NCBI GenBank assembly: GCA_015146655.1
Contig: VKHL01000008.1
Span: 186,001 to 250,000 of the forward strand
Direction: 5' to 3'
Length of the DNA stretch: 64,000 nt
Source of the DNA: Ochromonas danica
Lineage: Eukaryota > Sar > Chrysophyceae > Chromulinales > Chromulinaceae
Numbering within the stretch: the stretch's first letter is position 1; each line of letters begins with the position of its first letter. A program made the position numbers and the translations under genes. The notes below the pieces were generated by a model, which had not been told where the DNA came from, made no database searches, and was given only the letters and a program-made list of their open reading frames with translations. This document shows, piece after piece, positions 1 through 64,000 of this stretch.

Positions 1-258
1 GCATTTTTCAAGGACAGCATCGTCTCGTGACTTGGGCATGACGTTTGCCAAATCCGAAATCCACTTCTCGATGGAGGACTGCATTGTGCAATTGCGAAGT
101 GTCTGCTGTGGTGTTCGTCTGTCTGCCGCGTGGTTTGAAGTTGCGCCTCTGGGCCTGAGAGAGAGAGAACCGCTTCCGGGCTCCTGCCCGGGACAACCTT
201 GAGCCCAGCTCACTCTTAAATCTACACCAAAGACTTTGAAGCCAAAGAAATCGAAGGG

Positions 259-1359
259 ATGGATAACCACGACATCCACATAGAACCTCTTGTTCCAAGG
301 AGGCCCGACAGAAGAGTTCCATGGAGGATTGTTTGGAAGAAGTTGCCTGCTTACATGGTTGCTCACGAGTTCAATTTGCAACACAAGGGGTTAAATCTTG
401 CACATGTAGAGTTTATTCCAGTTCAACGAGATGAACGCTACCAGGACGATGAAGAGAGCTTGAGGAGGCTCAATGAATTCAGTAGGTTTGTGGCAGCTAT
501 TCGCCGCTCATTTTCCTTGTCCCTCAAGACTGCCGGTGCTGCTGCGGCTATTTTGGCGGAATTGGGAGACAGAAGATTGGAGCTAAGAAAGAAGTGTATT
601 CTGGGCAAGTACTATGCCCACGATTACTTCAAGAATGAGCTTTTCTCTTGGAGATTTGCGAACCTGTGTCTCTTGAATTTAGTACATGAATCTCCATTAC
701 TTGCACAGCTTTATGCGAAGAAACTCTTCGAAGCGATAGACCGTCGCATTCCCCCCTTGAAACTAATGGATGATCACAAGCACTACTTTCATTCTGAGCT
801 GAATGGCGAAGACGTGTATAAAGGGAAAGGTATTCTATTGGCTATTTATATCCGACAGCTCGGCGAAAAGGAGTTTTCTTTACGCTTTCCTGGTTTGGAT
901 AATTTTTATATCCGACAGCTCGGCGAAAAGGAGTTTTCTTTACGCTTTCCTAGTTTGGATAAGTTGAAGGAATTTATTCCCAGCGGTGAAAAAGCCATTG
1001 CTCACTTTCAAAAGCTTGACTTACCCACTGGTGGATTGGACAAGGCTATTGAAGAATTAAATACAGATGAACAGAAGAAAAATACAAAATGGGACGAATT
1101 ATTCTTCTTCGTTAAGTATTTGGACTATGCGGTTCAGCTAGTGGACAAGTGCAATGAAGTTAAAACTGCAGTGTTTTATGCCGCGACCTTTCTCTCGAAC
1201 TTCCTCAAGTGTCCACGAGGTTCTTTTGCAAGGTTGGCCGGTGACGTCAGACTGCGTGTGTGCTTCTATCACTATCTTGCCAATGTGCCATACAGCGGGC
1301 GCAAGACTAAGAATACCTTGGGCACGGAGGAACAACCACGCAAGAAGCCCCGTCATTAA
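259..1359 (+). CDS. Unknown 366-aa protein, array copy 1
   Basis: Single-exon gene starting at an ATG and ending in TAA. I do not recognise the family. The N-terminal third is basic and probably helical, including an Ala-rich stretch (AGAAAAILAEL). Residues about 195-234 are two tandem 20-residue repeats with the shared core YIRQLGEKEFSLRFP, encoded by a 60-bp direct repeat at 841-960. The C-terminus is hydrophilic and basic (KKPRH at the end), which could act in nuclear localisation. No signal peptide or membrane segment is visible. It converges on ADAT1, with about 300 bp between the stops. The same ORF recurs in units 2 and 3, and unit 3 lacks three codons. Preservation of the frame in all copies suggests a real protein, but function is unknown. 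Confidence 0.75.
   Translation: MDNHDIHIEPLVPRRPDRRVPWRIVWKKLPAYMVAHEFNLQHKGLNLAHVEFIPVQRDERYQDDEESLRRLNEFSRFVAAIRRSFSLSLKTAGAAAAILAELGDRRLELRKKCILGKYYAHDYFKNELFSWRFANLCLLNLVHESPLLAQLYAKKLFEAIDRRIPPLKLMDDHKHYFHSELNGEDVYKGKGILLAIYIRQLGEKEFSLRFPGLDNFYIRQLGEKEFSLRFPSLDKLKEFIPSGEKAIAHFQKLDLPTGGLDKAIEELNTDEQKKNTKWDELFFFVKYLDYAVQLVDKCNEVKTAVFYAATFLSNFLKCPRGSFARLAGDVRLRVCFYHYLANVPYSGRKTKNTLGTEEQPRKKPRH
841..960 (+). repeat. 60-bp direct repeat inside the 366-aa gene
   Basis: Two tandem 60-bp copies (841-900 and 901-960) differ only in a few bases at the 5' end and at one Gly/Ser codon. They add 20 in-frame residues. The same pair is present at 6021-6140 and 11205-11324, so it arose before the array expanded. 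Confidence 0.95.
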
Positions 1360-1660
1360 TCTTTGTTTTACCACTTTACAAGTATAACCACAAGTATCGA
1401 TCCTTTTTGACCACTGATGTAGTTCGATCGAACTTCACTGCTCTTGCCTTCTTTGTTTTGCTTTAATCATATTTACTTCAATGCTACTATAAAAACAATG
1501 AGAATTGTTGGCGATGCCAAGCTAATACATGTAATTCTAATTAACAACTGATCACTCATTTAAGTCCAGGACAGTACTGTACTGTGCTTGTCTATCTTCC
1601 TTCCTATCAGTTCAAGAGCAAGCAAGCATGTGTAACTCAAGGGGAACAGCAGAGTAATCG
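1360..1660. other. Convergent 3' intergenic region, unit 1
   Basis: A 301-bp A/T-rich gap between the stops of the 366-aa gene (+) and ADAT1 (-). It must hold both 3' ends. I see no gene in it. The equivalents are 6540-6840 and 11715-12015. Confidence 0.6.
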
Positions 1661-3352
1661 TCAACTGTTCTGTGGCCCACGCTTTCGAACCCAATCCCCC
1701 AGACAGGTTGCCGAGGATTTCAACTGAGCTTTAGCTGCCGCATAAGATTTGGAAGCAGCTTTCCACTGATGGAGTCCATGAAGTTCAGAAAGATGGACAA
1801 GATCAGGAGAGGAAGAGGCGATCTCTCGTATGGTCTCGAAGAAGCTCTCGGCAGACAACTGGCTGCTCTGCCCAGAGCACGTAAAGCCTGTATGGCTGTC
1901 AATTACTTCCATCGCGAAGCAATCGGCTGGCAGCCAGTCTCTGGGCAAGACGCCCTCAGGGCAGATCGATCCTCTTCCCTGAGCCTTCTCGTCTTGTTGG
2001 TCTTCTTCCCACCGCCGCGGATTCAACCAGGCCACAAAGCATCTGGCTTCATCGAATAATGCCCCACTGCGGGTAGCTTGGTCCTCGACTGGCTGGCAAA
2101 GAAGGCTTCCTTGATCAAATTTGATTTTGGAGGTGAGCATGGCGGGATGGTGTGTGACAAAGAGTGGCCCATCTCCATCATCACCATCATCTCCTTCTTC
2201 TTCCTCCTTCACAGGATATGATGAGGATGGTTCCTCTCTCTGTCGCTTCTTGTCTCTCTTGTTGCCTTTCCTCTGCTTCGTGGCTATTTGGTTGTTGTTA
2301 TTGTTGTTGTTGTTAGGAGGGAATGAGAAGTCTCTGATGCGGCAACAAAGAGCTCTGCGACAATGTGCTTCACTGAACTTCCGGCCAATCGTGAGAGAGG
2401 ACAGATAGAGAGGCTCTTGTAGAAGCAAAGACAGCAGTGCACCTTGTATACCCACTGCATTCCACAAGGCGATCTTGTCGCTGCACGTCATCACATTGCC
2501 CAAGCCACTGTGCACAGGGGCAGTGCCAGGAGGGGCGACAACCAAAGCAGTGCCAGCAGCAGCAGCAGCAGCAGCAGGTTGGCTTCTTCCACTGTTGACC
2601 TTCACCAAAGGCATCACCTCTCCTTCTGTCGTGGCGGTGGGCCAAAATGTCGGATGCGGCAGGTCGGGCAGGTCGTCTTCGGACAGCTCGACTCTCTCCA
2701 CCACACGCTTGGCCTTGGCCCACTTCTTGATGCAAGCATTGCCACATGGCTGGGAGGAGGAGTAAAGGTGCAGAGAGACGCCAGGCTTGAGGCGGTACCT
2801 CCTCCTCCTCCTGCTACTACTACTACTGCTGCTGCTACAGTCTGTCTGCAGGAAGGAAGACTGCCGCCCAGAGGCGATCGCATCGCAGCAGAACCGCAAG
2901 AAAGCCCTTCGAGCGAGCACTTCTGCGTGCATGTCTCTCAGATACCCATCTCCTCCTCCTCCTCCTCCTCCAGGGTGAGAGCTACCGTCACTATCACTGT
3001 CACTGTCGCTCTGCATCTTGCTGGCTGAGAGAGTTTTCGTGCCCACGCCCAGCCCCACCACATGCAGTCTCACCCGACCTCCTCCTCCTCCACTACATGC
3101 ACCTCCTTCGTCTTCTTCCTCTAAGTCTTGCTCTTCAATGCGCATGAGGACAGTGGCTAGCACGGTCTGCTGATAGACCAGGTCCTCTGGGCAGAGCTGG
3201 CGGAAGGTCTCGATGCTCAACGACGCCACGCGGTCTGCCCATTTACAAGATGACACGGGTCGCTCTTTCTCAGCGCTTCTCTTCAAGGTCGGGGTTGGGG
3301 TAGAGGTGGAGGTGGAGGTGGAGGCTGGTCTCTCAGTCTCATCTTCAGCCAT
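1661..3352 (-). CDS. ADAT1: tRNA-specific adenosine deaminase 1 (ADAT1/Tad1), array copy 1
   Basis: ADAT1 deaminates A37 of tRNA-Ala to inosine, using a zinc-bound deaminase core. The intronless 563-aa ORF has the expected motifs: HAEVLARRA at residues 142-150 with the catalytic Glu and zinc-binding His, QPCGNAC at about 201-207 with the second zinc ligand, and CSDKIALWN at about 290 with the third Cys, followed by the family's GIQGALLS block. Low-complexity inserts (Ser, Arg, Gly, Asn, Asp-Ser and Ala runs) make it longer than typical ADAT1 proteins of about 400-500 aa. The Ala run (residues 260-266) is encoded by the shortest CAG tract of the three copies, 8 triplets. It is divergent from the ankyrin-transporter chimera, 117 bp away, so the two probably share a promoter. 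All catalytic residues are present in each copy. Confidence 0.93.
   Translation of the reverse strand: MAEDETERPASTSTSTSTPTPTLKRSAEKERPVSSCKWADRVASLSIETFRQLCPEDLVYQQTVLATVLMRIEEQDLEEEDEGGACSGGGGGRVRLHVVGLGVGTKTLSASKMQSDSDSDSDGSSHPGGGGGGGDGYLRDMHAEVLARRAFLRFCCDAIASGRQSSFLQTDCSSSSSSSSRRRRRYRLKPGVSLHLYSSSQPCGNACIKKWAKAKRVVERVELSEDDLPDLPHPTFWPTATTEGEVMPLVKVNSGRSQPAAAAAAAGTALVVAPPGTAPVHSGLGNVMTCSDKIALWNAVGIQGALLSLLLQEPLYLSSLTIGRKFSEAHCRRALCCRIRDFSFPPNNNNNNNNQIATKQRKGNKRDKKRQREEPSSSYPVKEEEEGDDGDDGDGPLFVTHHPAMLTSKIKFDQGSLLCQPVEDQATRSGALFDEARCFVAWLNPRRWEEDQQDEKAQGRGSICPEGVLPRDWLPADCFAMEVIDSHTGFTCSGQSSQLSAESFFETIREIASSSPDLVHLSELHGLHQWKAASKSYAAAKAQLKSSATCLGDWVRKRGPQNS
2554..2577 (+). repeat. (CAG)8 microsatellite in ADAT1 copy 1
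   Basis: Eight perfect CAG triplets on the + strand, read as GCT (Ala) by ADAT1 on the minus strand. The tract is 20 triplets in unit 2 and 17 in unit 3. It is the main difference among otherwise matching copies. Confidence 0.97.
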
Positions 3353-3469
3353 CGCAATGGATTGATTGATTGTATACTATTGCTCTTTTGCGTGGGAAGA
3401 TCTGGAGATATAGAGATTTGGAGATTTGGAGCTCTAATGGTCTGGAGATCTAGGGAAGAGCTTGTGCTG
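3353..3469. promoter_or_regulatory. Divergent promoter of ADAT1 and ankyrin(-transporter), unit 1
   Basis: Only 117 bp separate the ADAT1 start (-) from the chimera start (+). The gap contains short repeats of the type GGAGAT(A/T)T. A shared bidirectional promoter is inferred from spacing alone. The same gap occurs at 8569-8685 and, before the intact ankyrin gene, at 13735-13851. Confidence 0.5.
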
Positions 3470-4807
3470 ATGGACAGATCTCAAGCTGTGGAAATGGATT
3501 TATGGGATCCTCTCCTCGACGCTGTCCTACAAGGGGAAGAAAACCTCGTTCAGCTCTATATTTCTATGGGAGCGAACCTGTCCACTCTTTGTGACCAGGA
3601 GGGGCGAGGAGTTCTGCACTGGAGCGCGGCCACTCCCTCTGGGGAGCTTCTCGTGCCGCTTCTCATTGCCAAGGGCATTGGTGCTGCGCCCATGATTGTC
3701 GCCTTCTACTTCAGATGGAAGATGCACGAGACTGATTGGGAACTAGAAGCCAAGGTAGCATTGATTCATGTTTTATCAATAACTGTTGCATTCACACGAA
3801 TCTGTCTGATTTTAGGTTATTGAACAAAAAGTGATTCACAATCACCATCTCGAAGGTCATCAACACACGCACTTGTCCCCCGTAGTGCAATACTTCAAAG
3901 AAGGATATTATTTCATCAAAGAAACTGTCTACCAGCATCGCTGGAGATTACTTGGAACGGCGGGAGCTTGGTTTATTCTTGATGTGGCGTTCTATGCCAA
4001 CAGCTTGTTTTCAGGACAAGTGACAACATCCCTGGGAGTAGCGAAAACCCCTCAAGGCGAGGCATTAGCATCGCTGTTTTTACAATTGATTGCTCTGCCT
4101 GGATATATTTGCACGATCTTCTTCATTGAGAAAATCGGCATAATCAGACTTCAATTGATGGGATTTTTTGCAACGGGCGTTTTCTGCATTATTATTGGTG
4201 GTGCCCAGCCGGACCTGGTGAATGTAAGTTTGCAACACAGCAAAGTCAATTCTTTGTCTCATTTCCCATTGTTGCAATAGCTCCCGGCCCTTTACATCAT
4301 TCTCTATGGACTAACGTTCTTCTTTCAGGTAAGAGTTTGGTTAGAATTGGCTAGATGCTGTTTAACACTAAATCACTGTTGGGATGATGGTGTTGCTATT
4401 GACAGAACTTCGGTGCCAATGCTACTACCTATATTGTGCCCTCCTTGGCCTATCCAACGTCTCAACGATCTACCTGTCATGGTATGTCGGCTGCAGCAGG
4501 GAAGTTGGGTGCTATTCTGGGCGCAGAGACCTTTCTCTATATTGCCGACTGCTATTGTCATGGTGATGTTTGTGGGAAAAATGCCGACAAAGAACTGGTG
4601 AATCGCGGTTTGCGAGTAACATTCTTCGTATGCGGTGCTATCGCGTGGAGTGGGCTTGGTTGGACTTACGTATTCTTACCTGAAGATGTAGTTCAAGGAG
4701 AGCATACCACAAGTTATGAAGCACTCGAGTCTACAAAAACAGAAGCCGAAAATAAACAGACTAACAACGAAACTCTTGCTATCGAAATGAAAACTTTGGA
4801 AGTGTGA
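3470..4807 (+). CDS. Chimeric ankyrin-phosphate transporter (C-terminal half), copy 1
   Basis: Four exons: 3470-3754, 3816-4223, 4281-4328 and 4406-4807, all with GT-AG introns and matching phases, giving 380 aa. Residues 1-69 are identical to the start of the intact ankyrin protein at 13852. Residue 70 onward is the C-terminal half of a PHO84-type MFS phosphate transporter. The piece begins at the end of helix 6 and the cytosolic motif KMHET, then helices 7-12, including [13 protein letters not shown] and [13 protein letters not shown]. These match [13 protein letters not shown] and [13 protein letters not shown] of the intact transporter at 57248. The join falls exactly on a codon boundary after Gly69. 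A six-helix half is unlikely to transport phosphate by itself. It could make a stable membrane protein or be a non-functional by-product of duplication. It should be driven by the ankyrin promoter. Confidence 0.82.
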
Positions 4808-5438
4808 GTATACCTACCTGAGCTCAAGAATGTGGAGGAGACTCCGTGGGGGTCTGGTAGGACTTCTATTGCTATTTGGCTCTGTTCTTGGGCTAAACGG
4901 CGATTGGACAATGACGAGCCATTTCATTTTTTGTTTTTTTGTATTCCTATTCCTAATTTGTTTTCCTAATACCCATTGGAGATGGATTTTGTGTGGACTA
5001 GACAGACTTTTTGTACTTGCTACTTTTGCCCAACAGTCCTTTTGAAAGTTACTACTGGTGGTGATTGTAATTTTAAATTCAAAACTGATCAAAAGTTGGC
5101 TTCCCAGCTGAATGATGTTAATGATATCCCAGCGGGGAGCTGTTTAACGCATTTTTCAAGGACAGCATCGTCTCGTGACTTGGGCATGACGTTTGCCAAA
5201 TCCGAAATCCACTTCTCGATGGAGGACTGCATTGTGCAATTGCGAAGTGTCTGCTGTGGTGTTCGTCTGTCTGCCGCGTGGTTTGAAGTTGCGCCTCTGG
5301 GCCTGAGAGGTGGTTTGAAGTTGCGCCTCTGGGCCTGAGAGAGAGAGAACCGCTTCCGGGCTCCTGCCCGGGACAACCTTGAGCCCAGCTCACTCTTAAA
5401 TCTACACCAAAGACTTTGAAGCCAAAGAAATCGAAGGG
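4808..5438. other. Spacer between chimera and 366-aa gene, copy 2
   Basis: About 630 bp holding the 3' end of the transporter-derived gene and the promoter of the 366-aa gene. It includes the 32-bp tandem duplication unique to unit 2 and a short GA run. Reverse-strand ORFs here lack any recognisable protein feature, and I treat them as chance. Confidence 0.5.
5281..5340 (+). repeat. 32-bp tandem duplication unique to unit 2
   Basis: A 32-bp segment beginning TGGTTTGAAG and ending CCTGAGAGG is present twice in a row here but once in units 1 and 3. It lies about 100 bp upstream of the 366-aa gene in its presumed promoter. Confidence 0.93.
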
Positions 5439-6539
5439 ATGGATAACCACGACATCCACATAGAACCTCTTGTTCCAAGGAGGCCCGACAGAAGAGTTCC
5501 ATGGAGGATTGTTTGGAAGAAGTTGCCTGCTTACATGGTTGCTCACGAGTTCAATTTGCAACACAAGGGGTTAAATCTTGCACATGTAGAGTTTATTCCA
5601 GTTCAACGAGATGAACGCTACCAGGACGATGAAGAGAGCTTGAGGAGGCTCAATGAATTCAGTAGGTTTGTGGCAGCTATTCGCCGCTCATTTTCCTTGT
5701 CCCTCAAGACTGCCGGTGCTGCTGCGGCTATTTTGGCGGAATTGGGAGACAGAAGATTGGAGCTAAGAAAGAAGTGTATTCTGGGCAAGTACTATGCCCA
5801 CGATTACTTCAAGAATGAGCTTTTCTCTTGGAGATTTGCGAACCTGTGTCTCTTGAATTTAGTACATGAATCTCCATTACTTGCACAGCTTTATGCGAAG
5901 AAACTCTTCGAAGCGATAGACCGTCGCATTCCCCCCTTGAAACTAATGGATGATCACAAGCACTACTTTCATTCTGAGCTGAATGGCGAAGACGTGTATA
6001 AAGGGAAAGGTATTCTATTGGCTATTTATATCCGACAGCTCGGCGAAAAGGAGTTTTCTTTACGCTTTCCTGGTTTGGATAATTTTTATATCCGACAGCT
6101 CGGCGAAAAGGAGTTTTCTTTACGCTTTCCTAGTTTGGATAAGTTGAAGGAATTTATTCCCAGCGGTGAAAAAGCCATTGCTCACTTTCAAAAGCTTGAC
6201 TTACCCACTGGTGGATTGGACAAGGCTATTGAAGAATTAAATACAGATGAACAGAAGAAAAATACAAAATGGGACGAATTATTCTTCTTCGTTAAGTATT
6301 TGGACTATGCGGTTCAGCTAGTGGACAAGTGCAATGAAGTTAAAACTGCAGTGTTTTATGCCGCGACCTTTCTCTCGAACTTCCTCAAGTGTCCACGAGG
6401 TTCTTTTGCAAGGTTGGCCGGTGACGTCAGACTGCGTGTGTGCTTCTATCACTATCTTGCCAATGTGCCATACAGCGGGCGCAAGACTAAGAATACCTTG
6501 GGCACGGAGGAACAACCACGCAAGAAGCCCCGTCATTAA
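5439..6539 (+). CDS. Unknown 366-aa protein, array copy 2
   Basis: The predicted protein is identical over all 366 residues to copy 1, including the internal 20-residue repeat pair (encoded at 6021-6140) and the basic C-terminus. The only change near it is the 32-bp duplication upstream. I do not recognise the family. No domain, membrane helix or signal peptide is visible. Its stop faces the ADAT1 stop about 300 bp away. Confidence 0.75.
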   Translation: MDNHDIHIEPLVPRRPDRRVPWRIVWKKLPAYMVAHEFNLQHKGLNLAHVEFIPVQRDERYQDDEESLRRLNEFSRFVAAIRRSFSLSLKTAGAAAAILAELGDRRLELRKKCILGKYYAHDYFKNELFSWRFANLCLLNLVHESPLLAQLYAKKLFEAIDRRIPPLKLMDDHKHYFHSELNGEDVYKGKGILLAIYIRQLGEKEFSLRFPGLDNFYIRQLGEKEFSLRFPSLDKLKEFIPSGEKAIAHFQKLDLPTGGLDKAIEELNTDEQKKNTKWDELFFFVKYLDYAVQLVDKCNEVKTAVFYAATFLSNFLKCPRGSFARLAGDVRLRVCFYHYLANVPYSGRKTKNTLGTEEQPRKKPRH

Positions 6540-6840
6540 TCTTTGTTTTACCACTTTACAAGTATAACCACAAGTATCGATCCTTTTTGACCACTGATGT
6601 AGTTCGATCGAACTTCACTGCTCTTGCCTTCTTTGTTTTGCTTTAATCATATTTACTTCAATGCTACTATAAAAACAATGAGAATTGTTGGCGATGCCAA
6701 GCTAATACATGTAATTCTAATTAACAACTGATCACTCATTTAAGTCCAGGACAGTACTGTACTGTGCTTGTCTATCTTCCTTCCTATCAGTTCAAGAGCA
6801 AGCAAGCATGTGTAACTCAAGGGGAACAGCAGAGTAATCG

Positions 6841-7732
6841 TCAACTGTTCTGTGGCCCACGCTTTCGAACCCAATCCCCCAGACAGGTTGCCGAGGATTT
6901 CAACTGAGCTTTAGCTGCCGCATAAGATTTGGAAGCAGCTTTCCACTGATGGAGTCCATGAAGTTCAGAAAGATGGACAAGATCAGGAGAGGAAGAGGCG
7001 ATCTCTCGTATGGTCTCGAAGAAGCTCTCGGCAGACAACTGGCTGCTCTGCCCAGAGCACGTAAAGCCTGTATGGCTGTCAATTACTTCCATCGCGAAGC
7101 AATCGGCTGGCAGCCAGTCTCTGGGCAAGACGCCCTCAGGGCAGATCGATCCTCTTCCCTGAGCCTTCTCGTCTTGTTGGTCTTCTTCCCACCGCCGCGG
7201 ATTCAACCAGGCCACAAAGCATCTGGCTTCATCGAATAATGCCCCACTGCGGGTAGCTTGGTCCTCGACTGGCTGGCAAAGAAGGCTTCCTTGATCAAAT
7301 TTGATTTTGGAGGTGAGCATGGCGGGATGGTGTGTGACAAAGAGTGGCCCATCTCCATCATCACCATCATCTCCTTCTTCTTCCTCCTTCACAGGATATG
7401 ATGAGGATGGTTCCTCTCTCTGTCGCTTCTTGTCTCTCTTGTTGCCTTTCCTCTGCTTCGTGGCTATTTGGTTGTTGTTATTGTTGTTGTTGTTAGGAGG
7501 GAATGAGAAGTCTCTGATGCGGCAACAAAGAGCTCTGCGACAATGTGCTTCACTGAACTTCCGGCCAATCGTGAGAGAGGACAGATAGAGAGGCTCTTGT
7601 AGAAGCAAAGACAGCAGTGCACCTTGTATACCCACTGCATTCCACAAGGCGATCTTGTCGCTGCACGTCATCACATTGCCCAAGCCACTGTGCACAGGGG
7701 CAGTGCCAGGAGGGGCGACAACCAAAGCAGTG

Positions 7733-7794
<62 letters not shown>

Positions 7795-8568
7795 TTGGCT
7801 TCTTCCACTGTTGACCTTCACCAAAGGCATCACCTCTCCTTCTGTCGTGGCGGTGGGCCAAAATGTCGGATGCGGCAGGTCGGGCAGGTCGTCTTCGGAC
7901 AGCTCGACTCTCTCCACCACACGCTTGGCCTTGGCCCACTTCTTGATGCAAGCATTGCCACATGGCTGGGAGGAGGAGTAAAGGTGCAGAGAGACGCCAG
8001 GCTTGAGGCGGTACCTCCTCCTCCTCCTGCTACTACTACTACTGCTGCTGCTACAGTCTGTCTGCAGGAAGGAAGACTGCCGCCCAGAGGCGATCGCATC
8101 GCAGCAGAACCGCAAGAAAGCCCTTCGAGCGAGCACTTCTGCGTGCATGTCTCTCAGATACCCATCTCCTCCTCCTCCTCCTCCTCCAGGGTGAGAGCTA
8201 CCGTCACTATCACTGTCACTGTCGCTCTGCATCTTGCTGGCTGAGAGAGTTTTCGTGCCCACGCCCAGCCCCACCACATGCAGTCTCACCCGACCTCCTC
8301 CTCCTCCACTACATGCACCTCCTTCGTCTTCTTCCTCTAAGTCTTGCTCTTCAATGCGCATGAGGACAGTGGCTAGCACGGTCTGCTGATAGACCAGGTC
8401 CTCTGGGCAGAGCTGGCGGAAGGTCTCGATGCTCAACGACGCCACGCGGTCTGCCCATTTACAAGATGACACGGGTCGCTCTTTCTCAGCGCTTCTCTTC
8501 AAGGTCGGGGTTGGGGTAGAGGTGGAGGTGGAGGTGGAGGCTGGTCTCTCAGTCTCATCTTCAGCCAT
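6841..8568 (-). CDS. ADAT1: tRNA-specific adenosine deaminase 1 (ADAT1), array copy 2
   Basis: Intronless 575-aa ORF, the same as copy 1 except that the Ala run has 12 more residues (19 Ala, from 20 CAG triplets). All zinc and catalytic motifs are intact (HAEVLARRA, QPCGNAC, CSDKIALWN). The longer Ala run lies between the second and third zinc ligands, so it is probably an exposed loop. Length variation of this size in coding sequence, with the rest invariant, indicates replication slippage after duplication. It is divergent from the chimera at 8686. Confidence 0.92.
7734..7793 (+). repeat. (CAG)20 microsatellite in ADAT1 copy 2
   Basis: Twenty perfect CAG triplets, the longest of the three copies. 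They are read as poly-Ala (GCT) on the minus strand. Confidence 0.97.
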
Positions 8569-8685
8569 CGCAATGGATTGATTGATTGTATACTATTGCT
8601 CTTTTGCGTGGGAAGATCTGGAGATATAGAGATTTGGAGATTTGGAGCTCTAATGGTCTGGAGATCTAGGGAAGAGCTTGTGCTG

Positions 8686-10023
8686 ATGGACAGATCTCAA
8701 GCTGTGGAAATGGATTTATGGGATCCTCTCCTCGACGCTGTCCTACAAGGGGAAGAAAACCTCGTTCAGCTCTATATTTCTATGGGAGCGAACCTGTCCA
8801 CTCTTTGTGACCAGGAGGGGCGAGGAGTTCTGCACTGGAGCGCGGCCACTCCCTCTGGGGAGCTTCTCGTGCCGCTTCTCATTGCCAAGGGCATTGGTGC
8901 TGCGCCCATGATTGTCGCCTTCTACTTCAGATGGAAGATGCACGAGACTGATTGGGAACTAGAAGCCAAGGTAGCATTGATTCATGTTTTATCAATAACT
9001 GTTGCATTCACACGAATCTGTCTGATTTTAGGTTATTGAACAAAAAGTGATTCACAATCACCATCTCGAAGGTCATCAACACACGCACTTGTCCCCCGTA
9101 GTGCAATACTTCAAAGAAGGATATTATTTCATCAAAGAAACTGTCTACCAGCATCGCTGGAGATTACTTGGAACGGCGGGAGCTTGGTTTATTCTTGATG
9201 TGGCGTTCTATGCCAACAGCTTGTTTTCAGGACAAGTGACAACATCCCTGGGAGTAGCGAAAACCCCTCAAGGCGAGGCATTAGCATCGCTGTTTTTACA
9301 ATTGATTGCTCTGCCTGGATATATTTGCACGATCTTCTTCATTGAGAAAATCGGCATAATCAGACTTCAATTGATGGGATTTTTTGCAACGGGCGTTTTC
9401 TGCATTATTATTGGTGGTGCCCAGCCGGACCTGGTGAATGTAAGTTTGCAACACAGCAAAGTCAATTCTTTGTCTCATTTCCCATTGTTGCAATAGCTCC
9501 CGGCCCTTTACATCATTCTCTATGGACTAACGTTCTTCTTTCAGGTAAGAGTTTGGTTAGAATTGGCTAGATGCTGTTTAACACTAAATCACTGTTGGGA
9601 TGATGGTGTTGCTATTGACAGAACTTCGGTGCCAATGCTACTACCTATATTGTGCCCTCCTTGGCCTATCCAACGTCTCAACGATCTACCTGTCATGGTA
9701 TGTCGGCTGCAGCAGGGAAGTTGGGTGCTATTCTGGGCGCAGAGACCTTTCTCTATATTGCCGACTGCTATTGTCATGGTGATGTTTGTGGGAAAAATGC
9801 CGACAAAGAACTGGTGAATCGCGGTTTGCGAGTAACATTCTTCGTATGCGGTGCTATCGCGTGGAGTGGGCTTGGTTGGACTTACGTATTCTTACCTGAA
9901 GATGTAGTTCAAGGAGAGCATACCACAAGTTATGAAGCACTCGAGTCTACAAAAACAGAAGCCGAAAATAAACAGACTAACAACGAAACTCTTGCTATCG
10001 AAATGAAAACTTTGGAAGTGTGA
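8686..10023 (+). CDS. Chimeric ankyrin-phosphate transporter (C-terminal half), copy 2
   Basis: Second copy of the in-frame chimera. Exons are 8686-8970, 9032-9439, 9497-9544 and 9622-10023, giving the same 380-aa product: 69 ankyrin-protein residues followed by transporter helices 7-12. The protein and splice sites match copy 1. Two intact copies of a chimeric ORF with working-looking splice sites show that no disabling change has built up since the duplication. That may reflect youth rather than selection. Confidence 0.82.
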
Positions 10024-10622
10024 GTATACCTACCTGAGCTCAAGAATGTGGAGGAGACTCCGTGGGGGTCTGGTAGGACTTCTATTGCTATTTGGCTCTG
10101 TTCTTGGGCTAAACGGCGATTGGACAATGACGAGCCATTTCATTTTTTGTTTTTTTGTATTCCTATTCCTAATTTGTTTTCCTAATACCCATTGGAGATG
10201 GATTTTGTGTGGACTAGACAGACTTTTTGTACTTGCTACTTTTGCCCAACAGTCCTTTTGAAAGTTACTACTGGTGGTGATTGTAATTTTAAATTCAAAA
10301 CTGATCAAAAGTTGGCTTCCCAGCTGAATGATGTTAATGATATCCCAGCGGGGAGCTGTTTAACGCATTTTTCAAGGACAGCATCGTCTCGTGACTTGGG
10401 CATGACGTTTGCCAAATCCGAAATCCACTTCTCGATGGAGGACTGCATTGTGCAATTGCGAAGTGTCTGCTGTGGTGTTCGTCTGTCTGCCGCGTGGTTT
10501 GAAGTTGCGCCTCTGGGCCTGAGAGAGAGAGAACCGCTTCCGGGCTCCTGCCCGGGACAACCTTGAGCCCAGCTCACTCTTAAATCTACACCAAAGACTT
10601 TGAAGCCAAAGAAATCGAAGGG
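10024..10622. other. Spacer between chimera and 366-aa gene, copy 3
   Basis: About 600 bp equivalent to 4808-5438 but without the 32-bp duplication. It contains the presumed promoter of the 366-aa gene. No gene seen. Confidence 0.5.
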
Positions 10623-11714
10623 ATGGATAACCACGACATCCACATAGAACCTCTTGTTCCAAGGAGGCCCGACAGAAGAGTTCCATGGAGGATTGTTTGG
10701 AAGAAGTTGCCTGCTTACATGGTTGCTCACGAGTTCAATTTGCAACACAAGGGGTTAAATCTTGCACATGTAGAGTTTATTCCAGTTCAACGAGATGAAC
10801 GCTACCAGGACGATGAAGAGAGCTTGAGGAGGCTCAATGAATTCAGTAGGTTTGTGGCAGCTATTCGCCGCTCATTTTCCTTGTCCCTCAAGACTGCCGG
10901 TGCTGCTGCGGCTATTTTGGCGGAATTGGGAGACAGAAGATTGGAGCTAAGAAAGAAGTGTATTCTGGGCAAGTACTATGCCCACGATTACTTCAAGAAT
11001 GAGCTTTTCTCTTGGAGATTTGCGAACCTGTGTCTCTTGAATTTAGTACATGAATCTCCATTACTTGCACAGCTTTATGCGAAGAAACTCTTCGAAGCGA
11101 TAGACCGTCGCATTCCCCCCTTGAAACTAATGGATGATCACAAGCACTACTTTCATTCTGAGCTGAATGGCGAAGACGTGTATAAAGGGAAAGGTATTCT
11201 ATTGGCTATTTATATCCGACAGCTCGGCGAAAAGGAGTTTTCTTTACGCTTTCCTGGTTTGGATAATTTTTATATCCGACAGCTCGGCGAAAAGGAGTTT
11301 TCTTTACGCTTTCCTAGTTTGGATAAGTTGAAGGAATTTATTCCCAGCGGTGAAAAAGCCATTGCTCACTTTCAAAAGCTTGACTTACCCACTGGTGGAT
11401 TGGACAAGGCTATTGAAGAATTAAATACAGATGAACAGAAGAAAAATACAAAATGGGACGAATTATTCTTCTTCGTTAAGTATTTGGACTATGCGGTTCA
11501 GCTAGTGGACAAGTGCAATGAAGTTAAAACTGCAGTGTTTTATGCCGCGACCTTTCTCTCGAACTTCCTCAAGTGTCCACGAGGTTCTTTTGCAAGTGAC
11601 GTCAGACTGCGTGTGTGCTTCTATCACTATCTTGCCAATGTGCCATACAGCGGGCGCAAGACTAAGAATACCTTGGGCACGGAGGAACAACCACGCAAGA
11701 AGCCCCGTCATTAA
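10623..11714 (+). CDS. Unknown 363-aa protein, array copy 3
   Basis: Same protein as copies 1 and 2 except for an in-frame 9-bp loss at about 11595 that removes three residues (RLA or equivalent) after CPRGSFA, leaving 363 aa. The internal 20-residue repeat pair and basic tail are kept. No recognised family. The in-frame nature of the only coding change is weakly consistent with a maintained protein. Confidence 0.75.
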   Translation: MDNHDIHIEPLVPRRPDRRVPWRIVWKKLPAYMVAHEFNLQHKGLNLAHVEFIPVQRDERYQDDEESLRRLNEFSRFVAAIRRSFSLSLKTAGAAAAILAELGDRRLELRKKCILGKYYAHDYFKNELFSWRFANLCLLNLVHESPLLAQLYAKKLFEAIDRRIPPLKLMDDHKHYFHSELNGEDVYKGKGILLAIYIRQLGEKEFSLRFPGLDNFYIRQLGEKEFSLRFPSLDKLKEFIPSGEKAIAHFQKLDLPTGGLDKAIEELNTDEQKKNTKWDELFFFVKYLDYAVQLVDKCNEVKTAVFYAATFLSNFLKCPRGSFASDVRLRVCFYHYLANVPYSGRKTKNTLGTEEQPRKKPRH

Positions 11715-12015
11715 TCTTTGTTTTACCACTTTACAAGTATAACCACAAGTATCGATCCTTTTTGACCACTGATGTAGTTCGATCGAACTTCACTGCTCTT
11801 GCCTTCTTTGTTTTGCTTTAATCATATTTACTTCAATGCTACTATAAAAACAATGAGAATTGTTGGCGATGCCAAGCTAATACATGTAATTCTAATTAAC
11901 AACTGATCACTCATTTAAGTCCAGGACAGTACTGTACTGTGCTTGTCTATCTTCCTTCCTATCAGTTCAAGAGCAAGCAAGCATGTGTAACTCAAGGGGA
12001 ACAGCAGAGTAATCG

Positions 12016-12907
12016 TCAACTGTTCTGTGGCCCACGCTTTCGAACCCAATCCCCCAGACAGGTTGCCGAGGATTTCAACTGAGCTTTAGCTGCCGCATAA
12101 GATTTGGAAGCAGCTTTCCACTGATGGAGTCCATGAAGTTCAGAAAGATGGACAAGATCAGGAGAGGAAGAGGCGATCTCTCGTATGGTCTCGAAGAAGC
12201 TCTCGGCAGACAACTGGCTGCTCTGCCCAGAGCACGTAAAGCCTGTATGGCTGTCAATTACTTCCATCGCGAAGCAATCGGCTGGCAGCCAGTCTCTGGG
12301 CAAGACGCCCTCAGGGCAGATCGATCCTCTTCCCTGAGCCTTCTCGTCTTGTTGGTCTTCTTCCCACCGCCGCGGATTCAACCAGGCCACAAAGCATCTG
12401 GCTTCATCGAATAATGCCCCACTGCGGGTAGCTTGGTCCTCGACTGGCTGGCAAAGAAGGCTTCCTTGATCAAATTTGATTTTGGAGGTGAGCATGGCGG
12501 GATGGTGTGTGACAAAGAGTGGCCCATCTCCATCATCACCATCATCTCCTTCTTCTTCCTCCTTCACAGGATATGATGAGGATGGTTCCTCTCTCTGTCG
12601 CTTCTTGTCTCTCTTGTTGCCTTTCCTCTGCTTCGTGGCTATTTGGTTGTTGTTATTGTTGTTGTTGTTAGGAGGGAATGAGAAGTCTCTGATGCGGCAA
12701 CAAAGAGCTCTGCGACAATGTGCTTCACTGAACTTCCGGCCAATCGTGAGAGAGGACAGATAGAGAGGCTCTTGTAGAAGCAAAGACAGCAGTGCACCTT
12801 GTATACCCACTGCATTCCACAAGGCGATCTTGTCGCTGCACGTCATCACATTGCCCAAGCCACTGTGCACAGGGGCAGTGCCAGGAGGGGCGACAACCAA
12901 AGCAGTG

Positions 12908-12960
<53 letters not shown>

Positions 12961-13734
12961 TTGGCTTCTTCCACTGTTGACCTTCACCAAAGGCATCACC
13001 TCTCCTTCTGTCGTGGCGGTGGGCCAAAATGTCGGATGCGGCAGGTCGGGCAGGTCGTCTTCGGACAGCTCGACTCTCTCCACCACACGCTTGGCCTTGG
13101 CCCACTTCTTGATGCAAGCATTGCCACATGGCTGGGAGGAGGAGTAAAGGTGCAGAGAGACGCCAGGCTTGAGGCGGTACCTCCTCCTCCTCCTGCTACT
13201 ACTACTACTGCTGCTGCTACAGTCTGTCTGCAGGAAGGAAGACTGCCGCCCAGAGGCGATCGCATCGCAGCAGAACCGCAAGAAAGCCCTTCGAGCGAGC
13301 ACTTCTGCGTGCATGTCTCTCAGATACCCATCTCCTCCTCCTCCTCCTCCTCCAGGGTGAGAGCTACCGTCACTATCACTGTCACTGTCGCTCTGCATCT
13401 TGCTGGCTGAGAGAGTTTTCGTGCCCACGCCCAGCCCCACCACATGCAGTCTCACCCGACCTCCTCCTCCTCCACTACATGCACCTCCTTCGTCTTCTTC
13501 CTCTAAGTCTTGCTCTTCAATGCGCATGAGGACAGTGGCTAGCACGGTCTGCTGATAGACCAGGTCCTCTGGGCAGAGCTGGCGGAAGGTCTCGATGCTC
13601 AACGACGCCACGCGGTCTGCCCATTTACAAGATGACACGGGTCGCTCTTTCTCAGCGCTTCTCTTCAAGGTCGGGGTTGGGGTAGAGGTGGAGGTGGAGG
13701 TGGAGGCTGGTCTCTCAGTCTCATCTTCAGCCAT
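12016..13734 (-). CDS. ADAT1: tRNA-specific adenosine deaminase 1 (ADAT1), array copy 3
   Basis: Intronless 572-aa ORF with 16 Ala in the variable run (17 CAG triplets) and otherwise the same sequence as copies 1 and 2. The catalytic HAE, PCG and Cys motifs are all present. It lies divergent, 117 bp from the intact ankyrin gene at 13852. This arrangement probably preserves the ancestral ADAT1-ankyrin pair. Confidence 0.93.
12909..12959 (+). repeat. (CAG)17 microsatellite in ADAT1 copy 3
   Basis: Seventeen perfect CAG triplets, read as Ala codons on the minus strand. Confidence 0.97.
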
Positions 13735-13851
13735 CGCAATGGATTGATTGATTGTATACTATTGCTCTTTTGCGTGGGAAGATCTGGAGATATAGAGATT
13801 TGGAGATTTGGAGCTCTAATGGTCTGGAGATCTAGGGAAGAGCTTGTGCTG

Positions 13852-14343
13852 ATGGACAGATCTCAAGCTGTGGAAATGGATTTATGGGATCCTCTCCTCG
13901 ACGCTGTCCTACAAGGGGAAGAAAACCTCGTTCAGCTCTATATTTCTATGGGAGCGAACCTGTCCACTCTTTGTGACCAGGAGGGGCGAGGAGTTCTGCA
14001 CTGGAGCGCGGCCACTCCCTCTGGGGAGCTTCTCGTGCCGCTTCTCATTGCCAAGGGCGCCAAATTGAATATACAAGACAAGGATGGTTTCACTCCCTTG
14101 CACTCCTTCGCGATCAAAGGGCGGATATATGGCCTGACAGCTTTGTTGCACAATGGCGCAGACCCCAACATTGCGAGTTTCCAGGGTGGCCTCACCCCTC
14201 TGCATGTCGCTCTGCAACACAATCGCTCAGAAATCGCCAACATGCTCATCTGTTATGGCGCGAAGCTAAATTTGGCATCCTCGGGAGGATTTCCTTTAAA
14301 CGGTCCGCAGACTCCGGCCACAGCAGCCGATTCCTCAAGCTGA
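13852..14343 (+). CDS. Small ankyrin-repeat protein (intact)
   Basis: Intronless 163-aa protein. Residues about 11-150 form roughly four ankyrin-type units. The clearest have DGFTPLHSFAIKG and GGLTPLHVALQHNRSEIANML, with the canonical TPLH turn. An earlier, looser unit has [10 protein letters not shown]. Ankyrin repeats bind partner proteins; the partner here is unknown. A 36-codon in-frame extension exists upstream of the chosen ATG (from 13744), but the ATG at 13852 begins the conserved soluble part. This is the undisrupted gene at the right edge of the array. Its first 69 codons are also the 5' part of both chimeras. The Ser/Ala-rich tail after residue 150 is probably disordered. Confidence 0.85.
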   Translation: MDRSQAVEMDLWDPLLDAVLQGEENLVQLYISMGANLSTLCDQEGRGVLHWSAATPSGELLVPLLIAKGAKLNIQDKDGFTPLHSFAIKGRIYGLTALLHNGADPNIASFQGGLTPLHVALQHNRSEIANMLICYGAKLNLASSGGFPLNGPQTPATAADSSS

Positions 14344-14498
14344 TGGATGAACCCTTTCATTCTCTGATGGGCGATCCCTTCAGTCCAGTATCGTGTCCAC
14401 TCTGCTTTTCCTGAATCTTGTGGTGCATAAGATGAGATGGGCTGACGAAGAAAATGCTCTGATGCATCATATATAAACTGTAAATAGTAAAGATGCTT

Positions 14499-15202
14499 TC
14501 AAAGCGTTGCGATAAAAGCATTTACAATCTTTATCAACTTGTCGTCTTTGCAACGCTCATGGGCACGAATAAGAGCTGCTCGAATCTCTTCCAATCTGGT
14601 CTCCATCTCTCGACGAGTATTGTGCAATTCTTGCTTCAGCTTAATGTCCACCTTACCAGATGCCTGTGCAATATCGCCGTCGATGCGACGAATAGTCTGC
14701 AAGGCATCTTGCAATGTGGCCGTGAAGCCCCGGAGGGACTCGTCCCATTGGGACACACCCTTCTCGTGTTTCTATTGATACTCGATCATAGACTCAGCTC
14801 AAACAGAAATACAACAGAAATACAGTTCTCTCACCTGCATAAGAGCTCCACACTGTTCTTTCAAGCTCAGATTTCGCCTGGCAAGCTGAACATAGTGTTT
14901 TATGAGTACTCATTGCGATATACAGCTATTCGTCCAGTATAAGGAAAGTGTACCTCAGTCAAATAGGATTTCCACCGCTGCTCATAGCGTTCCACAATGG
15001 CTTTGCTGTCTCGCACGTACTGCTGATATATCTCATTCAAGCCCTCTCGCTTCCGCTTCCTTTGTTTGGAGATGTCCAAGGAGCTTTTCGCACTTTGCAG
15101 CTTCTTGAGAATAGTGAGCAAATGCTGTTCATCCTCTTCCTCGTCTGAAGAGTCCTCCAGTTCGGACAGTTGCTTGAGGTCAGGTACGTGAGGTCTCTCC
15201 AT
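14499..15202 (-). CDS. Small coiled-coil protein, 190 aa
   Basis: Three exons: 15202-14954, 14885-14835 and 14771-14499, all phase 0. The N-terminus is acidic (EDSSDEEEDEQ at about residues 17-27), followed by a basic KQRKRKR patch, then continuous heptad-like helix to the C-terminus. The layout (short acidic head, basic stretch, long single coiled coil, about 200 aa) resembles the Cor1/SYCP3 class of meiotic axis proteins. I see no diagnostic motif, so that is only a suggestion. Upstream in-frame sequence is open to 15442 but lacks an ATG. It shares an approximately 420-bp gap with the 3' end of the next gene. Confidence 0.68.
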
Positions 15203-15624
15203 TTCTTTCTCTTTCTCTCTCTCTTGCCCTGCTACTGCTTGCCTGCCATGGCATCCCTTTGGGTGGCTATGCTGAGGAGAAACTGAAAAGATACGAATTC
15301 TCACACAACCAAAGAGATGAGGGACTGGGAAAGTGTGCGGCCCAGGCTCTTTGATCCATGGAATGATCCGTGGATTCCAATCTCCTTCATCAAACTTACT
15401 AAATATGCTTCGCTTAGTTCTATTGAAAAGAAGCAAAAGCAACTGAGATTCTACAAATAAATATTATCTTTCCATACAATACACTACAATCATGAGAACA
15501 ATACCAAAACAAGATTTCTTGTAACTGGACCAGACTAGACATGAAGGAGGATATCTCCAGCTAGCTAATCTAGTCTAGTTTGTGGTAGAATCAATAGCGC
15601 GAAGAAGCTGGCTTTACCATGCAA
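15203..15624. other. Intergenic region upstream of the coiled-coil gene
   Basis: It contains a pyrimidine/purine run just upstream of the 190-aa gene on the minus strand, which probably belongs to its promoter or 5' UTR, and the 3' end of the 1096-aa gene. No other gene seen. Confidence 0.5.
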
Positions 15625-18600
15625 TCAGAACGAAGTGACATCATCGTGACCTCCTTGTAGATGCGCTGCCATCTGTTGGAAGGAAAGGCTGCTCTTCTGC
15701 AGCAAGCGACTTTTCATTAGACGCACAGGGTCCTCTTCCTCGCTATGAACACCATGGCCAGCACCTGCACTGGTGGCAGTAGTAGTAGCAGCAGGAGCAG
15801 AATTGGCCATGTCCTCCAGAGACTTGCTCTCTTCTCTAATGGAACTGTTATCCAGCTCTTCGAAGGAATGCCGCTTGATCACGTGCTTGGCAGGAAGGAC
15901 AGTGGGATGGAGATGATGATGGCTACTGCTAGTGGTTGTAGCGGGAGGAATGGAAGGCTCTTGCATCTCTTGTCTTGGCAGAAACAGCGGCGGCACCTCC
16001 TCAGAGGTGGCACTGCTGTCAGAGGAGGGAGCTCTCCCACTGTGACTTCTGTCCCTGTCCTCCCCATACCCCTCTGAAAGAGTGGAGTCTTCCTGTCCAG
16101 AGAGAGGTGCAGGCAACAACCCAATGGGGCTGAGCGTGCTGCTTAGCATGTTGAGCGGGTTGGAGTCTGAGAAGTTGTCAAACTCTGAGAAGGCCTCGCT
16201 GATCAACTGCCCGTGACTGTCTCCCCCGCTGTCGTACTGACACAAACTGCTGGATTGGTTGAGTTGGCTGTTCACCTGATGGTCATCATGGGATTCCAAT
16301 CGTTGAATCCTCTCCTCCTCCTCCTCTTCCTCAGGTGAAGGAAGTGGAGGTGGAGGAGGAGGAGGGAGGGAAAAGCGCAGCACATCTATTCCAGGTGAGT
16401 CATTCTCACACTCTTTGCTGCTATCTCCACCTCTCATTCCCGCCAGCATTGCCTCAATGCTCTTAGGCTGTGACAGGCTAGGCGAGGCTAGCATGGACAC
16501 TGTGAGGAGGTTCATGCTGCCAATCGACCTCAACCCCAACAAAGCCTCCGACTGTGTACTTTGAAGCATGCCCTGATTCAACACACTGCTAGCTACCGAT
16601 GAGCTAGTCTCATAGTCTCCTTCTGGTTTGGACACTTCTTCTGTTGAGAACAAAAGCGCAGAGGCGGGATCGAAAGCTCCACTTCCCCACAGCCCTCCTC
16701 CTCCTCCTGCTGCTCCTATAGTACCATTCAACCTGTCTCTAGCAACAGAAGAGTTGTGCAGAGAGACTAGGAAGGTCTCCGCTGCCGATCCAGTGGACAG
16801 AGAGCGACGCATTGAGAGAGACGAAAGAGATCCTGCTCTGGCACGAATTGAGAGATCGCCGCCTGGCATTGGAGGCACTGGAGATGTCGAGGCAACAGCT
16901 CGGCCAGTTCGCGCATTAGCAAAGTGAGTTTGCTCCATAGAAGGGTTGGCGGTTTGACTCGAAGGGGGTGGGTTACTCACTTCACCCTGGTCACAACAAA
17001 GTGTTACCACAACACAGGCTGTTCAGGGAGACATCACTCATGCTAACCTGATAGGTGGAGAAGAAAGAGTTCGAGCAGGACATTAAGCTCTTCGGAGACG
17101 CAGTGGAAGGTGCTTCCACACCTGACAGATCGCTCCAGTCCATCATATCCAAGGCCATCACCTCGCTGTCTAGGGGACGAGGATTGGCAGCAGTCGCTGT
17201 GCCAGACAGTTCTCTCTTCTCACTTGTGGTGCCCAAATAAAGAGAAGCATGCGGTACATTGCGAGCATCTGTCTCTAAGTTCTGAGACATGTCATTCAAT
17301 GCAGACACTTTCAAAACCAAGAAGCGCATGACATCAGATATGAATACACGAGATGCAATAGATGACAGACAAACAAGTTGGGTGGAGGAGCTTACAGTCT
17401 AAGGAAGCTTGACAAGACAACACAGTGACAGGACCTTCAGTGGCGCCGTGGACTGAACTGATGGTACTCTCATCATTTCTCTCGTCAATCTTCTCACCCT
17501 CTGTATCAGTGATTTCATTCACGACTAGATGCTGTGACTTGTCCTGGCCAAATGAATAAGTCAGTCAGTCAATGGTCTCTAATGAAAAAGAACAGCATCT
17601 ATCCAATCTAATCTATCTTTACCTGCATGGGGTCAACCAAGCGATCCATGGATGCCATAGAAGAGGAGAAGACTGAACCTTGCACCACACAGCGCAGAGC
17701 AGGGTTCCTCACAGAAGGAGATGATGTAGGAGATGATGGCTGTGCAGGGGTGGCTTCACACCGTGAGAGCATCTGCAGGACGTCATCTGCCTCCTCTTCT
17801 TGCACACAGTTCTTATCACGCACGCTTTCAGCAGCTCTCGGTGTCTTTCGAGCAGATGCTGATGGCGAAACAGCAGCAGTTTTTCTGACGTCTTTTTTCA
17901 CCCCTTGACTACCATCAGCAGCATGGCGCATCATATGGGACGAGAAAGTTGGTGATAGGTACGTTGGCGCTTTATTGCGACCCATCGCTAAAATAGCCTG
18001 TTTAGCTGCTTTATTTGCTGATAGCTTGCTGGCTGTGACATTTTTGGCTTTGTTAGTCCCTGAGCTGCTGCTGCCATGGGATGATGGAGGAGGCTTGTTA
18101 GTATGTCGACTATTCCTCGAGGCAGAAGAGGGAGTGGCCGCACGGGCGACTGCTGAAGCAGGTGGGGGTGTGGGAGGAACCGCAGCGCCACCACTTGCCT
18201 GTATGGCGGCGCGGAAACGACTGGCCACTCCAGACACTGGAGAGACCGCTCCCTGTGCAGCCACAGGAGTGGCGGGAGTAGCCACTACACCAGTAAGGAG
18301 AGCTGCTTTCTGCATTGTTGTTGTTAGAGCATCCGGGCGACGCTTTGGGGCTGAAGCTGCACGGCGTGCTGGTTGAAGCTGTTGTGCCTGCTGTTGTTGC
18401 TGTTGTTGTTGCTGCAGTGGTTGCTGTTGTTGTTGTGGTCGCCGATCTGAAACACGCGAAGAGACATGAGAACCTTGATTATGACTCTGAAGACGCCCTG
18501 CTGATTGGCTCCGTTGATGCGATAAAGAAGGAGGAGAGAACAATATAGTGGCTCCAGTTTCTTCCTGATTGTGCTCCGATCGCTGGGAAGGCTAACAAAG

Positions 18601-19338
18601 ACGACGAATGAATGAATCAACGGGTCAGAGGAAACAATACAACGAATATAATCACCTTAGCAGATCGAATGGGCGTCTCCAAGACATCGCCAAGATGCCT
18701 TCGAGCAGGGTCGGGAGTGGTGGGAGTGTGCTGGCGCTGGAGGAGGGGGTGATTGTTGTGTTGGTGACGTGGTACAGAGGTTTCGGGTGTTGCCTTCACA
18801 GGCTGCTGCCTGGTTGGTGTTCTCCCCCATGGTAATGCAGCCACAGCCTTCTTAGCACTTCTCTGAGGAGTGCATAGTGCATCTTCTAAAGCAGCTCTGC
18901 AAAACAACCACCATTCAATCATAAACAAACCATTATTGTCAAACCACATCACAGCACAGAGCACTCACTTGTAAGCCTCAGTGGGTTTCATGTAATGGCC
19001 CCGATCACGAGGAGTAACGGCAGGTGTGGCCTCGACCGCCTTCTCTTCCTTCGCCTGCGTCAGGATGACTCTGCGTGCGCCAGACTTCAGCCCCGTGCTA
19101 GTGGCGTGGTGCTGGATGAGCTTCCGATAGGGAGTGCTGAGCTGTGCTTCTCCTACCAGCACATCGTTATCTTCACCCAGGTCATTTCTATATGCGGTAT
19201 CATAAGCTGTGGTCTTGCTCGCCGAGCCTTGCGACCGAGGCCATCGAGGCAAAGGTGTGGATCTGAACGATGATAGAGAATGGATTATCCAACAACATGC
19301 ACACCTCTCAAGATCACTTACAGGATATGGTCTTCCAT
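15625..19338 (-). CDS. Large disordered Ser/Pro/Gln-rich protein, 1096 aa
   Basis: Seven exons: 19338-19322, 19262-18969, 18896-18656, 18591-17623, 17543-17396, 17307-17048 and 16986-15625. Every junction keeps the frame. I do not recognise the family. The protein is almost wholly low-complexity: poly-Gln near residues 220-250, Pro/Ala-rich and Ser-rich stretches, many TP and SP dipeptides next to basic residues (candidate proline-directed kinase sites), PPPPPPP around residue 860 and acidic EEEEEE next to it. The basic, phosphorylatable first half resembles microtubule- or chromatin-associated proteins in composition only. The short first exon encodes MEDHIL. It is divergent from COG6 with 232 bp between starts. 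Confidence 0.7.
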
Positions 19339-19570
19339 GAAAATAGCAAAGAAGCACCCAGACGATTTTGAACACGAAGGAGGCGCTGCTCGACTAGACG
19401 ATTCAATTCCCGCCTTGCCTTGCCCAACAACTATTTGAAAAAGCTCGAGATTTGCAAAACAAGATATTTCAGATTTCTGGGGATAACGACTACTACTAAC
19501 TTAACGTTAACTTAAGATAGTCTGGTCCAATGAGGAGGGAAAGCAAAAGAGATGATCTTTAGGGTAAGCA
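19339..19570. promoter_or_regulatory. Divergent promoter region, 1096-aa gene and COG6
   Basis: The 232-bp gap between two divergent starts must contain both promoters. It includes a TTAACGTTAA palindrome at about 19500-19509. No protein-coding feature seen. Confidence 0.5.
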
Positions 19571-21823
19571 ATGCAGTCTGAGCAAGACCGTGTAAAGGAA
19601 GTGATTGTAGAATCACGAATAGCTAAGGTGCTTTCTCTACGCACTGACAGCATTGTAATGCTCGAAGCCCTCGATGCTATTAGTGACATTTACACTTCCA
19701 GTTAGTCCATCCATCTGACATCTGACATTTGACATGAGCATGTCTATGTCCTCACACACCACCTTCACCTTCACCTTCTCTCTTTCTCTGTGTCTTGGAT
19801 TAGATGACGTGGAGTCTCGTAAGAGCTTGAGACGGAACTTGGAACTGCAGAATGTGGAACTAGGGAAGAAGTTTCTGAACGAAATGGTCGTCTTGAAGAA
19901 TCGGCTGGATGCTGCTGAGGCACTTTCCAACCATCTCCATGACACTTGCACTATCCTGGCTAGACGTGTCGAAGAAGCAGATCAAAACATGAAATCCTTT
20001 GTCGACAAAGCAGGTCAACTGGAAACCGATCGCTCCCACCTACTGCATCAAAGCCAAGAAATTCGAGACTTTATCTCGCAATTCCACCTTTCTCAAGATG
20101 AAGTCACCTTGCTTTCCTGTGCTAAGCTAGATGAGTCATCGCAAGTGAAGGCTTTCTTCCATGTCCTATCTAAAGTTAAACGTGCCTACAAAGAGTGTCA
20201 GGCATTAGCACAGAATCAAGGATATAGTGTAGGCTTTGAGCTGCTGGAGATTCTGGGTCGCCATCAAGACAGTGCCTATCTGCTGCTCTATAACTGGGTC
20301 AAGGCGAAGTGTGACTATCTCAGTGAGACGGGAGTGATCGAAGACCTGGAAGTCAACAGTCGACTGCAAATGGCAATCGTCTATTTGAAGGAAGTTCCCT
20401 TATACTACACTCAGTGCCAAGACCTGCTTGTTCAGGCTCGAAGGAGTCAGCTATTGCAACGGTAGGCTTCTTCTGCACCCCATCTTGCTCTCTCTAATAA
20501 TGACGATTGTTGATGTCTTCTTCTGCTGCTTCTGCTTCAGGTTCATGCTAGTACTCACCCAAGGAGAGAGCGGATCGAGCAATAAGTACAATCGAGCCTT
20601 GGATCTATTAGCCCATGACGCAGTGTCTTATGTGGGCGGCATGCTGGCGTTTGTTCATCAACTGTTGGCAGCCGAGAGAGAGTTTGTGGATGTTATCTTT
20701 GGCAACAATGCTGGTGACGTTAATAAAGACAAAAATGGAGTCGCGAACGAAGAATTGCTTGCTCGATCTGTCGCGGCTTTGGGCAAGCCTCTGCGTATTC
20801 GCATCATGCAAACACTGGAGCATCGCTGTCAGATCGACACCTTCTACTCCATCGCAGACCTGCTCACCTTCTATCTACAGACAGTGGACAAGGTGATTCG
20901 TGTGGACAATGCTTTACACAGTGCGATTGCTGGATGTCTTGTAGAGTGCAAGAAGATGTTTGTCAAGGCTGTGACTGCACAAGGCGAGGCACTTAAAACC
21001 TCTCCAATTGCCTGCCCTATCGATCTGAAAGTTGCCACCACCGCCAAGGACTACATCTATCAGATAAGCTCACTCTTGAAGATCTATCATGCTGCGCTGA
21101 GTGAAGCTCTTGGGAAGGAAGAAGATAATTGTCTCTTCATCGATGCCGTTCTTGGTGACCTCATCTCGCAAATTCTTCAGAGCTGTCGACTGGGAAGTCA
21201 AGGGCTACAGTCAGCAGAGATGGCCACGTACATGTTGAATAATATCACTGCTATTCAGGTAAGTCATATGTTATTGCATGGATGTAACTTAGTGTAGTTG
21301 ATCACATGTATTGGAATTGGCTGGTCTGTTGTTGATGCTGTAGCATGAAGTTGCAGAAGCGAGTGTTTCAGGGCGAGACCTTCATCACTCGCACTCTCCT
21401 GCCAAAACAGCTTGGGAAGGCCTCTTAGTCTCTGAGGCACAGTCTTGGATAGACATCCTTGTGGCTGAAGAAGTTCAGCGCTTCTTGCGTCGCAGCGATA
21501 TGGACAAGCTGGTGGAATTGGTTGAAGTTCTACCGCGTGACCTCTGTGCCTCTGAGCAGATTGGACTCTCTGCTGACCGAGTTGCAACTATCCTGCGAGC
21601 TTTTTATTCTTCTCTATTCTCTTCTCTTCCTGCTCAATATGAGAAGTTACAAGATCCTGCTGTAAGAGAGCAAATCCGTTCAGTTGTCGCGGATCGCATT
21701 GTGCATTGTTACGGCCGAATTCATGCGATTGTCTCTGATCCTTCTAATCGTTATGAGACATCAGGCTTGCTGGGACACTCTGTCGATGAAGTTAGAGTGT
21801 TGTTAGGAGGCATTACTGATTAA
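19571..21823 (+). CDS. COG6: Conserved oligomeric Golgi complex subunit 6 (COG6)
   Basis: COG6 belongs to lobe B of the COG tether, which captures retrograde vesicles at the Golgi. Four exons: 19571-19700, 19804-20461, 20541-21258 and 21344-21823, giving 661 aa, close to the human length of about 657. Recognisable blocks are the N-terminal SRIAKVLSLRTDS..LEAL, the long coiled coil, the central FISQFHLSQDEVTLLS, then HDAVSYVGGMLAFVHQ and KPLRIRIMQ in the middle, and the C-terminal YGRIHAIVSDPSNRYE. Exon 1 supplies the conserved first coiled coil and is needed to recover the family start. No oddities. A tandem, same-strand neighbour (Pkr1) also serves the secretory system. Confidence 0.93.
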
Positions 21824-21999
21824 TTGGTAACAATGACATTGCGGTTCTGAATTTTGAGCAACAGGGATTGTTGTTTTGCGGTGGGAGGCCACAGTCTCAC
21901 AATACACGCAGTCTCTTAAGTTAATGTACTGTGTGAGGCAGAAGAAAAGAGAACGAATTAACTCCAATAATAACATTAGATTGGATCTGGAATTGAAAA

Positions 22000-22366
22000 A
22001 TGGATGTCATCCAATTCTTAGTTGATTTGATTTTCCAACCTGGATCATCGTTGTGGTTGGTCCCAGCCATTAATGTGACTGTGTTGGTCCTCATATTCAT
22101 GCTTTTGATTGTTGGCTTCTATTCTGATGTGGCCAAGATACATGTCGTCGTGATGTCTACCTTAGCTCTTGGACTGCTCCTCTCTGTCAATTGGTGAGTG
22201 CCCCGCCTCCTTTTGCGAGTGTAAGGTATTCTCTTCTCACGCACATTCACCGTGGTCTAATTGTTCCAGGTTCTTCCACGAGTTTCAGAAGGTCCAGCAA
22301 AGCCAAGCCAATGCAGACGCTCCTCTCACTGTGACGAACACAGAGGAGAACAAGAAAGTAGATTGA
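22000..22366 (+). CDS. PKR1: Pkr1-type V-ATPase assembly factor
   Basis: Two exons, 22000-22193 and 22270-22366, give 96 aa. Pkr1 is a small ER membrane protein that helps assemble the V-ATPase Vo sector in yeast. The protein has the family layout: a short N-terminal segment (LVDLIFQPGSS), two closely spaced hydrophobic helices (about residues 19-41 and 46-64), the SVNWFFHEF step after helix 2, and a short hydrophilic tail ending in lysine-rich KKVD, which could act in ER retrieval. The intron splits the SVNW|FF motif. Identification rests on pattern and length rather than a search. Confidence 0.8.
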
Positions 22367-22782
22367 TTAGTGGAACTTGCATACATGTGGAACTAGTAGT
22401 CCTGTAAATAATGTATTATCATTTCTCTTGACAAGCATCCGGTGTCTTGCTTGTGGACAAGCATCTCGAGCAGAATCCTCGTCTCAGCTCATGGGGTCGT
22501 ATCGGAGTGTCAGGCTGATCTGGGAGGTGGAAGGACTTCTTCGCACAGCTTGTGTGAGCGCTCCCGCGACACCCTCTGCATGGGTACTGCAGGGGGATAT
22601 ACCAGGTACGATAGTATTAGACAAAGGAATATACAGTAGACATGCTAGATAGAGCCAGGCTTACCATTATACCATCTGCTGCCTGATGACAGATTAGGCA
22701 TTCCGTTCTGCGAGTATATAGCACACAATACAAGAGTGTCACATCAACTTCAACAACTATCAATCATCATCATCAGTTGTGA
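22367..22782. other. Intergenic region with hairpin-forming segment
   Basis: A 416-bp gap between convergent genes. Around 22430-22620 it is more G/C-rich than its surroundings and has short perfect stems (for example TGCTTGT-GG-ACAAGCA at about 22448-22463, and a GAGCGCTC palindrome near 22556). ORFs here show no protein feature. A structured RNA is possible but unproven. Confidence 0.3.
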
Positions 22783-23919
22783 TTACCTCGGAGTCTTCAA
22801 AGGTGGTTGATGCTCGCCAGGCTCGTTAGCAAACCGATTTTGTTTCGAACGATAGTCATCCTTCGGAGTAGATCGATCGTACTGATATGTGTCCAATTGC
22901 ATTGCTCCTGAAGCCTCGAGCTGAGCCTTGGATTGAGAATCTGTTGTTGCTATTGATAAAGGTGTGACAGATTGGTGTGCATCAGTCTGACTCTCGGCTT
23001 CTCTCAATTCCTTTTCCTCCATGCCTGCTTTCAGTTTCGAAAATTCAAGATAAAGCTGATCATACTTCTCTAGCATTTCCCTTTGCATTTTGATAGCAAG
23101 ATGTGCTTGGCTTTGAGAATCTCGAGCCGACAGCTCTGATCGCTGCACTTGAATAAAAGCCCACTGTGCCTTCTCACGAATATTCTCTACCTCTGCCATA
23201 CTAGTCTCATGACTGGATGAAAGTACGGACAGCTCTCGTTGGTAATGTTGGCAGCTTTGCTCGAGCGAATCAATCCGTTGTTGTGCTTCGAACAGTTGCC
23301 CTTGCAATTGGCTGGCCAACTGACCTGACCTCTGCAGTGCCTCCTTGCGAAAATCTTCTTTCCCTTTGAAGCTACAAATCTCGTTGTACTGCTTCTTGAC
23401 AGTTAGCACGGTTTGTTCGTAGTGATCACGCAGAACTAGAGAGTCGCGATGGTTATCATGGAACCTCTGCATTCTCTCCACAAGTTGAGAGAGCAGCTCC
23501 TTCTCTTGGGAAAGAGTCGCAATTGATGAAGTGCATTCTTTGAGACCCATCTCCAAGCGAAGAACATTTTTCTCTTTATCTCTCTCCCAGGCTTGCAGTC
23601 GCTCTTGGCATTGTTGAAGCTTGACAGACAGCTGCTCAACCATCTTCTCCTGTTTGCGGAGCTGGATCACGTTAGCTTCATCTCTTGCTTTCCAAGACTT
23701 GATTTCAGCCCTTAAGATATCATTGCGCAGACTCAATTCGGAGCATTTCGTGGAGTCAGAGGAAGAGCTTTCTCTCTCCGTCAAAGCACAGGACTCCTCC
23801 TCTTCCACGTCAAGCAGTGAGTTGGGATGGGGCGCCTGTTCTATGCTAGTCTGCTTCACAGATATGAGGAGGCTATGAAGCTTGTCGATCACTAGTTTGG
23901 CCTTATCCGAGAGATTCAT
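22783..23919 (-). CDS. Coiled-coil protein, 378 aa
   Basis: Single exon. Residues about 60-315 are nearly continuous heptad-type coiled coil rich in Gln, Glu, Lys and Leu (for example EKMVEQLSVKLQQCQERLQ). A short Ser/Glu-rich acidic segment precedes it, and the C-terminal 60 residues are polar and probably disordered, ending KTPR. There is no motor head, membrane helix or enzymatic motif. Centrosome, basal-body or intraflagellar roles are common for such proteins, but nothing here decides that. The stop codon lies in a GAGGTAATC context that could also be a splice donor, so a 3' exon cannot be ruled out. Confidence 0.72.
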   Translation of the reverse strand: MNLSDKAKLVIDKLHSLLISVKQTSIEQAPHPNSLLDVEEEESCALTERESSSSDSTKCSELSLRNDILRAEIKSWKARDEANVIQLRKQEKMVEQLSVKLQQCQERLQAWERDKEKNVLRLEMGLKECTSSIATLSQEKELLSQLVERMQRFHDNHRDSLVLRDHYEQTVLTVKKQYNEICSFKGKEDFRKEALQRSGQLASQLQGQLFEAQQRIDSLEQSCQHYQRELSVLSSSHETSMAEVENIREKAQWAFIQVQRSELSARDSQSQAHLAIKMQREMLEKYDQLYLEFSKLKAGMEEKELREAESQTDAHQSVTPLSIATTDSQSKAQLEASGAMQLDTYQYDRSTPKDDYRSKQNRFANEPGEHQPPLKTPR

Positions 23920-24890
23920 TCGATTTCCTTGTCAAGGTCGAAGTTTGTGCAGCGAAGGGATTCAAAGAGAAGAGGACTTCCGAAGTTTCGTAATTTCGGA
24001 ATCTCGCTGTTTTGGATCTGTTCTGACGAAAACCAAATATTTCACTGGGGTCTCTCTTTCCGCCTCACAATCAAACCCAACCAACCCACCACCTCCAACA
24101 TGTTGTGATGATCAAGAGGGCCTCTTGAAAACCTCCTTCCAAGGTGAGTACCATCTCTGAAACAGTGCTGCTTGTTAGTACATGACCGTAGGTGGATGAT
24201 TGTTCAATGATGATTCTCTCTTCTTCATTCGTATTTCATCGTTCTGACTGCTTGTGAGGACAAAAGAGGCCTCTAATACTGAGAACACTCCACCCTAAAC
24301 TACCCACACCTTCTCTGCCAACACTTGATCTGTGATATGATGTTCTCTAACAGTTCCTTCTCTTTAATAGAATACCGTGGACTGCGGTCAGTGCCAAGAG
24401 CACGCCAGCCCAGCAGTAGAAGAAGTACAATGCAATGTAAAGTCTTGTCTCTTCTCTGAGTGAATTGTCGTGAAGGGATTGGGTAACAGAGAATGGCTCC
24501 TGTGATGAACCTAGTCTATTGTATTTCATCGTTGTCTGACTTCAAGTTGAAGATAATGTAGCCTATTGAATCTGAGGACCTGACTGACCTACTGTTACCC
24601 AATCATTTCTACTCGCCTACCATGCCTTTAAATATTAACGAACTCCAGCTGACTTGTCTTTTCTTTCGCCTTTTCTTCAGGCGGATGACACTCAATCAGA
24701 GCATTTTGGAATTGTGGCTTTCTGTGACTCTTCTCTTACATAATAATGCTTTGGAGGCTTCGTACAATAAAATAAATAAATCCTGTTCAAAATTGACTTG
24801 TGAAAGTTGAAAGCTATGAGATAGCTTACACCGAACTAGACTATGTACAATACACTTCCCTCAATAACACTAAATTACCTCCTCTGTGCT
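23920..24890. other. Intergenic region, 23.9-24.9 kb
   Basis: Almost 1 kb between the coiled-coil gene and the TEX47-like gene. It includes pyrimidine-rich promoter-like sequence next to 23919 and one possible small membrane-protein ORF (listed separately). Other ORFs look random. Confidence 0.45.
24347..24529 (-). CDS. Possible small single-pass membrane protein, 60 aa
   Basis: Uninterrupted ATG-to-TAG ORF. The first 25 residues are polar, residues about 30-53 form one hydrophobic helix (YIALYFFYCWAGVLLALTAV), and the tail is short and basic (KRRNC). This is the layout of a tail-anchored or small ER protein. No family recognised and no splice support, so it could be a chance ORF in a 970-bp gap. 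Confidence 0.33.
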   Translation of the reverse strand: MKYNRLGSSQEPFSVTQSLHDNSLREETRLYIALYFFYCWAGVLLALTAVHGILLKRRNC

Positions 24891-25628
24891 TCAGTATCGC
24901 ACGAGTCGCTCTAGTGGCCAGCTGAGCTCTGAGTCAAGTGTGGCATGGTAAGGGTCAAAGTAGAACTCCACGAAGTCTTGCAGGGAAAAGAAAAGGTCAG
25001 ACGAAGCCAATGCGATGATAAGATTCTTCCCTGGAAGCTTGTCGGCGAATCTATAACACACCACCACACAATCAGTCACTGTAAGTCAGTGGCGTGGATG
25101 AACAACAGCTTACTTGGAGATCTCGAGCTCTTCTTGTGGTTGTTCCTTCAGCTTATTGCCAACATCTAACAGCTTGGTGGACATCTCATAGACAATGTCC
25201 AGACTGTTCTCCTCTGTGAGTTCTTCCAGACTCCTTTGTTCTTGAAGGACACAAGAATACCATTCAGGGAAGAAGCGTTTGGGTCGGTCTTCAGTGTCAA
25301 AGACAATGGCACCAGATTGAATAGGTGCACTGCCTAAGAAGTGACCGTGTCCCGCCAGATTGCTCAATATCCTCAAAACAGAGTAACAAGGACCTTCTAA
25401 CAGGTGGAGGATTGATGTGACCTGCCCCATCAAAATGCCCGTAACATTGGCTTCTTCTTTGTTGACTTCTTCTTCCACAATGGCGCGGTGGACTTGCAGT
25501 GCATCGACAAGGTCTTGCTCAGACCTCACCTGACCACAGTAAATGATCGTTGTCAGCCCTCCTTCAGGAATAGCCTTACGGCGCACTTCACTGAGGTGGG
25601 AAAGAAGAGAAGGCTCCTCAGGATTCAT
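24891..25628 (-). CDS. TEX47: TEX47-like protein with BLUF-type fold
   Basis: Two exons, 25628-25114 and 25050-24891, give 224 aa. The protein matches the layout of animal TEX47 (C7orf62): a central GILM..TSILHLLEGP block typical of the BLUF-like ferredoxin fold, a middle RFFPEW segment and the characteristic C-terminal FYFDPYHATLDSELSWP. In animals the gene is testis-expressed, and homologs are expected where flagella are built. Whether it binds flavin is unknown. I do not see the Tyr/Gln photochemistry signature clearly, so light sensing should not be assumed. The intron sits just before FADKLPGKN. Confidence 0.75.
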
Positions 25629-25989
25629 GACGACTAGACCAGACGAGACAAGTATTCACCTGGTCTACTATCTGAGCAGTGCTGGTGCTGAAAACGGCCA
25701 AGATTGAGAAACTGTTTATACTAAAAACATGTTTTCCACCGTCCAGTTTGAAGAAGAGGAGAAGGCAGAGGCAGCAGCAAGAGAGCGGACCTCAACCATG
25801 ACATACTGTGACATGCTGTGAAGTCTCTGAGGACAAAAAGGACACGAAGTATCCTGCTGGGCATAGAGAATAGCTGGTGTATGACCTTTCCAGGTGGTTT
25901 AGATGGAAAGGAATCCATCCGCGTTTCTCCTAGGAAGAAGCAATCAATCAGTGTGTCATTACGATCATCAGTAGTTTCTCCAATCTTCG
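25629..25989. promoter_or_regulatory. Divergent intergenic region before family paralog 1
   Basis: 361 bp between the divergent TEX47-like and paralog 1 starts. It contains no convincing ORF and should hold both promoters. Confidence 0.4.
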
Positions 25990-27546
25990 ATGTCCTGTGT
26001 TGTGGTTGGAAGTGACGACGGAGGAGTTGTCAGTAGGAAGGCCGTATCGATGGTGAAGAGAGTAGTGATTGAGGAGCGGCGAGGGGTAACCATCTGCTTC
26101 AATGACTTGAAGAACTACTGGAAGCCTCATGTCACACTAGACGTGGTCCTCGCTTATCACGAAGAGTTCTCCTGTCTGGAGCTGGTTGCCTATTACCCTG
26201 AAGCTAACCTCGAAGCTCCTCGCCTCTACCTCGCTATCAAACCCATTCTCAATCAGATCGACGCTGCTGACATCGAATGGCGAGTGGCGGAGAAGAAAGA
26301 GCATCTGCTTCGCATAAAACATCGCTGTGAAGAGGAAAGTGTCGTGAAGGAGGTAACCTTAGGTTTAGTCTCAGCTTATGTTCTCTCACGGTTAGCCTTC
26401 GAACAACGTGCTAACGATGGAGAAGGAGACAACAAGATGTCTCTGCATGTCTTCCTGGCCCCCACAGAATGTGATGGAATAGGAGAAGAGCCCACGTCCT
26501 GTCTCATCGATCCTGTTCTCCGCGCCAAACCAACGAAACTCGATCCACTCGTTGTAGTCTTCCCCAAGAAGTCTCATTATAGGTTAGGCAATGCCATGTC
26601 GTTGATTCATCTGCCAACTAACAAGTGATTAATACAACCATTGCCTTACAGCAAATCGGAAGTAGCAGCAGCAATGCACAATGTTCAAGTTGAGGCTGCT
26701 CAAGCTCGCCAAGCCACTCATTTGGCATCATTAGCCATTTCCTCTGTGGATGGCTTCCGAGTCTTCTTGGCCCATCGTCTTCAATGGAAGAACTACTCTC
26801 CTGCGAGAATACTCTGGATCAAGGCAATCAATAGAGTGCTTTCTCAGAACTATGTTGCAAAAGTTAGAGCCCGACTAGAGGTTTTGGAGAGAAGACAAAA
26901 GGCTCGTGAGCAAAGGCGATCAGCGGGTGATGCTCTTCCCTGCGCCAATAAAGCCAGCAAACCTCCCAGAATTCTCAGGAGGAGCTTTGATGGATTGTGT
27001 CTTCCTCCAATCAGACCAGACCTGCGCCGATTAAAGACTTCTACGACAGCAGGGCTTGGAGCAGAAGATGGCTTTGTGGAGGGAAAAGAGCAGAAGAGTG
27101 CGAAAGAAGCAACCGCCACCATTCTCAAACCTAATGGTGAAGCCCTCCTGCTGGAGGAGAAGAAAATGTTGCACCAACTAAGTAAGGAGAAAAGTCGTCG
27201 TAAGAGCCTGAGTTTGCTTCATGCATCCTCTTCCCTAAGTCATCAAACAGTGTTGAGCGAAGGGTGTGCTGAAGCAAACAGTCCTCCTGGTGGTACCGCT
27301 GGTGTGCCTCCGAGTATCCGCAGAAACAGCTTGATGATGTCTACCAACAGTCTTGTAGCTGCTCGTCCTAGTCTATCGTCTCACTCTTCTATGAGTCCTT
27401 TGAAGACAGAAGATGATTGTGATTCTCCTCCTTCCTTGATCGATAGCTTCGTGAGCAAGTCTTCTGTCAGCACAACACTTCTCCCTTCACACCCTTTATA
27501 TCTGCCGAGTGACGCCTTAGCTCGCACGCTGAATTGCCATCTCTAG
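25990..27546 (+). CDS. Novel family, paralog 1 (495 aa)
   Basis: Two exons, 25990-26582 and 26652-27546. It is one of three paralogs in this window (29885, 33091). N-terminal domain (about residues 20-197): FNDLKNYWKPHVTLDVVLAY, then CLELVAYYPEANLEAPRLYL, ending in a hydrophobic strand with VVVFPKKS. Next a helical stretch with YSPARILWIKAINRV and PRILRRSFD. Then about 180 residues of Ser-rich disordered sequence, and a conserved C-terminal signature PSLIDSFVSKSS...DALARTLNCHL. No membrane helix or known catalytic motif. An alternative start at 26050 would remove 20 residues. The intron (phase 2, right after the FPKK strand) is at the same place as in paralog 3. Soluble cytosolic adaptor or cytoskeletal roles are conceivable, but the function is unknown. 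Confidence 0.8.
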
Positions 27547-27853
27547 ATGTGCTTCTATTTACCTATACCATGCAGTTTTACCTAACTATATTCATCTGCC
27601 ATTCCTTATTTTATGTGAACTCTTCAATGTCTACGAGCCCTTGATTGATGAGCTGTGATTAGCTTTTAACAGTTCTTTAGTATTTTAGTTATTGTTATTA
27701 TTATTTCTTTGAATTTAGGACATAGAAGACTCATTCGTATCAAACTTACGAGTTGTCAAATATACTAGATTGAAAATGCTTGATGGTTGAACAAGCGAGC
27801 ATTTTCATCTGCTGATCTCACTTTATTTCCCGCTGCTAACAACGTCTTTGACT
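27547..27853. other. Convergent 3' region
   Basis: 307 bp of A/T-rich sequence between the stops of paralog 1 (+) and the type I membrane protein (-). It includes a run of TTATTATTA type. Nothing else seen. Confidence 0.5.
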
Positions 27854-29548
27854 TTATGGTGTTGTTGCAACTTTGAGATACCTGTGGTAGAATATCGCTG
27901 TAAAAGCTAAAACAATGAAATAGCCTATGAATGCTATCATGACTGTATGCATAGCAAGCTGATCGCCTTCGCTTTCATTACCACCTTTGCTACTGGAGCC
28001 AGAATCGCTCGGTAATACCATGGACTCATTCACCAACACACTCTGCAGCATTGCATCTGCAACAATACTGCCTTTTCGAGTAGAGATATCATCTTTCCAT
28101 ACGTTTACAACACGGCAGTCGTTATAAGTTGTTCGCCATTGCTGAACTTTTTCATCCAGCATAGCATTGATCTCTTTTCTAATGGGACCTTGGAGAGCTC
28201 CAGTGATCACTTGAGAAGAAAGGTTGCGGAATGCCACAGGGGAAGTGAATAACAGAAAAGAAGTGTCAATTACATCTATAAAGTCAGTATCCAAACTTGT
28301 GAGGCCGCTCTGCGGATATATCGAGAGATCTTGCGGCTCCTGCTCAACCAGTAAATTGGCAACAGCGAACTGTTTGACACCTCCTAACCAGCAATTTGTG
28401 GATAGAAATAACTCCAACGGATTGCTTGGTACTCTGTCTTTCTTAATCGCTAAGATAATATCCACTGAGATATCTACATTGATCCAAGTCGCTGTCAGAG
28501 TCAAGGGTTTACTTGATAGACCACAAGAAGAAGTGTTAACAATGTGGACTAGATCAACATCAATTTCAATTAAACGAAAGGTCCATTTGCTTTGAAGCAA
28601 AGATGAGCAATTTGCTACAGGCTCCAGCAGTTGGAAAGAAGTCAAAGTGTTGAAACCTCGCACTCGCAATTCCTGCAATCGCGCAGATACAGCAGAAGAA
28701 AGCTCTACTTGCTGACCATAAAATTGCCGAGTTGCGAACATTTCAACCGACTTCATACTTTCTTGAATCAATGAAGAAAAAGTTGAGTATATAGAAGGAG
28801 GGATAGAAAAGCAGGAGAAACTTTGAAGGGTCTCTCTTGAAGTCAAGGCTTGAACGAATCGATAGAAATAACCGTACATACTATTACTCCAATCGATAAC
28901 TTCAGAATCATTCTGTGAGCATGCTGGCCTTGGTTGTTGCTGACCAATCAATAGCATGATCTGGGGATTTAGTTGATTAGTCAGCAAAGACGAAGCAACT
29001 TCATCATATATTGGCTCCAAGGATGGGCAAATACTACCTCGAACTTGGCTTTCGATGATCGATGCGACCAAAGGTGCGAATACATTCAAGACAGGACTTG
29101 CAAAGTCAACTTGTACGTTCAGATCTTGGACAGAGCAAGAGGTAAGATTGGCTGCCACCGGCAGATTGTCCTGCTTTTCAATGACAGTTGTTAGAGCTAA
29201 TGTAGAGCTGATATCAGTGCGCACATTTCTAGATAGACCGTCATAGCGATAGCTTCCCTTGCATGACGTGGAAAGTCTTTTGAACTGCACCAATAGACTA
29301 GTGGGTGGGAGGTATCGCGAGGAAATAGACGACAACATCAATCGTCTACAGGAAAGGCCTTTAACTGTCACATCTTCGACACCTGCTGGAAAAGAGAGGT
29401 CCGAAAAGGTGTACGTGAATGAACTCAACAAGCACGAAATCAGTGATTCGTTAGTTGCAAGAGTGGATAAGGTCAGAGATTGCACCATGACAACAACCAC
29501 CAGCCAGCATGACATGCAGGAGGCCAACATCGATAGTACCCATCTCAT
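27854..29548 (-). CDS. Type I membrane protein with probable BPI/TULIP-like ectodomain
   Basis: Intronless 564-aa protein from the ATG at 29548. An upstream in-frame ATG at 29593 would place 15 polar residues before the hydrophobic leader, so the later start is preferred. There is a signal peptide at residues about 1-30 (RWVLSMLASCMSCWLVVVVM), a long Cys-containing ectodomain with many N-glycosylation sequons, one C-terminal membrane helix (VMIAFIGYFIVLAFTAIFY) and a short basic cytosolic tail. The stretch IIESQVRGSICPSLEPIYDE resembles the conserved Cys-containing helix of BPI/LBP-type lipid-binding (TULIP) domains, and the length would allow two such barrels. That family call is tentative. 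It sits between paralogs 1 and 2 on the opposite strand. Confidence 0.7.
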   Translation of the reverse strand: MRWVLSMLASCMSCWLVVVVMVQSLTLSTLATNESLISCLLSSFTYTFSDLSFPAGVEDVTVKGLSCRRLMLSSISSRYLPPTSLLVQFKRLSTSCKGSYRYDGLSRNVRTDISSTLALTTVIEKQDNLPVAANLTSCSVQDLNVQVDFASPVLNVFAPLVASIIESQVRGSICPSLEPIYDEVASSLLTNQLNPQIMLLIGQQQPRPACSQNDSEVIDWSNSMYGYFYRFVQALTSRETLQSFSCFSIPPSIYSTFSSLIQESMKSVEMFATRQFYGQQVELSSAVSARLQELRVRGFNTLTSFQLLEPVANCSSLLQSKWTFRLIEIDVDLVHIVNTSSCGLSSKPLTLTATWINVDISVDIILAIKKDRVPSNPLELFLSTNCWLGGVKQFAVANLLVEQEPQDLSIYPQSGLTSLDTDFIDVIDTSFLLFTSPVAFRNLSSQVITGALQGPIRKEINAMLDEKVQQWRTTYNDCRVVNVWKDDISTRKGSIVADAMLQSVLVNESMVLPSDSGSSSKGGNESEGDQLAMHTVMIAFIGYFIVLAFTAIFYHRYLKVATTP

Positions 29549-29884
29549 CTTCCTAAAAGAGATTATGGCATTTTCACTGCCAGTGAGGATCATCCAGTGA
29601 GGATGATGGATCAGCAGTCTATCATCTCATCCTCCTATCGGATCATCCAATTCATTTATTCACACAATCATCATCATCATCATTTGCCGGTCTTCTTATA
29701 TTGCGGCCTTGTGAAAAGCCGAAAAGAGCAGTTAAAACTCTCTTTTTCTTCCCACCGGTCATGTTAATCGGAAATGTCGTGGAGCTCACTGCTGACTTCT
29801 TCCACACTTCTTTCTCAACGACCAGCAAGAAGAACTGTTGTGCAGATAACCGCTATTGCTTCATGACTTATTGAATGATTAATC
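29549..29884. promoter_or_regulatory. Divergent intergenic region before paralog 2
   Basis: 336 bp between divergent starts. It contains repeated GGATCATCCA-type motifs (about 29588-29597 and 29640-29649) and a short ATC run at about 29667-29682. No gene. Confidence 0.4.
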
Positions 29885-31024
29885 ATGATGAACAGATGGC
29901 GCAAGGCTCATATTGATCAGCAGAATGCGAAGAGTGAACTGGAAATATTGTTCAATGACTGCAAAATGTATTGGCGCCCGCGGGTCACTTTAGACATTGT
30001 TATCGCCCATCATATTTTGAAACGTTGCTTGGAAATTATTGTTTATCGCGCTGAATTGAAAGCCGAGGCTCCTCGAATTTATCTGAGCACTCCCAAAGTG
30101 GTTCGTCTCTTAGACAAGCATGAGGTGGAGTGGAAATTGAAGGCGTTGGAAAAGGCACGCGCAGACGCGGTTGATAGCTTCGGCGACGCTGACAGAAATA
30201 AAGGGCCTATTTTAGAAACAGTTCTCAATGAGGCCATCTCCCTCTTCATCCTTGATCGCCTCGCAGTGAAAACCAACACTGATGGCCGCCTGGCCATGAC
30301 CTTCATGCCTCGTAGAGGAGAAGATGTGCTTTATGATGATTTTGGTGCTGCTACTTCTCTCAGCAAGAAATGCTGCCCTCCTGGTATTGTTCCTTTAAAA
30401 GCAATATTCCTCTCAGCCGCGTCGACTTCTCCTGCAGTTTCAATCGCTCTAAGGGTGTTCCTAGAATCACTGCATGAATGTCAGCTTCGATTGAAGTCAC
30501 CCGACTTGGCGAGAAAGAGATGGCTAATTGCCAAAAGAAAGGTTGTATTCCGAGAAGCCCTCAAGAGGACATTAGCGGTTCTTCATCCTCTATTTCCTGG
30601 TTCTTGGGAAACGTCAACTGCAAAGTACAAAGTTGATGGGAGTGTTGCGTCATCTACTGAATCATTTGGATCTCAAGAGAATTGTGATCTAGAAGGTGCT
30701 CCTCGACGCAGAACTTCGGTTTGTCGACGTGGTTCAGCTCTGCCAGCATTGCAGCACTCAAAGAGCTCCATTATCGATACCGCTGCTGCAATGAGAAGAT
30801 CACGCGTTAATACGCTTCCCACCTCTCCAGGTGAAGATCGTTCTTCAGTGCGTTCTTTGGATCGTATTCCTCAATCCAATGCCAGTTCTCCTTCAAAAGT
30901 TGTTCAGCTGCCCAGCTTGGCAGAGAGCTTTGCCAGCAAGGCCTCGTTGAATCCTTCCCCTCTATGTAAGCCAGGCTATTCTTTGCAAGATGCTATCACC
31001 CGAGCGATACATTGTGAATTATGA
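29885..31024 (+). CDS. Novel family, paralog 2 (379 aa, intronless)
   Basis: Single exon. The N-terminal domain has FNDCKMYWRPRVTLDIVIAHH and CLEIIVYRAELKAEAPRIYL, closely matching paralogs 1 and 3. The helical segment is shorter, with KSPDLARKRWLIAKRKV. The Ser-rich linker carries several RR-x-S sites, and the C-terminal signature is PSLAESFASKASLN...DAITRAIHCEL. It lacks the phase-2 intron shared by the other two, which suggests intron loss or copying through RNA. It also lacks the PRILRR motif. Function unknown. Confidence 0.8.
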   Translation: MMNRWRKAHIDQQNAKSELEILFNDCKMYWRPRVTLDIVIAHHILKRCLEIIVYRAELKAEAPRIYLSTPKVVRLLDKHEVEWKLKALEKARADAVDSFGDADRNKGPILETVLNEAISLFILDRLAVKTNTDGRLAMTFMPRRGEDVLYDDFGAATSLSKKCCPPGIVPLKAIFLSAASTSPAVSIALRVFLESLHECQLRLKSPDLARKRWLIAKRKVVFREALKRTLAVLHPLFPGSWETSTAKYKVDGSVASSTESFGSQENCDLEGAPRRRTSVCRRGSALPALQHSKSSIIDTAAAMRRSRVNTLPTSPGEDRSSVRSLDRIPQSNASSPSKVVQLPSLAESFASKASLNPSPLCKPGYSLQDAITRAIHCEL

Positions 31025-31937
31025 TGTTCTGGTATATTTTATGTGTTTGTGTACAAACGATTTTATGTGTTCCACCCAGTTATTGTGTACTGTCCCAACT
31101 CGCCCTTATGTATCAGATAGAAGAAAGTGGTGTCAGAATTCCAATGATAGTACAGGCGATCTTTGAACATCTGTGTCCGTACGTCTGCTGTATGCCTTTG
31201 TTTTTGTGAGAGCATTATGTGCGGTGTAAGTGCACCGTATTGTTAGTATAAGAATATCATGAAAAGAGTTTCATTGTAAATTAATGAACAATGGTGCACA
31301 ATTTTGTTGCACGCTATTGGCCAGACATTGCCCCTGATCGTTTGCCTGAGCAATCAAATGTGATCAAGATCGGGTATCATATCATCCGTGGTGTCATTAT
31401 ATTTTAATTAATTGCAATAGAAGTCAGAGAAGTTCTCCAGATCATTATCGTCGATTTCCGTTGGCATTGGATATCTTGTAAGTACAAGCACAGAGAGATC
31501 GACAACACAATCATTGCATGGTACTAGACAAACGAGAGCGAGGGATGTGTAGATGGAGAGATGACGAAGGTCGGGATTCTACGCGATGAAGAAGTTAGAT
31601 CGTATGAGCGTTGCTGCTTCGTGGTCAAACACAAGAGCGATGTATTCAAAATAATACCGGTGAATTTAATTGGTCATTAAGCCATTAGAACACATACTAA
31701 CAAGCCAAAACTTTAAAGCACGGCTCGTTGGGATGACAGCGGCCCAGAGCTAAATAACTTCTGTAAACCACCACCTTATGTAAACGTACTTCGACCTAAA
31801 AGTCGCGAAGAAATACGCTAATATAATAGTATATGGGAGAACTGACACAAACAACACAAAGTATTCAACAAAACAACCCAGCATACCTAAACACATCTTA
31901 TGTTCAATTAAAAGATCAGTATTACTGGCCCCAAGAA
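31025..31937. other. A/T-rich intergenic region
   Basis: 913 bp between the stop of paralog 2 and the stop of the NTF2-like gene. No ORF with protein-like composition and no tRNA-like folding pattern noticed. Both 3' UTRs lie here. The length is larger than most gaps in the window. Confidence 0.45.
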
Positions 31938-32810
31938 TTAGAACTTGAGGTATTTCTGTAAAGGCAAATAGTACTTCTCCGGGGCATCAATATCACTGAA
32001 GATATCGATAGTATCAATATAGCCATTCTCATCCATATGCATAATCACAAAGCCTTCACCACTAGCGTCTATGGGTTCAATGCATTGATTCCCCTCCCAG
32101 ATCGCGGGAACGTCTTCGCATCGGCGAATCAGATCTACCATCTCATCTGCTTGAGGACCTTGAGCAGCCAGGCTCACATTTGACTCTTTCACCACCACCA
32201 CATTACCTTGATCCAACAATCGCTTGATCTTTTGTTGATCCTCGGAAATTGGAGGGTAGTATAGTAAGGTGGAACAGAAGTATACTCGATTGACGATAAG
32301 ACAACTCCCATCGGCGCGCACTCGAATCTCACTATTTAACACTCGTATGGACATGTCAGGGACATATTCTCCGAAGGAAAAGGCGTATCTCGCCATCTTT
32401 TCCACACCTCGGAGCATGGTAATATATGAGAAAGCTTTATCCAATACTTTAAGACTAGGACTATAGTCCGTAAAACGAATATCTGGGCGACAGTATTGAT
32501 CAAGAAAGCTCTGAATCATTGCCTTGTCACAGGAATTAGTAACATTAGCCAACATCAGGGGAATATTTCGTCTTAGATCATCTTTTGGAAGCCGAATGCG
32601 CTTCACACAAGTTCTGCGGCGAGCATTTCTACGCTCACGTGCTTCAGCCGAAAGAGGAGGATATTTGCGCTTGGGAGCGGTTGTTGAAGATGGGGCGAGC
32701 TCATTCAGCTCACCATTGGTGCTTAACAAGAACGCATCGTCTACGGGGCTGTCAAGCAGGAGGATGTCCTGTAAAATGGAATCATCATCAATCGATGAAT
32801 AGTCCATCAT
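31938..32810 (-). CDS. Basic-region plus NTF2/SnoaL-like protein, 290 aa
   Basis: Intronless. Residues about 1-45 are acidic, with the motif DDDSILQDILLLDSP, like an activation segment. Residues about 47-75 contain a basic patch (KRKYPP and ARERRNARRRTCVKRIR) resembling a bZIP basic region, but no leucine zipper follows. Residues about 95-180 have the pattern of an NTF2/SnoaL-like cone fold (QSFLDQYCRPDIRFTDYSPS, then alternating strands to VYFCSTLLYY). The C-terminus is acidic and ends in LPLQKYLKF. A nuclear regulator is a reasonable guess from composition, similar to degenerate bZIP-like proteins of stramenopiles. DNA binding is not shown. Two adjacent ATGs begin the ORF. Confidence 0.7.
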   Translation of the reverse strand: MMDYSSIDDDSILQDILLLDSPVDDAFLLSTNGELNELAPSSTTAPKRKYPPLSAEARERRNARRRTCVKRIRLPKDDLRRNIPLMLANVTNSCDKAMIQSFLDQYCRPDIRFTDYSPSLKVLDKAFSYITMLRGVEKMARYAFSFGEYVPDMSIRVLNSEIRVRADGSCLIVNRVYFCSTLLYYPPISEDQQKIKRLLDQGNVVVVKESNVSLAAQGPQADEMVDLIRRCEDVPAIWEGNQCIEPIDASGEGFVIMHMDENGYIDTIDIFSDIDAPEKYYLPLQKYLKF

Positions 32811-33090
32811 CCCTTTCTTCCTTCGTGTCTTTCAGCAGGTGCAGGTGTTTGTTTTTGCCATAGACTGGTCCACTGTAATCATCGCGCACGGGTGTGGGGC
32901 ATGGGGGGTGAGCTGGCGGAAGATGGACTAATAACCTCGAATAATAGAGTTTTGAATTAACCCGCAGTAGAGAGACAAGAAAGTGAATGAATGTCTTGCA
33001 CCATAGTCTAGTTGAGATGAAATGCAACAACGAATATATAATGATCTAACAGACTCTCTCTTGTTGATCTCATTTTGAAGCTTGCAAATA

Positions 33091-34484
33091 ATGGCTTTCA
33101 TCTCGAAAAAACTGGATGTGAGCCAAACTATTGTGGAAATAAAAGGCGATGAAGAGATTTGGTTCAATGACTCGAAACGATTTGTGAAACCCAGAGTAAC
33201 GATCGATATTGTGATGATCTATCATCAATTGATGGACTGTTTGGAAATTATTGGCAATCATCCGCAGCAGGAACGAGAAGCACCTCGCATTTATCTCAAT
33301 GTGTCCGTCTTGCACAATCTGGTCATCGACCAGAAAGAAGTTGATCGAAGAGTGGAGGAAAGACTTGAAATGAACATTCGGAACAAGAAAGTCACTGAGA
33401 AATCTGAGGTGGTTGAGGCCGTAGAGCACGACATGTTGATGAGTCACCTGTTGTCGCACCTCCGAGTCGTGGAGGACGAGGGACTGGCTGCGGGCACTTC
33501 CTTTACAATCACCTTGCTGGCCCCTGGCACAGCAAAAGAAGAGGAAGGTGAACAGTTAAATTATCACAATGTCAGCGCTATTTTGCCGAGCAAGCCCTCT
33601 GAAGTAATCCCTTGCGTTGTCTTCTTTCCCAAGAGATTCAATATGAGGTAATAACAGTGTTTCCACTACCCCTTTTTGATGTGAGGCTTACCGTCGCATT
33701 GCTGCTATTGTGTTGTGCTTCTAGTACGAAAGATTTTATGTCTTCATTACATGACATGTCTCAAGAAATTCGTCAACTCGCTCATGTGGCATCTGTCTTA
33801 GTTGACAATATTCACGTCAGCCGGGCCCAGGTTCGACTTCGCGATTATGCGCCTGCGCGAAAGCGCTGGCTGACGGCTATTAAGAAGGTTCAGAACATTA
33901 ACATGGTGAACAAAGTTCGTGTTCGACTTGATGCTATAGCCCAACGGGATGCAAGGAAGGCCGCCAAAGATGAGCTAAATGCTGCTCGTGCACATCCTCG
34001 TATTCTGCGTCGTACCCTTGATCACCAACCTTCGGAGGATAAACAAGTTGTTTCTCCGTCTCGAAGACTTCTTTTGAAACCAGCTACTCTCCCTCATATC
34101 CAATTTTATAAGGAAGAGGGAACAGGTGATGATCGAAGATCTCCCTGTAGTTCTCCTCTGCGCAGTTTACAACGATCGTCCACCTTGGGTGTGGGATCTG
34201 GCAAACGTCGAGAACGAGCTTTAACGTTTGAGCCATCTCCGACTTCGACTGCAGGGATGCAGAGAATGCCGTTCCATGATAAATGCGATCGCGACAAGCT
34301 GTTACCTGCTTTCGGACTTGCCAGTTCCTCATCTGGTGGATCTACGACTGGTCGTGATAGCCCCACTCTTGTAGAGAGCTTTGTTCACACTGCTAGTAGA
34401 TCCCCTCGTCCTGTGAGCAGTCGTGCCTATGATCCGAGCTACGCTTTGGCTGTGACTATGAAATGTGACCTTCCCTCGCCTTGA
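33091..34484 (+). CDS. Novel family, paralog 3 (438 aa)
   Basis: Two exons, 33091-33647 and 33725-34484. The ATG at 33091 is used; upstream in-frame codons lack an ATG. The N-terminal domain has FNDSKRFVKPRVTIDIVMIY and CLEIIGNHPQQEREAPRIYL, ending in VVFFPKRFNM. The helical part contains DYAPARKRWLTAIKKV and PRILRRTLD, nearly the same as paralog 1. The Ser-rich linker ends in the C-terminal signature PTLVESFVHTAS...YALAVTMKCDL. The intron position and phase equal those of paralog 1. It lies 280 bp from the divergent NTF2-like gene, repeating the +/- alternation seen at paralogs 1 and 2. Confidence 0.8.
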
Positions 34485-35273
34485 AGTTATTATGTTTGAT
34501 TCAAGAGATCGTGTGTCATTTTTTGTTTTGTTTTGTTTTCTCCATCGCATTTCCCTGTTTGTTAGGTGTTCCTTGAGTGTCTGTTTGCATGTGGCTCTTT
34601 TGTGTTGACGTTAGTTTCATTTTTCGTTGTTTTGGGAAGTCTTCCTCGCATGTCTTATTACAATAACAGCGTGCATTTATTGATGACGCAAGCGTGACTA
34701 GTCATTTTACTAATTCGCAGCATCGTATCTCGTTTATTCATGCAGCCTGAATTTGAATTGTTGCTTTGCTCACTTTTCTGCTGATTGTTGATAAATTTAG
34801 TTGTGTGAAGTGGTGACAGCTTTTAGACTAGTTTCTGTTTGGATTTTTATTCCAATTGGAAGAAGGTTAATAGGCAGTAGTAATTAGTGTCTCTTGGTGC
34901 TCACCTCACTTTCAATACGTTCACACAATCATGCCTAAACACCCGAGCTTTCAACATGCCGACAGAAAAAGGTTCTTAATTGGAGACAAAGGACCCAATT
35001 AATTAGAGTATGATCAATTACTGGCTATGGCCGGCAGAGAAGATAACTTAATACAACCTAACCCGCTTAAGGGCTCCTCTCATTTCTACTCACTCCTCCT
35101 AGTAGTATCAAAGACGCTAATAAGACAATGAATGTGAAGAGAGTCATGAACAGGACAGAGGACAGACAAAAAAATATTGCAGATAAGCTGCATATCCACG
35201 TTTCTACTGACATGATGATGAACGACAACATTATTAACTTGAATTGAATATTGGCCGGATTGGCCAAGATCGC
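34485..35273. other. Intergenic region, 34.5-35.3 kb
   Basis: 789 bp between convergent genes. It includes a (TTTTG)-type run at about 34520-34540. Small ORFs show no protein feature. No other gene seen. Confidence 0.45.
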
Positions 35274-37326
35274 TCACTGCGGATCTTGGGGCACAAATTG
35301 ATTTGGCACAACTGCATTTCGACCAATGATAGCAGACAGACCGCCACGACTTTGATTAGCACTTCTGTTGCCTTCAGACACCGAGCCTTTGCTCTGACTA
35401 TGGTTCCTATCATACGACAGATTGTTGACAGAGTTGCCCAGCACATTCGAGTAGATGCGACTGAGAATGGTGGAAGCCTTGCCGCTGCTTTGCTTGCCGT
35501 TGCTTCTGCCTCTCTTGCGAGTTTTATTGGCTGTGAATCAAACAACACCAACACCAACACCAACGCATTCAATATGTTGCGATATAAACGAGAAGAGGAG
35601 CCAGGAAGCAACTTAACCCACCATTGACGACATAGGCTTTCATGAACTGCTCCTGTTCTTCCTTCGAAAAGAACTGACGCTTCTGCACCACTAAGAAATA
35701 ATAGCAAAGAATCCCCACAGTGAAGACAAAAAGGGCGAGACCCTGTCCTTCATTGTCATCTGGATTAAAGTGAAAACTGATAAAAAACATCATCAATAAG
35801 AAACACATGACAAATATGGCCCCCGGTATTCCAAATGGACTCGTCACGCCTCTCTCCATATTTGAAAACCGAGTAGCGAAGATCATGTAAGAAATTAGCA
35901 GAAATTGATACATTAGAGCATTCAGAAGCTCGCCAGTTCGAGAAAAGATCTTATAATAGTTGTTGATGAGGCAGAAGCCAGCTAGCAAGAGGCTGAAGCA
36001 TAATACAGAACAAGCAAACACTGCCATCGTTGGTTTGGGGCCATGAACCAAGTCATTCACCTCCTCACAATTATTCATATTGTTGCCTTCGCCGTCTACA
36101 TCACGAGGAACCACTGAAGTGGCTTGAGCTACAGGCTGACTGCTATCTTTCACTCTCTCGCTCTGGCCCATGGCCAGGAAAGGTGGCAGCAAGCCTGAGC
36201 TCGCCATCGACCTCACTTGACGAGCCGTGCAATAGAAAAACCCCAGGCTGGAGCCCAATGCTCCTGGGAGAGAAAATAAAGTGACCAGCTTGTCATCAGT
36301 AGACAATATCATTCTCAGTCCCGAATTATATGCAAAAGCTTCATTGTCTAGAGTGGCATCAACATAATTGTATGCAGCCTGAGCAATAATAGAAGCAAAT
36401 GCGGCAACTACAGACCAAGTCATCACATGGATTAGGGCCCTGGGGACGATATCGGTTCCCTGCTTAAGCACAACAGTGCTATCAAACAAACGCAACAACA
36501 CTGCACAGCACAGTGTATCTTACCTGATTGTCCACACAAGTGCGGACTGCATCAAGAGCGGAAAGTAGATAGCTAGCATAGGAGAAGCCCATAAAAAAGC
36601 GTTGAGGATCAGAGTCCCAGTGAGAGGCAGAAATGTTCCTGACCGATCCTTTGCCCATGGCTCCAAAGATAAACATCAGTTGAACGACAAAGATCATCAA
36701 GCCCACCACAGCAATTGCCCACCATAAGAGTTTCGTTCGAAAGAAGTGCACCACGTTGAAGACTATTAGGAAACCCAGCCAAATCAAGATCTGGTACTTC
36801 TCCTCGAAGCCGTAGACATAAAGAAACACACTTCCCAAGCGAAACAAGCTAAAGGTGGCATAGAAGATGTACTTTGCCGCCTCAAACATGCCAGCTACAT
36901 AACCCATCATGGGACCCATGGCACAGCGAGAGTAACCATAGCACCCGCCAGAGAAGGGTACAATGGAAACCAACTCAGCGAAGCTGAAGGTTAATACGAT
37001 GAAAGCCATTGAGTAGACAGCAACAACTACCAAGTAGAGCTCAAAGCCCAGTAGTCCATAGCCTGGAAGCACAGAGATGACCACTCGAATCAGAATGGCG
37101 AGCAGGTGGAAAGGAGCAACTGATGACTCACCAATATGCCATCTTGAGATTTGTCTTCCACACATGATGCATAACCCTATTCAGCATTTCATCATATCAC
37201 GTCACATTATCACAAGGTATTATGGTATGATGGTGCACACAGAAAGAGAGAGTTATGTAACCTACCTAGAGCATAGACGAACAAGACAGTGGGCATGCTG
37301 AAGGCTTTCTTTACGACTCCCAACAT
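35274..37326 (-). CDS. Amino acid permease, APC superfamily
   Basis: Five exons: 37326-37266, 37176-37132, 37062-36524, 36459-35622 and 35530-35274, giving 579 aa. The protein has about 12 hydrophobic helices. Helix 1 carries the unwound G-x-G-type substrate site. The FAELVSIVPFSGGCYGYSRCAMGP segment (helix 2-3) is a strong APC mark, as is FALPGALGSSLGFFYCTARQV in the middle (here LFSLPGALGSS). A long cytosolic loop at about residues 355-400 is acidic. The C-terminal tail is polar and Ser/Asn-rich. It most likely imports amino acids or related amines across the plasma or vacuolar membrane; the substrate cannot be read. The last intron is assigned with donor G|GTGGGT because this keeps a long polar tail open. 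A broken relative lies immediately upstream. Confidence 0.85.
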
Positions 37327-38079
37327 AAGAAGAAGACTGTTAAAAAGGTGGTGCTGTTAGAAGACTAATGAATACTAATTGTCTTTTGTTCTGATTTGTG
37401 CGGCGATATTAGTTGTTGATACAATTAGGGTGAGCGAAAGAAGAGTGAGCTGATGGCAGAGCAGACGAGGAGATTAAACTGACTCCCATCTTGTTGAAAG
37501 TGCCTTCTAACATCGCAGTTTTCAACTCAGTCTTCACTTTAGTCTCCATCTCTTCAGGATGCTGCTTGAGGGCTCCGTGATGATGGGTCCCATAGTGCAG
37601 CGAACATATCCATCGCATCCACCAGAGAAGGGCACAATGGAGACCATCTCACTCAAGGAGCAGTCAGGTCGATTCTTTCCCTGCTGATCACGATTGCAAA
37701 TAGATTTTAAGTAAGTCGATTACAAATGATCTAAGACATCACGGAGACAAAGATAGCAATGAGATACAAGTAGAACCCACGCATCGCGATGCCGCATTCA
37801 ACTTCAACACTTGCTTGCCATTCATAATGCAGATACCAAAATCAGACAGTCACGCTTTAGTCTAGAAGATAGTCAGGACAGTGGGCAGCAGTACATGGAT
37901 GGCTTCTCTCACCCAGAGGGCAGGTGGCGGCTAATCAACTCGAAGTTGTGTTTTTACAGTAGGCCCACGCATGGTAACAATCAGAACGCAAGTGAAACGT
38001 CTGCTGCACACTGGGCGGCTGTTCCCAGCTGATCGTTGCGCTTCAATAAAAACCATTCTGTTGCTATTCCGACCATCCC
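37327..38079. other. Intergenic region containing APC pseudogene fragment
   Basis: 753 bp between the divergent APC permease and TTLL genes. The middle holds fragments of a second permease (listed separately). The rest, including the TTLL promoter, has no recognised feature. Confidence 0.5.
37560..37815 (-). pseudogene. Fragments of a second APC permease
   Basis: Two pieces on the minus strand match the neighbouring permease. About 37740-37800 encodes GIAMRGFYLYLIAIFVSVM (compare GYGLLGFELYLVVVAVYSM), and about 37565-37640 encodes SEMVSIVPFSGGCDGYVRCT followed by MGPI (compare AELVSIVPFSGGCYGYSRCA then MGPM). Between them is a stop and sequence without similarity, and nothing downstream continues the protein. 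The second piece is very well preserved, so loss is fairly recent. It is best explained as a tandem duplicate of the permease gene that decayed, or as a partial duplication. Confidence 0.75.
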
Positions 38080-39750
38080 ATGTATCCAACACGTCCAAGC
38101 ATATCATCAGAGAGGAGTCCGATAAAGCGGGTGAAGCTGATGGAGAGGAAGACGTTGGATTCGATTGATGCGGCAACTTCTTCCTTGCATAAGCCATTGA
38201 AGAAATCGCAAAGCAGCCTCAGCTCCTTCCCGGTTCTTGCCACGAAGGCCCCGCTTTCTCAAAGACAACCTTCCCCACCTCGAGCTGTTACCCGCCTACC
38301 TGGTATTGATGGAAAGCAGAGGAAAGGCAGCCGAGTTTATCGTTATAAGGTATTAATATAGTCTATCATCACTTCTTCCCTCTTCATCCCACCATGTGCT
38401 GTAACTCACTCGTTTGGGCCACAGATACTTCCTGGTAACAACAGTCGCTGCGTTATGGCAGCAATGAAGCGTCGGCCTTGGTGGCACGCGCTGCTCTCTG
38501 CTGACGACGAGGAGACGCTGGCCGCCACACAGCCCACTTTCCTCTGGGAAATGTACCGAAACTCGGCCAGGTACAAAAATGGACAATTCCGACAAACATT
38601 ACTCAATCGCATCCAAAGAAATAGCTGCTTAGTGACCAAGAAGGGTATCTACTTGTCCATTAAAGCCTATTGTGAACGAACCAATGCAGACATGCTCTCG
38701 ATCATTCCCCGCACCTTCTACCTGGCGCCTGGGAGTGGAGGGAAAAGCATGAAAGATGATGATCTCGCTAGCTTTGAGGAATACAACCAGACACTCTCCA
38801 CTGAAGGAAAGTCTCCGGAGGAGGCGATCTGGATCCTCAAACCTGCCTCGAAAACAAATCGTGGATTTGGAATCAAAGTTGTGAAGGGTTTATCTGCTGT
38901 CATGAAGACTGTACAAAGAGTTTCTTCTGCTTCATCTACTCATTCTGATGAGTCATCGATGCCAGAAGATGAGCCAGCAGAGTCTATTCCTGACAAGGAC
39001 AATCCTCTCTTCAAAGTAGCTCGCAAGATAGCTCGACAAGATGGATACATCGTGCAACAATATATGGAGCGTCCATTGCTTGTAGATGGTCGAAAGTTCG
39101 ACATTCGTTGCTTCGTCTTGGTCACTGTGTTTGATAGCAAGCGACGCCAAGGCAATGGAATAGACACTACCAGCCAGAAGGAAGTGAAGGCATACTTCTT
39201 TTCCGATGCCTATGTGCGCACAAGTTGCAAGAAATACAACCTGGACAAATTAGGTGATCGAGCGACACATTTGACAAACGATGCAGTTCAGAAGCATGTC
39301 AATGGCTATGGACAGTTCGAGCAGGGAAATAAGCTCTCCCTGTCTGAATGGCAGACATTCATAGATACTGAATATCCTCATGCACCCAAGAACGTTGTCT
39401 TTGACCGCGTTTTCCCAGAGATTAAAAGATTGTCTCGGCTGTCCGTTGAGGCTTGTGCTGAACCCTTCTCACAAACAGAGATCAATCGCTCGTTCGAACT
39501 CTTCGGTTACGACTACATGATCACAGAGGACTTTCAGCCAGTGCTGATTGAAGTGAACACGAATCCTTGCTTGGAGTTTGTTTGTCCACTCTTAACGGAC
39601 ATAATCTCTCGCGTCGTGGATGACTCTTTCAAGCTCACTCTTGATGTGCTCTATCCTCCGCCAGGAAAGGCGTCGAGGACAAAAGCCAGCGAGGAAGCTT
39701 GGCAAGCACTTCAAAGCGAAAAGAACAGTTTTGAGCCTCTCTATCCGTGA
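38080..39750 (+). CDS. Tubulin tyrosine ligase-like (TTLL) enzyme
   Basis: Two exons, 38080-38349 and 38425-39750, give 531 aa. TTLL enzymes are ATP-grasp ligases that add Glu, Gly or Tyr to tubulin tails, mainly in cilia. The first 90 residues are a basic Ser-rich leader. The catalytic part starts at YKILPGNNSRCVMAAMKRR. Motifs in order are KPASKTNRGFGIKV (nucleotide binding), LVDGRKFDIRCFVLVT, HLTNDAVQKHVNGYGQFEQG, and YDYMITEDFQPVLIEVNTNP with the Mg-binding Glu and Asn. All core residues are present. The C-terminal MT-binding extension of long polyglutamylases is absent, so it is a short-form enzyme. Which amino acid it adds cannot be decided from motifs I can read. Confidence 0.88.
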
Positions 39751-40617
39751 GTGTGCTCATCCTGTTGTTTGAGATTGTCTATATAGCCTATCAATCATCT
39801 TATGAAGGAGAGTCTGCTATTTCAGGTTTTCTATGTCCAACAGCCTCTCCTTTTCATTCCCTTCAAGAATCATGATATTTATGTATATGTGTTTTGTTTC
39901 GTTAGCTTGTTAGATCGTACATAAATAGTTGTGTATGTATGTGTTGTCTGTGGTAGGGAGAAAGGGTCGATCAAGTGTCTGTATCTCGCCGATTCCTTTC
40001 TGTTATTGCCCTTGTAGGAAGTGAATGGTATGACTAACTGGTCTTATACCGTCTAACATATCATCCACGCGAGAAACAAAATCCACAGCTAGTGCTGTAC
40101 ATTGCATTTCATTTCCTCCCGCTACCGTAATCCAACAATTTGTACGTGCACAAACAAAACGACCTCGTTACTATTCAATCACCGCGACAGCTCTGTACAG
40201 GTATATCACAAATCCGTCTGAAGAACAAAAACAATTAGCTGTACTACAAAATGGTCCAGCTATTCAATACAATGTACAGTAAATCACAATTGAACCGAAA
40301 TTCAAGGAAAAATCCTGCAATTGCACGTCATAGACCCACTTCTCTACGAAACTCCGAAAACCCGGAAGACCCACTTCTCCTCACTGCAACTGCACCGAGT
40401 GGGTGGGGAGGGCGAGGAGAGAGCGCGAAGAATTGATTGGCAGGCTCAGAGCGATGCTGTTCTTCCATTTCTGTCTTGTTTTGGCTTTGGTTATCGCTGT
40501 TCATGCCTTTGAGATCCGAAGCTACTCTGTGCGCAGGAATGTGTTGAAAGCCTCTGTGGTTGAAGACTATGCAGAGTAGGACTACCCTACCAACAACTCT
40601 GCTGCCTCACATCAAAC
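39751..40617. other. Intergenic region with a signal-peptide ORF
   Basis: 867 bp. Bases 39751-40440 hold no convincing gene. At 40454-40582 there is a 42-codon ORF starting MLFFHFCLVLALVIAVHAFE, described separately. Confidence 0.5.
40454..40582 (+). other. Signal-peptide-like upstream ORF before acetylornithine aminotransferase
   Basis: The ORF encodes a textbook signal peptide (MLFFHFCLVLALVIAVHA) followed directly by Phe, then RSYSVRRNVLKAS, a basic hydroxylated stretch. This is the structure of bipartite plastid presequences in heterokont algae, in which Phe follows the cleavage site. It ends at a TAG 35 bp before the aminotransferase ATG and is in a different frame, and no GT-AG intron of suitable phase was found to join them. 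It may be an upstream ORF, a misassigned start with a sequence error, or part of an alternative first exon. Confidence 0.4.
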
Positions 40618-41918
40618 ATGGCTAACCCTTCTGTGCATAGAAATGTGATGAACACTTATGGCAGGTATCCTCTGACCATCAGCCATGGCAAAGGCTGTGT
40701 GGTCTATGACAGCGAAGGAAAGTCTTATCTGGACTGCGCTTCAGGCATTGCCACCTGCGCCTTGGGTGAGTCACCATGTCTCTCTCTGTCTCAGTGCTCA
40801 CTCCACAATACCCTTCTTGACCGCTTCTTCTTGCTACAGGCCATTCTCATCCTGGACTGAAAGCCGCGGTATCTGCACAGATGGATCGTATTCATCACTG
40901 CAGCAATCTCTATTTCATCCCTCAACAGGCTGCTTTGGCCAAGTGGCTGGTCAAGACCTCCTGCTTCGACAAGGTCTTCTTCTGCAATTCTGGAGCTGAA
41001 GCGAATGAAGCCGCCATTAAGCTCACTCGCAAGTATGCTCACTCCAAGTTGGGAGTGGATGTGCCTGTGATCATCACCGCCAAAAACTCTTTCCACGGCC
41101 GCACTGTGACCACCGTCACTGCCACGGGACAGGCAAAGTACCAGAAAGACTTTGGACCGCTAACTCCAGGATTTGATTATGTAGAGTACAATAATCTCCA
41201 GGCACTGCAGGACTTAGTGCACTCCATCAACAATGATCCCTCTCAGCCTGGCCGTCGAGTTGCGGGTATCATGATGGAGAGCTTGCAAGGCGAAGGAGGC
41301 ATTAAGCCTGGAGATTTGGACTTCTTCCGTGGAATTCGCAAGATTTGCGATGAAACTGACGCTGTCATGATCATCGATGAGGTGCAAACAGGCATGGGCC
41401 GCACGGGAAATCTCTGGGGCTATCAGCATCTCGGCGTGGAACCTGATGTGATTACCAATGCCAAGGCTTTGGGTGGAGGCGTCCCTATTGGTGCTATGCT
41501 GTGCAAGGAGAAGTTCAACGTCTTCCAACCTGGTGATCACGCCTCGACTTATGGAGGCAATCCTCTGGCTTGTGCTGCTGGTTTGGCCGTTACTGAGGCC
41601 TTCGAGAAAGAACACATCTTAGCAAATGTCCAAGCTCGCGGTGAACAGTTCCGCGACTTGGTTGGGAAGATGAAGGAGAAGTACCCTTCTTTGGTGAAAG
41701 ATGTGCGCGGGTGGGGATTGATCAACGGTGTGGAAATACAAGAATCCTCACCTTTGACAGCCGCAGACGTGACCAAGAAGCTCATGAGTGAAGGAGTGTT
41801 GGTGGTGCCAGCAGGACCCAAGGTCATTCGCTTTGTGCCTCCTCTGATCATCTCCGAAAAGGAAATCACTGAAGCCGTGCACAAGTTGGAGCATGCTTTC
41901 AAGTCTCTTTCCGAGTAG
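40618..41918 (+). CDS. argD: Acetylornithine aminotransferase (class III, PLP)
   Basis: This enzyme converts N-acetylglutamate semialdehyde to N-acetylornithine in arginine synthesis. Two exons, 40618-40765 and 40840-41918, give 408 aa, close to bacterial ArgD (about 400). Motifs: [15 protein letters not shown] at the start, [52 protein letters not shown], and the PLP lysine in [14 protein letters not shown] (Lys258). The C-terminal [11 protein letters not shown] and [12 protein letters not shown] are typical of the ArgD branch rather than ornithine or GABA aminotransferases. From the ATG at 40618 the protein has no targeting peptide. An upstream signal-peptide ORF may be relevant to location. 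Confidence 0.9.
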
Positions 41919-42426
41919 AGCAGTGGCATCTTACCTGGTCAGACTGCCCTGGCACTACCCAGCGGAAGATGATGCTGAGGGTTACAGTAGTCTACATGGA
42001 ATAGTCTACATCGAAGATCGATTTTGGGTTGGAGATTTTGCTAACATTTTCTGAGACTAGACTTGTGAACTAATTATGAGTAAATAGTTTAAGCTAACTA
42101 AATACTTTATTTTCTTTTTGCTATTGACCTCTCTATACTACTTACTACTCGACTAGTCTAGTTACTAGTTACACTGCTGCAAACCTTGCTATCAGAGTCT
42201 GGGTGGTATCTGAGTTTGGGTATCTGGATCTGGGTATCTGGCTGTCTTGCGGTCTGGATCTGCGGCTCCCAACCTTCCTGCTTTTCATCCGCTCTGCTGC
42301 TGGTCAGTGACAAATCAGAACTAAAGCCATGAACATCAATCGAACTAGCAAGTTTGCCGTCTTTGACGCTCCCGGAGGTAGGTGTTCTCTTCTCTTCAGC
42401 TGGCTTTGACTGACTGATGTCTAACA
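41919..42426. promoter_or_regulatory. Intergenic region before TyrRS
   Basis: 508 bp between tandem + genes. It includes a short repeat of the form TGGGTATCTGG(A/C)T at about 42213-42245. It probably holds the aminotransferase 3' end and the TyrRS promoter. No gene. Confidence 0.4.
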
Positions 42427-43729
42427 ATGGGGCGTTCAACAACAGTGAAACAACAACAACCCACTCAGCCAGCAGCTCCAGCGCCTGTCAAGGGACCAGC
42501 TGCCGCTCCTGTGGAAGAGGACCTCTACACTTCTACTTTGTCTGTTGAAGAGAAAGTAGCCATTGCCTTGACTGTGGGCGAGGAGGCCTTGACTGTGGAG
42601 GAGCTCAGAGGACTCTTCACTGCCAAGCCGCACCCCATCGTATACGATGGCTTCGAGCCTTCTGGCAGAATGCACATTGCACAGGGTGTGCTTAGAGCCA
42701 TTAATGTGAACAAGCTGACCTCCACCGGCTGCTTGTTCAAGTTCTGGGTGGCGGATTGGTTCGCCCAGCTGAACAACAAGATGGACGGCGATCTCAAGAA
42801 GATTCGCGTGGTGGGACAGTATATGATTGAGATTTGGAAAGCCATTGGTATGGATATGCGTAACGTTCGTTTCCTTTGGGCTTCTGACGAGATCAACGCC
42901 CACGCGGAGGAGTATTGGTCGCTGGTCATGGACATCGCGCGCCTCAACAGTCTCAACCGCATTCAACGCTGCTGCACGATTATGGGACGCAAAGATTCTG
43001 ATGAGATGTCTGCTGCACAAATCTTCTATCCATGCATGCAATGCGCGGATGTCTTCTTCCTCAAGGCGGACATCTGCCAGCTGGGCATGGATCAACGCAA
43101 AGTCAACATGTTGGCCAGGTAATAGATAGCACAGTGTCAAACAATTGAGACAGACAGCGTCATCTGCTCTACCACTGACTAACTCTTTCGTCTTGTGCCT
43201 AATAGAGAATATGCAGAAGATAAGAAGAAGAGGTTCAAGCCTGTCATTATTTCCCATCACATGCTCATGGGTCTGAAAGAAGGACAAGAGAAGATGTCGA
43301 AAAGTGATCCTGACTCGGCCATCTTCATGGAAGATACCGCTGATGATGTGAAGCGTAAGATCAAGAAGGCCTATTGCCCTCCTCAGGTAGCAGAGAAGAA
43401 TCCTATTTTGGACTATGCTAACCATATTGTCTTGGGATTCCATGGCAAGATTGCCATCAAGACTGAGACTGTAAGCATGTTCTCTTGATCAACTGCGTCT
43501 ATTCTGCTCTCACTCATGTTACCTCGCTTATGTCCAGGAGGAGTTGGAGTATACGGAATATGCTCCTCTGGAAGCTGACTACATATCAGGCAAGATCCAC
43601 CCTGGCGACCTCAAGGCTTCCGTCACTGAGGCCATCAATCGAATTCTTGAGCCCGTGCGCCAGCATTTCTCACAAGGAGAACCTAAAGCTTTGTTGGAGA
43701 AGGTCAAGAAGTTCAAAGTCACTCGTTAA
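42427..43729 (+). CDS. YARS: Tyrosyl-tRNA synthetase, cytosolic type
   Basis: Charges tRNA-Tyr for cytosolic translation. Three exons, 42427-43118, 43206-43470 and 43538-43729, give 382 aa. Class Ic features are YDGFEPSGRMHIAQG (HIGH-type motif at residues 83-86), FWVADWFAQLNNKM, the MGRKDSDEMSAAQIFYPCMQ block and GLKEGQEKMSKSDP (KMSKS at 260-264). The sequence belongs to the archaeal/eukaryotic branch. The N-terminal 30 residues are a Gln/Pro/Ala-rich extension. The EMAPII-like C-terminal domain found in animal TyrRS is absent, as in fungi and many protists. The codon usage is more G/C-rich at third positions than neighbours, which fits high expression. Confidence 0.93.
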
Positions 43730-43946
43730 TAAACCGCGTGTGCATTTGATTATTATCGTATGGAGAGAGGCTTCTCCAACTGTTACCAGTTAATGAACTT
43801 GAGTTGCCCATTATTGTGCACTGCCTTAGAATGGTTGCTGTGACTCTTTCCTGTGCCTCATAGCCACAGCATTAGCAATCACAACGTGTCAGCTCAAGTG
43901 CAATACCACACAACATTACGTTCCGGCTATTCGCACAATTGGCAGT

Positions 43947-45711
43947 CTAGCATTCCACCTCAACAGCATTTGCCAATGAAAAAGAAACTAAACTAGCTCG
44001 CATAGTCAGAAGAATGGAGGTGTTGGTGTTGTGCGTCTCTCTGCGGTAGCATTTACCAGCCAATCCACACCAACGAGTTGGTTTGAAGAGTTCGAAATAA
44101 TCGCCATTGAAGAGATGCAAACCTCCCATCTGCAGTGATGGTGACCATTTGAGCGTGTCTTGAAATAGTTCAGAGGCCACCACATCTGCTGATTCTTCAA
44201 TTCGTCTCAAGGAAAAGAACTGCAACCTCGTCAGTCTTGCAAGAGCACGAATTGAATTGATTCCTGCGAAGGGAATGTCCAAGCACACCAAAGTTTGGCA
44301 TGCTTGGATCATGGCACAAATAGCCTCGTCACTAAACAGTGCCTTCTCATCTTTGTTATACGATAAGAAACTGGTTTGCGCTGGTCTCTTAGTGTGAATC
44401 ACCAACTCTTTCAAAGCTGATCCATGCTGGGCGATTGCCTGCAACACTCTGTCCGAGACAGAAGAGTTTCCAAGAAACACACTCAATTTGACCAAACAAC
44501 AACACATCTTCATTAACTCTTGGAACAATTCGTCATTGACTGAAGGGAGGCGAACCATCAAATCGACTAAATAAGGATGCAAATGTTCAATTAGAAGACT
44601 AAAGACGTCATTCTCCATATACACCCCAGAGGTAGTGATTGTCAATGTGTAGCCTTGACGCAAGACAAACAATAAGCAATGAATCCAGTCTTCTTCGAAA
44701 GGCAAATCTCCACAACAGCTGAGGATCACGTGTCGTCGTTCAGCAATCGACTCGAAACACTCCCAAATCCAAAGTTTGTAACTGAGGCAACGATCGGTAA
44801 AGTGAAGAGAAACGAAGAGATGCACGTATGCGATCTAACAATGCATGACCAACTTTCATCTTTAGTGATTTCAGATGAACACAATGGTTTCGCACGGTGT
44901 CGAGTATTTCGTTGGCACCTGTCCAGTCTAGCGGAAGGTCTTCAATGTGTAAGTGCTCTAGCATGATGCCGTTAGAGGACAAGTATCTCAACAAAAGATA
45001 CTGCCGAAGAGATGATGACAAGGCGAGGCCATCCAAAGACAATCTTCGCAGGCGAACGTCTTCTTCCTCCAGCCAGCACAGCACATCCCCGGCCACGCCA
45101 GACACACAGCCACTCACCTTCACCTCTTTCAACGAAGTCTTATATCTCTGAAGGAAACTCTTCACGCCAACATCACATTGTTGTGGGTCAAGTCCGCGGA
45201 ATTCCAAGGCAGTCAAGCATGAGACGTGCTGGTTGACGGCAGAGAAGACCTCGTCGAGGCGGGAGTGAGTGTGGCAGACCTTCAGACTTTGCAGACGAAC
45301 ACAACGGTCCAGAAAGGAAGGCAAGGTGTCTTCAAGAGGCTGTACAGAGTCTCTCTCACCACTGCCTTCTTCATCGTCTTCTTGATAGATGACAACGTCA
45401 CGAATCGCCGTGTAGGCTTTATCAACGAGTGAACGGAATGATTCCAAGCGAGAGAGATTGAGTGGGAAGACGTGCAATAAGATGTGACGGTGGAGGATCC
45501 AGCGGATGTATCGCGTGAAGGCGCTGCCCTTGGCGAAGGAAAGGCCTAACGGGTCGATGGCGGCGTCTGACCAGGTCATCTCCTTCAAGACTGCCAACCA
45601 CTCGCCGCGACTCCTGCCTAGAGAGGCAACATCCCACTGGGAGATATCTTTCCATTCCAGCCATTCCTTTATGATACAATGAAGAACATCTTTCTCCAAC
45701 CTCCAGATCAT
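43947..45711 (-). CDS. Leucine-rich-repeat / F-box-like protein, 574 aa
   Basis: Two exons assigned, 45711-44759 and 44718-43947. The N-terminus (VLHCIIKEWLEWKDISQWDVAS) resembles an F-box-type helical motif. The rest has irregular leucine-rich repeats such as LKEVKVSGCVSG, LRRLSLDGLALS, LEHLHIEDLPLD and LKELVIHTK, of the RNI/F-box LRR type. Such proteins often select substrates for SCF ubiquitin ligases; no partner is visible here. The two halves lie in different frames. A 40-nt GT-AG intron joins them in frame and in register with an LRR, but it would be the shortest intron in the window, so a frameshift is an alternative. Confidence 0.72.
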
Positions 45712-46422
45712 CCGAGAGAGAACTGGACAGTCTAGACATAGGATGCAAAACTCGCAATCTTCTCGATCAGAACCCGCTAAAATAGCCTTTCAAGTCGAGG
45801 TTTCGCAGCCAATCTTGATCATGTTGACAATGATGTGAATAATCAATAATGAGAGTCTTATCAAGACTCATCGTGAGTCCATTGCAGTAGCTGTTAAAAT
45901 ATGAACCAGTTGGGCTGCTATGAAGTATAGACAGACAGCCTCCTTCCCGTTCACTTGGTGTTTGATCACGACAACTCCCTCCAGACCTTTCAGACAAGAA
46001 GCAGAGAATGTTGTCTAGACTATGTGAGACCTGCTTTGGTGGGTGTTGTTGGGAGATGAGGTTTGGTCTTTAAGGTAGACACTCTGGATGTAGGAGACAC
46101 TTGATTTCTGCTGTATTCGCCATGCTCAGCAATAATTAGATCTGCTCCACAGCAAGCACTAGCTCCAGCAGGAATTGGGATAACTAGTGGGTGGAGCAAT
46201 GGTGGAAATAGCGGCGGCTAACCCTAACCCTAACCCTGCACTTCCCCAGGTAGGCAACAGTATTGATGATTGCCAAGGGATGTGTTGTGGTGCTCTGCTA
46301 GCATAAAGGAAAGAGGAAATATAAGCTGCTGCATCTGCTAAATTAGTTTGTTAAATTCCAGCTGAACACATGGATAGTTGGCTCAAGGTGTCTCACCATG
46401 AGACGTTAAGAAACAGCACATA
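45712..46422. other. Intergenic region with telomere-type repeat
   Basis: 711 bp between two minus-strand genes. It includes three TAACCC units at 46219-46236. Besides the LRR gene promoter and the 3' end of the next gene I see nothing coding. Confidence 0.5.
46219..46237 (+). repeat. Interstitial telomere-type repeat (TAACCC)3
   Basis: Three perfect TAACCC units plus one T, flanked by GGCGGC and GCACTTCC. TTAGGG is the telomere unit of stramenopiles and many other eukaryotes. Its position inside a gene-rich region suggests a healed break, an old chromosome end, or a regulatory telobox-type site. Confidence 0.85.
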
Positions 46423-47019
46423 TTAACCTTCTCTCTTATGCTTTCTCTGGGTGCTACGACCAGCATTAGAGCGGCCAGGTCCGTGCAGCAGACAAAGCAG
46501 CAGTAAGAGAGGTACCGCGATGAGTACCAGGGAAGTCTCCACTGTGCCCACTTCCACTCTCAACACCTTCTTCATCAGCGTTAGCAGATCATATCCAAGA
46601 GGATTGAACTGCTTCCCAGTGAGAGCCAGGGACCAGATCGTCGCAGTCTCCATGGCATGCGCCGCGACGATACACAGCCATGGCCCCCACCCTCCTTCAC
46701 TCGTCGCGAAGGAGAGACGAAGCAGACCTAGGAAACAGGTGCATGTGCACAGGAGTAGCCTGACTTGTCTGTCTTCCAGATAAAGCGCTGGATAGAGTGC
46801 TTGCTTGTATCGCAAAGCGCGGAATTGAACAGCGTGGGTTTCTTCACTTTGAGCGATGAGGAAGATCTCAAGGGCGGCGTAGAGCTCGAAGCCTCCCAGT
46901 AGGAAAAGCAGTCGGCGAGTACAGAGCCTTAGAAGTCCCTCACTGCCGCCTCCTCGTGGGCGACCACGAGTCTCATGAGTCTCAATCAGGTTAGTCTTGG
47001 ACAGCTTCTCTTGGACCAT
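46423..47019 (-). CDS. Four-helix membrane protein, paralog a (198 aa)
   Basis: Intronless. It has about four hydrophobic helices: LLFLLGGFELYAALEIFLI, LLLCTCTCFLGLLRLSF, WLCIVAAHAMETATIWSLAL and TSLVLIAVPLLLLLCLLHG. The loop motif GGWGPWLC and HA.ET are shared with its neighbour at 47343. The N-terminal 28 residues are hydrophilic and the tail is strongly basic (QRKHKREG), suggesting a cytosolic ER-type C-terminus. The helix arrangement with an Arg-rich second helix and an HxxE-like third helix is loosely like Erg28-type ER scaffold proteins, but the similarity is too weak to name. I do not recognise it with certainty. Confidence 0.72.
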   Translation of the reverse strand: MVQEKLSKTNLIETHETRGRPRGGGSEGLLRLCTRRLLFLLGGFELYAALEIFLIAQSEETHAVQFRALRYKQALYPALYLEDRQVRLLLCTCTCFLGLLRLSFATSEGGWGPWLCIVAAHAMETATIWSLALTGKQFNPLGYDLLTLMKKVLRVEVGTVETSLVLIAVPLLLLLCLLHGPGRSNAGRSTQRKHKREG

Positions 47020-47342
47020 TGCGATGTGTGCAGCGCAGGGGATTGAGCACAGCGCGCCAACTCATTTTACCACATTTTACCATCTGAGACCTGGTAGTGT
47101 AGGAACCTGCTCTGCTTCTCATTAGCTCATTAGTATTTCGTTAATTGCTTTGATCAACAGAGAAAGAATCCGTTAGAATCACTTCTCAAATAGCTCTATA
47201 ACTATAACTCAAAGACTCCTAACATCAGACAAACAAACACAGAAGGCCTTGGGATAGAAGAGCTAATTAAACTTGACACCCCACACAAACAACCACTTTC
47301 AAGATTTAGAGCTGGCACTAAAAGGAGCTCGCCTTTCCCTTT
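47020..47342. promoter_or_regulatory. Promoter region of paralog a with TTTTACCA repeat
   Basis: 323 bp. At 47065-47082, 46 bp upstream of the paralog a start, TTTTACCA occurs twice, separated by CA. A matching element occurs upstream of paralog b. Confidence 0.5.
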
Positions 47343-47834
47343 CTATTGATCCTTCACCTTCTTCTTGTCTTTCTTAAATGAAGATGGTCCGTGCAGGAGG
47401 GAGACGAGGAGCAGGACTGGGACCACAAGCAGGATGGGTCGACTCTCTTTCGTGCCCACCTCACCGGAAACCACTTTCGCTATAAGAGTGGTGAGATCAT
47501 AATGCTGAGGGTTGAAATGGTCGCCTCTGAGTGCCAGGGTCCACATGAAGATTGTCTCTGAAGCGTGGGTGGCCACGAGGCAGAGCCAGGGTCCCCACCC
47601 CCCACCACTGAGTGAGAAAGAGATGCGAAGCAGGCCTAGAAAGACAGTGAAAATGCAAAGCAAATATCGGCTAAGCTCATCGAGCAGGAAGTGGTTGGGA
47701 TAGAGGCTATGCTTGACAAGCAATGTGCTCTGAAGGGCCTCAGGACTGGCCAGAAGCAGCTCGGCCACGATGTAGAACTCAAAGAATCCCAGAAAAATAA
47801 TTGCTTTTCGAAGTAAGGAACGAAGCACTGACAT
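47343..47834 (-). CDS. Four-helix membrane protein, paralog b (163 aa)
   Basis: Starts at the ATG at 47834; two upstream in-frame codons lack an ATG. Intronless. It shares with paralog a the order and spacing of four helices and several motifs: FELYAALEIFLIA versus FEFYIVAELLLAS, FLGLLR(L/I)SF, GGWGPWLC, HA.ET...W(S/T)LAL, FNP..YDL.TL, VGT.E and LLHGP. The C-terminus is Lys-rich (KKDKKKVKDQ). The pair is a local tandem duplication that has diverged well beyond the 1-14 kb array. Function unknown. Confidence 0.75.
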   Translation of the reverse strand: MSVLRSLLRKAIIFLGFFEFYIVAELLLASPEALQSTLLVKHSLYPNHFLLDELSRYLLCIFTVFLGLLRISFSLSGGGWGPWLCLVATHASETIFMWTLALRGDHFNPQHYDLTTLIAKVVSGEVGTKESRPILLVVPVLLLVSLLHGPSSFKKDKKKVKDQ

Positions 47835-47932
47835 CACCAACAGAATGTATAGTATAGACTATAGTCTAGACAAATACGAATTGTAACACCAACCTCCGAC
47901 CAAAAACATCAACCAGGAAGGTGGTAAATCTA

Positions 47933-47950
47933 TTTTACCACATGGTAAAA
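47933..47950. promoter_or_regulatory. Inverted repeat TTTTACCA-CA-TGGTAAAA
   Basis: A perfect 8-bp inverted repeat with a 2-bp spacer, located 99 bp upstream of paralog b (-) and 120 bp upstream of the TIR-TPR gene (+). Further GGTAAA half-sites flank it. Shape and placement suit a dimeric transcription-factor site in a divergent promoter. Confidence 0.5.
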
Positions 47951-48069
47951 CCAGGCTTTACCTCCCCACTGTCTTGGATTTTCTTGTTTTGGGCATTGAA
48001 TTTGCACAGGCAACAAGAATAAGTTAGATTGGGAATCAAGAAAGAGTGAGAGAAAATAAGTCTGCCTTC

Positions 48070-51000
48070 ATGTCACAGTGCAAACTATTTGATCTTGACG
48101 AAGTGGATGTGGATCGCTTTCGAGAGGTCTTTTCCCATCATTTGGACGAGAAGGTCTTGTTCGATGGGGGAGTGAAGCAGGAAGACTTGGTGGAGTTGGT
48201 AGGGAGCGCGGACTGCTTCCTCTCGTACTGTTCTGCTAATGACCAACTCGGCAGAGACACTAATAAACGCGCCGATCAAGTGGTTGAAGGATTGAAAAGC
48301 CGTGGTTTGATCACGTGGTCTGACTGCCTGCAGCAACAGCAACACAGTGACGACAACAATGACCCTGCCACACTGTCACGTCGTGTGAGGCACAGTCGCT
48401 ACCTCGTCATCCTCTTAACAGAGAAGTACTTGACCTTCCTTTACCAAGAGAGCTCTCCTCTTTCCTTTGTGTGGGAGGCGTTTGAAGGGTCATCATCGTC
48501 ATCATCCGCTACAGCAGCAGGCAAGGCAGTCCTGGTGCTCTTCGAGCCTTCTCTGCTGCAAGATCCCAACCGATGGAAGTCTCTCTTGAGACCTGAGCAT
48601 CAACCTCTTGTCATGGATGGGACCTCTGATACAGACAAAGTAGTTGACTATCTTGTCCAAGAAGTGGTACTGAGTGGGTCTTTGAGGAGTCGAGCACAAC
48701 GTCTTGTGGATGATGGCCATGCCTACCCCTTCACGACTTGTCAGACCGACTATGACCATCGAATTGCTCGTATCAATCAGTGTATCATTAGTAAGGAAAC
48801 CGAGAGGGCCATTGAGGAGCTGACTCGCCTATCACAACAGACCTCGGCGTTGCCTGAAGAGGTTCGCGTCTACCACACTCGTGCCATTCTTCAAGAGCAG
48901 TCTCGCCGACTCTTGGAGGCCATTGAAGATGAAACCCGAGTAGTCAATATGTCTCCGCAGTTTGGCTCGGCACGGATTCATAGAGCTCGTCTGAATCGGT
49001 CACTGGGTAATTATATGTCTGCGTTACGTGACTATTATTTTGCCGCGTATCTGTATAGCCCCGAGGCGTTTGAGGAAAAATATGGAAAAGAATGGGAAGA
49101 AGTAGAAAAGCGCCAAACTGAGTCATTGGCGACTACTTTAATGCATCAAATGGATCCTCCTTTAGAGTCCGCGTCGGATGGATCGGAAGACAATAGCGCC
49201 TCCATTGAAGTCACCTATCCCTCGAAAGCCACGATTCGCCAGGCATTGGAAGTATACATGCTACCATGGACGTGGAAAGGAGGGAATGATAACGCGGTGG
49301 GTCGGAGGGAGCTCTTAGCTTCTTTCGCCGCAGCTCGTGTAGCTTGTCCTGACACATTGTCATCTGCTGCGAATACCCCCCAAGATCTGGAGAAAGTGGT
49401 AACAGTTCTATCGCGCGGAGTTAACCTTGTGCGTGGAATTTTACGTGAAGGTGATGCGTTGTTAGCATTTCGCTTCTTGAAAGAGCTCGTTCAGCCTGCC
49501 ACAGTTTTGAGAGCATCGCTACCGTCCATTGACGCTGTGAGCTCTTTGTCCAGTTCTGTGACAGATGCACTCGCCGCCTATGGCGACTTGGTCATCTTTG
49601 AGAAGCAAATGGCTGGCCACCTTTCAGCGGCAAAGAAGATTTGCGAGCAGGGATGGAAGGAATTGGTTTCCTTGTCTTCCTCTGACGCATCTCGGAGGCG
49701 AGATTATTTAGCTGTCTGTCTGGCAGTCAAGTGGGCTGCAATATGCGATGAAAGCGGGGAGAAGGATCAAGCTATCTTAGTTATTGAAGATGCTTGCCGT
49801 CACTTTCAAAGCCTTGGGTCATCCTCTCCAGATGCAAGCCTGCAGCGAGCATGGTTGCAATTCCACAGTATTTCCCTTCATCGAGACCATGAACACCAAC
49901 ATTTGAGTGAAGAGGAGGAACAGCTGAGAGATCTCCAGCATATTCTGGAAATCACAGGTGAGGTTTCCTTTGAATGTTTGCTTAGTGTACCATCTGTTTT
50001 GATTGCTAATGCGTTTGGGATACCAGGTGAACTGCAAGTTAGAGAGAAGATGTTAAAAGACGATGCTAACGCTGATATTGATTTGATTGTGGAGGGCGCG
50101 AAGGTGCTTCGATTCCACACTCTTCTAGAGTTGTATCAAATCGATCCTCGCTCGACGTATTTGGAGCAGGCGGAGAATCTCTTTGTTTTCCACGATCTCC
50201 TCCTTTCTGCAAGATTATCAGCAGTCTTGGATAACCAAGACTATGAAGAAGCTCAGCACTTGGTGGATAGCTATCATAGTCACTATGGCGAGGCAGCCGA
50301 TGCAGACTATTTGCTTGTCATGCAGACGCACATCTTCACTGCCAGAGCACTCGAAGACTTGGCAAAAGAAGGGTCGACAACAGCATTAGGGGCGGATGGA
50401 GAACAACCTGAGACAGTTCGACGTGCCTGTGAATACTTCGAAGATGTTCTCAAAAAGCGTTCAGACTTGGCGCCTTTGGAAGTGTACTACCATTATGCTC
50501 GTCTTCAAGAGGCTCGAGGAGAGCTGAGACTTGCAGTGGAACTGTCTCATGCAGCTGTGTCACTTGTTCATTTGCGGAGCGATGCTATTGCCCTCGCCCA
50601 GGTAAGTTTATAAGTTGATATTTATGACGGGGTTTGTTAACTAACTTCTGTGTTATGTACATTGATCAGCTGATCACCAGAGTTGAAGCTCAACTGGCAG
50701 CTGAGCAAGAGTATCTATTCGCTACTGCCGCTCCTCCCATTACCTCTGTAGAGAGTACATTGGTCGATGATGGTGACGATGGAGGAAATGCCAAATATAT
50801 GCCCTTGGAGAGCTTCCTTTCTTTCATGCATACTCTGTCCGCTGCGGTTCTTGCACGAACAGCGGAATACGCTGCTGCATATGTGGATCAACATGGCTAT
50901 CCGCGCTCGGAAGAAAGCAAGCATTCTTTCCAAGAGGGGTTATTGGCTGCTTGTGATGGGTAAGCTTCTACCTATTATGTACCAATCTTTCCGAGGACCT

Positions 51001-51249
51001 TCTCTTGATGAGATGTGAAATAGGATTGAAAAGCAACTGCTGGAGCAGAAGGGTCTCTCTTCAGCAGAGATGCAACGTCTCATTCGTCATTATCAAGATA
51101 GCTCTGATGAGCTGCGGCGAATAATGGGCAACATGCAGGTAGGAGGGAGCTGGGGATCGATAGGTTCTTATTCTAACAAATCTGTTGTACCTTGTGTTTA
51201 GATTGAGAGCTACTTCATCCTTCAAAGCCACGGTATCGCCTTCTCTTAA
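48070..51249 (+). CDS. TIR domain-TPR protein, 994 aa
   Basis: Four exons: 48070-50601, 50670-50959, 51024-51138 and 51202-51249. The start is the ATG at 48070; upstream in-frame codons lack an ATG. The TIR domain is at residues about 46-165: DCFLSYCSANDQLGRD (strand A and BB-loop region), a second strand at SRGLITWSD, RYLVILLTEKYL, and SFVWEAFEG with a candidate catalytic Glu (W135-E136), then KAVLVLFEP. Many TIR domains cleave NAD+; activity is not proven here. A Gln-rich loop and a poly-Ser loop interrupt the fold. Residues about 230-330 contain TPR-like helices (SARIHRARLNRSLGNYMSALRDY), and the remaining 650 residues are alpha-helical repeats. It is a plausible innate-immune or signalling scaffold, like TIR proteins common in stramenopiles. 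Confidence 0.82.
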
Positions 51250-51590
51250 AACCAAATGCTCATCAGGAGAATTTTGTGATGCAGGTTTCATGTTGTATGA
51301 ATTGTGATAGACTAATCAGTTAACATAAATTGTCTCTTCTTTGAGATTCCTTGTATTTCTGGTGTTGTGTGGTTTGGGAAATTGTGTGTGTCAATATCAT
51401 CAACCAAGCGATCGAAAACGCTCACGAACTTCTTAAGGTACAAAGCGCTCTGCACCCCTTTGCTCTATTCACCCTCGGTACCAGTTAGTTCAAAGATATC
51501 ATCCCCAACAGAAGCGAAGTGCGTGAGTCACCAGAGCAAAAGAACTCAGCTCAAGCTGATTTTAAAAGTAGCTCGCTATTGGTGTGGTCA
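51250..51590. other. Convergent intergenic region
   Basis: 341 bp between the stops of the TIR-TPR gene (+) and the PPR-like gene (-). A 75-codon ORF here has no protein-like feature. Nothing else seen. Confidence 0.5.
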
Positions 51591-54500
51591 TTAATTTAGA
51601 TGGGCAAAGTACTCTGATCGCAGTTCATCTTCGGCTTCTTTTGAAAGATTCAATTGAGAACTCTCTTCGCCCATCTTCTTGTATAGTTCTTGGATTTGAT
51701 TAATATATTTTTCCTCTTCTGCATCTTTTAAGCGACAAACTTTCACAGCAACCAGAGCAACGGAGAAAATACGATCAGTAAGTACAATCCCATTCTTGGA
51801 AGTGGCCTACAGCAAAATATGATACATTACAAAATGAAGATAATCATGTACTGTAATTAGTAGGCACGGTCTTACCGCAGATTGAAGAAACGCAAGGATA
51901 AAATTAGGTTTGCCGCCAATACCAAATGCTACCAGGACTTGAATCACCGCATGATTGGGATTGAAAGGATCTGCCGTTGAGCTTTCGAATTGAGAAAATT
52001 CGCTTTGGCACGGAAAGATGGGACCGACATCATAATCCCCTTTTTGTGCACCGTTTAGCTCTGTCTCACAATCCATGGCTAATTTGAATGTATCACGCGC
52101 AGTATTTCCTTGTCCTCCAGCTGCGCAAACGTCAAGCATAGCATGAACCAACTTCCCATGGGAGTAGATTTCTTTCCGACCATAGCTACGTTCCAATAGA
52201 AAGAACATATCTCGTGCTGTCTGATAATGTTTGTTTTGAAGCAAAAGCTTGAGAGCCATGGAAAAATCGGAGAGACTAGGGCTATACCCCACTCTCGATC
52301 GAGACTCGGCAAGCAACTTGCATGCAACATCTACTTCGTTCATTTTTAGATAGGCAAATAGTGCACGAGAAAAGACTGAAGATGATAGGGAAAACTGATG
52401 TTCCTTCGGGACACCTGGAGCTTCTGTCCGTAATGGATACGGCTTTCGGTCCATGGACATATCAGCCCAAACATCAAAGTTTTTGTCCGACCTTAAAATC
52501 TTTATCATCGCCCTAAACATAATCCACGATGAGAACATAACCTTCAACGTAGTTTCTGTAGAATCTTACCCGTACTCGTGTTTGGACAATAACTTATCCA
52601 ACACAATAGAGAGAATGCTATGATCAACAGGCGTATCCTGCACAACAAACAGAGAGATTAGCAAAATCTTCGCAGAAGAGGATCGAAGCAGCCCCTAATA
52701 CCTGCTCCAAAGCAAGACGAATTACGAATTCCAAGTCATCTCCCATCTGTTGAAAACACATCATATTAGCGACGTTTTCGATAACAAGCACTGTCCAAAT
52801 TACCTTCAAAATGTAGAAGATGTTAACTAAATGCCTCATTAGGTCACTGGAAAGTAGAAAATTTGAACGCCGTTCACTTGCATGCCCCGATTCTACGTTC
52901 AGCTTATTTTTTGCGGAGGAGTTCAAAACGTGACTACAGAATTTAGCTCTGCACTCTGCATCAACAACTGAAATCGTCTTTTCACACCTGGAATCAGATG
53001 CACGTGTTATCAAAAGTTGACCAATATTGAGCTTTATAGGACGTCTTACTTCATGATAATCGTCAGTGCATCCCGAGCCGCTATTTCTTTAAGATTCTGC
53101 GCAAAAGAAAGTTAAAACAGAACAACTATCATGTTACCGGCAGAGCAATACCTCATTATCATCTTGGAGACCAAAACACGACTCCCAAAGTTCAGTAGCT
53201 TGCACTATTAACAGAGGATATTTTAACTGAAGACAGAGGATAGGTTCGCGATTAACTGAAGACTCAAACTACTCACCAAAAGAACCTTTTCCCAAAAGGT
53301 GGGCAATATATAACGCAGCAACATCTGAAAGCGATGAGTTACTGCGAACTAAGACCTTCGCGTTCGGGGAATTCAAAATACTGGACATAAAATTAGCCAA
53401 CGAAGCTTCAACAGAATCAACATCGTGCTTAAAGATGCAGCATTTTTGATTTTGATCCAGATGCTCCTTTCCCACAATCGAGAAAAGATCCAGCAAAACA
53501 GTACTATCCTTGAGTTGATTTCCCTGAGAACAGTCAATGTTTCAGTGAGACAACTTCTAAATTTCAAGACGGAGATTCTAACCCACCATCATTCCTATTT
53601 GTTGCAAAACTCTCCTATCACGCAGAATCTTTTCCGAGCTTGGTAGACTCTTCATCCTAACAAATAGGCTAAAGGTGAACTGGTACTTTCTGGCGTATTC
53701 AAAGTAGTCGAAGATCATCGCCCAGCTGTTGGCATCAAGCGAGCCAGAAGTCGAACGTCTGCTATTTTGGACGACCTGCCTTAAGCAGGAGTACAACCAT
53801 TGCGAATAACTGACCAGTTCAATGAATCGAATACAAGATAGAGCATAAATTAGATGACACGCACTCCGAGAGATTCGGCAATACAAATAAGTTTATCTTT
53901 ACCCTTGATCAATTATCTTCCGAAATGCCGCTATAACAGTCTGTACGCCATTGTCAGAAAGAAACAGCCCACGATAGTGCATTTCACCTGATACATAGAA
54001 AAATTGGTCCCATAGCCTGCACAAATATCAAGCAATGAGTCAAGAGCATCATTATTACGAAATGGCAAGCACTTACCCTTCAGCAGCCAGCTTTGTTAAG
54101 ACAAGATCGAAAGTCCGCTGATCAGGCTTTACACTCAATTTCTCCGTTGCCAATTTGAAAAGTTGGAATGCAATTTGGCTCTTCAAAACATCTTTTTCAA
54201 TGATTTGGTTGAATTCAGCAGTTTGCAAGCTTGGACGAACGATGTCAGCATTCAACGCTGAGCGGAAGTCCGCAAAGTCCTGCCACACATTTCCAAACAT
54301 TCGAAATAAGAGTAGAGGCCGCAAAATGACAAGGAATAACATACCTGAGGCTCTGAGCTGAGTAAGAGAGAGTTGACATAGTTATCAGTGGGATGGTTCT
54401 TGTCCTCGCAGATCAGCTTCAGCTGAGACTTGCAGGGTGTTCCTTCTCCATCAAAGAACTTTCTCAAATCGGATACAGGAATCGATATGGAGTTTTCTTT

Positions 54501-54665
54501 ACTGAAGGGCGATGTAAAGTAGATGTTGACAGGCGATAGGGGAAGGGGGCCTAAGGACAGCCGAGCTATTGGTTGGCCATTCCTAAGGTTAGGCAAGGCA
54601 CCAGCTCTGCGGGACAGAGAAGCCAGTGAGAGAGATGGCAGAGAGAGTGAGAGGCGGCACAGCAT
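51591..54665 (-). CDS. PPR-like helical-repeat protein, probably organellar (785 aa, 12 exons)
   Basis: Exons: 54665-54345, 54279-54077, 54016-53903, 53809-53587, 53523-53277, 53204-53152, 53096-53050, 52987-52804, 52746-52702, 52637-52570, 52512-51876 and 51806-51591. All junctions keep the frame. The N-terminus (MLCRLSLSLPSLSLASLSRR) is Arg/Ser/Leu-rich without acidic residues, typical of a mitochondrial presequence. Degenerate helix-turn-helix repeats resemble PPR units, such as KPDQRTFDLVLTKLAAEG, LDANSWAMIFDYFEYARK, SSVFSRALFAYLKMNEVDVA and YSHGKLVHAMLDVCAAGGQ. PPR proteins bind organelle RNA. The repeats are too diverged to predict a target, and a mitoribosome or RNA-processing role is inference. 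It is the most intron-rich gene of the window. Confidence 0.75.
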
Positions 54666-54905
54666 GACTTCGAATCTTTTCAGGCCCTTTTCCGCTTTTC
54701 ACCTCCAAGGGAATTAATCACCCATTCCTTCCAGCCATCCCCGCGCAATAAATCTAGGCAGCGCTCAATTCCATTCCAATTCCATGGAATTCTTATTTGC
54801 GTGGGAGGACAGAAGCCTGCTACTGAAGTTACACTGTTGACTACGTTTTCTACATTTCTTCTCATAATAGAAGATATACGACAAGAAAGTGAGAAAAAGA
54901 TGAGC

Positions 54906-56796
54906 TTAGGTGCTCTTCTCCTTATGCTCATGGCTCTTTTGCTTTCTCTTGGGCAGGATAGAAAGCACGATCATGCCCGTTAAGAGAGCGAGATGGCCAT
55001 AGTAAGAGCTACCACGGAGAGCCTCCAAAGTGCGCTCCAAGGAACCCATTGAGAAAGGCTGAGCAGTATAGTTCAGCATGAAAGAGAAGGTAATAGTGGC
55101 GACAATATTATAGATCTTGGACTGGATGGTGTTGGGCGTGGGCTCATTGGGCTTGGCTGTGTATCCAGGCACGATCCAGGGATTGATCTTATCGCGAATC
55201 AGCTTCTCTACCTCAGTGATCCAGGCAATAGTGAAGAAGACACAGAAGAAGCCAGGGTACAGACCATGCCACAGCGCGGAGATGAAGTAGGTCATGTAGA
55301 GAGACTTGCCGGTGCGCAGGTAGGTGTATCTCTCCAGCCAGCCTTGAGTTCTCTTGTTCCACGCGCGAGAGGCCGCAGAAGAGTTGGTGGCAGTCTCGAA
55401 GGAAATGATGTCAATATTCTCGACGCCCTTCCAACCCTTGGACACGACCTTCTCGTCCTTCACGTGGTAGCCTTCGAAGCCAAAGCCGCCCAAGATGGAC
55501 GCTCCTTCGGCAGTCTTCCACACGAAGTAGTACTTGAATCTCTCTCCGAACATAGTGACCCACATTATTCCAAGACGCTGCAAGAAAGTGAACTGGGCGT
55601 TATACTCGGGTTTGTAGAGATTAGCAACTGGCACACGCGCAGAGAACTGGAGGAAGGCCACCATGGAGAAGACGCCAATGAACATGCTGCACAACAACAA
55701 CAACAACAATAACAATAACAACAACAACCATCACATTACACGACATAATCACATCACAAGACATTACATCAGACAACGGGACAAGAAATAACTATGATAA
55801 TTAACTATCTCACCTCAAAAGAGCAGGAAGGATATTGTTAGGCTTCTTGATCGCTTTCTCTTTCTCTCCTTTGATCTTGTCGTCCTTGTTCTCTTTCTCG
55901 TGCACGTCAGGAAGGGCGAAGGCTTTGCCCTCAATGCTGTCCACATAGTCCTTGTACTCAAACGCAGGGCCCGCTAAGATGCAAGTGAAGCAGTAGATAT
56001 AGCCGAAGAACTCCAGCAAGTTGGGCAGCTGCTGAATGGCGAAGTGTCTACGGGAGTTGTAGACGCGCTGCTCTCTGTCGTGGTGCTTCTTGTGGAACAC
56101 GTTCTCCTTGTCCACCATGCCATCATAGATATTGTAGGCGAAGGAAGTCAGCTTCATGGTCAACACCATCTGCGTGCCAGTGAAGTCAAAGACACCAGTG
56201 AGGTAGGAGACATACATGCGGTAGATGTGCGACATGGTCATGTAGCCCATGGCCCACAGGAAGGCCAACTTGGGCTGGCCAGGCATAATAGCACAGATGA
56301 GATAGGTGACAAAAGAGGAAATGAAGGAATGGATCCAATCAGGGCCATAGATCCACTGCACCAGCAAGAAGCCCACGATGAAGGAGAAGAAGTGCTTGGC
56401 GTGCTTGTTGGGCAGATGGTAGAGGATGAAGGAGAAGGGGTAGACCAGGAACAAAGAGATCGTGTACTATCCAGAAGTCACCATCACATGCAGCAATGTC
56501 AATATGCAATAGCAGGCAAGAACCAAAGCAAAAGCAAAGCCTACCTTGAAAATAGTCAATTCCATGCCCAGGGAGGCGGCCGTGGGGGTCAGCGCGGCAT
56601 CCTGCAACACAAAAGAGAATGGTAAGAGAAAGCGGGAGGCTAGATATCCAACATCATCCTTCAGACCTACCCAGACAGGGGTTTTGACCACATGAGTGAT
56701 TTCTCCAATAAATCCCAAGGAGTCCAGGAAGGATATTATGGGGGCCAAGGCAGTGATGACCACTGTGCTCACGGCATCCCAAGTATAAGTTGTCAT
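54906..56796 (-). CDS. MBOAT lysophospholipid acyltransferase
   Basis: Acylates lysophospholipids in the ER membrane (Lands-cycle remodelling), as in yeast Ale1 and animal LPCAT3/MBOAT1-2. Four exons, 56796-56671, 56601-56545, 56466-55814 and 55686-54906, give 538 aa, the family's usual size. The catalytic His lies in ISALWHGLYPGFF (His419) and the conserved Asn in RAWNKRTQGWLERYTYLR (Asn389). The TGVFDFTGTQMVLTMKLTSF block matches the lysophospholipid acyltransferase branch rather than DGAT1 or GPAT-type MBOATs. The C-terminus is Lys-rich (KRKQKSHEHKEKST), consistent with ER retention. Acyl and head-group preference cannot be read. A charged lysine-rich insert (about residues 250-270) precedes the last exon. 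It is divergent from the phosphate transporter. Confidence 0.9.
55687..55813 (-). repeat. (TTG)-rich intron tract in the MBOAT gene
   Basis: The last intron of the acyltransferase gene contains an imperfect run of TTG triplets adjoining the acceptor, acting as the polypyrimidine-like stretch. It is purely intronic and unrelated to the CAG tract of ADAT1. Confidence 0.6.
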
Positions 56797-57247
56797 CTTC
56801 TTATCCTCGCAGCAGGATGGCTATAAATCTCGCAGGGAGAAGGACAGTGAAGCAGCAGAGATTCGCGAAGAGGTGAGGGCGGGCGATGATGTCGTAGCAG
56901 ATCCGAGATGATGCGTGATGCCTGCCCTGCTCTGGCAGTCGTCACTCCCCACCACCTCTCGCTTCAGAAAGCGGCTTTTAACTTCTAAATTGATTGTTTA
57001 GTAACGCAGAAGGAGACTTTAGGATAACCACGATGGTGGGGTGGAGGGAGGAGGTGTTGTAGGCCAGATTCCCAGATTAGAGTGCTTGGCCAAGAACACA
57101 TTCTTAAGTTAACTGTGGTTTTCGTTGAAACGCGTTTCTTGGTTGAGGCAAACGTGATGTTCAACATGGCGGGCTGGTTGCGGGGAAGAGCCTTGCCTTG
57201 CCTTAATTGCTTTTCGTCAACTTTGCTTTGGTTCATAAGACAGGGAG
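56797..57247. promoter_or_regulatory. Divergent region between MBOAT and phosphate transporter
   Basis: 451 bp containing both promoters and 5' UTRs. Small ORFs show no protein feature. Confidence 0.45.
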
Positions 57248-59700
57248 ATGCAAAGAGGCAAAGGAAGAAGGAAGAAGATTAAGCAAGTACAGAGTGGTAT
57301 CGCACTCTCTGGCTTAGCTTCAGGGAAAGCTGCTCCCACCGAGTCTTTCGTCACTTCGCGTACTTTGCGAGTCTTCTTGGCTGGTGCAGGTTTCCTCGCC
57401 GACGCGGTAAGCCACCACCCCTTGCCACCCCTTGCCCCGCTCTCTCACTAACTAGTTGACTCTCACTTGTCTGTGTTTGTTGGTTGCTGGCTGGCTGGTT
57501 GCTTCAGTACGACCTCTTCGTGATCAACTTGGTGCTGAGACTGCTCAAAGACGAATACCCGCAATACGTCTCATCGGGAAATATTCACTACCTGGAAGGA
57601 TCCGTTGCTGCTGCTGCTTTAGTTGGCTCCATGATCGGTCAAATCGTGGCGGGATCTCTGGCGGATATTCTGGGCAGAAAGAAGATTTTCATCGCGACCG
57701 CGGCGTTGATTATCATCGGCAAGACTACCTCTCCTCCTCCTCCCCCACCTCCTCCTCCTGCTCCTAACTCACTCTCTCTTGACACGCTTTAGGGTCGTTT
57801 GGCAGCGCTTGCTCGGTGGACACCCCCATGCTGACCATCTACGGGCAGATCTGCTGCTGGCGATTCTTCTTGGGCACTGGCGTGGGCGGAGAATATCCGC
57901 TGGCCGCCACCGTCACCTCGGAGTCTTCTTCGGCGGGTAAGCGTGGCTCGCTAATGTCCGCTGTCTTCGCCATGCAGGGTGTGGGCTCGCTGGTGTCGGG
58001 TATCGTGGTGATCACTTGCCTCTATTTGGGTTTGTCCACGGCGTTCACCTGGCGCTTTGCCTTGGCCTTTGGCGCTGTGCCCCCTTTGCTTGCCTTCCCA
58101 TACCGTCTGCGCATGCATGAAACAGAGACCTTCGAACGTGTCCGCAAGGAACGTGCCGCACAGCAATTGCACAACGAGATGATGGCAGAGAGTGAGAAGA
58201 ACCCCATCGCCTACGACCACCTCAACGAACGGTCTTCTCTCATCCCTTCTGCTGCTACTGCGGCCGCTGGAAATCATCGTCCCAACCCTTCTACTACGAG
58301 CCATGGCACGTTTGATGAGGAGAAACCAGGAGGAACGTTCGTTCGCCTGCCTGACGGGCGTATCTTCTACCACGAGATTCCCAGCACTGGCGGAGGACCC
58401 TTGCCACAGCAGCCAGGCAGTGAAGAGAGGACTACTCCTCGCCTCAATACTGTCCATCCTTCTGGTTTCGCTAGTGGGAATGGCCCAGCCAAGAACACGG
58501 CGACCTTAACTCACGACTCGTCGTACGATCAGTTCCACGACTTGCGGTCTCGAAACACGTCCACGGCCTCTCTGACCTCGCATGGTCAACATGGCCCTTC
58601 TACCTCCGTGCCACCCGAGCCTGAGTCTCCGCGCTGGATGGAGCTGAAGAGAGCGTTCACATACTATCGCTGGCATATGCTGGGCACGGCGTTGTGTTGG
58701 TTCTTGCTGGACGTCGACTTCTATGCCAACGGACTCTTCAACCACGAAGTGACAGCGACCATTCTCAAGCCACCGTCTAATGGCCAAGAAACAGAGCACA
58801 CGACAGCGATGCAAGATGCAATCAACTCGGTGATCATCAGCTTGATCGGCATTCCCGGCTACCTCTTGTCCGTCTTCTTCATCGACACTGTGGGCAGGAA
58901 GAACCTGCAGATCCTGGGCTTCTGTATGATGGCATGCCTCTTCTTCACTTGTGGTATTGCTTTTGATTATCTCCTTGGAGAGAATGCCACGACGAGTGGC
59001 AAGTACCTCTTCATGTTGATCTACTCCTTGACCTTTCTCTTCAGGTAACTCACCATGATCACCATCTTATTGCTTGTTTTATCATCTTCCTCATGGGCTA
59101 TCTATCCATCCACCATCTCGCAGTAACTTTGGTCCCAACACCACCACCTTCGTCATTCCCGGAGAGATTTATCCCACGGAGGTTCGCGCCACTTGCCACG
59201 GCCTGTCGGCTGCTTGCGGCAAACTGGGCGCTGCGACGGGAGCCTACTTCTTCCCTTTGCTGTTAGGTACGTTTAGCTTCACGATCATTCTAGACTAGTT
59301 TCGGTGTTGGTTAACATTGCTGAATGATGGCTTGGATGGTGATGCTACAGGCCCACAAGGAGCTCTCAACCCCACCGCCGATGGCATGAAGATGGCAATG
59401 ATTGCCTGTGGGATTGTTGGCTTGCTCGGTGCGGCCGCGTCCTACTTCCTCACTCCCAACTACGACAGCAACAAGTTGGAAGACGAGACGTACTTGGAGT
59501 TGGACTTTTCTTGTCTGCGACCCTCCGCGGAGGAAATGCGCAACTACGACAGTCGAAGTTCCATGGCCTATTCGGCGAGTGAGAATGAAATGCTGCAAGT
59601 AGTTCATTCAGCTCATGATTACGCGATGGATTCCTGGGCCAATGGGAATGGCGGGGCAGCAGGAGAAGCTGCTGCGGCGCTGGAAGAAAGCAAGGCATAG
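57248..59700 (+). CDS. PHO84: PHO84-type phosphate transporter (MFS), intact
   Basis: Proton-coupled inorganic phosphate symporter of the plasma membrane. Five exons, 57248-57406, 57508-57718, 57793-59044, 59124-59266 and 59351-59700, give 704 aa. Signature motifs: [10 protein letters not shown] in helix 1, [13 protein letters not shown] (MFS loop 2-3), [15 protein letters not shown] in helix 4 (the PHO84 signature), FYANGLF in helix 7 and [21 protein letters not shown] in helix 10-11. The central cytosolic loop (about residues 235-400) is much longer than in yeast, Ser/Thr/Pro-rich and probably phosphorylated. The second intron begins with GC rather than GT. It is a different, more diverged gene than the transporter half in the 1-10 kb array; the latter lacks the long loop. 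Confidence 0.92.
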
Positions 59701-60023
59701 CAAGAATTGAGATAGGAAAGACCAAAACAAGAGATCAGAAGTTCCGTGTTGATGACACATTTTGTAATTATTTAGTTTGCCTGGGCATTTTTGTGTCTCT
59801 CCTCTAGGTTAGTCGTTTGTTCTTCAATCAATGGGATGGGATGGGAAGGAGAGTAGAAGGAAGTGTTTAGTTATGATACTGTAGTGTACGGCACATGGTA
59901 GTAGTCCAAACCTGCTGGTCTCACTTGACACAAACAGCAAGTCTCACTTGACCGAATACAAACTATTGACAGTAGACTAATATATATATACAGAAAGAAA
60001 TATATTCCAAATTCATTCTTCGC
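59701..60023. other. Convergent intergenic region
   Basis: 323 bp between the stops of the transporter (+) and the ectodomain protein (-), with a TATATATATA run at about 59981-59990. Nothing coding seen. Confidence 0.5.
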
Positions 60024-63000
60024 CTAATCGTCGATGAACGAAATGGACCTGCTGCTGGCGCCACTGCGACGAGATCGTGTTTGGTGGGGAAGAGAGCGAC
60101 GAGGCAGGCGCTCATTGAGAGTGCCAACGTTCTCCATCATCTTCTGCGTCTGTCCCCCTCTGAGGAGGTCCAATGGAAGAGGAGTAATGCCTCGACTCTT
60201 CACACAGACGGCGCCAGCAGCACTGTTGGCGGAGAAATTGGCTGCTGGATAAGCTTGGGCGTAAAGTTGATTGTCCCAGCGCTCACTATCCTTGCAAGCG
60301 CCTTTCATCGTTAATGCCATGGAGATACGCAAGGTCCATCTCCTACACGCATCACTGTCCGTGCTGTTAGTCAAGGAGGAAGAGGTAAGGATGGAAGTGG
60401 CAGGATAGCATGCCCAGCAGAGGTCTGCCCAATGGCTCGCCAAGAGAGGATTGGAGCAAATGCTTTGTCGCCCAGCCTCGCAAACATCTGAAGACCATCC
60501 TCCCACAACATCATATGCAATAGAGCGGCAAGCACACATAGAACGTGCTGCTTGGGGAAGCGACTGGATCAACACTGCAACGTCTGTTTCATTTGCGTTT
60601 GAGGACGATATGGTTTGATCGACAAAAGCCCATTGCTCACACTTTTTCACAGACAACTCCACGGTTACATTCTGGATAATGAGTTGCGGGCCAAGCGGAG
60701 CATAAATAGTATAGGAGAATGCGTCATCACCGTGGAAACCTGGTTGTGGCAAGTAGACAAGGATACGTGATCCCCTCACAAAGCGAGTCGCTGGCACTGC
60801 GCCATGAAGACCAGCCGAGAGTTGCGGAGGTCGATCGAAGGTCTGCCAACACATTCCAACCATGTCGTCGCTATTAGACACTTTGCCTGCTCGGTTTTGG
60901 TTGGAGAAGGAGTTATGAGTATCTGAAGCATAGCAAAGGCCCAGATAAAGACCTCTTCCATCGTCTGCTTGATAGATACTAGATGTCGCTTCAGCATCGG
61001 TCAGCTGTTGTTGCTGGAGGGGAGAAAGGTTGATGTAAGGTAGCAGACTGTCAGGGAAGGAGTTGAACTGCTTCAAACTGCCCAGTGTCGTGGCAAAGAG
61101 AGTTCCATACCGTGGCAAGGTTGTCACTGAAGCTATTACTTCCATGTAATAAGTCTGCACCACGCCAGCATAGTCGGTCAACACCAAGACAACATCGGAT
61201 AAGCTGCCAATCAAGTTATTTCCATCTGCTGGCAAGCTCACATTAGTCGACGATACAAGACGACACAACCATCTACCAGAAAAGGGCAGCAATTCGAAGG
61301 CAGATGTCAATGGAGTGTGGCTTTGGAAGGGCAGCAGGGCCTGCTCAGCGATAACTGGCGAGCCCCAGACATAGTCTTCCAAAAGATTTAATCGCGGCTG
61401 ATAAATCTCAAACTCTGCAACAGACAAGGCGCCGAGATCTTCTCGTTGAATCTTTACATGAGTGGCCCACATACTCGTGGGTAGAATAAACGTGCGAACC
61501 TGGTCAATCGTTGTGAAGCGGACTTTGTATTTGCAAGCTGACAACGAATCATCAAGACCTGATGGTGGGGTGGTATTACGATCGAAAATCATCAACCAGG
61601 CAGGTGTTAGCCAAGGATTTTGAATTTCAAGGTCTTGGCCTGCGGTCTGAGAAGAAGAGTTGCCGCTGTTTGTAGAAGAGGTAGATGTCGAGCTCTGAGC
61701 ATATGCTGTCTTTGTCTGATAGACCGATCTGCCCGTTCGAACCAGCAAAGAAGTGGTCAAGATAGTAAATGCTGGAAGATCGTCCGCATTGGAGGTACTT
61801 TGATATGTCGAGACGCTGTCATCTAATGATTGGCCAGGATAACGAATGCTGACAACGGAGACACTGGGTTCAGCAGAACGTAAAGACAAGAAGACAATCT
61901 GATATGTGGAGCCATAACCATGCTCGAAGTTGACACCACAACCCGATCCATCCGCTGAACACAATGGCAGCGCTCGTTTTGTTACTTTCACATTACCAAG
62001 ACCGGGCAAGATCTCCAGAGCGCTTTGCATAGCTATCGCACTGCATTCCACAGCAAGATAAGCTGTTGTCAAGTCCGCCAAGCCTAAGGAAGCAGACATA
62101 CACATCCACGGAAGTTAATGGAAACTGTTGTAACAGAGTGACTGACATCACTTACCGCTGCTTTCCATGTTGGACAGCTTGAGCTTGAAGTATCCCTTCG
62201 GCTCTTGTCCAGCAGCTTTGATCGTGAGATCGATAATGGGTTCAATCCAAACCTCAGGCAAGCGCTCAAAGATCACGACAGATTCTACCTGACTTCTCTC
62301 ATTTAGTTCCGCAAGCAACCAAGGCTCCTCTTCAGCTGTCGTCTCACTCGTGCTGTTTTGACTTCTCAAGGATGAGATGCGTCCATCAATGACGTTGCTC
62401 GCGGGGAGCACAGTAGAAGATTGGGTAATGCTGGCCAGCAGGGCGAGATTGTATGCCTCGGTGTCGCTGAATAGCACATCTTCATCTAATCCACGCTCAT
62501 TTCTGGGATTGATTTCTCGAGATGGCCGGCCTAGTGGCCTGCTACTATCATCCATGAATCGTAGGTTGGATTGTGGATTGTAGGCTAAAGTGTAACTGCG
62601 TCCACAAGGTCCGAGTTCTTGACAATTCGCAATAACTGATGCTCGCACATCTTCATGATACAGATCAACCTTGATACCTTCCAAGCTAGACAAGGATAAC
62701 CCTCTAACAAGAAAGTCAACCTTGGTGGCGAAGCCAAACAGCCATTGTTGATATAAGGTGCCACTTTCTGTATCATAATCTCCAGGTGTGCGCAAAGCTG
62801 TATTGGCGACGACATTCGGGTGGGAAGAGTAAGCCAGTATGCGATCAGTTCTATTACCAACCACCATGGCAGCAGTAGAGTAATGCATGACATTAGCGAT
62901 AGTGTCATCTTCTTCAATCAGATAACGGAATAGCACGTCTGTATCGGAGAAGACAATGTTGATGTCAGTGTAGAGACGAGTAGTGCGACTGCCATTCACG

Positions 63001-64000
63001 AACAAAAGCTCTTCCAAATTAGAAGTGACGACTTTGCCTGAGGTTAGAAGACTCTCGTAGTTCACATAGGAAGCATAGTGTGGAGACAATTGATTCGTGG
63101 TCTTTGTCCTCAAAGCTAGTTGAGGCTCGCCCTGAACGATTACGGACCGATCAAATCGCACCAAAATTAGGAGTTCTTCGTTGAGACCGTAGGAATCAGC
63201 AACTTTTAATGGCATCATCAAAGTGACATAAGGAGGAGTCGTATCAATGCTGATGCCGGAATAGTAAAGACTGGATCGGCTATCAATGTCAGGCAGAGTT
63301 GTGTCGGCTTCAATGAGCTGATCACAAAGATTGTCTGCATAAATCGTGCCATGCAAAGCCAAGGTTGACGCATAGTTCAGACGCTCGGCCATATCTCCTT
63401 CTTGGATTATGTAGAATAGTTTGAGGATATTCTCATAGTAGGTCAAGAACTTCGCTTCACGAATGCCGGAGTCCAGCTGCAATTCTAACTCAATGGCAGA
63501 GGTATTCGATATGAGTATGTTGGCCGAGAACTTAACGACAAAGTACAATTCATCGCCCACAGTGAATGGACGACTTCGAGTGGTGCTATTCAACGAATAA
63601 ATGGACGTGACGTAGGGACTATTTGTAGTGCTTGTTGCGGTGAGAGAAAAGTTACTCACGACAGAGCTCGACAGCACGGAGGAAACAGACAACAGCGTGC
63701 TTGCACCAACAATCAAATTGGTGTTGAGTAACAGAGCGTTTGGACCAGTTAACGTGATCGTACCATAGGGATCGGAAGAAGATAACGCATAATAGAATAC
63801 GAGCGCCTGGTTTTCATCTTCTTGGTGAGAATAGGAGGCATACAATGTTTCCACAGTATTATAGCTGCTCGAAGTCAGAAGGAGAGACAGTTGAATGCCT
63901 TTGCCCTTGTCGTTCCAAACGATCTTCACCGCTGTGTCATAAACCACGTAGATCTTGATTCGTTCTCCACAGGAATAGGCCGATTCTCCAGCATAAAGGT
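60024..64000 (-). CDS. Giant multi-domain ectodomain protein (3' part; N-terminus outside window)
   Basis: Partial gene: the frame is open to the right edge. Visible exons are 64000-62156 and 62083-60024, about 1300 residues. At least two extracellular modules of about 120-150 residues follow one pattern: TPPYVTL or SPYVTSIYS, then G-D-E-L-Y-F-V-V-K-F or NEELLILVRF, then a hydrophobic strand, then F-Y-I-I-Q-E-G-D or FRYLIEEDD. This pattern is common in large adhesion-like proteins of stramenopiles. Next is an F5/8C-like galactose-binding region (ASNVIDGRISS and PWLLAELNERSQVESVVIFE) and a second, similar region (WATHVKIQREDLGALSVAEFEIY). Late domains contain many Cys. The C-terminus is hydrophilic and basic with no obvious membrane helix in view. 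A cell-surface or secreted adhesion role is inferred. Confidence 0.78.

Follow-up and report, generated by a model that had tools for sequence, protein, structure and literature searches.

Three paralogous window genes as members of a larger, possibly adaptor-like protein family with a shared N-terminal domain

Three related genes in a 64,000-nt stretch of DNA (the window, bases 186001-250000 of contig C8) have in common an N-terminal domain of about 160 aa, hereafter the N-domain, which recurs in 18 or more further genes of the same assembly. The three belong to one subfamily, A, of a wider family that we read as adaptors or scaffolds encoded by one, probably ochrophyte, genome; judged from sequence, this reading is quite possible, if still short of probable. 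It is proposed because the N-domain occurs in many genes, often on an exon of its own and with varied partner modules, and because conserved islands stand in otherwise free tails. If it is real, an unnamed multi-copy domain with a clear modular architecture would be added to algal genome annotation, and the parts to be tested would be the domain itself, the docking tail, the helix as a calmodulin candidate and a single gene that may be a ubiquitin-ligase fusion.

The three window genes

Open frames were found on the plus strand at the three positions (25990, 29885 and 33091) where an earlier note, made from the sequence of the window, had placed paralogs. They encode proteins of 495, 379 and 438 aa for genes 1, 2 and 3, respectively (Table 1). 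Genes 1 and 3 are each split by one intron, not mentioned in that note, and their joined exons translate with one terminal stop each. The N-domain motifs, the helix, the Ser-rich linker and the C-terminal tail are present as had been described, and PRILRR, announced in two paralogs, was seen in genes 1 and 3; gene 2 is missing this motif and much of the first helix. When gene 2 was used as query against the whole assembly, gene 1 was recovered at E 8.7e-16 and gene 3 at E 3.7e-11, so that their paralogy is more than chance.

Table 1. Coordinates of the family genes, their parts and the intervening frames, in window positions
Feature	Position	Strand	Remarks
Gene 1 exon 1	25990..26582	+	ORF and splice joint; N-domain ~26086-26568 (alignment)
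Gene 1 intron, 69 nt, phase 2, GTTAGG...TTACAG	26583..26651	+	splice joint translated
Gene 1 exon 2: helical region, PRILRR, Ser-rich linker, C-tail	26652..27546	+	
Gene 1 basic helix ARILWIKAINRVLSQNYVAKVRARLE..., 1-5-8-14 pattern at Trp	26803..26892	+	
Gene 1 PRILRR motif	26965..26982	+	
Gene 1 conserved C-terminal 50 residues (PSLIDSF...ALARTLNCHL)	27394..27543	+	shuffle comparison
Frame between genes 1 and 2, 579 aa	27854..29593	-	outside family
Gene 2, single frame, 379 aa	29885..31024	+	N-domain ~29942-30409
Gene 2 helix ARKRWLIAKRKVV..., Lys at position 5, 1-5-8-14 pattern absent	30509..30598	+	
Gene 2 conserved C-terminal 50 residues (PSLAESF...HCEL)	30872..31021	+	shuffle comparison
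Frame between genes 2 and 3	31938..32810	-	relative shares RLxKDDLRRxxPxMxxNVxN
Gene 3 exon 1	33091..33647	+	N-domain ~33151-33641
Gene 3 intron, 77 nt, phase 2, GTAATA...TTCTAG	33648..33724	+	splice joint translated
Gene 3 exon 2: helical region, PRILRR, linker, C-tail	33725..34484	+	
Gene 3 basic helix ARKRWLTAIKKVQNINMVNKVRVRL..., 1-5-8-14 pattern present	33855..33944	+	
Gene 3 PRILRR motif	33996..34013	+	
Gene 3 conserved C-terminal 50 residues (PTLVESF...KCDLPSP)	34332..34481	+	shuffle comparison

Number and placement of the family genes

The family had been described as having three members, a number that grew to at least 21 once the assembly (31.2 Mb, 337 contigs) was searched; all gene counts given here for the assembly are lower bounds. 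Whole-assembly searches with gene 2, with the N-domain of gene L002 and with that of the C131 gene found at least 14, 16 and 18 places, respectively. A consensus query returned at least 22 rows, among them 19 genes at E 5.8e-11 or better; the remaining rows were a second piece of the C44 gene and two places on contig C14, with E-values of 4.4e-4 and 0.36. When a profile was built from the 19 N-domains, without the two C14 genes, and run over 2,006 frames taken from the loci under study, it matched these two genes with E-values of 2.7e-14 and 7.6e-15, and no frame scored in the reversed-frame control. The total of at least 21 is therefore the sum of the 19 genes found by the consensus query and the two C14 genes found by the profile.

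Six family genes lie on C8, and two near-identical genes on C63. A tree of the 19 N-domains, both C14 genes being left out, has a median end branch of 0.87. It places the three window genes, three others at 333-348 kb of C8 and a gene on C69 in one group (support 99/99), within which gene 3 pairs with the C69 gene as its sister (support 99/99).

Genes for rbcL are present on two contigs, both presumably of form ID, and since the two proteins differ, the assembly probably also contains plastid DNA from another alga. One frame beside a family member starts, by eye, with what we take to be a bipartite-plastid-leader-like segment. The rbcL genes and this leader point to an ochrophyte alga as the source. 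If more than one nuclear genome were present, some of the 21 genes would be orthologs from a second alga. An origin of the paralog pairs from two organisms was considered and set aside: ribosomal protein S3Ae was found at a single locus, which favours one nuclear genome, COG6_N gave one strong match and one weak match under its cut-off, and base composition did not split the contigs cleanly. One nuclear genome accompanied by foreign plastid sequence is thus the likelier case.

The N-domain and its possible fold

The earlier note knew of no family with this architecture, and the databases gave the same answer, with no usable match for the N-domain in Pfam, in PDB sequences or, for the one consensus searched, in NCBIfam. 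The Pfam scans covered the window frames, eight N-domains, three consensus sequences, the two C14 genes, six further N-domains and the whole N-domain frames of C34, C70, C87, C112 and C183; nothing reached the curated cut-off within any N-domain tested. The best E-values against PDB sequences were 0.38 with an 8-sequence profile, 0.12 with the 19-sequence profile and 0.51 with the consensus. No useful Pfam match was found for the helix or for the tails of subfamilies A and B, exon 2 of the C85 gene being scanned from its first ATG onward. Two short peptide patterns from the N-domains of the three window genes gave 93 pattern matches in viral contigs and 51 in prokaryote contigs, none of them a relative. 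No description of this N-domain family was found in the portions of the literature that a search brought up. The family is thus undescribed as far as Pfam, NCBIfam and PDB go, and its novelty is provisional; the searches covered its own assembly and viral and prokaryote contigs, and the family may well occur, named or unnamed, in other stramenopiles.

Alternatively, the N-domain might be a strongly diverged form of a fold already known, perhaps a PH-, C2- or DM10-like beta domain of ciliary or membrane proteins, and the family a remote offshoot of an existing superfamily instead of the bearer of a new domain. Inspected by eye, its conserved core looks like three strands (FNDxK..W; LEVVLVHH; DVLEVIAYDP), after which come RLYL and helices, and the window holds a gene of the tubulin-tyrosine-ligase family, which is compatible with a ciliated cell. 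Fold-level relatives escape sequence methods. The absence of any usable sequence or profile match in Pfam or to PDB sequences nevertheless speaks against it, and we regard such an origin as a serious contender, albeit a somewhat improbable one.

Four architectures

The N-domain was found in four settings, A to D, with seven, ten, three and one genes, respectively. In A, it is followed by a basic Trp-containing helix (ARxxWxxAIxxV-like), a PRILR(R/K) motif, a variable linker and the C-terminal tail (C-tail). The PRILR(R/K)-like motif is present in six of the seven A genes (PRILRR three times, PRILRK, TRILRK and PKILRK), gene 2 being the one without it. In B (C34, C70, C87, C44, the two C63 genes, C85, C209, C12 and C131), the N-domain is joined to a long tail with other islands, common to some members (LRRALxFAKRILLDG; TRKLKARQ...YTFYxPG...KRLxxLGKQxS; YFDTSALH), the comparison of tail pairs covering those with z above 4.

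The C genes (C112, C183 and the second C14 gene) combine an MGxxxS start, a C2H2-like finger, the helix and the N-domain. The second C14 gene, which like the first was assembled from two overlapping pieces in the same frame, was found by a helix profile (E 0.0012). In A and in two C genes the N-domain comes first and the helix second, whereas the second C14 gene has the helix (residues 50-112) in front of the N-domain (residues 110-289); a helix that changes place in this way reads as a separate module.

Each of the three C members carries one segment that resembles the finger of jaz/zf-met C2H2 proteins, with jaz matches at E 0.0058, 0.01 and 0.023. Unlike in those proteins, all three matches are under the cut-off (best 17.2 bits versus 22.6), an N-domain is present, and the chain starts with MGSTSS, MGSSAS or MGGGSS (by eye). 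We take this MGxxxS/T start for a putative site of N-myristoylation and membrane attachment; the window genes are without MGxxxS. Pfam scans detected no comparable finger in the remaining 18 genes; a C2H2 match of eight residues in C85 (E 0.019) is at chance level. That the family consists of regulators of transcription or RNA, in which the finger members would bind nucleic acid and the others would be their cofactors, would agree with three members having a C2H2-like finger of the jaz/met type. It is nonetheless quite unlikely, as the finger is single, is found in none of the other 18 genes, and sits in proteins with myristoylation-like starts.

Setting D, N-domain, F-box-like segment and PAS, is that of the first C14 gene (L073+L075), a single open frame. 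Its F-box match (E 0.0015, 18.8 bits) falls under the cut-off of 20.5, and its PAS_9 match (E 8.3e-7, 29.7 bits) is above the cut-off of 27 and was found in this member only; the Pfam F-box match is absent from the other 20 family genes. The N-domain of this member is without the RLY motif. A near known system for this member is the plant ZTL/FKF1 class, which combines an F-box with a PAS-type sensor. As in that class, an F-box-like stretch and a PAS domain stand in one frame, here joined to an N-domain; unlike in that class, the N-domain is present and no Kelch repeat appeared in Pfam scans of L073 and L075. This architecture suggests that the partner of the N-domain can be a target of ubiquitylation or a signal input.

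Intron position and constraint

In the six intron-bearing genes of subfamily A, a phase 2 joint falls just past the last conserved stretch of the N-domain (by eye). For seven B genes (C131, C12, C44, both C63, C209 and C85), a phase-2 GT-AG intron is possible in the same place; other splice solutions exist, and phase 2 was picked for its better donor sites. Such an intron can thus be placed at the end of the N-domain in 13 of the 19 genes (the C14 genes being omitted from this count), which leaves the N-domain on its own exon as modelled. The other six (gene 2, C34, C70, C87, C112 and C183) are without it.

The near-identical C63 pair gave a dN/dS of 0.06 for the N-domain (160 codons, one non-synonymous change) and 0.32 for the tail exon (438 codons). 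Gene conversion may blur this comparison, since dS differs between the two exons (0.048 and 0.196). That the genes are lineage-specific, weakly constrained duplicates of little function, as their clustering (six genes on C8, the C63 pair) and high divergence might indicate, is very unlikely given the family motifs retained at 20-36% identity to gene 1, the low ratio in the C63 N-domain and the intron place kept, as modelled, in those 13 genes.

A conserved tail behind a variable linker

The earlier note saw a docking motif in the conserved tail that follows the linker. Tail conservation was compared within subfamily A (7 genes, 21 pairs, 300 shuffles per pair). For the C-terminal 50 residues, every shuffle was beaten in 16 of the 21 pairs, and two more pairs were reached by 1 and 3 shuffles; the three pairs near chance all involve L004, against three of the six other tails. 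For the linker, in contrast, a single pair beat every shuffle, and one further pair was reached once. The helical region beat every shuffle in 16 pairs, the other five all involving gene 2. A docking motif would be expected to stay conserved even where the linker before it does not, as happens here, and, at the level of sequence, the C-tail is a likely candidate for one.

A search for homologs with the C-terminal motif found a PSL..SF-like core in all seven A genes, with variants such as PTLVESF in gene 3 and PTVLDSY in L002, and a Cys-containing end in five of them. The motif was not seen in the other 14 of the 21 family genes.

A candidate calmodulin-type helix and basic phosphorylation-like sites

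Hydrophobic spacing of the 1-5-8-14 kind is common among amphipathic helices. In eight of the ten helix-bearing genes, such a pattern starts at the conserved Trp, with a net charge of +5 to +8; since the helix sequences are homologous, these are not eight independent events. The exceptions are gene 2, with Lys at position 5, and the second C14 gene, where position 14 is Lys. The control comprised 27 other frames of the window, including four repeated copies near its start. In these, 3 of 125 Trp-anchored segments had the pattern, but none of the 125 had both the pattern and a charge of at least 5, and the combination was likewise absent from 10,157 segments with any anchor. The 1-5-8-14 motif is described as the classical calmodulin-binding motif, with skeletal muscle myosin light chain kinase (MLCK) as its prototype (PMC3794949). 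As in calmodulin targets with such a helix, MLCK among them (PMC3794949), hydrophobic residues stand at 1, 5, 8 and 14, starting from a Trp, in a strongly positive segment. Unlike in MLCK, no kinase domain was found in the family, and the 1-5-8-14 pattern is a spacing rule only.

Inspection of the regions outside the N-domain revealed 17 [RK][RK]xS[LFIMV] sites in 10 of 18 genes, versus 3.0 +/- 1.6 after shuffling (maximum 9, 500 runs); this pattern was chosen after the tails had been inspected. The count omits C63b, which is near-identical to C63a, and the C14 genes, and for C112 and C183 it covers the part before the N-domain. The looser [RK][RK]x[ST] was less enriched (39 versus 20.0 +/- 4.0), and 23 other window frames (8,929 residues) held 4 RRxS sites versus 2.5 by shuffling. 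Within the 19 N-domains, one RRxS-hydrophobic site was found in 3,606 residues. Gene 3 has neither this nor the looser site.

A possible mode of action

In an adaptor or scaffold family, the N-domain would bind a common class of partner (protein, lipid or ligand) and the C-tail would dock a second protein. The basic helix would be a candidate regulatory site of the calmodulin type, and the RRxS sites putative targets of a basophilic kinase. Through the F-box-like member, the partner of the N-domain might be brought to a ubiquitin ligase. A more ambitious version, in which the N-domain is a new stramenopile signalling-adaptor domain, present in at least 21 genes of one alga, that connects one kind of target with Ca2+/calmodulin, with docking tails under kinase control, with membranes through the MGxxxS members and with ubiquitin ligases through the F-box/PAS member, is unlikely; were it true, the N-domain would be this lineage's own counterpart of SH2 or PDZ.

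Frames between the paralogs

The paralogs had also been described as alternating with opposite-strand genes. This holds for the two gaps in the window, each occupied by a single minus-strand frame, but not as a strict rule, since it applies to three of four gaps in the two C8 clusters. In the second three-member cluster on this contig, one gap holds a single minus-strand frame of 1435 aa and the other two plus-strand frames (of at least 150 aa). The alternation is probably incidental.

A Pfam scan of the frame between genes 1 and 2 gave no match. This frame has, by eye, a hydrophobic stretch near both ends. The frame between genes 2 and 3 has a relative that adjoins the C69 gene, the closest relative of gene 3, and the two align with a score of 89 over 38 residues (maximum of 53 in 300 shuffles). 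The family gene and the frame beside it thus probably moved together, and these sequences suggest a block duplication of gene 3 together with the minus-strand frame that precedes it.

Family pairs, gene neighbours and other loci

In the near-identical pair of family genes on contig C63, which consist of the N-domain and a long tail, dS was 0.048 in the N-domain exon, far below the 0.196 of the tail exon, which suggests gene conversion. Separately, in the first C14 gene the family's new N-domain is fused with an F-box-like segment as well as a PAS domain.

Gene 3 of the window and its closest relative, on contig C69, are each linked to one of two related minus-strand frames with a common motif; a Pfam scan of these frames gave no usable match. 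The TEX47-like frame also had a BLUF match, under the cut-off.

Each unit of the tandem array pairs one plus-strand frame (363–366 aa; no match in a Pfam scan of copy 1) with one minus-strand frame (563–575 aa), which in the first copy carries an adenosine-deaminase (editase) domain (E 5.9e-46). The copies are 100% identical over aligned bases, gaps not counted, with small differences in length; either the array arose by tandem amplification very recently, or it is an artefact of the assembly.

The assembly holds two clearly different plastid-type rbcL genes, one of them probably from a plastid of prey, a symbiont or a contaminant.

Positions of the features
Feature	Location	Strand	Remarks
RLxKDDLRRxxPxMxxNVxN frame	L066 7581–8363	−	
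RLxKDDLRRxxPxMxxNVxN frame	window 31938–32810	−	
172-aa frame	window 25110–25628	−	TEX47, E 1.5e-12
rbcL, plastid-type	L061 1033–2499		C193
rbcL, plastid-type	L062 1006–2496		C289
Near-identical pair	L056, L057		C63, 139 kb and 151 kb
Tandem array, 3 two-frame units	window 259–13734		spacing ~5.18 kb
N-domain/F-box-like/PAS gene	L073 3–1505 with L075 783–1850	−	C14
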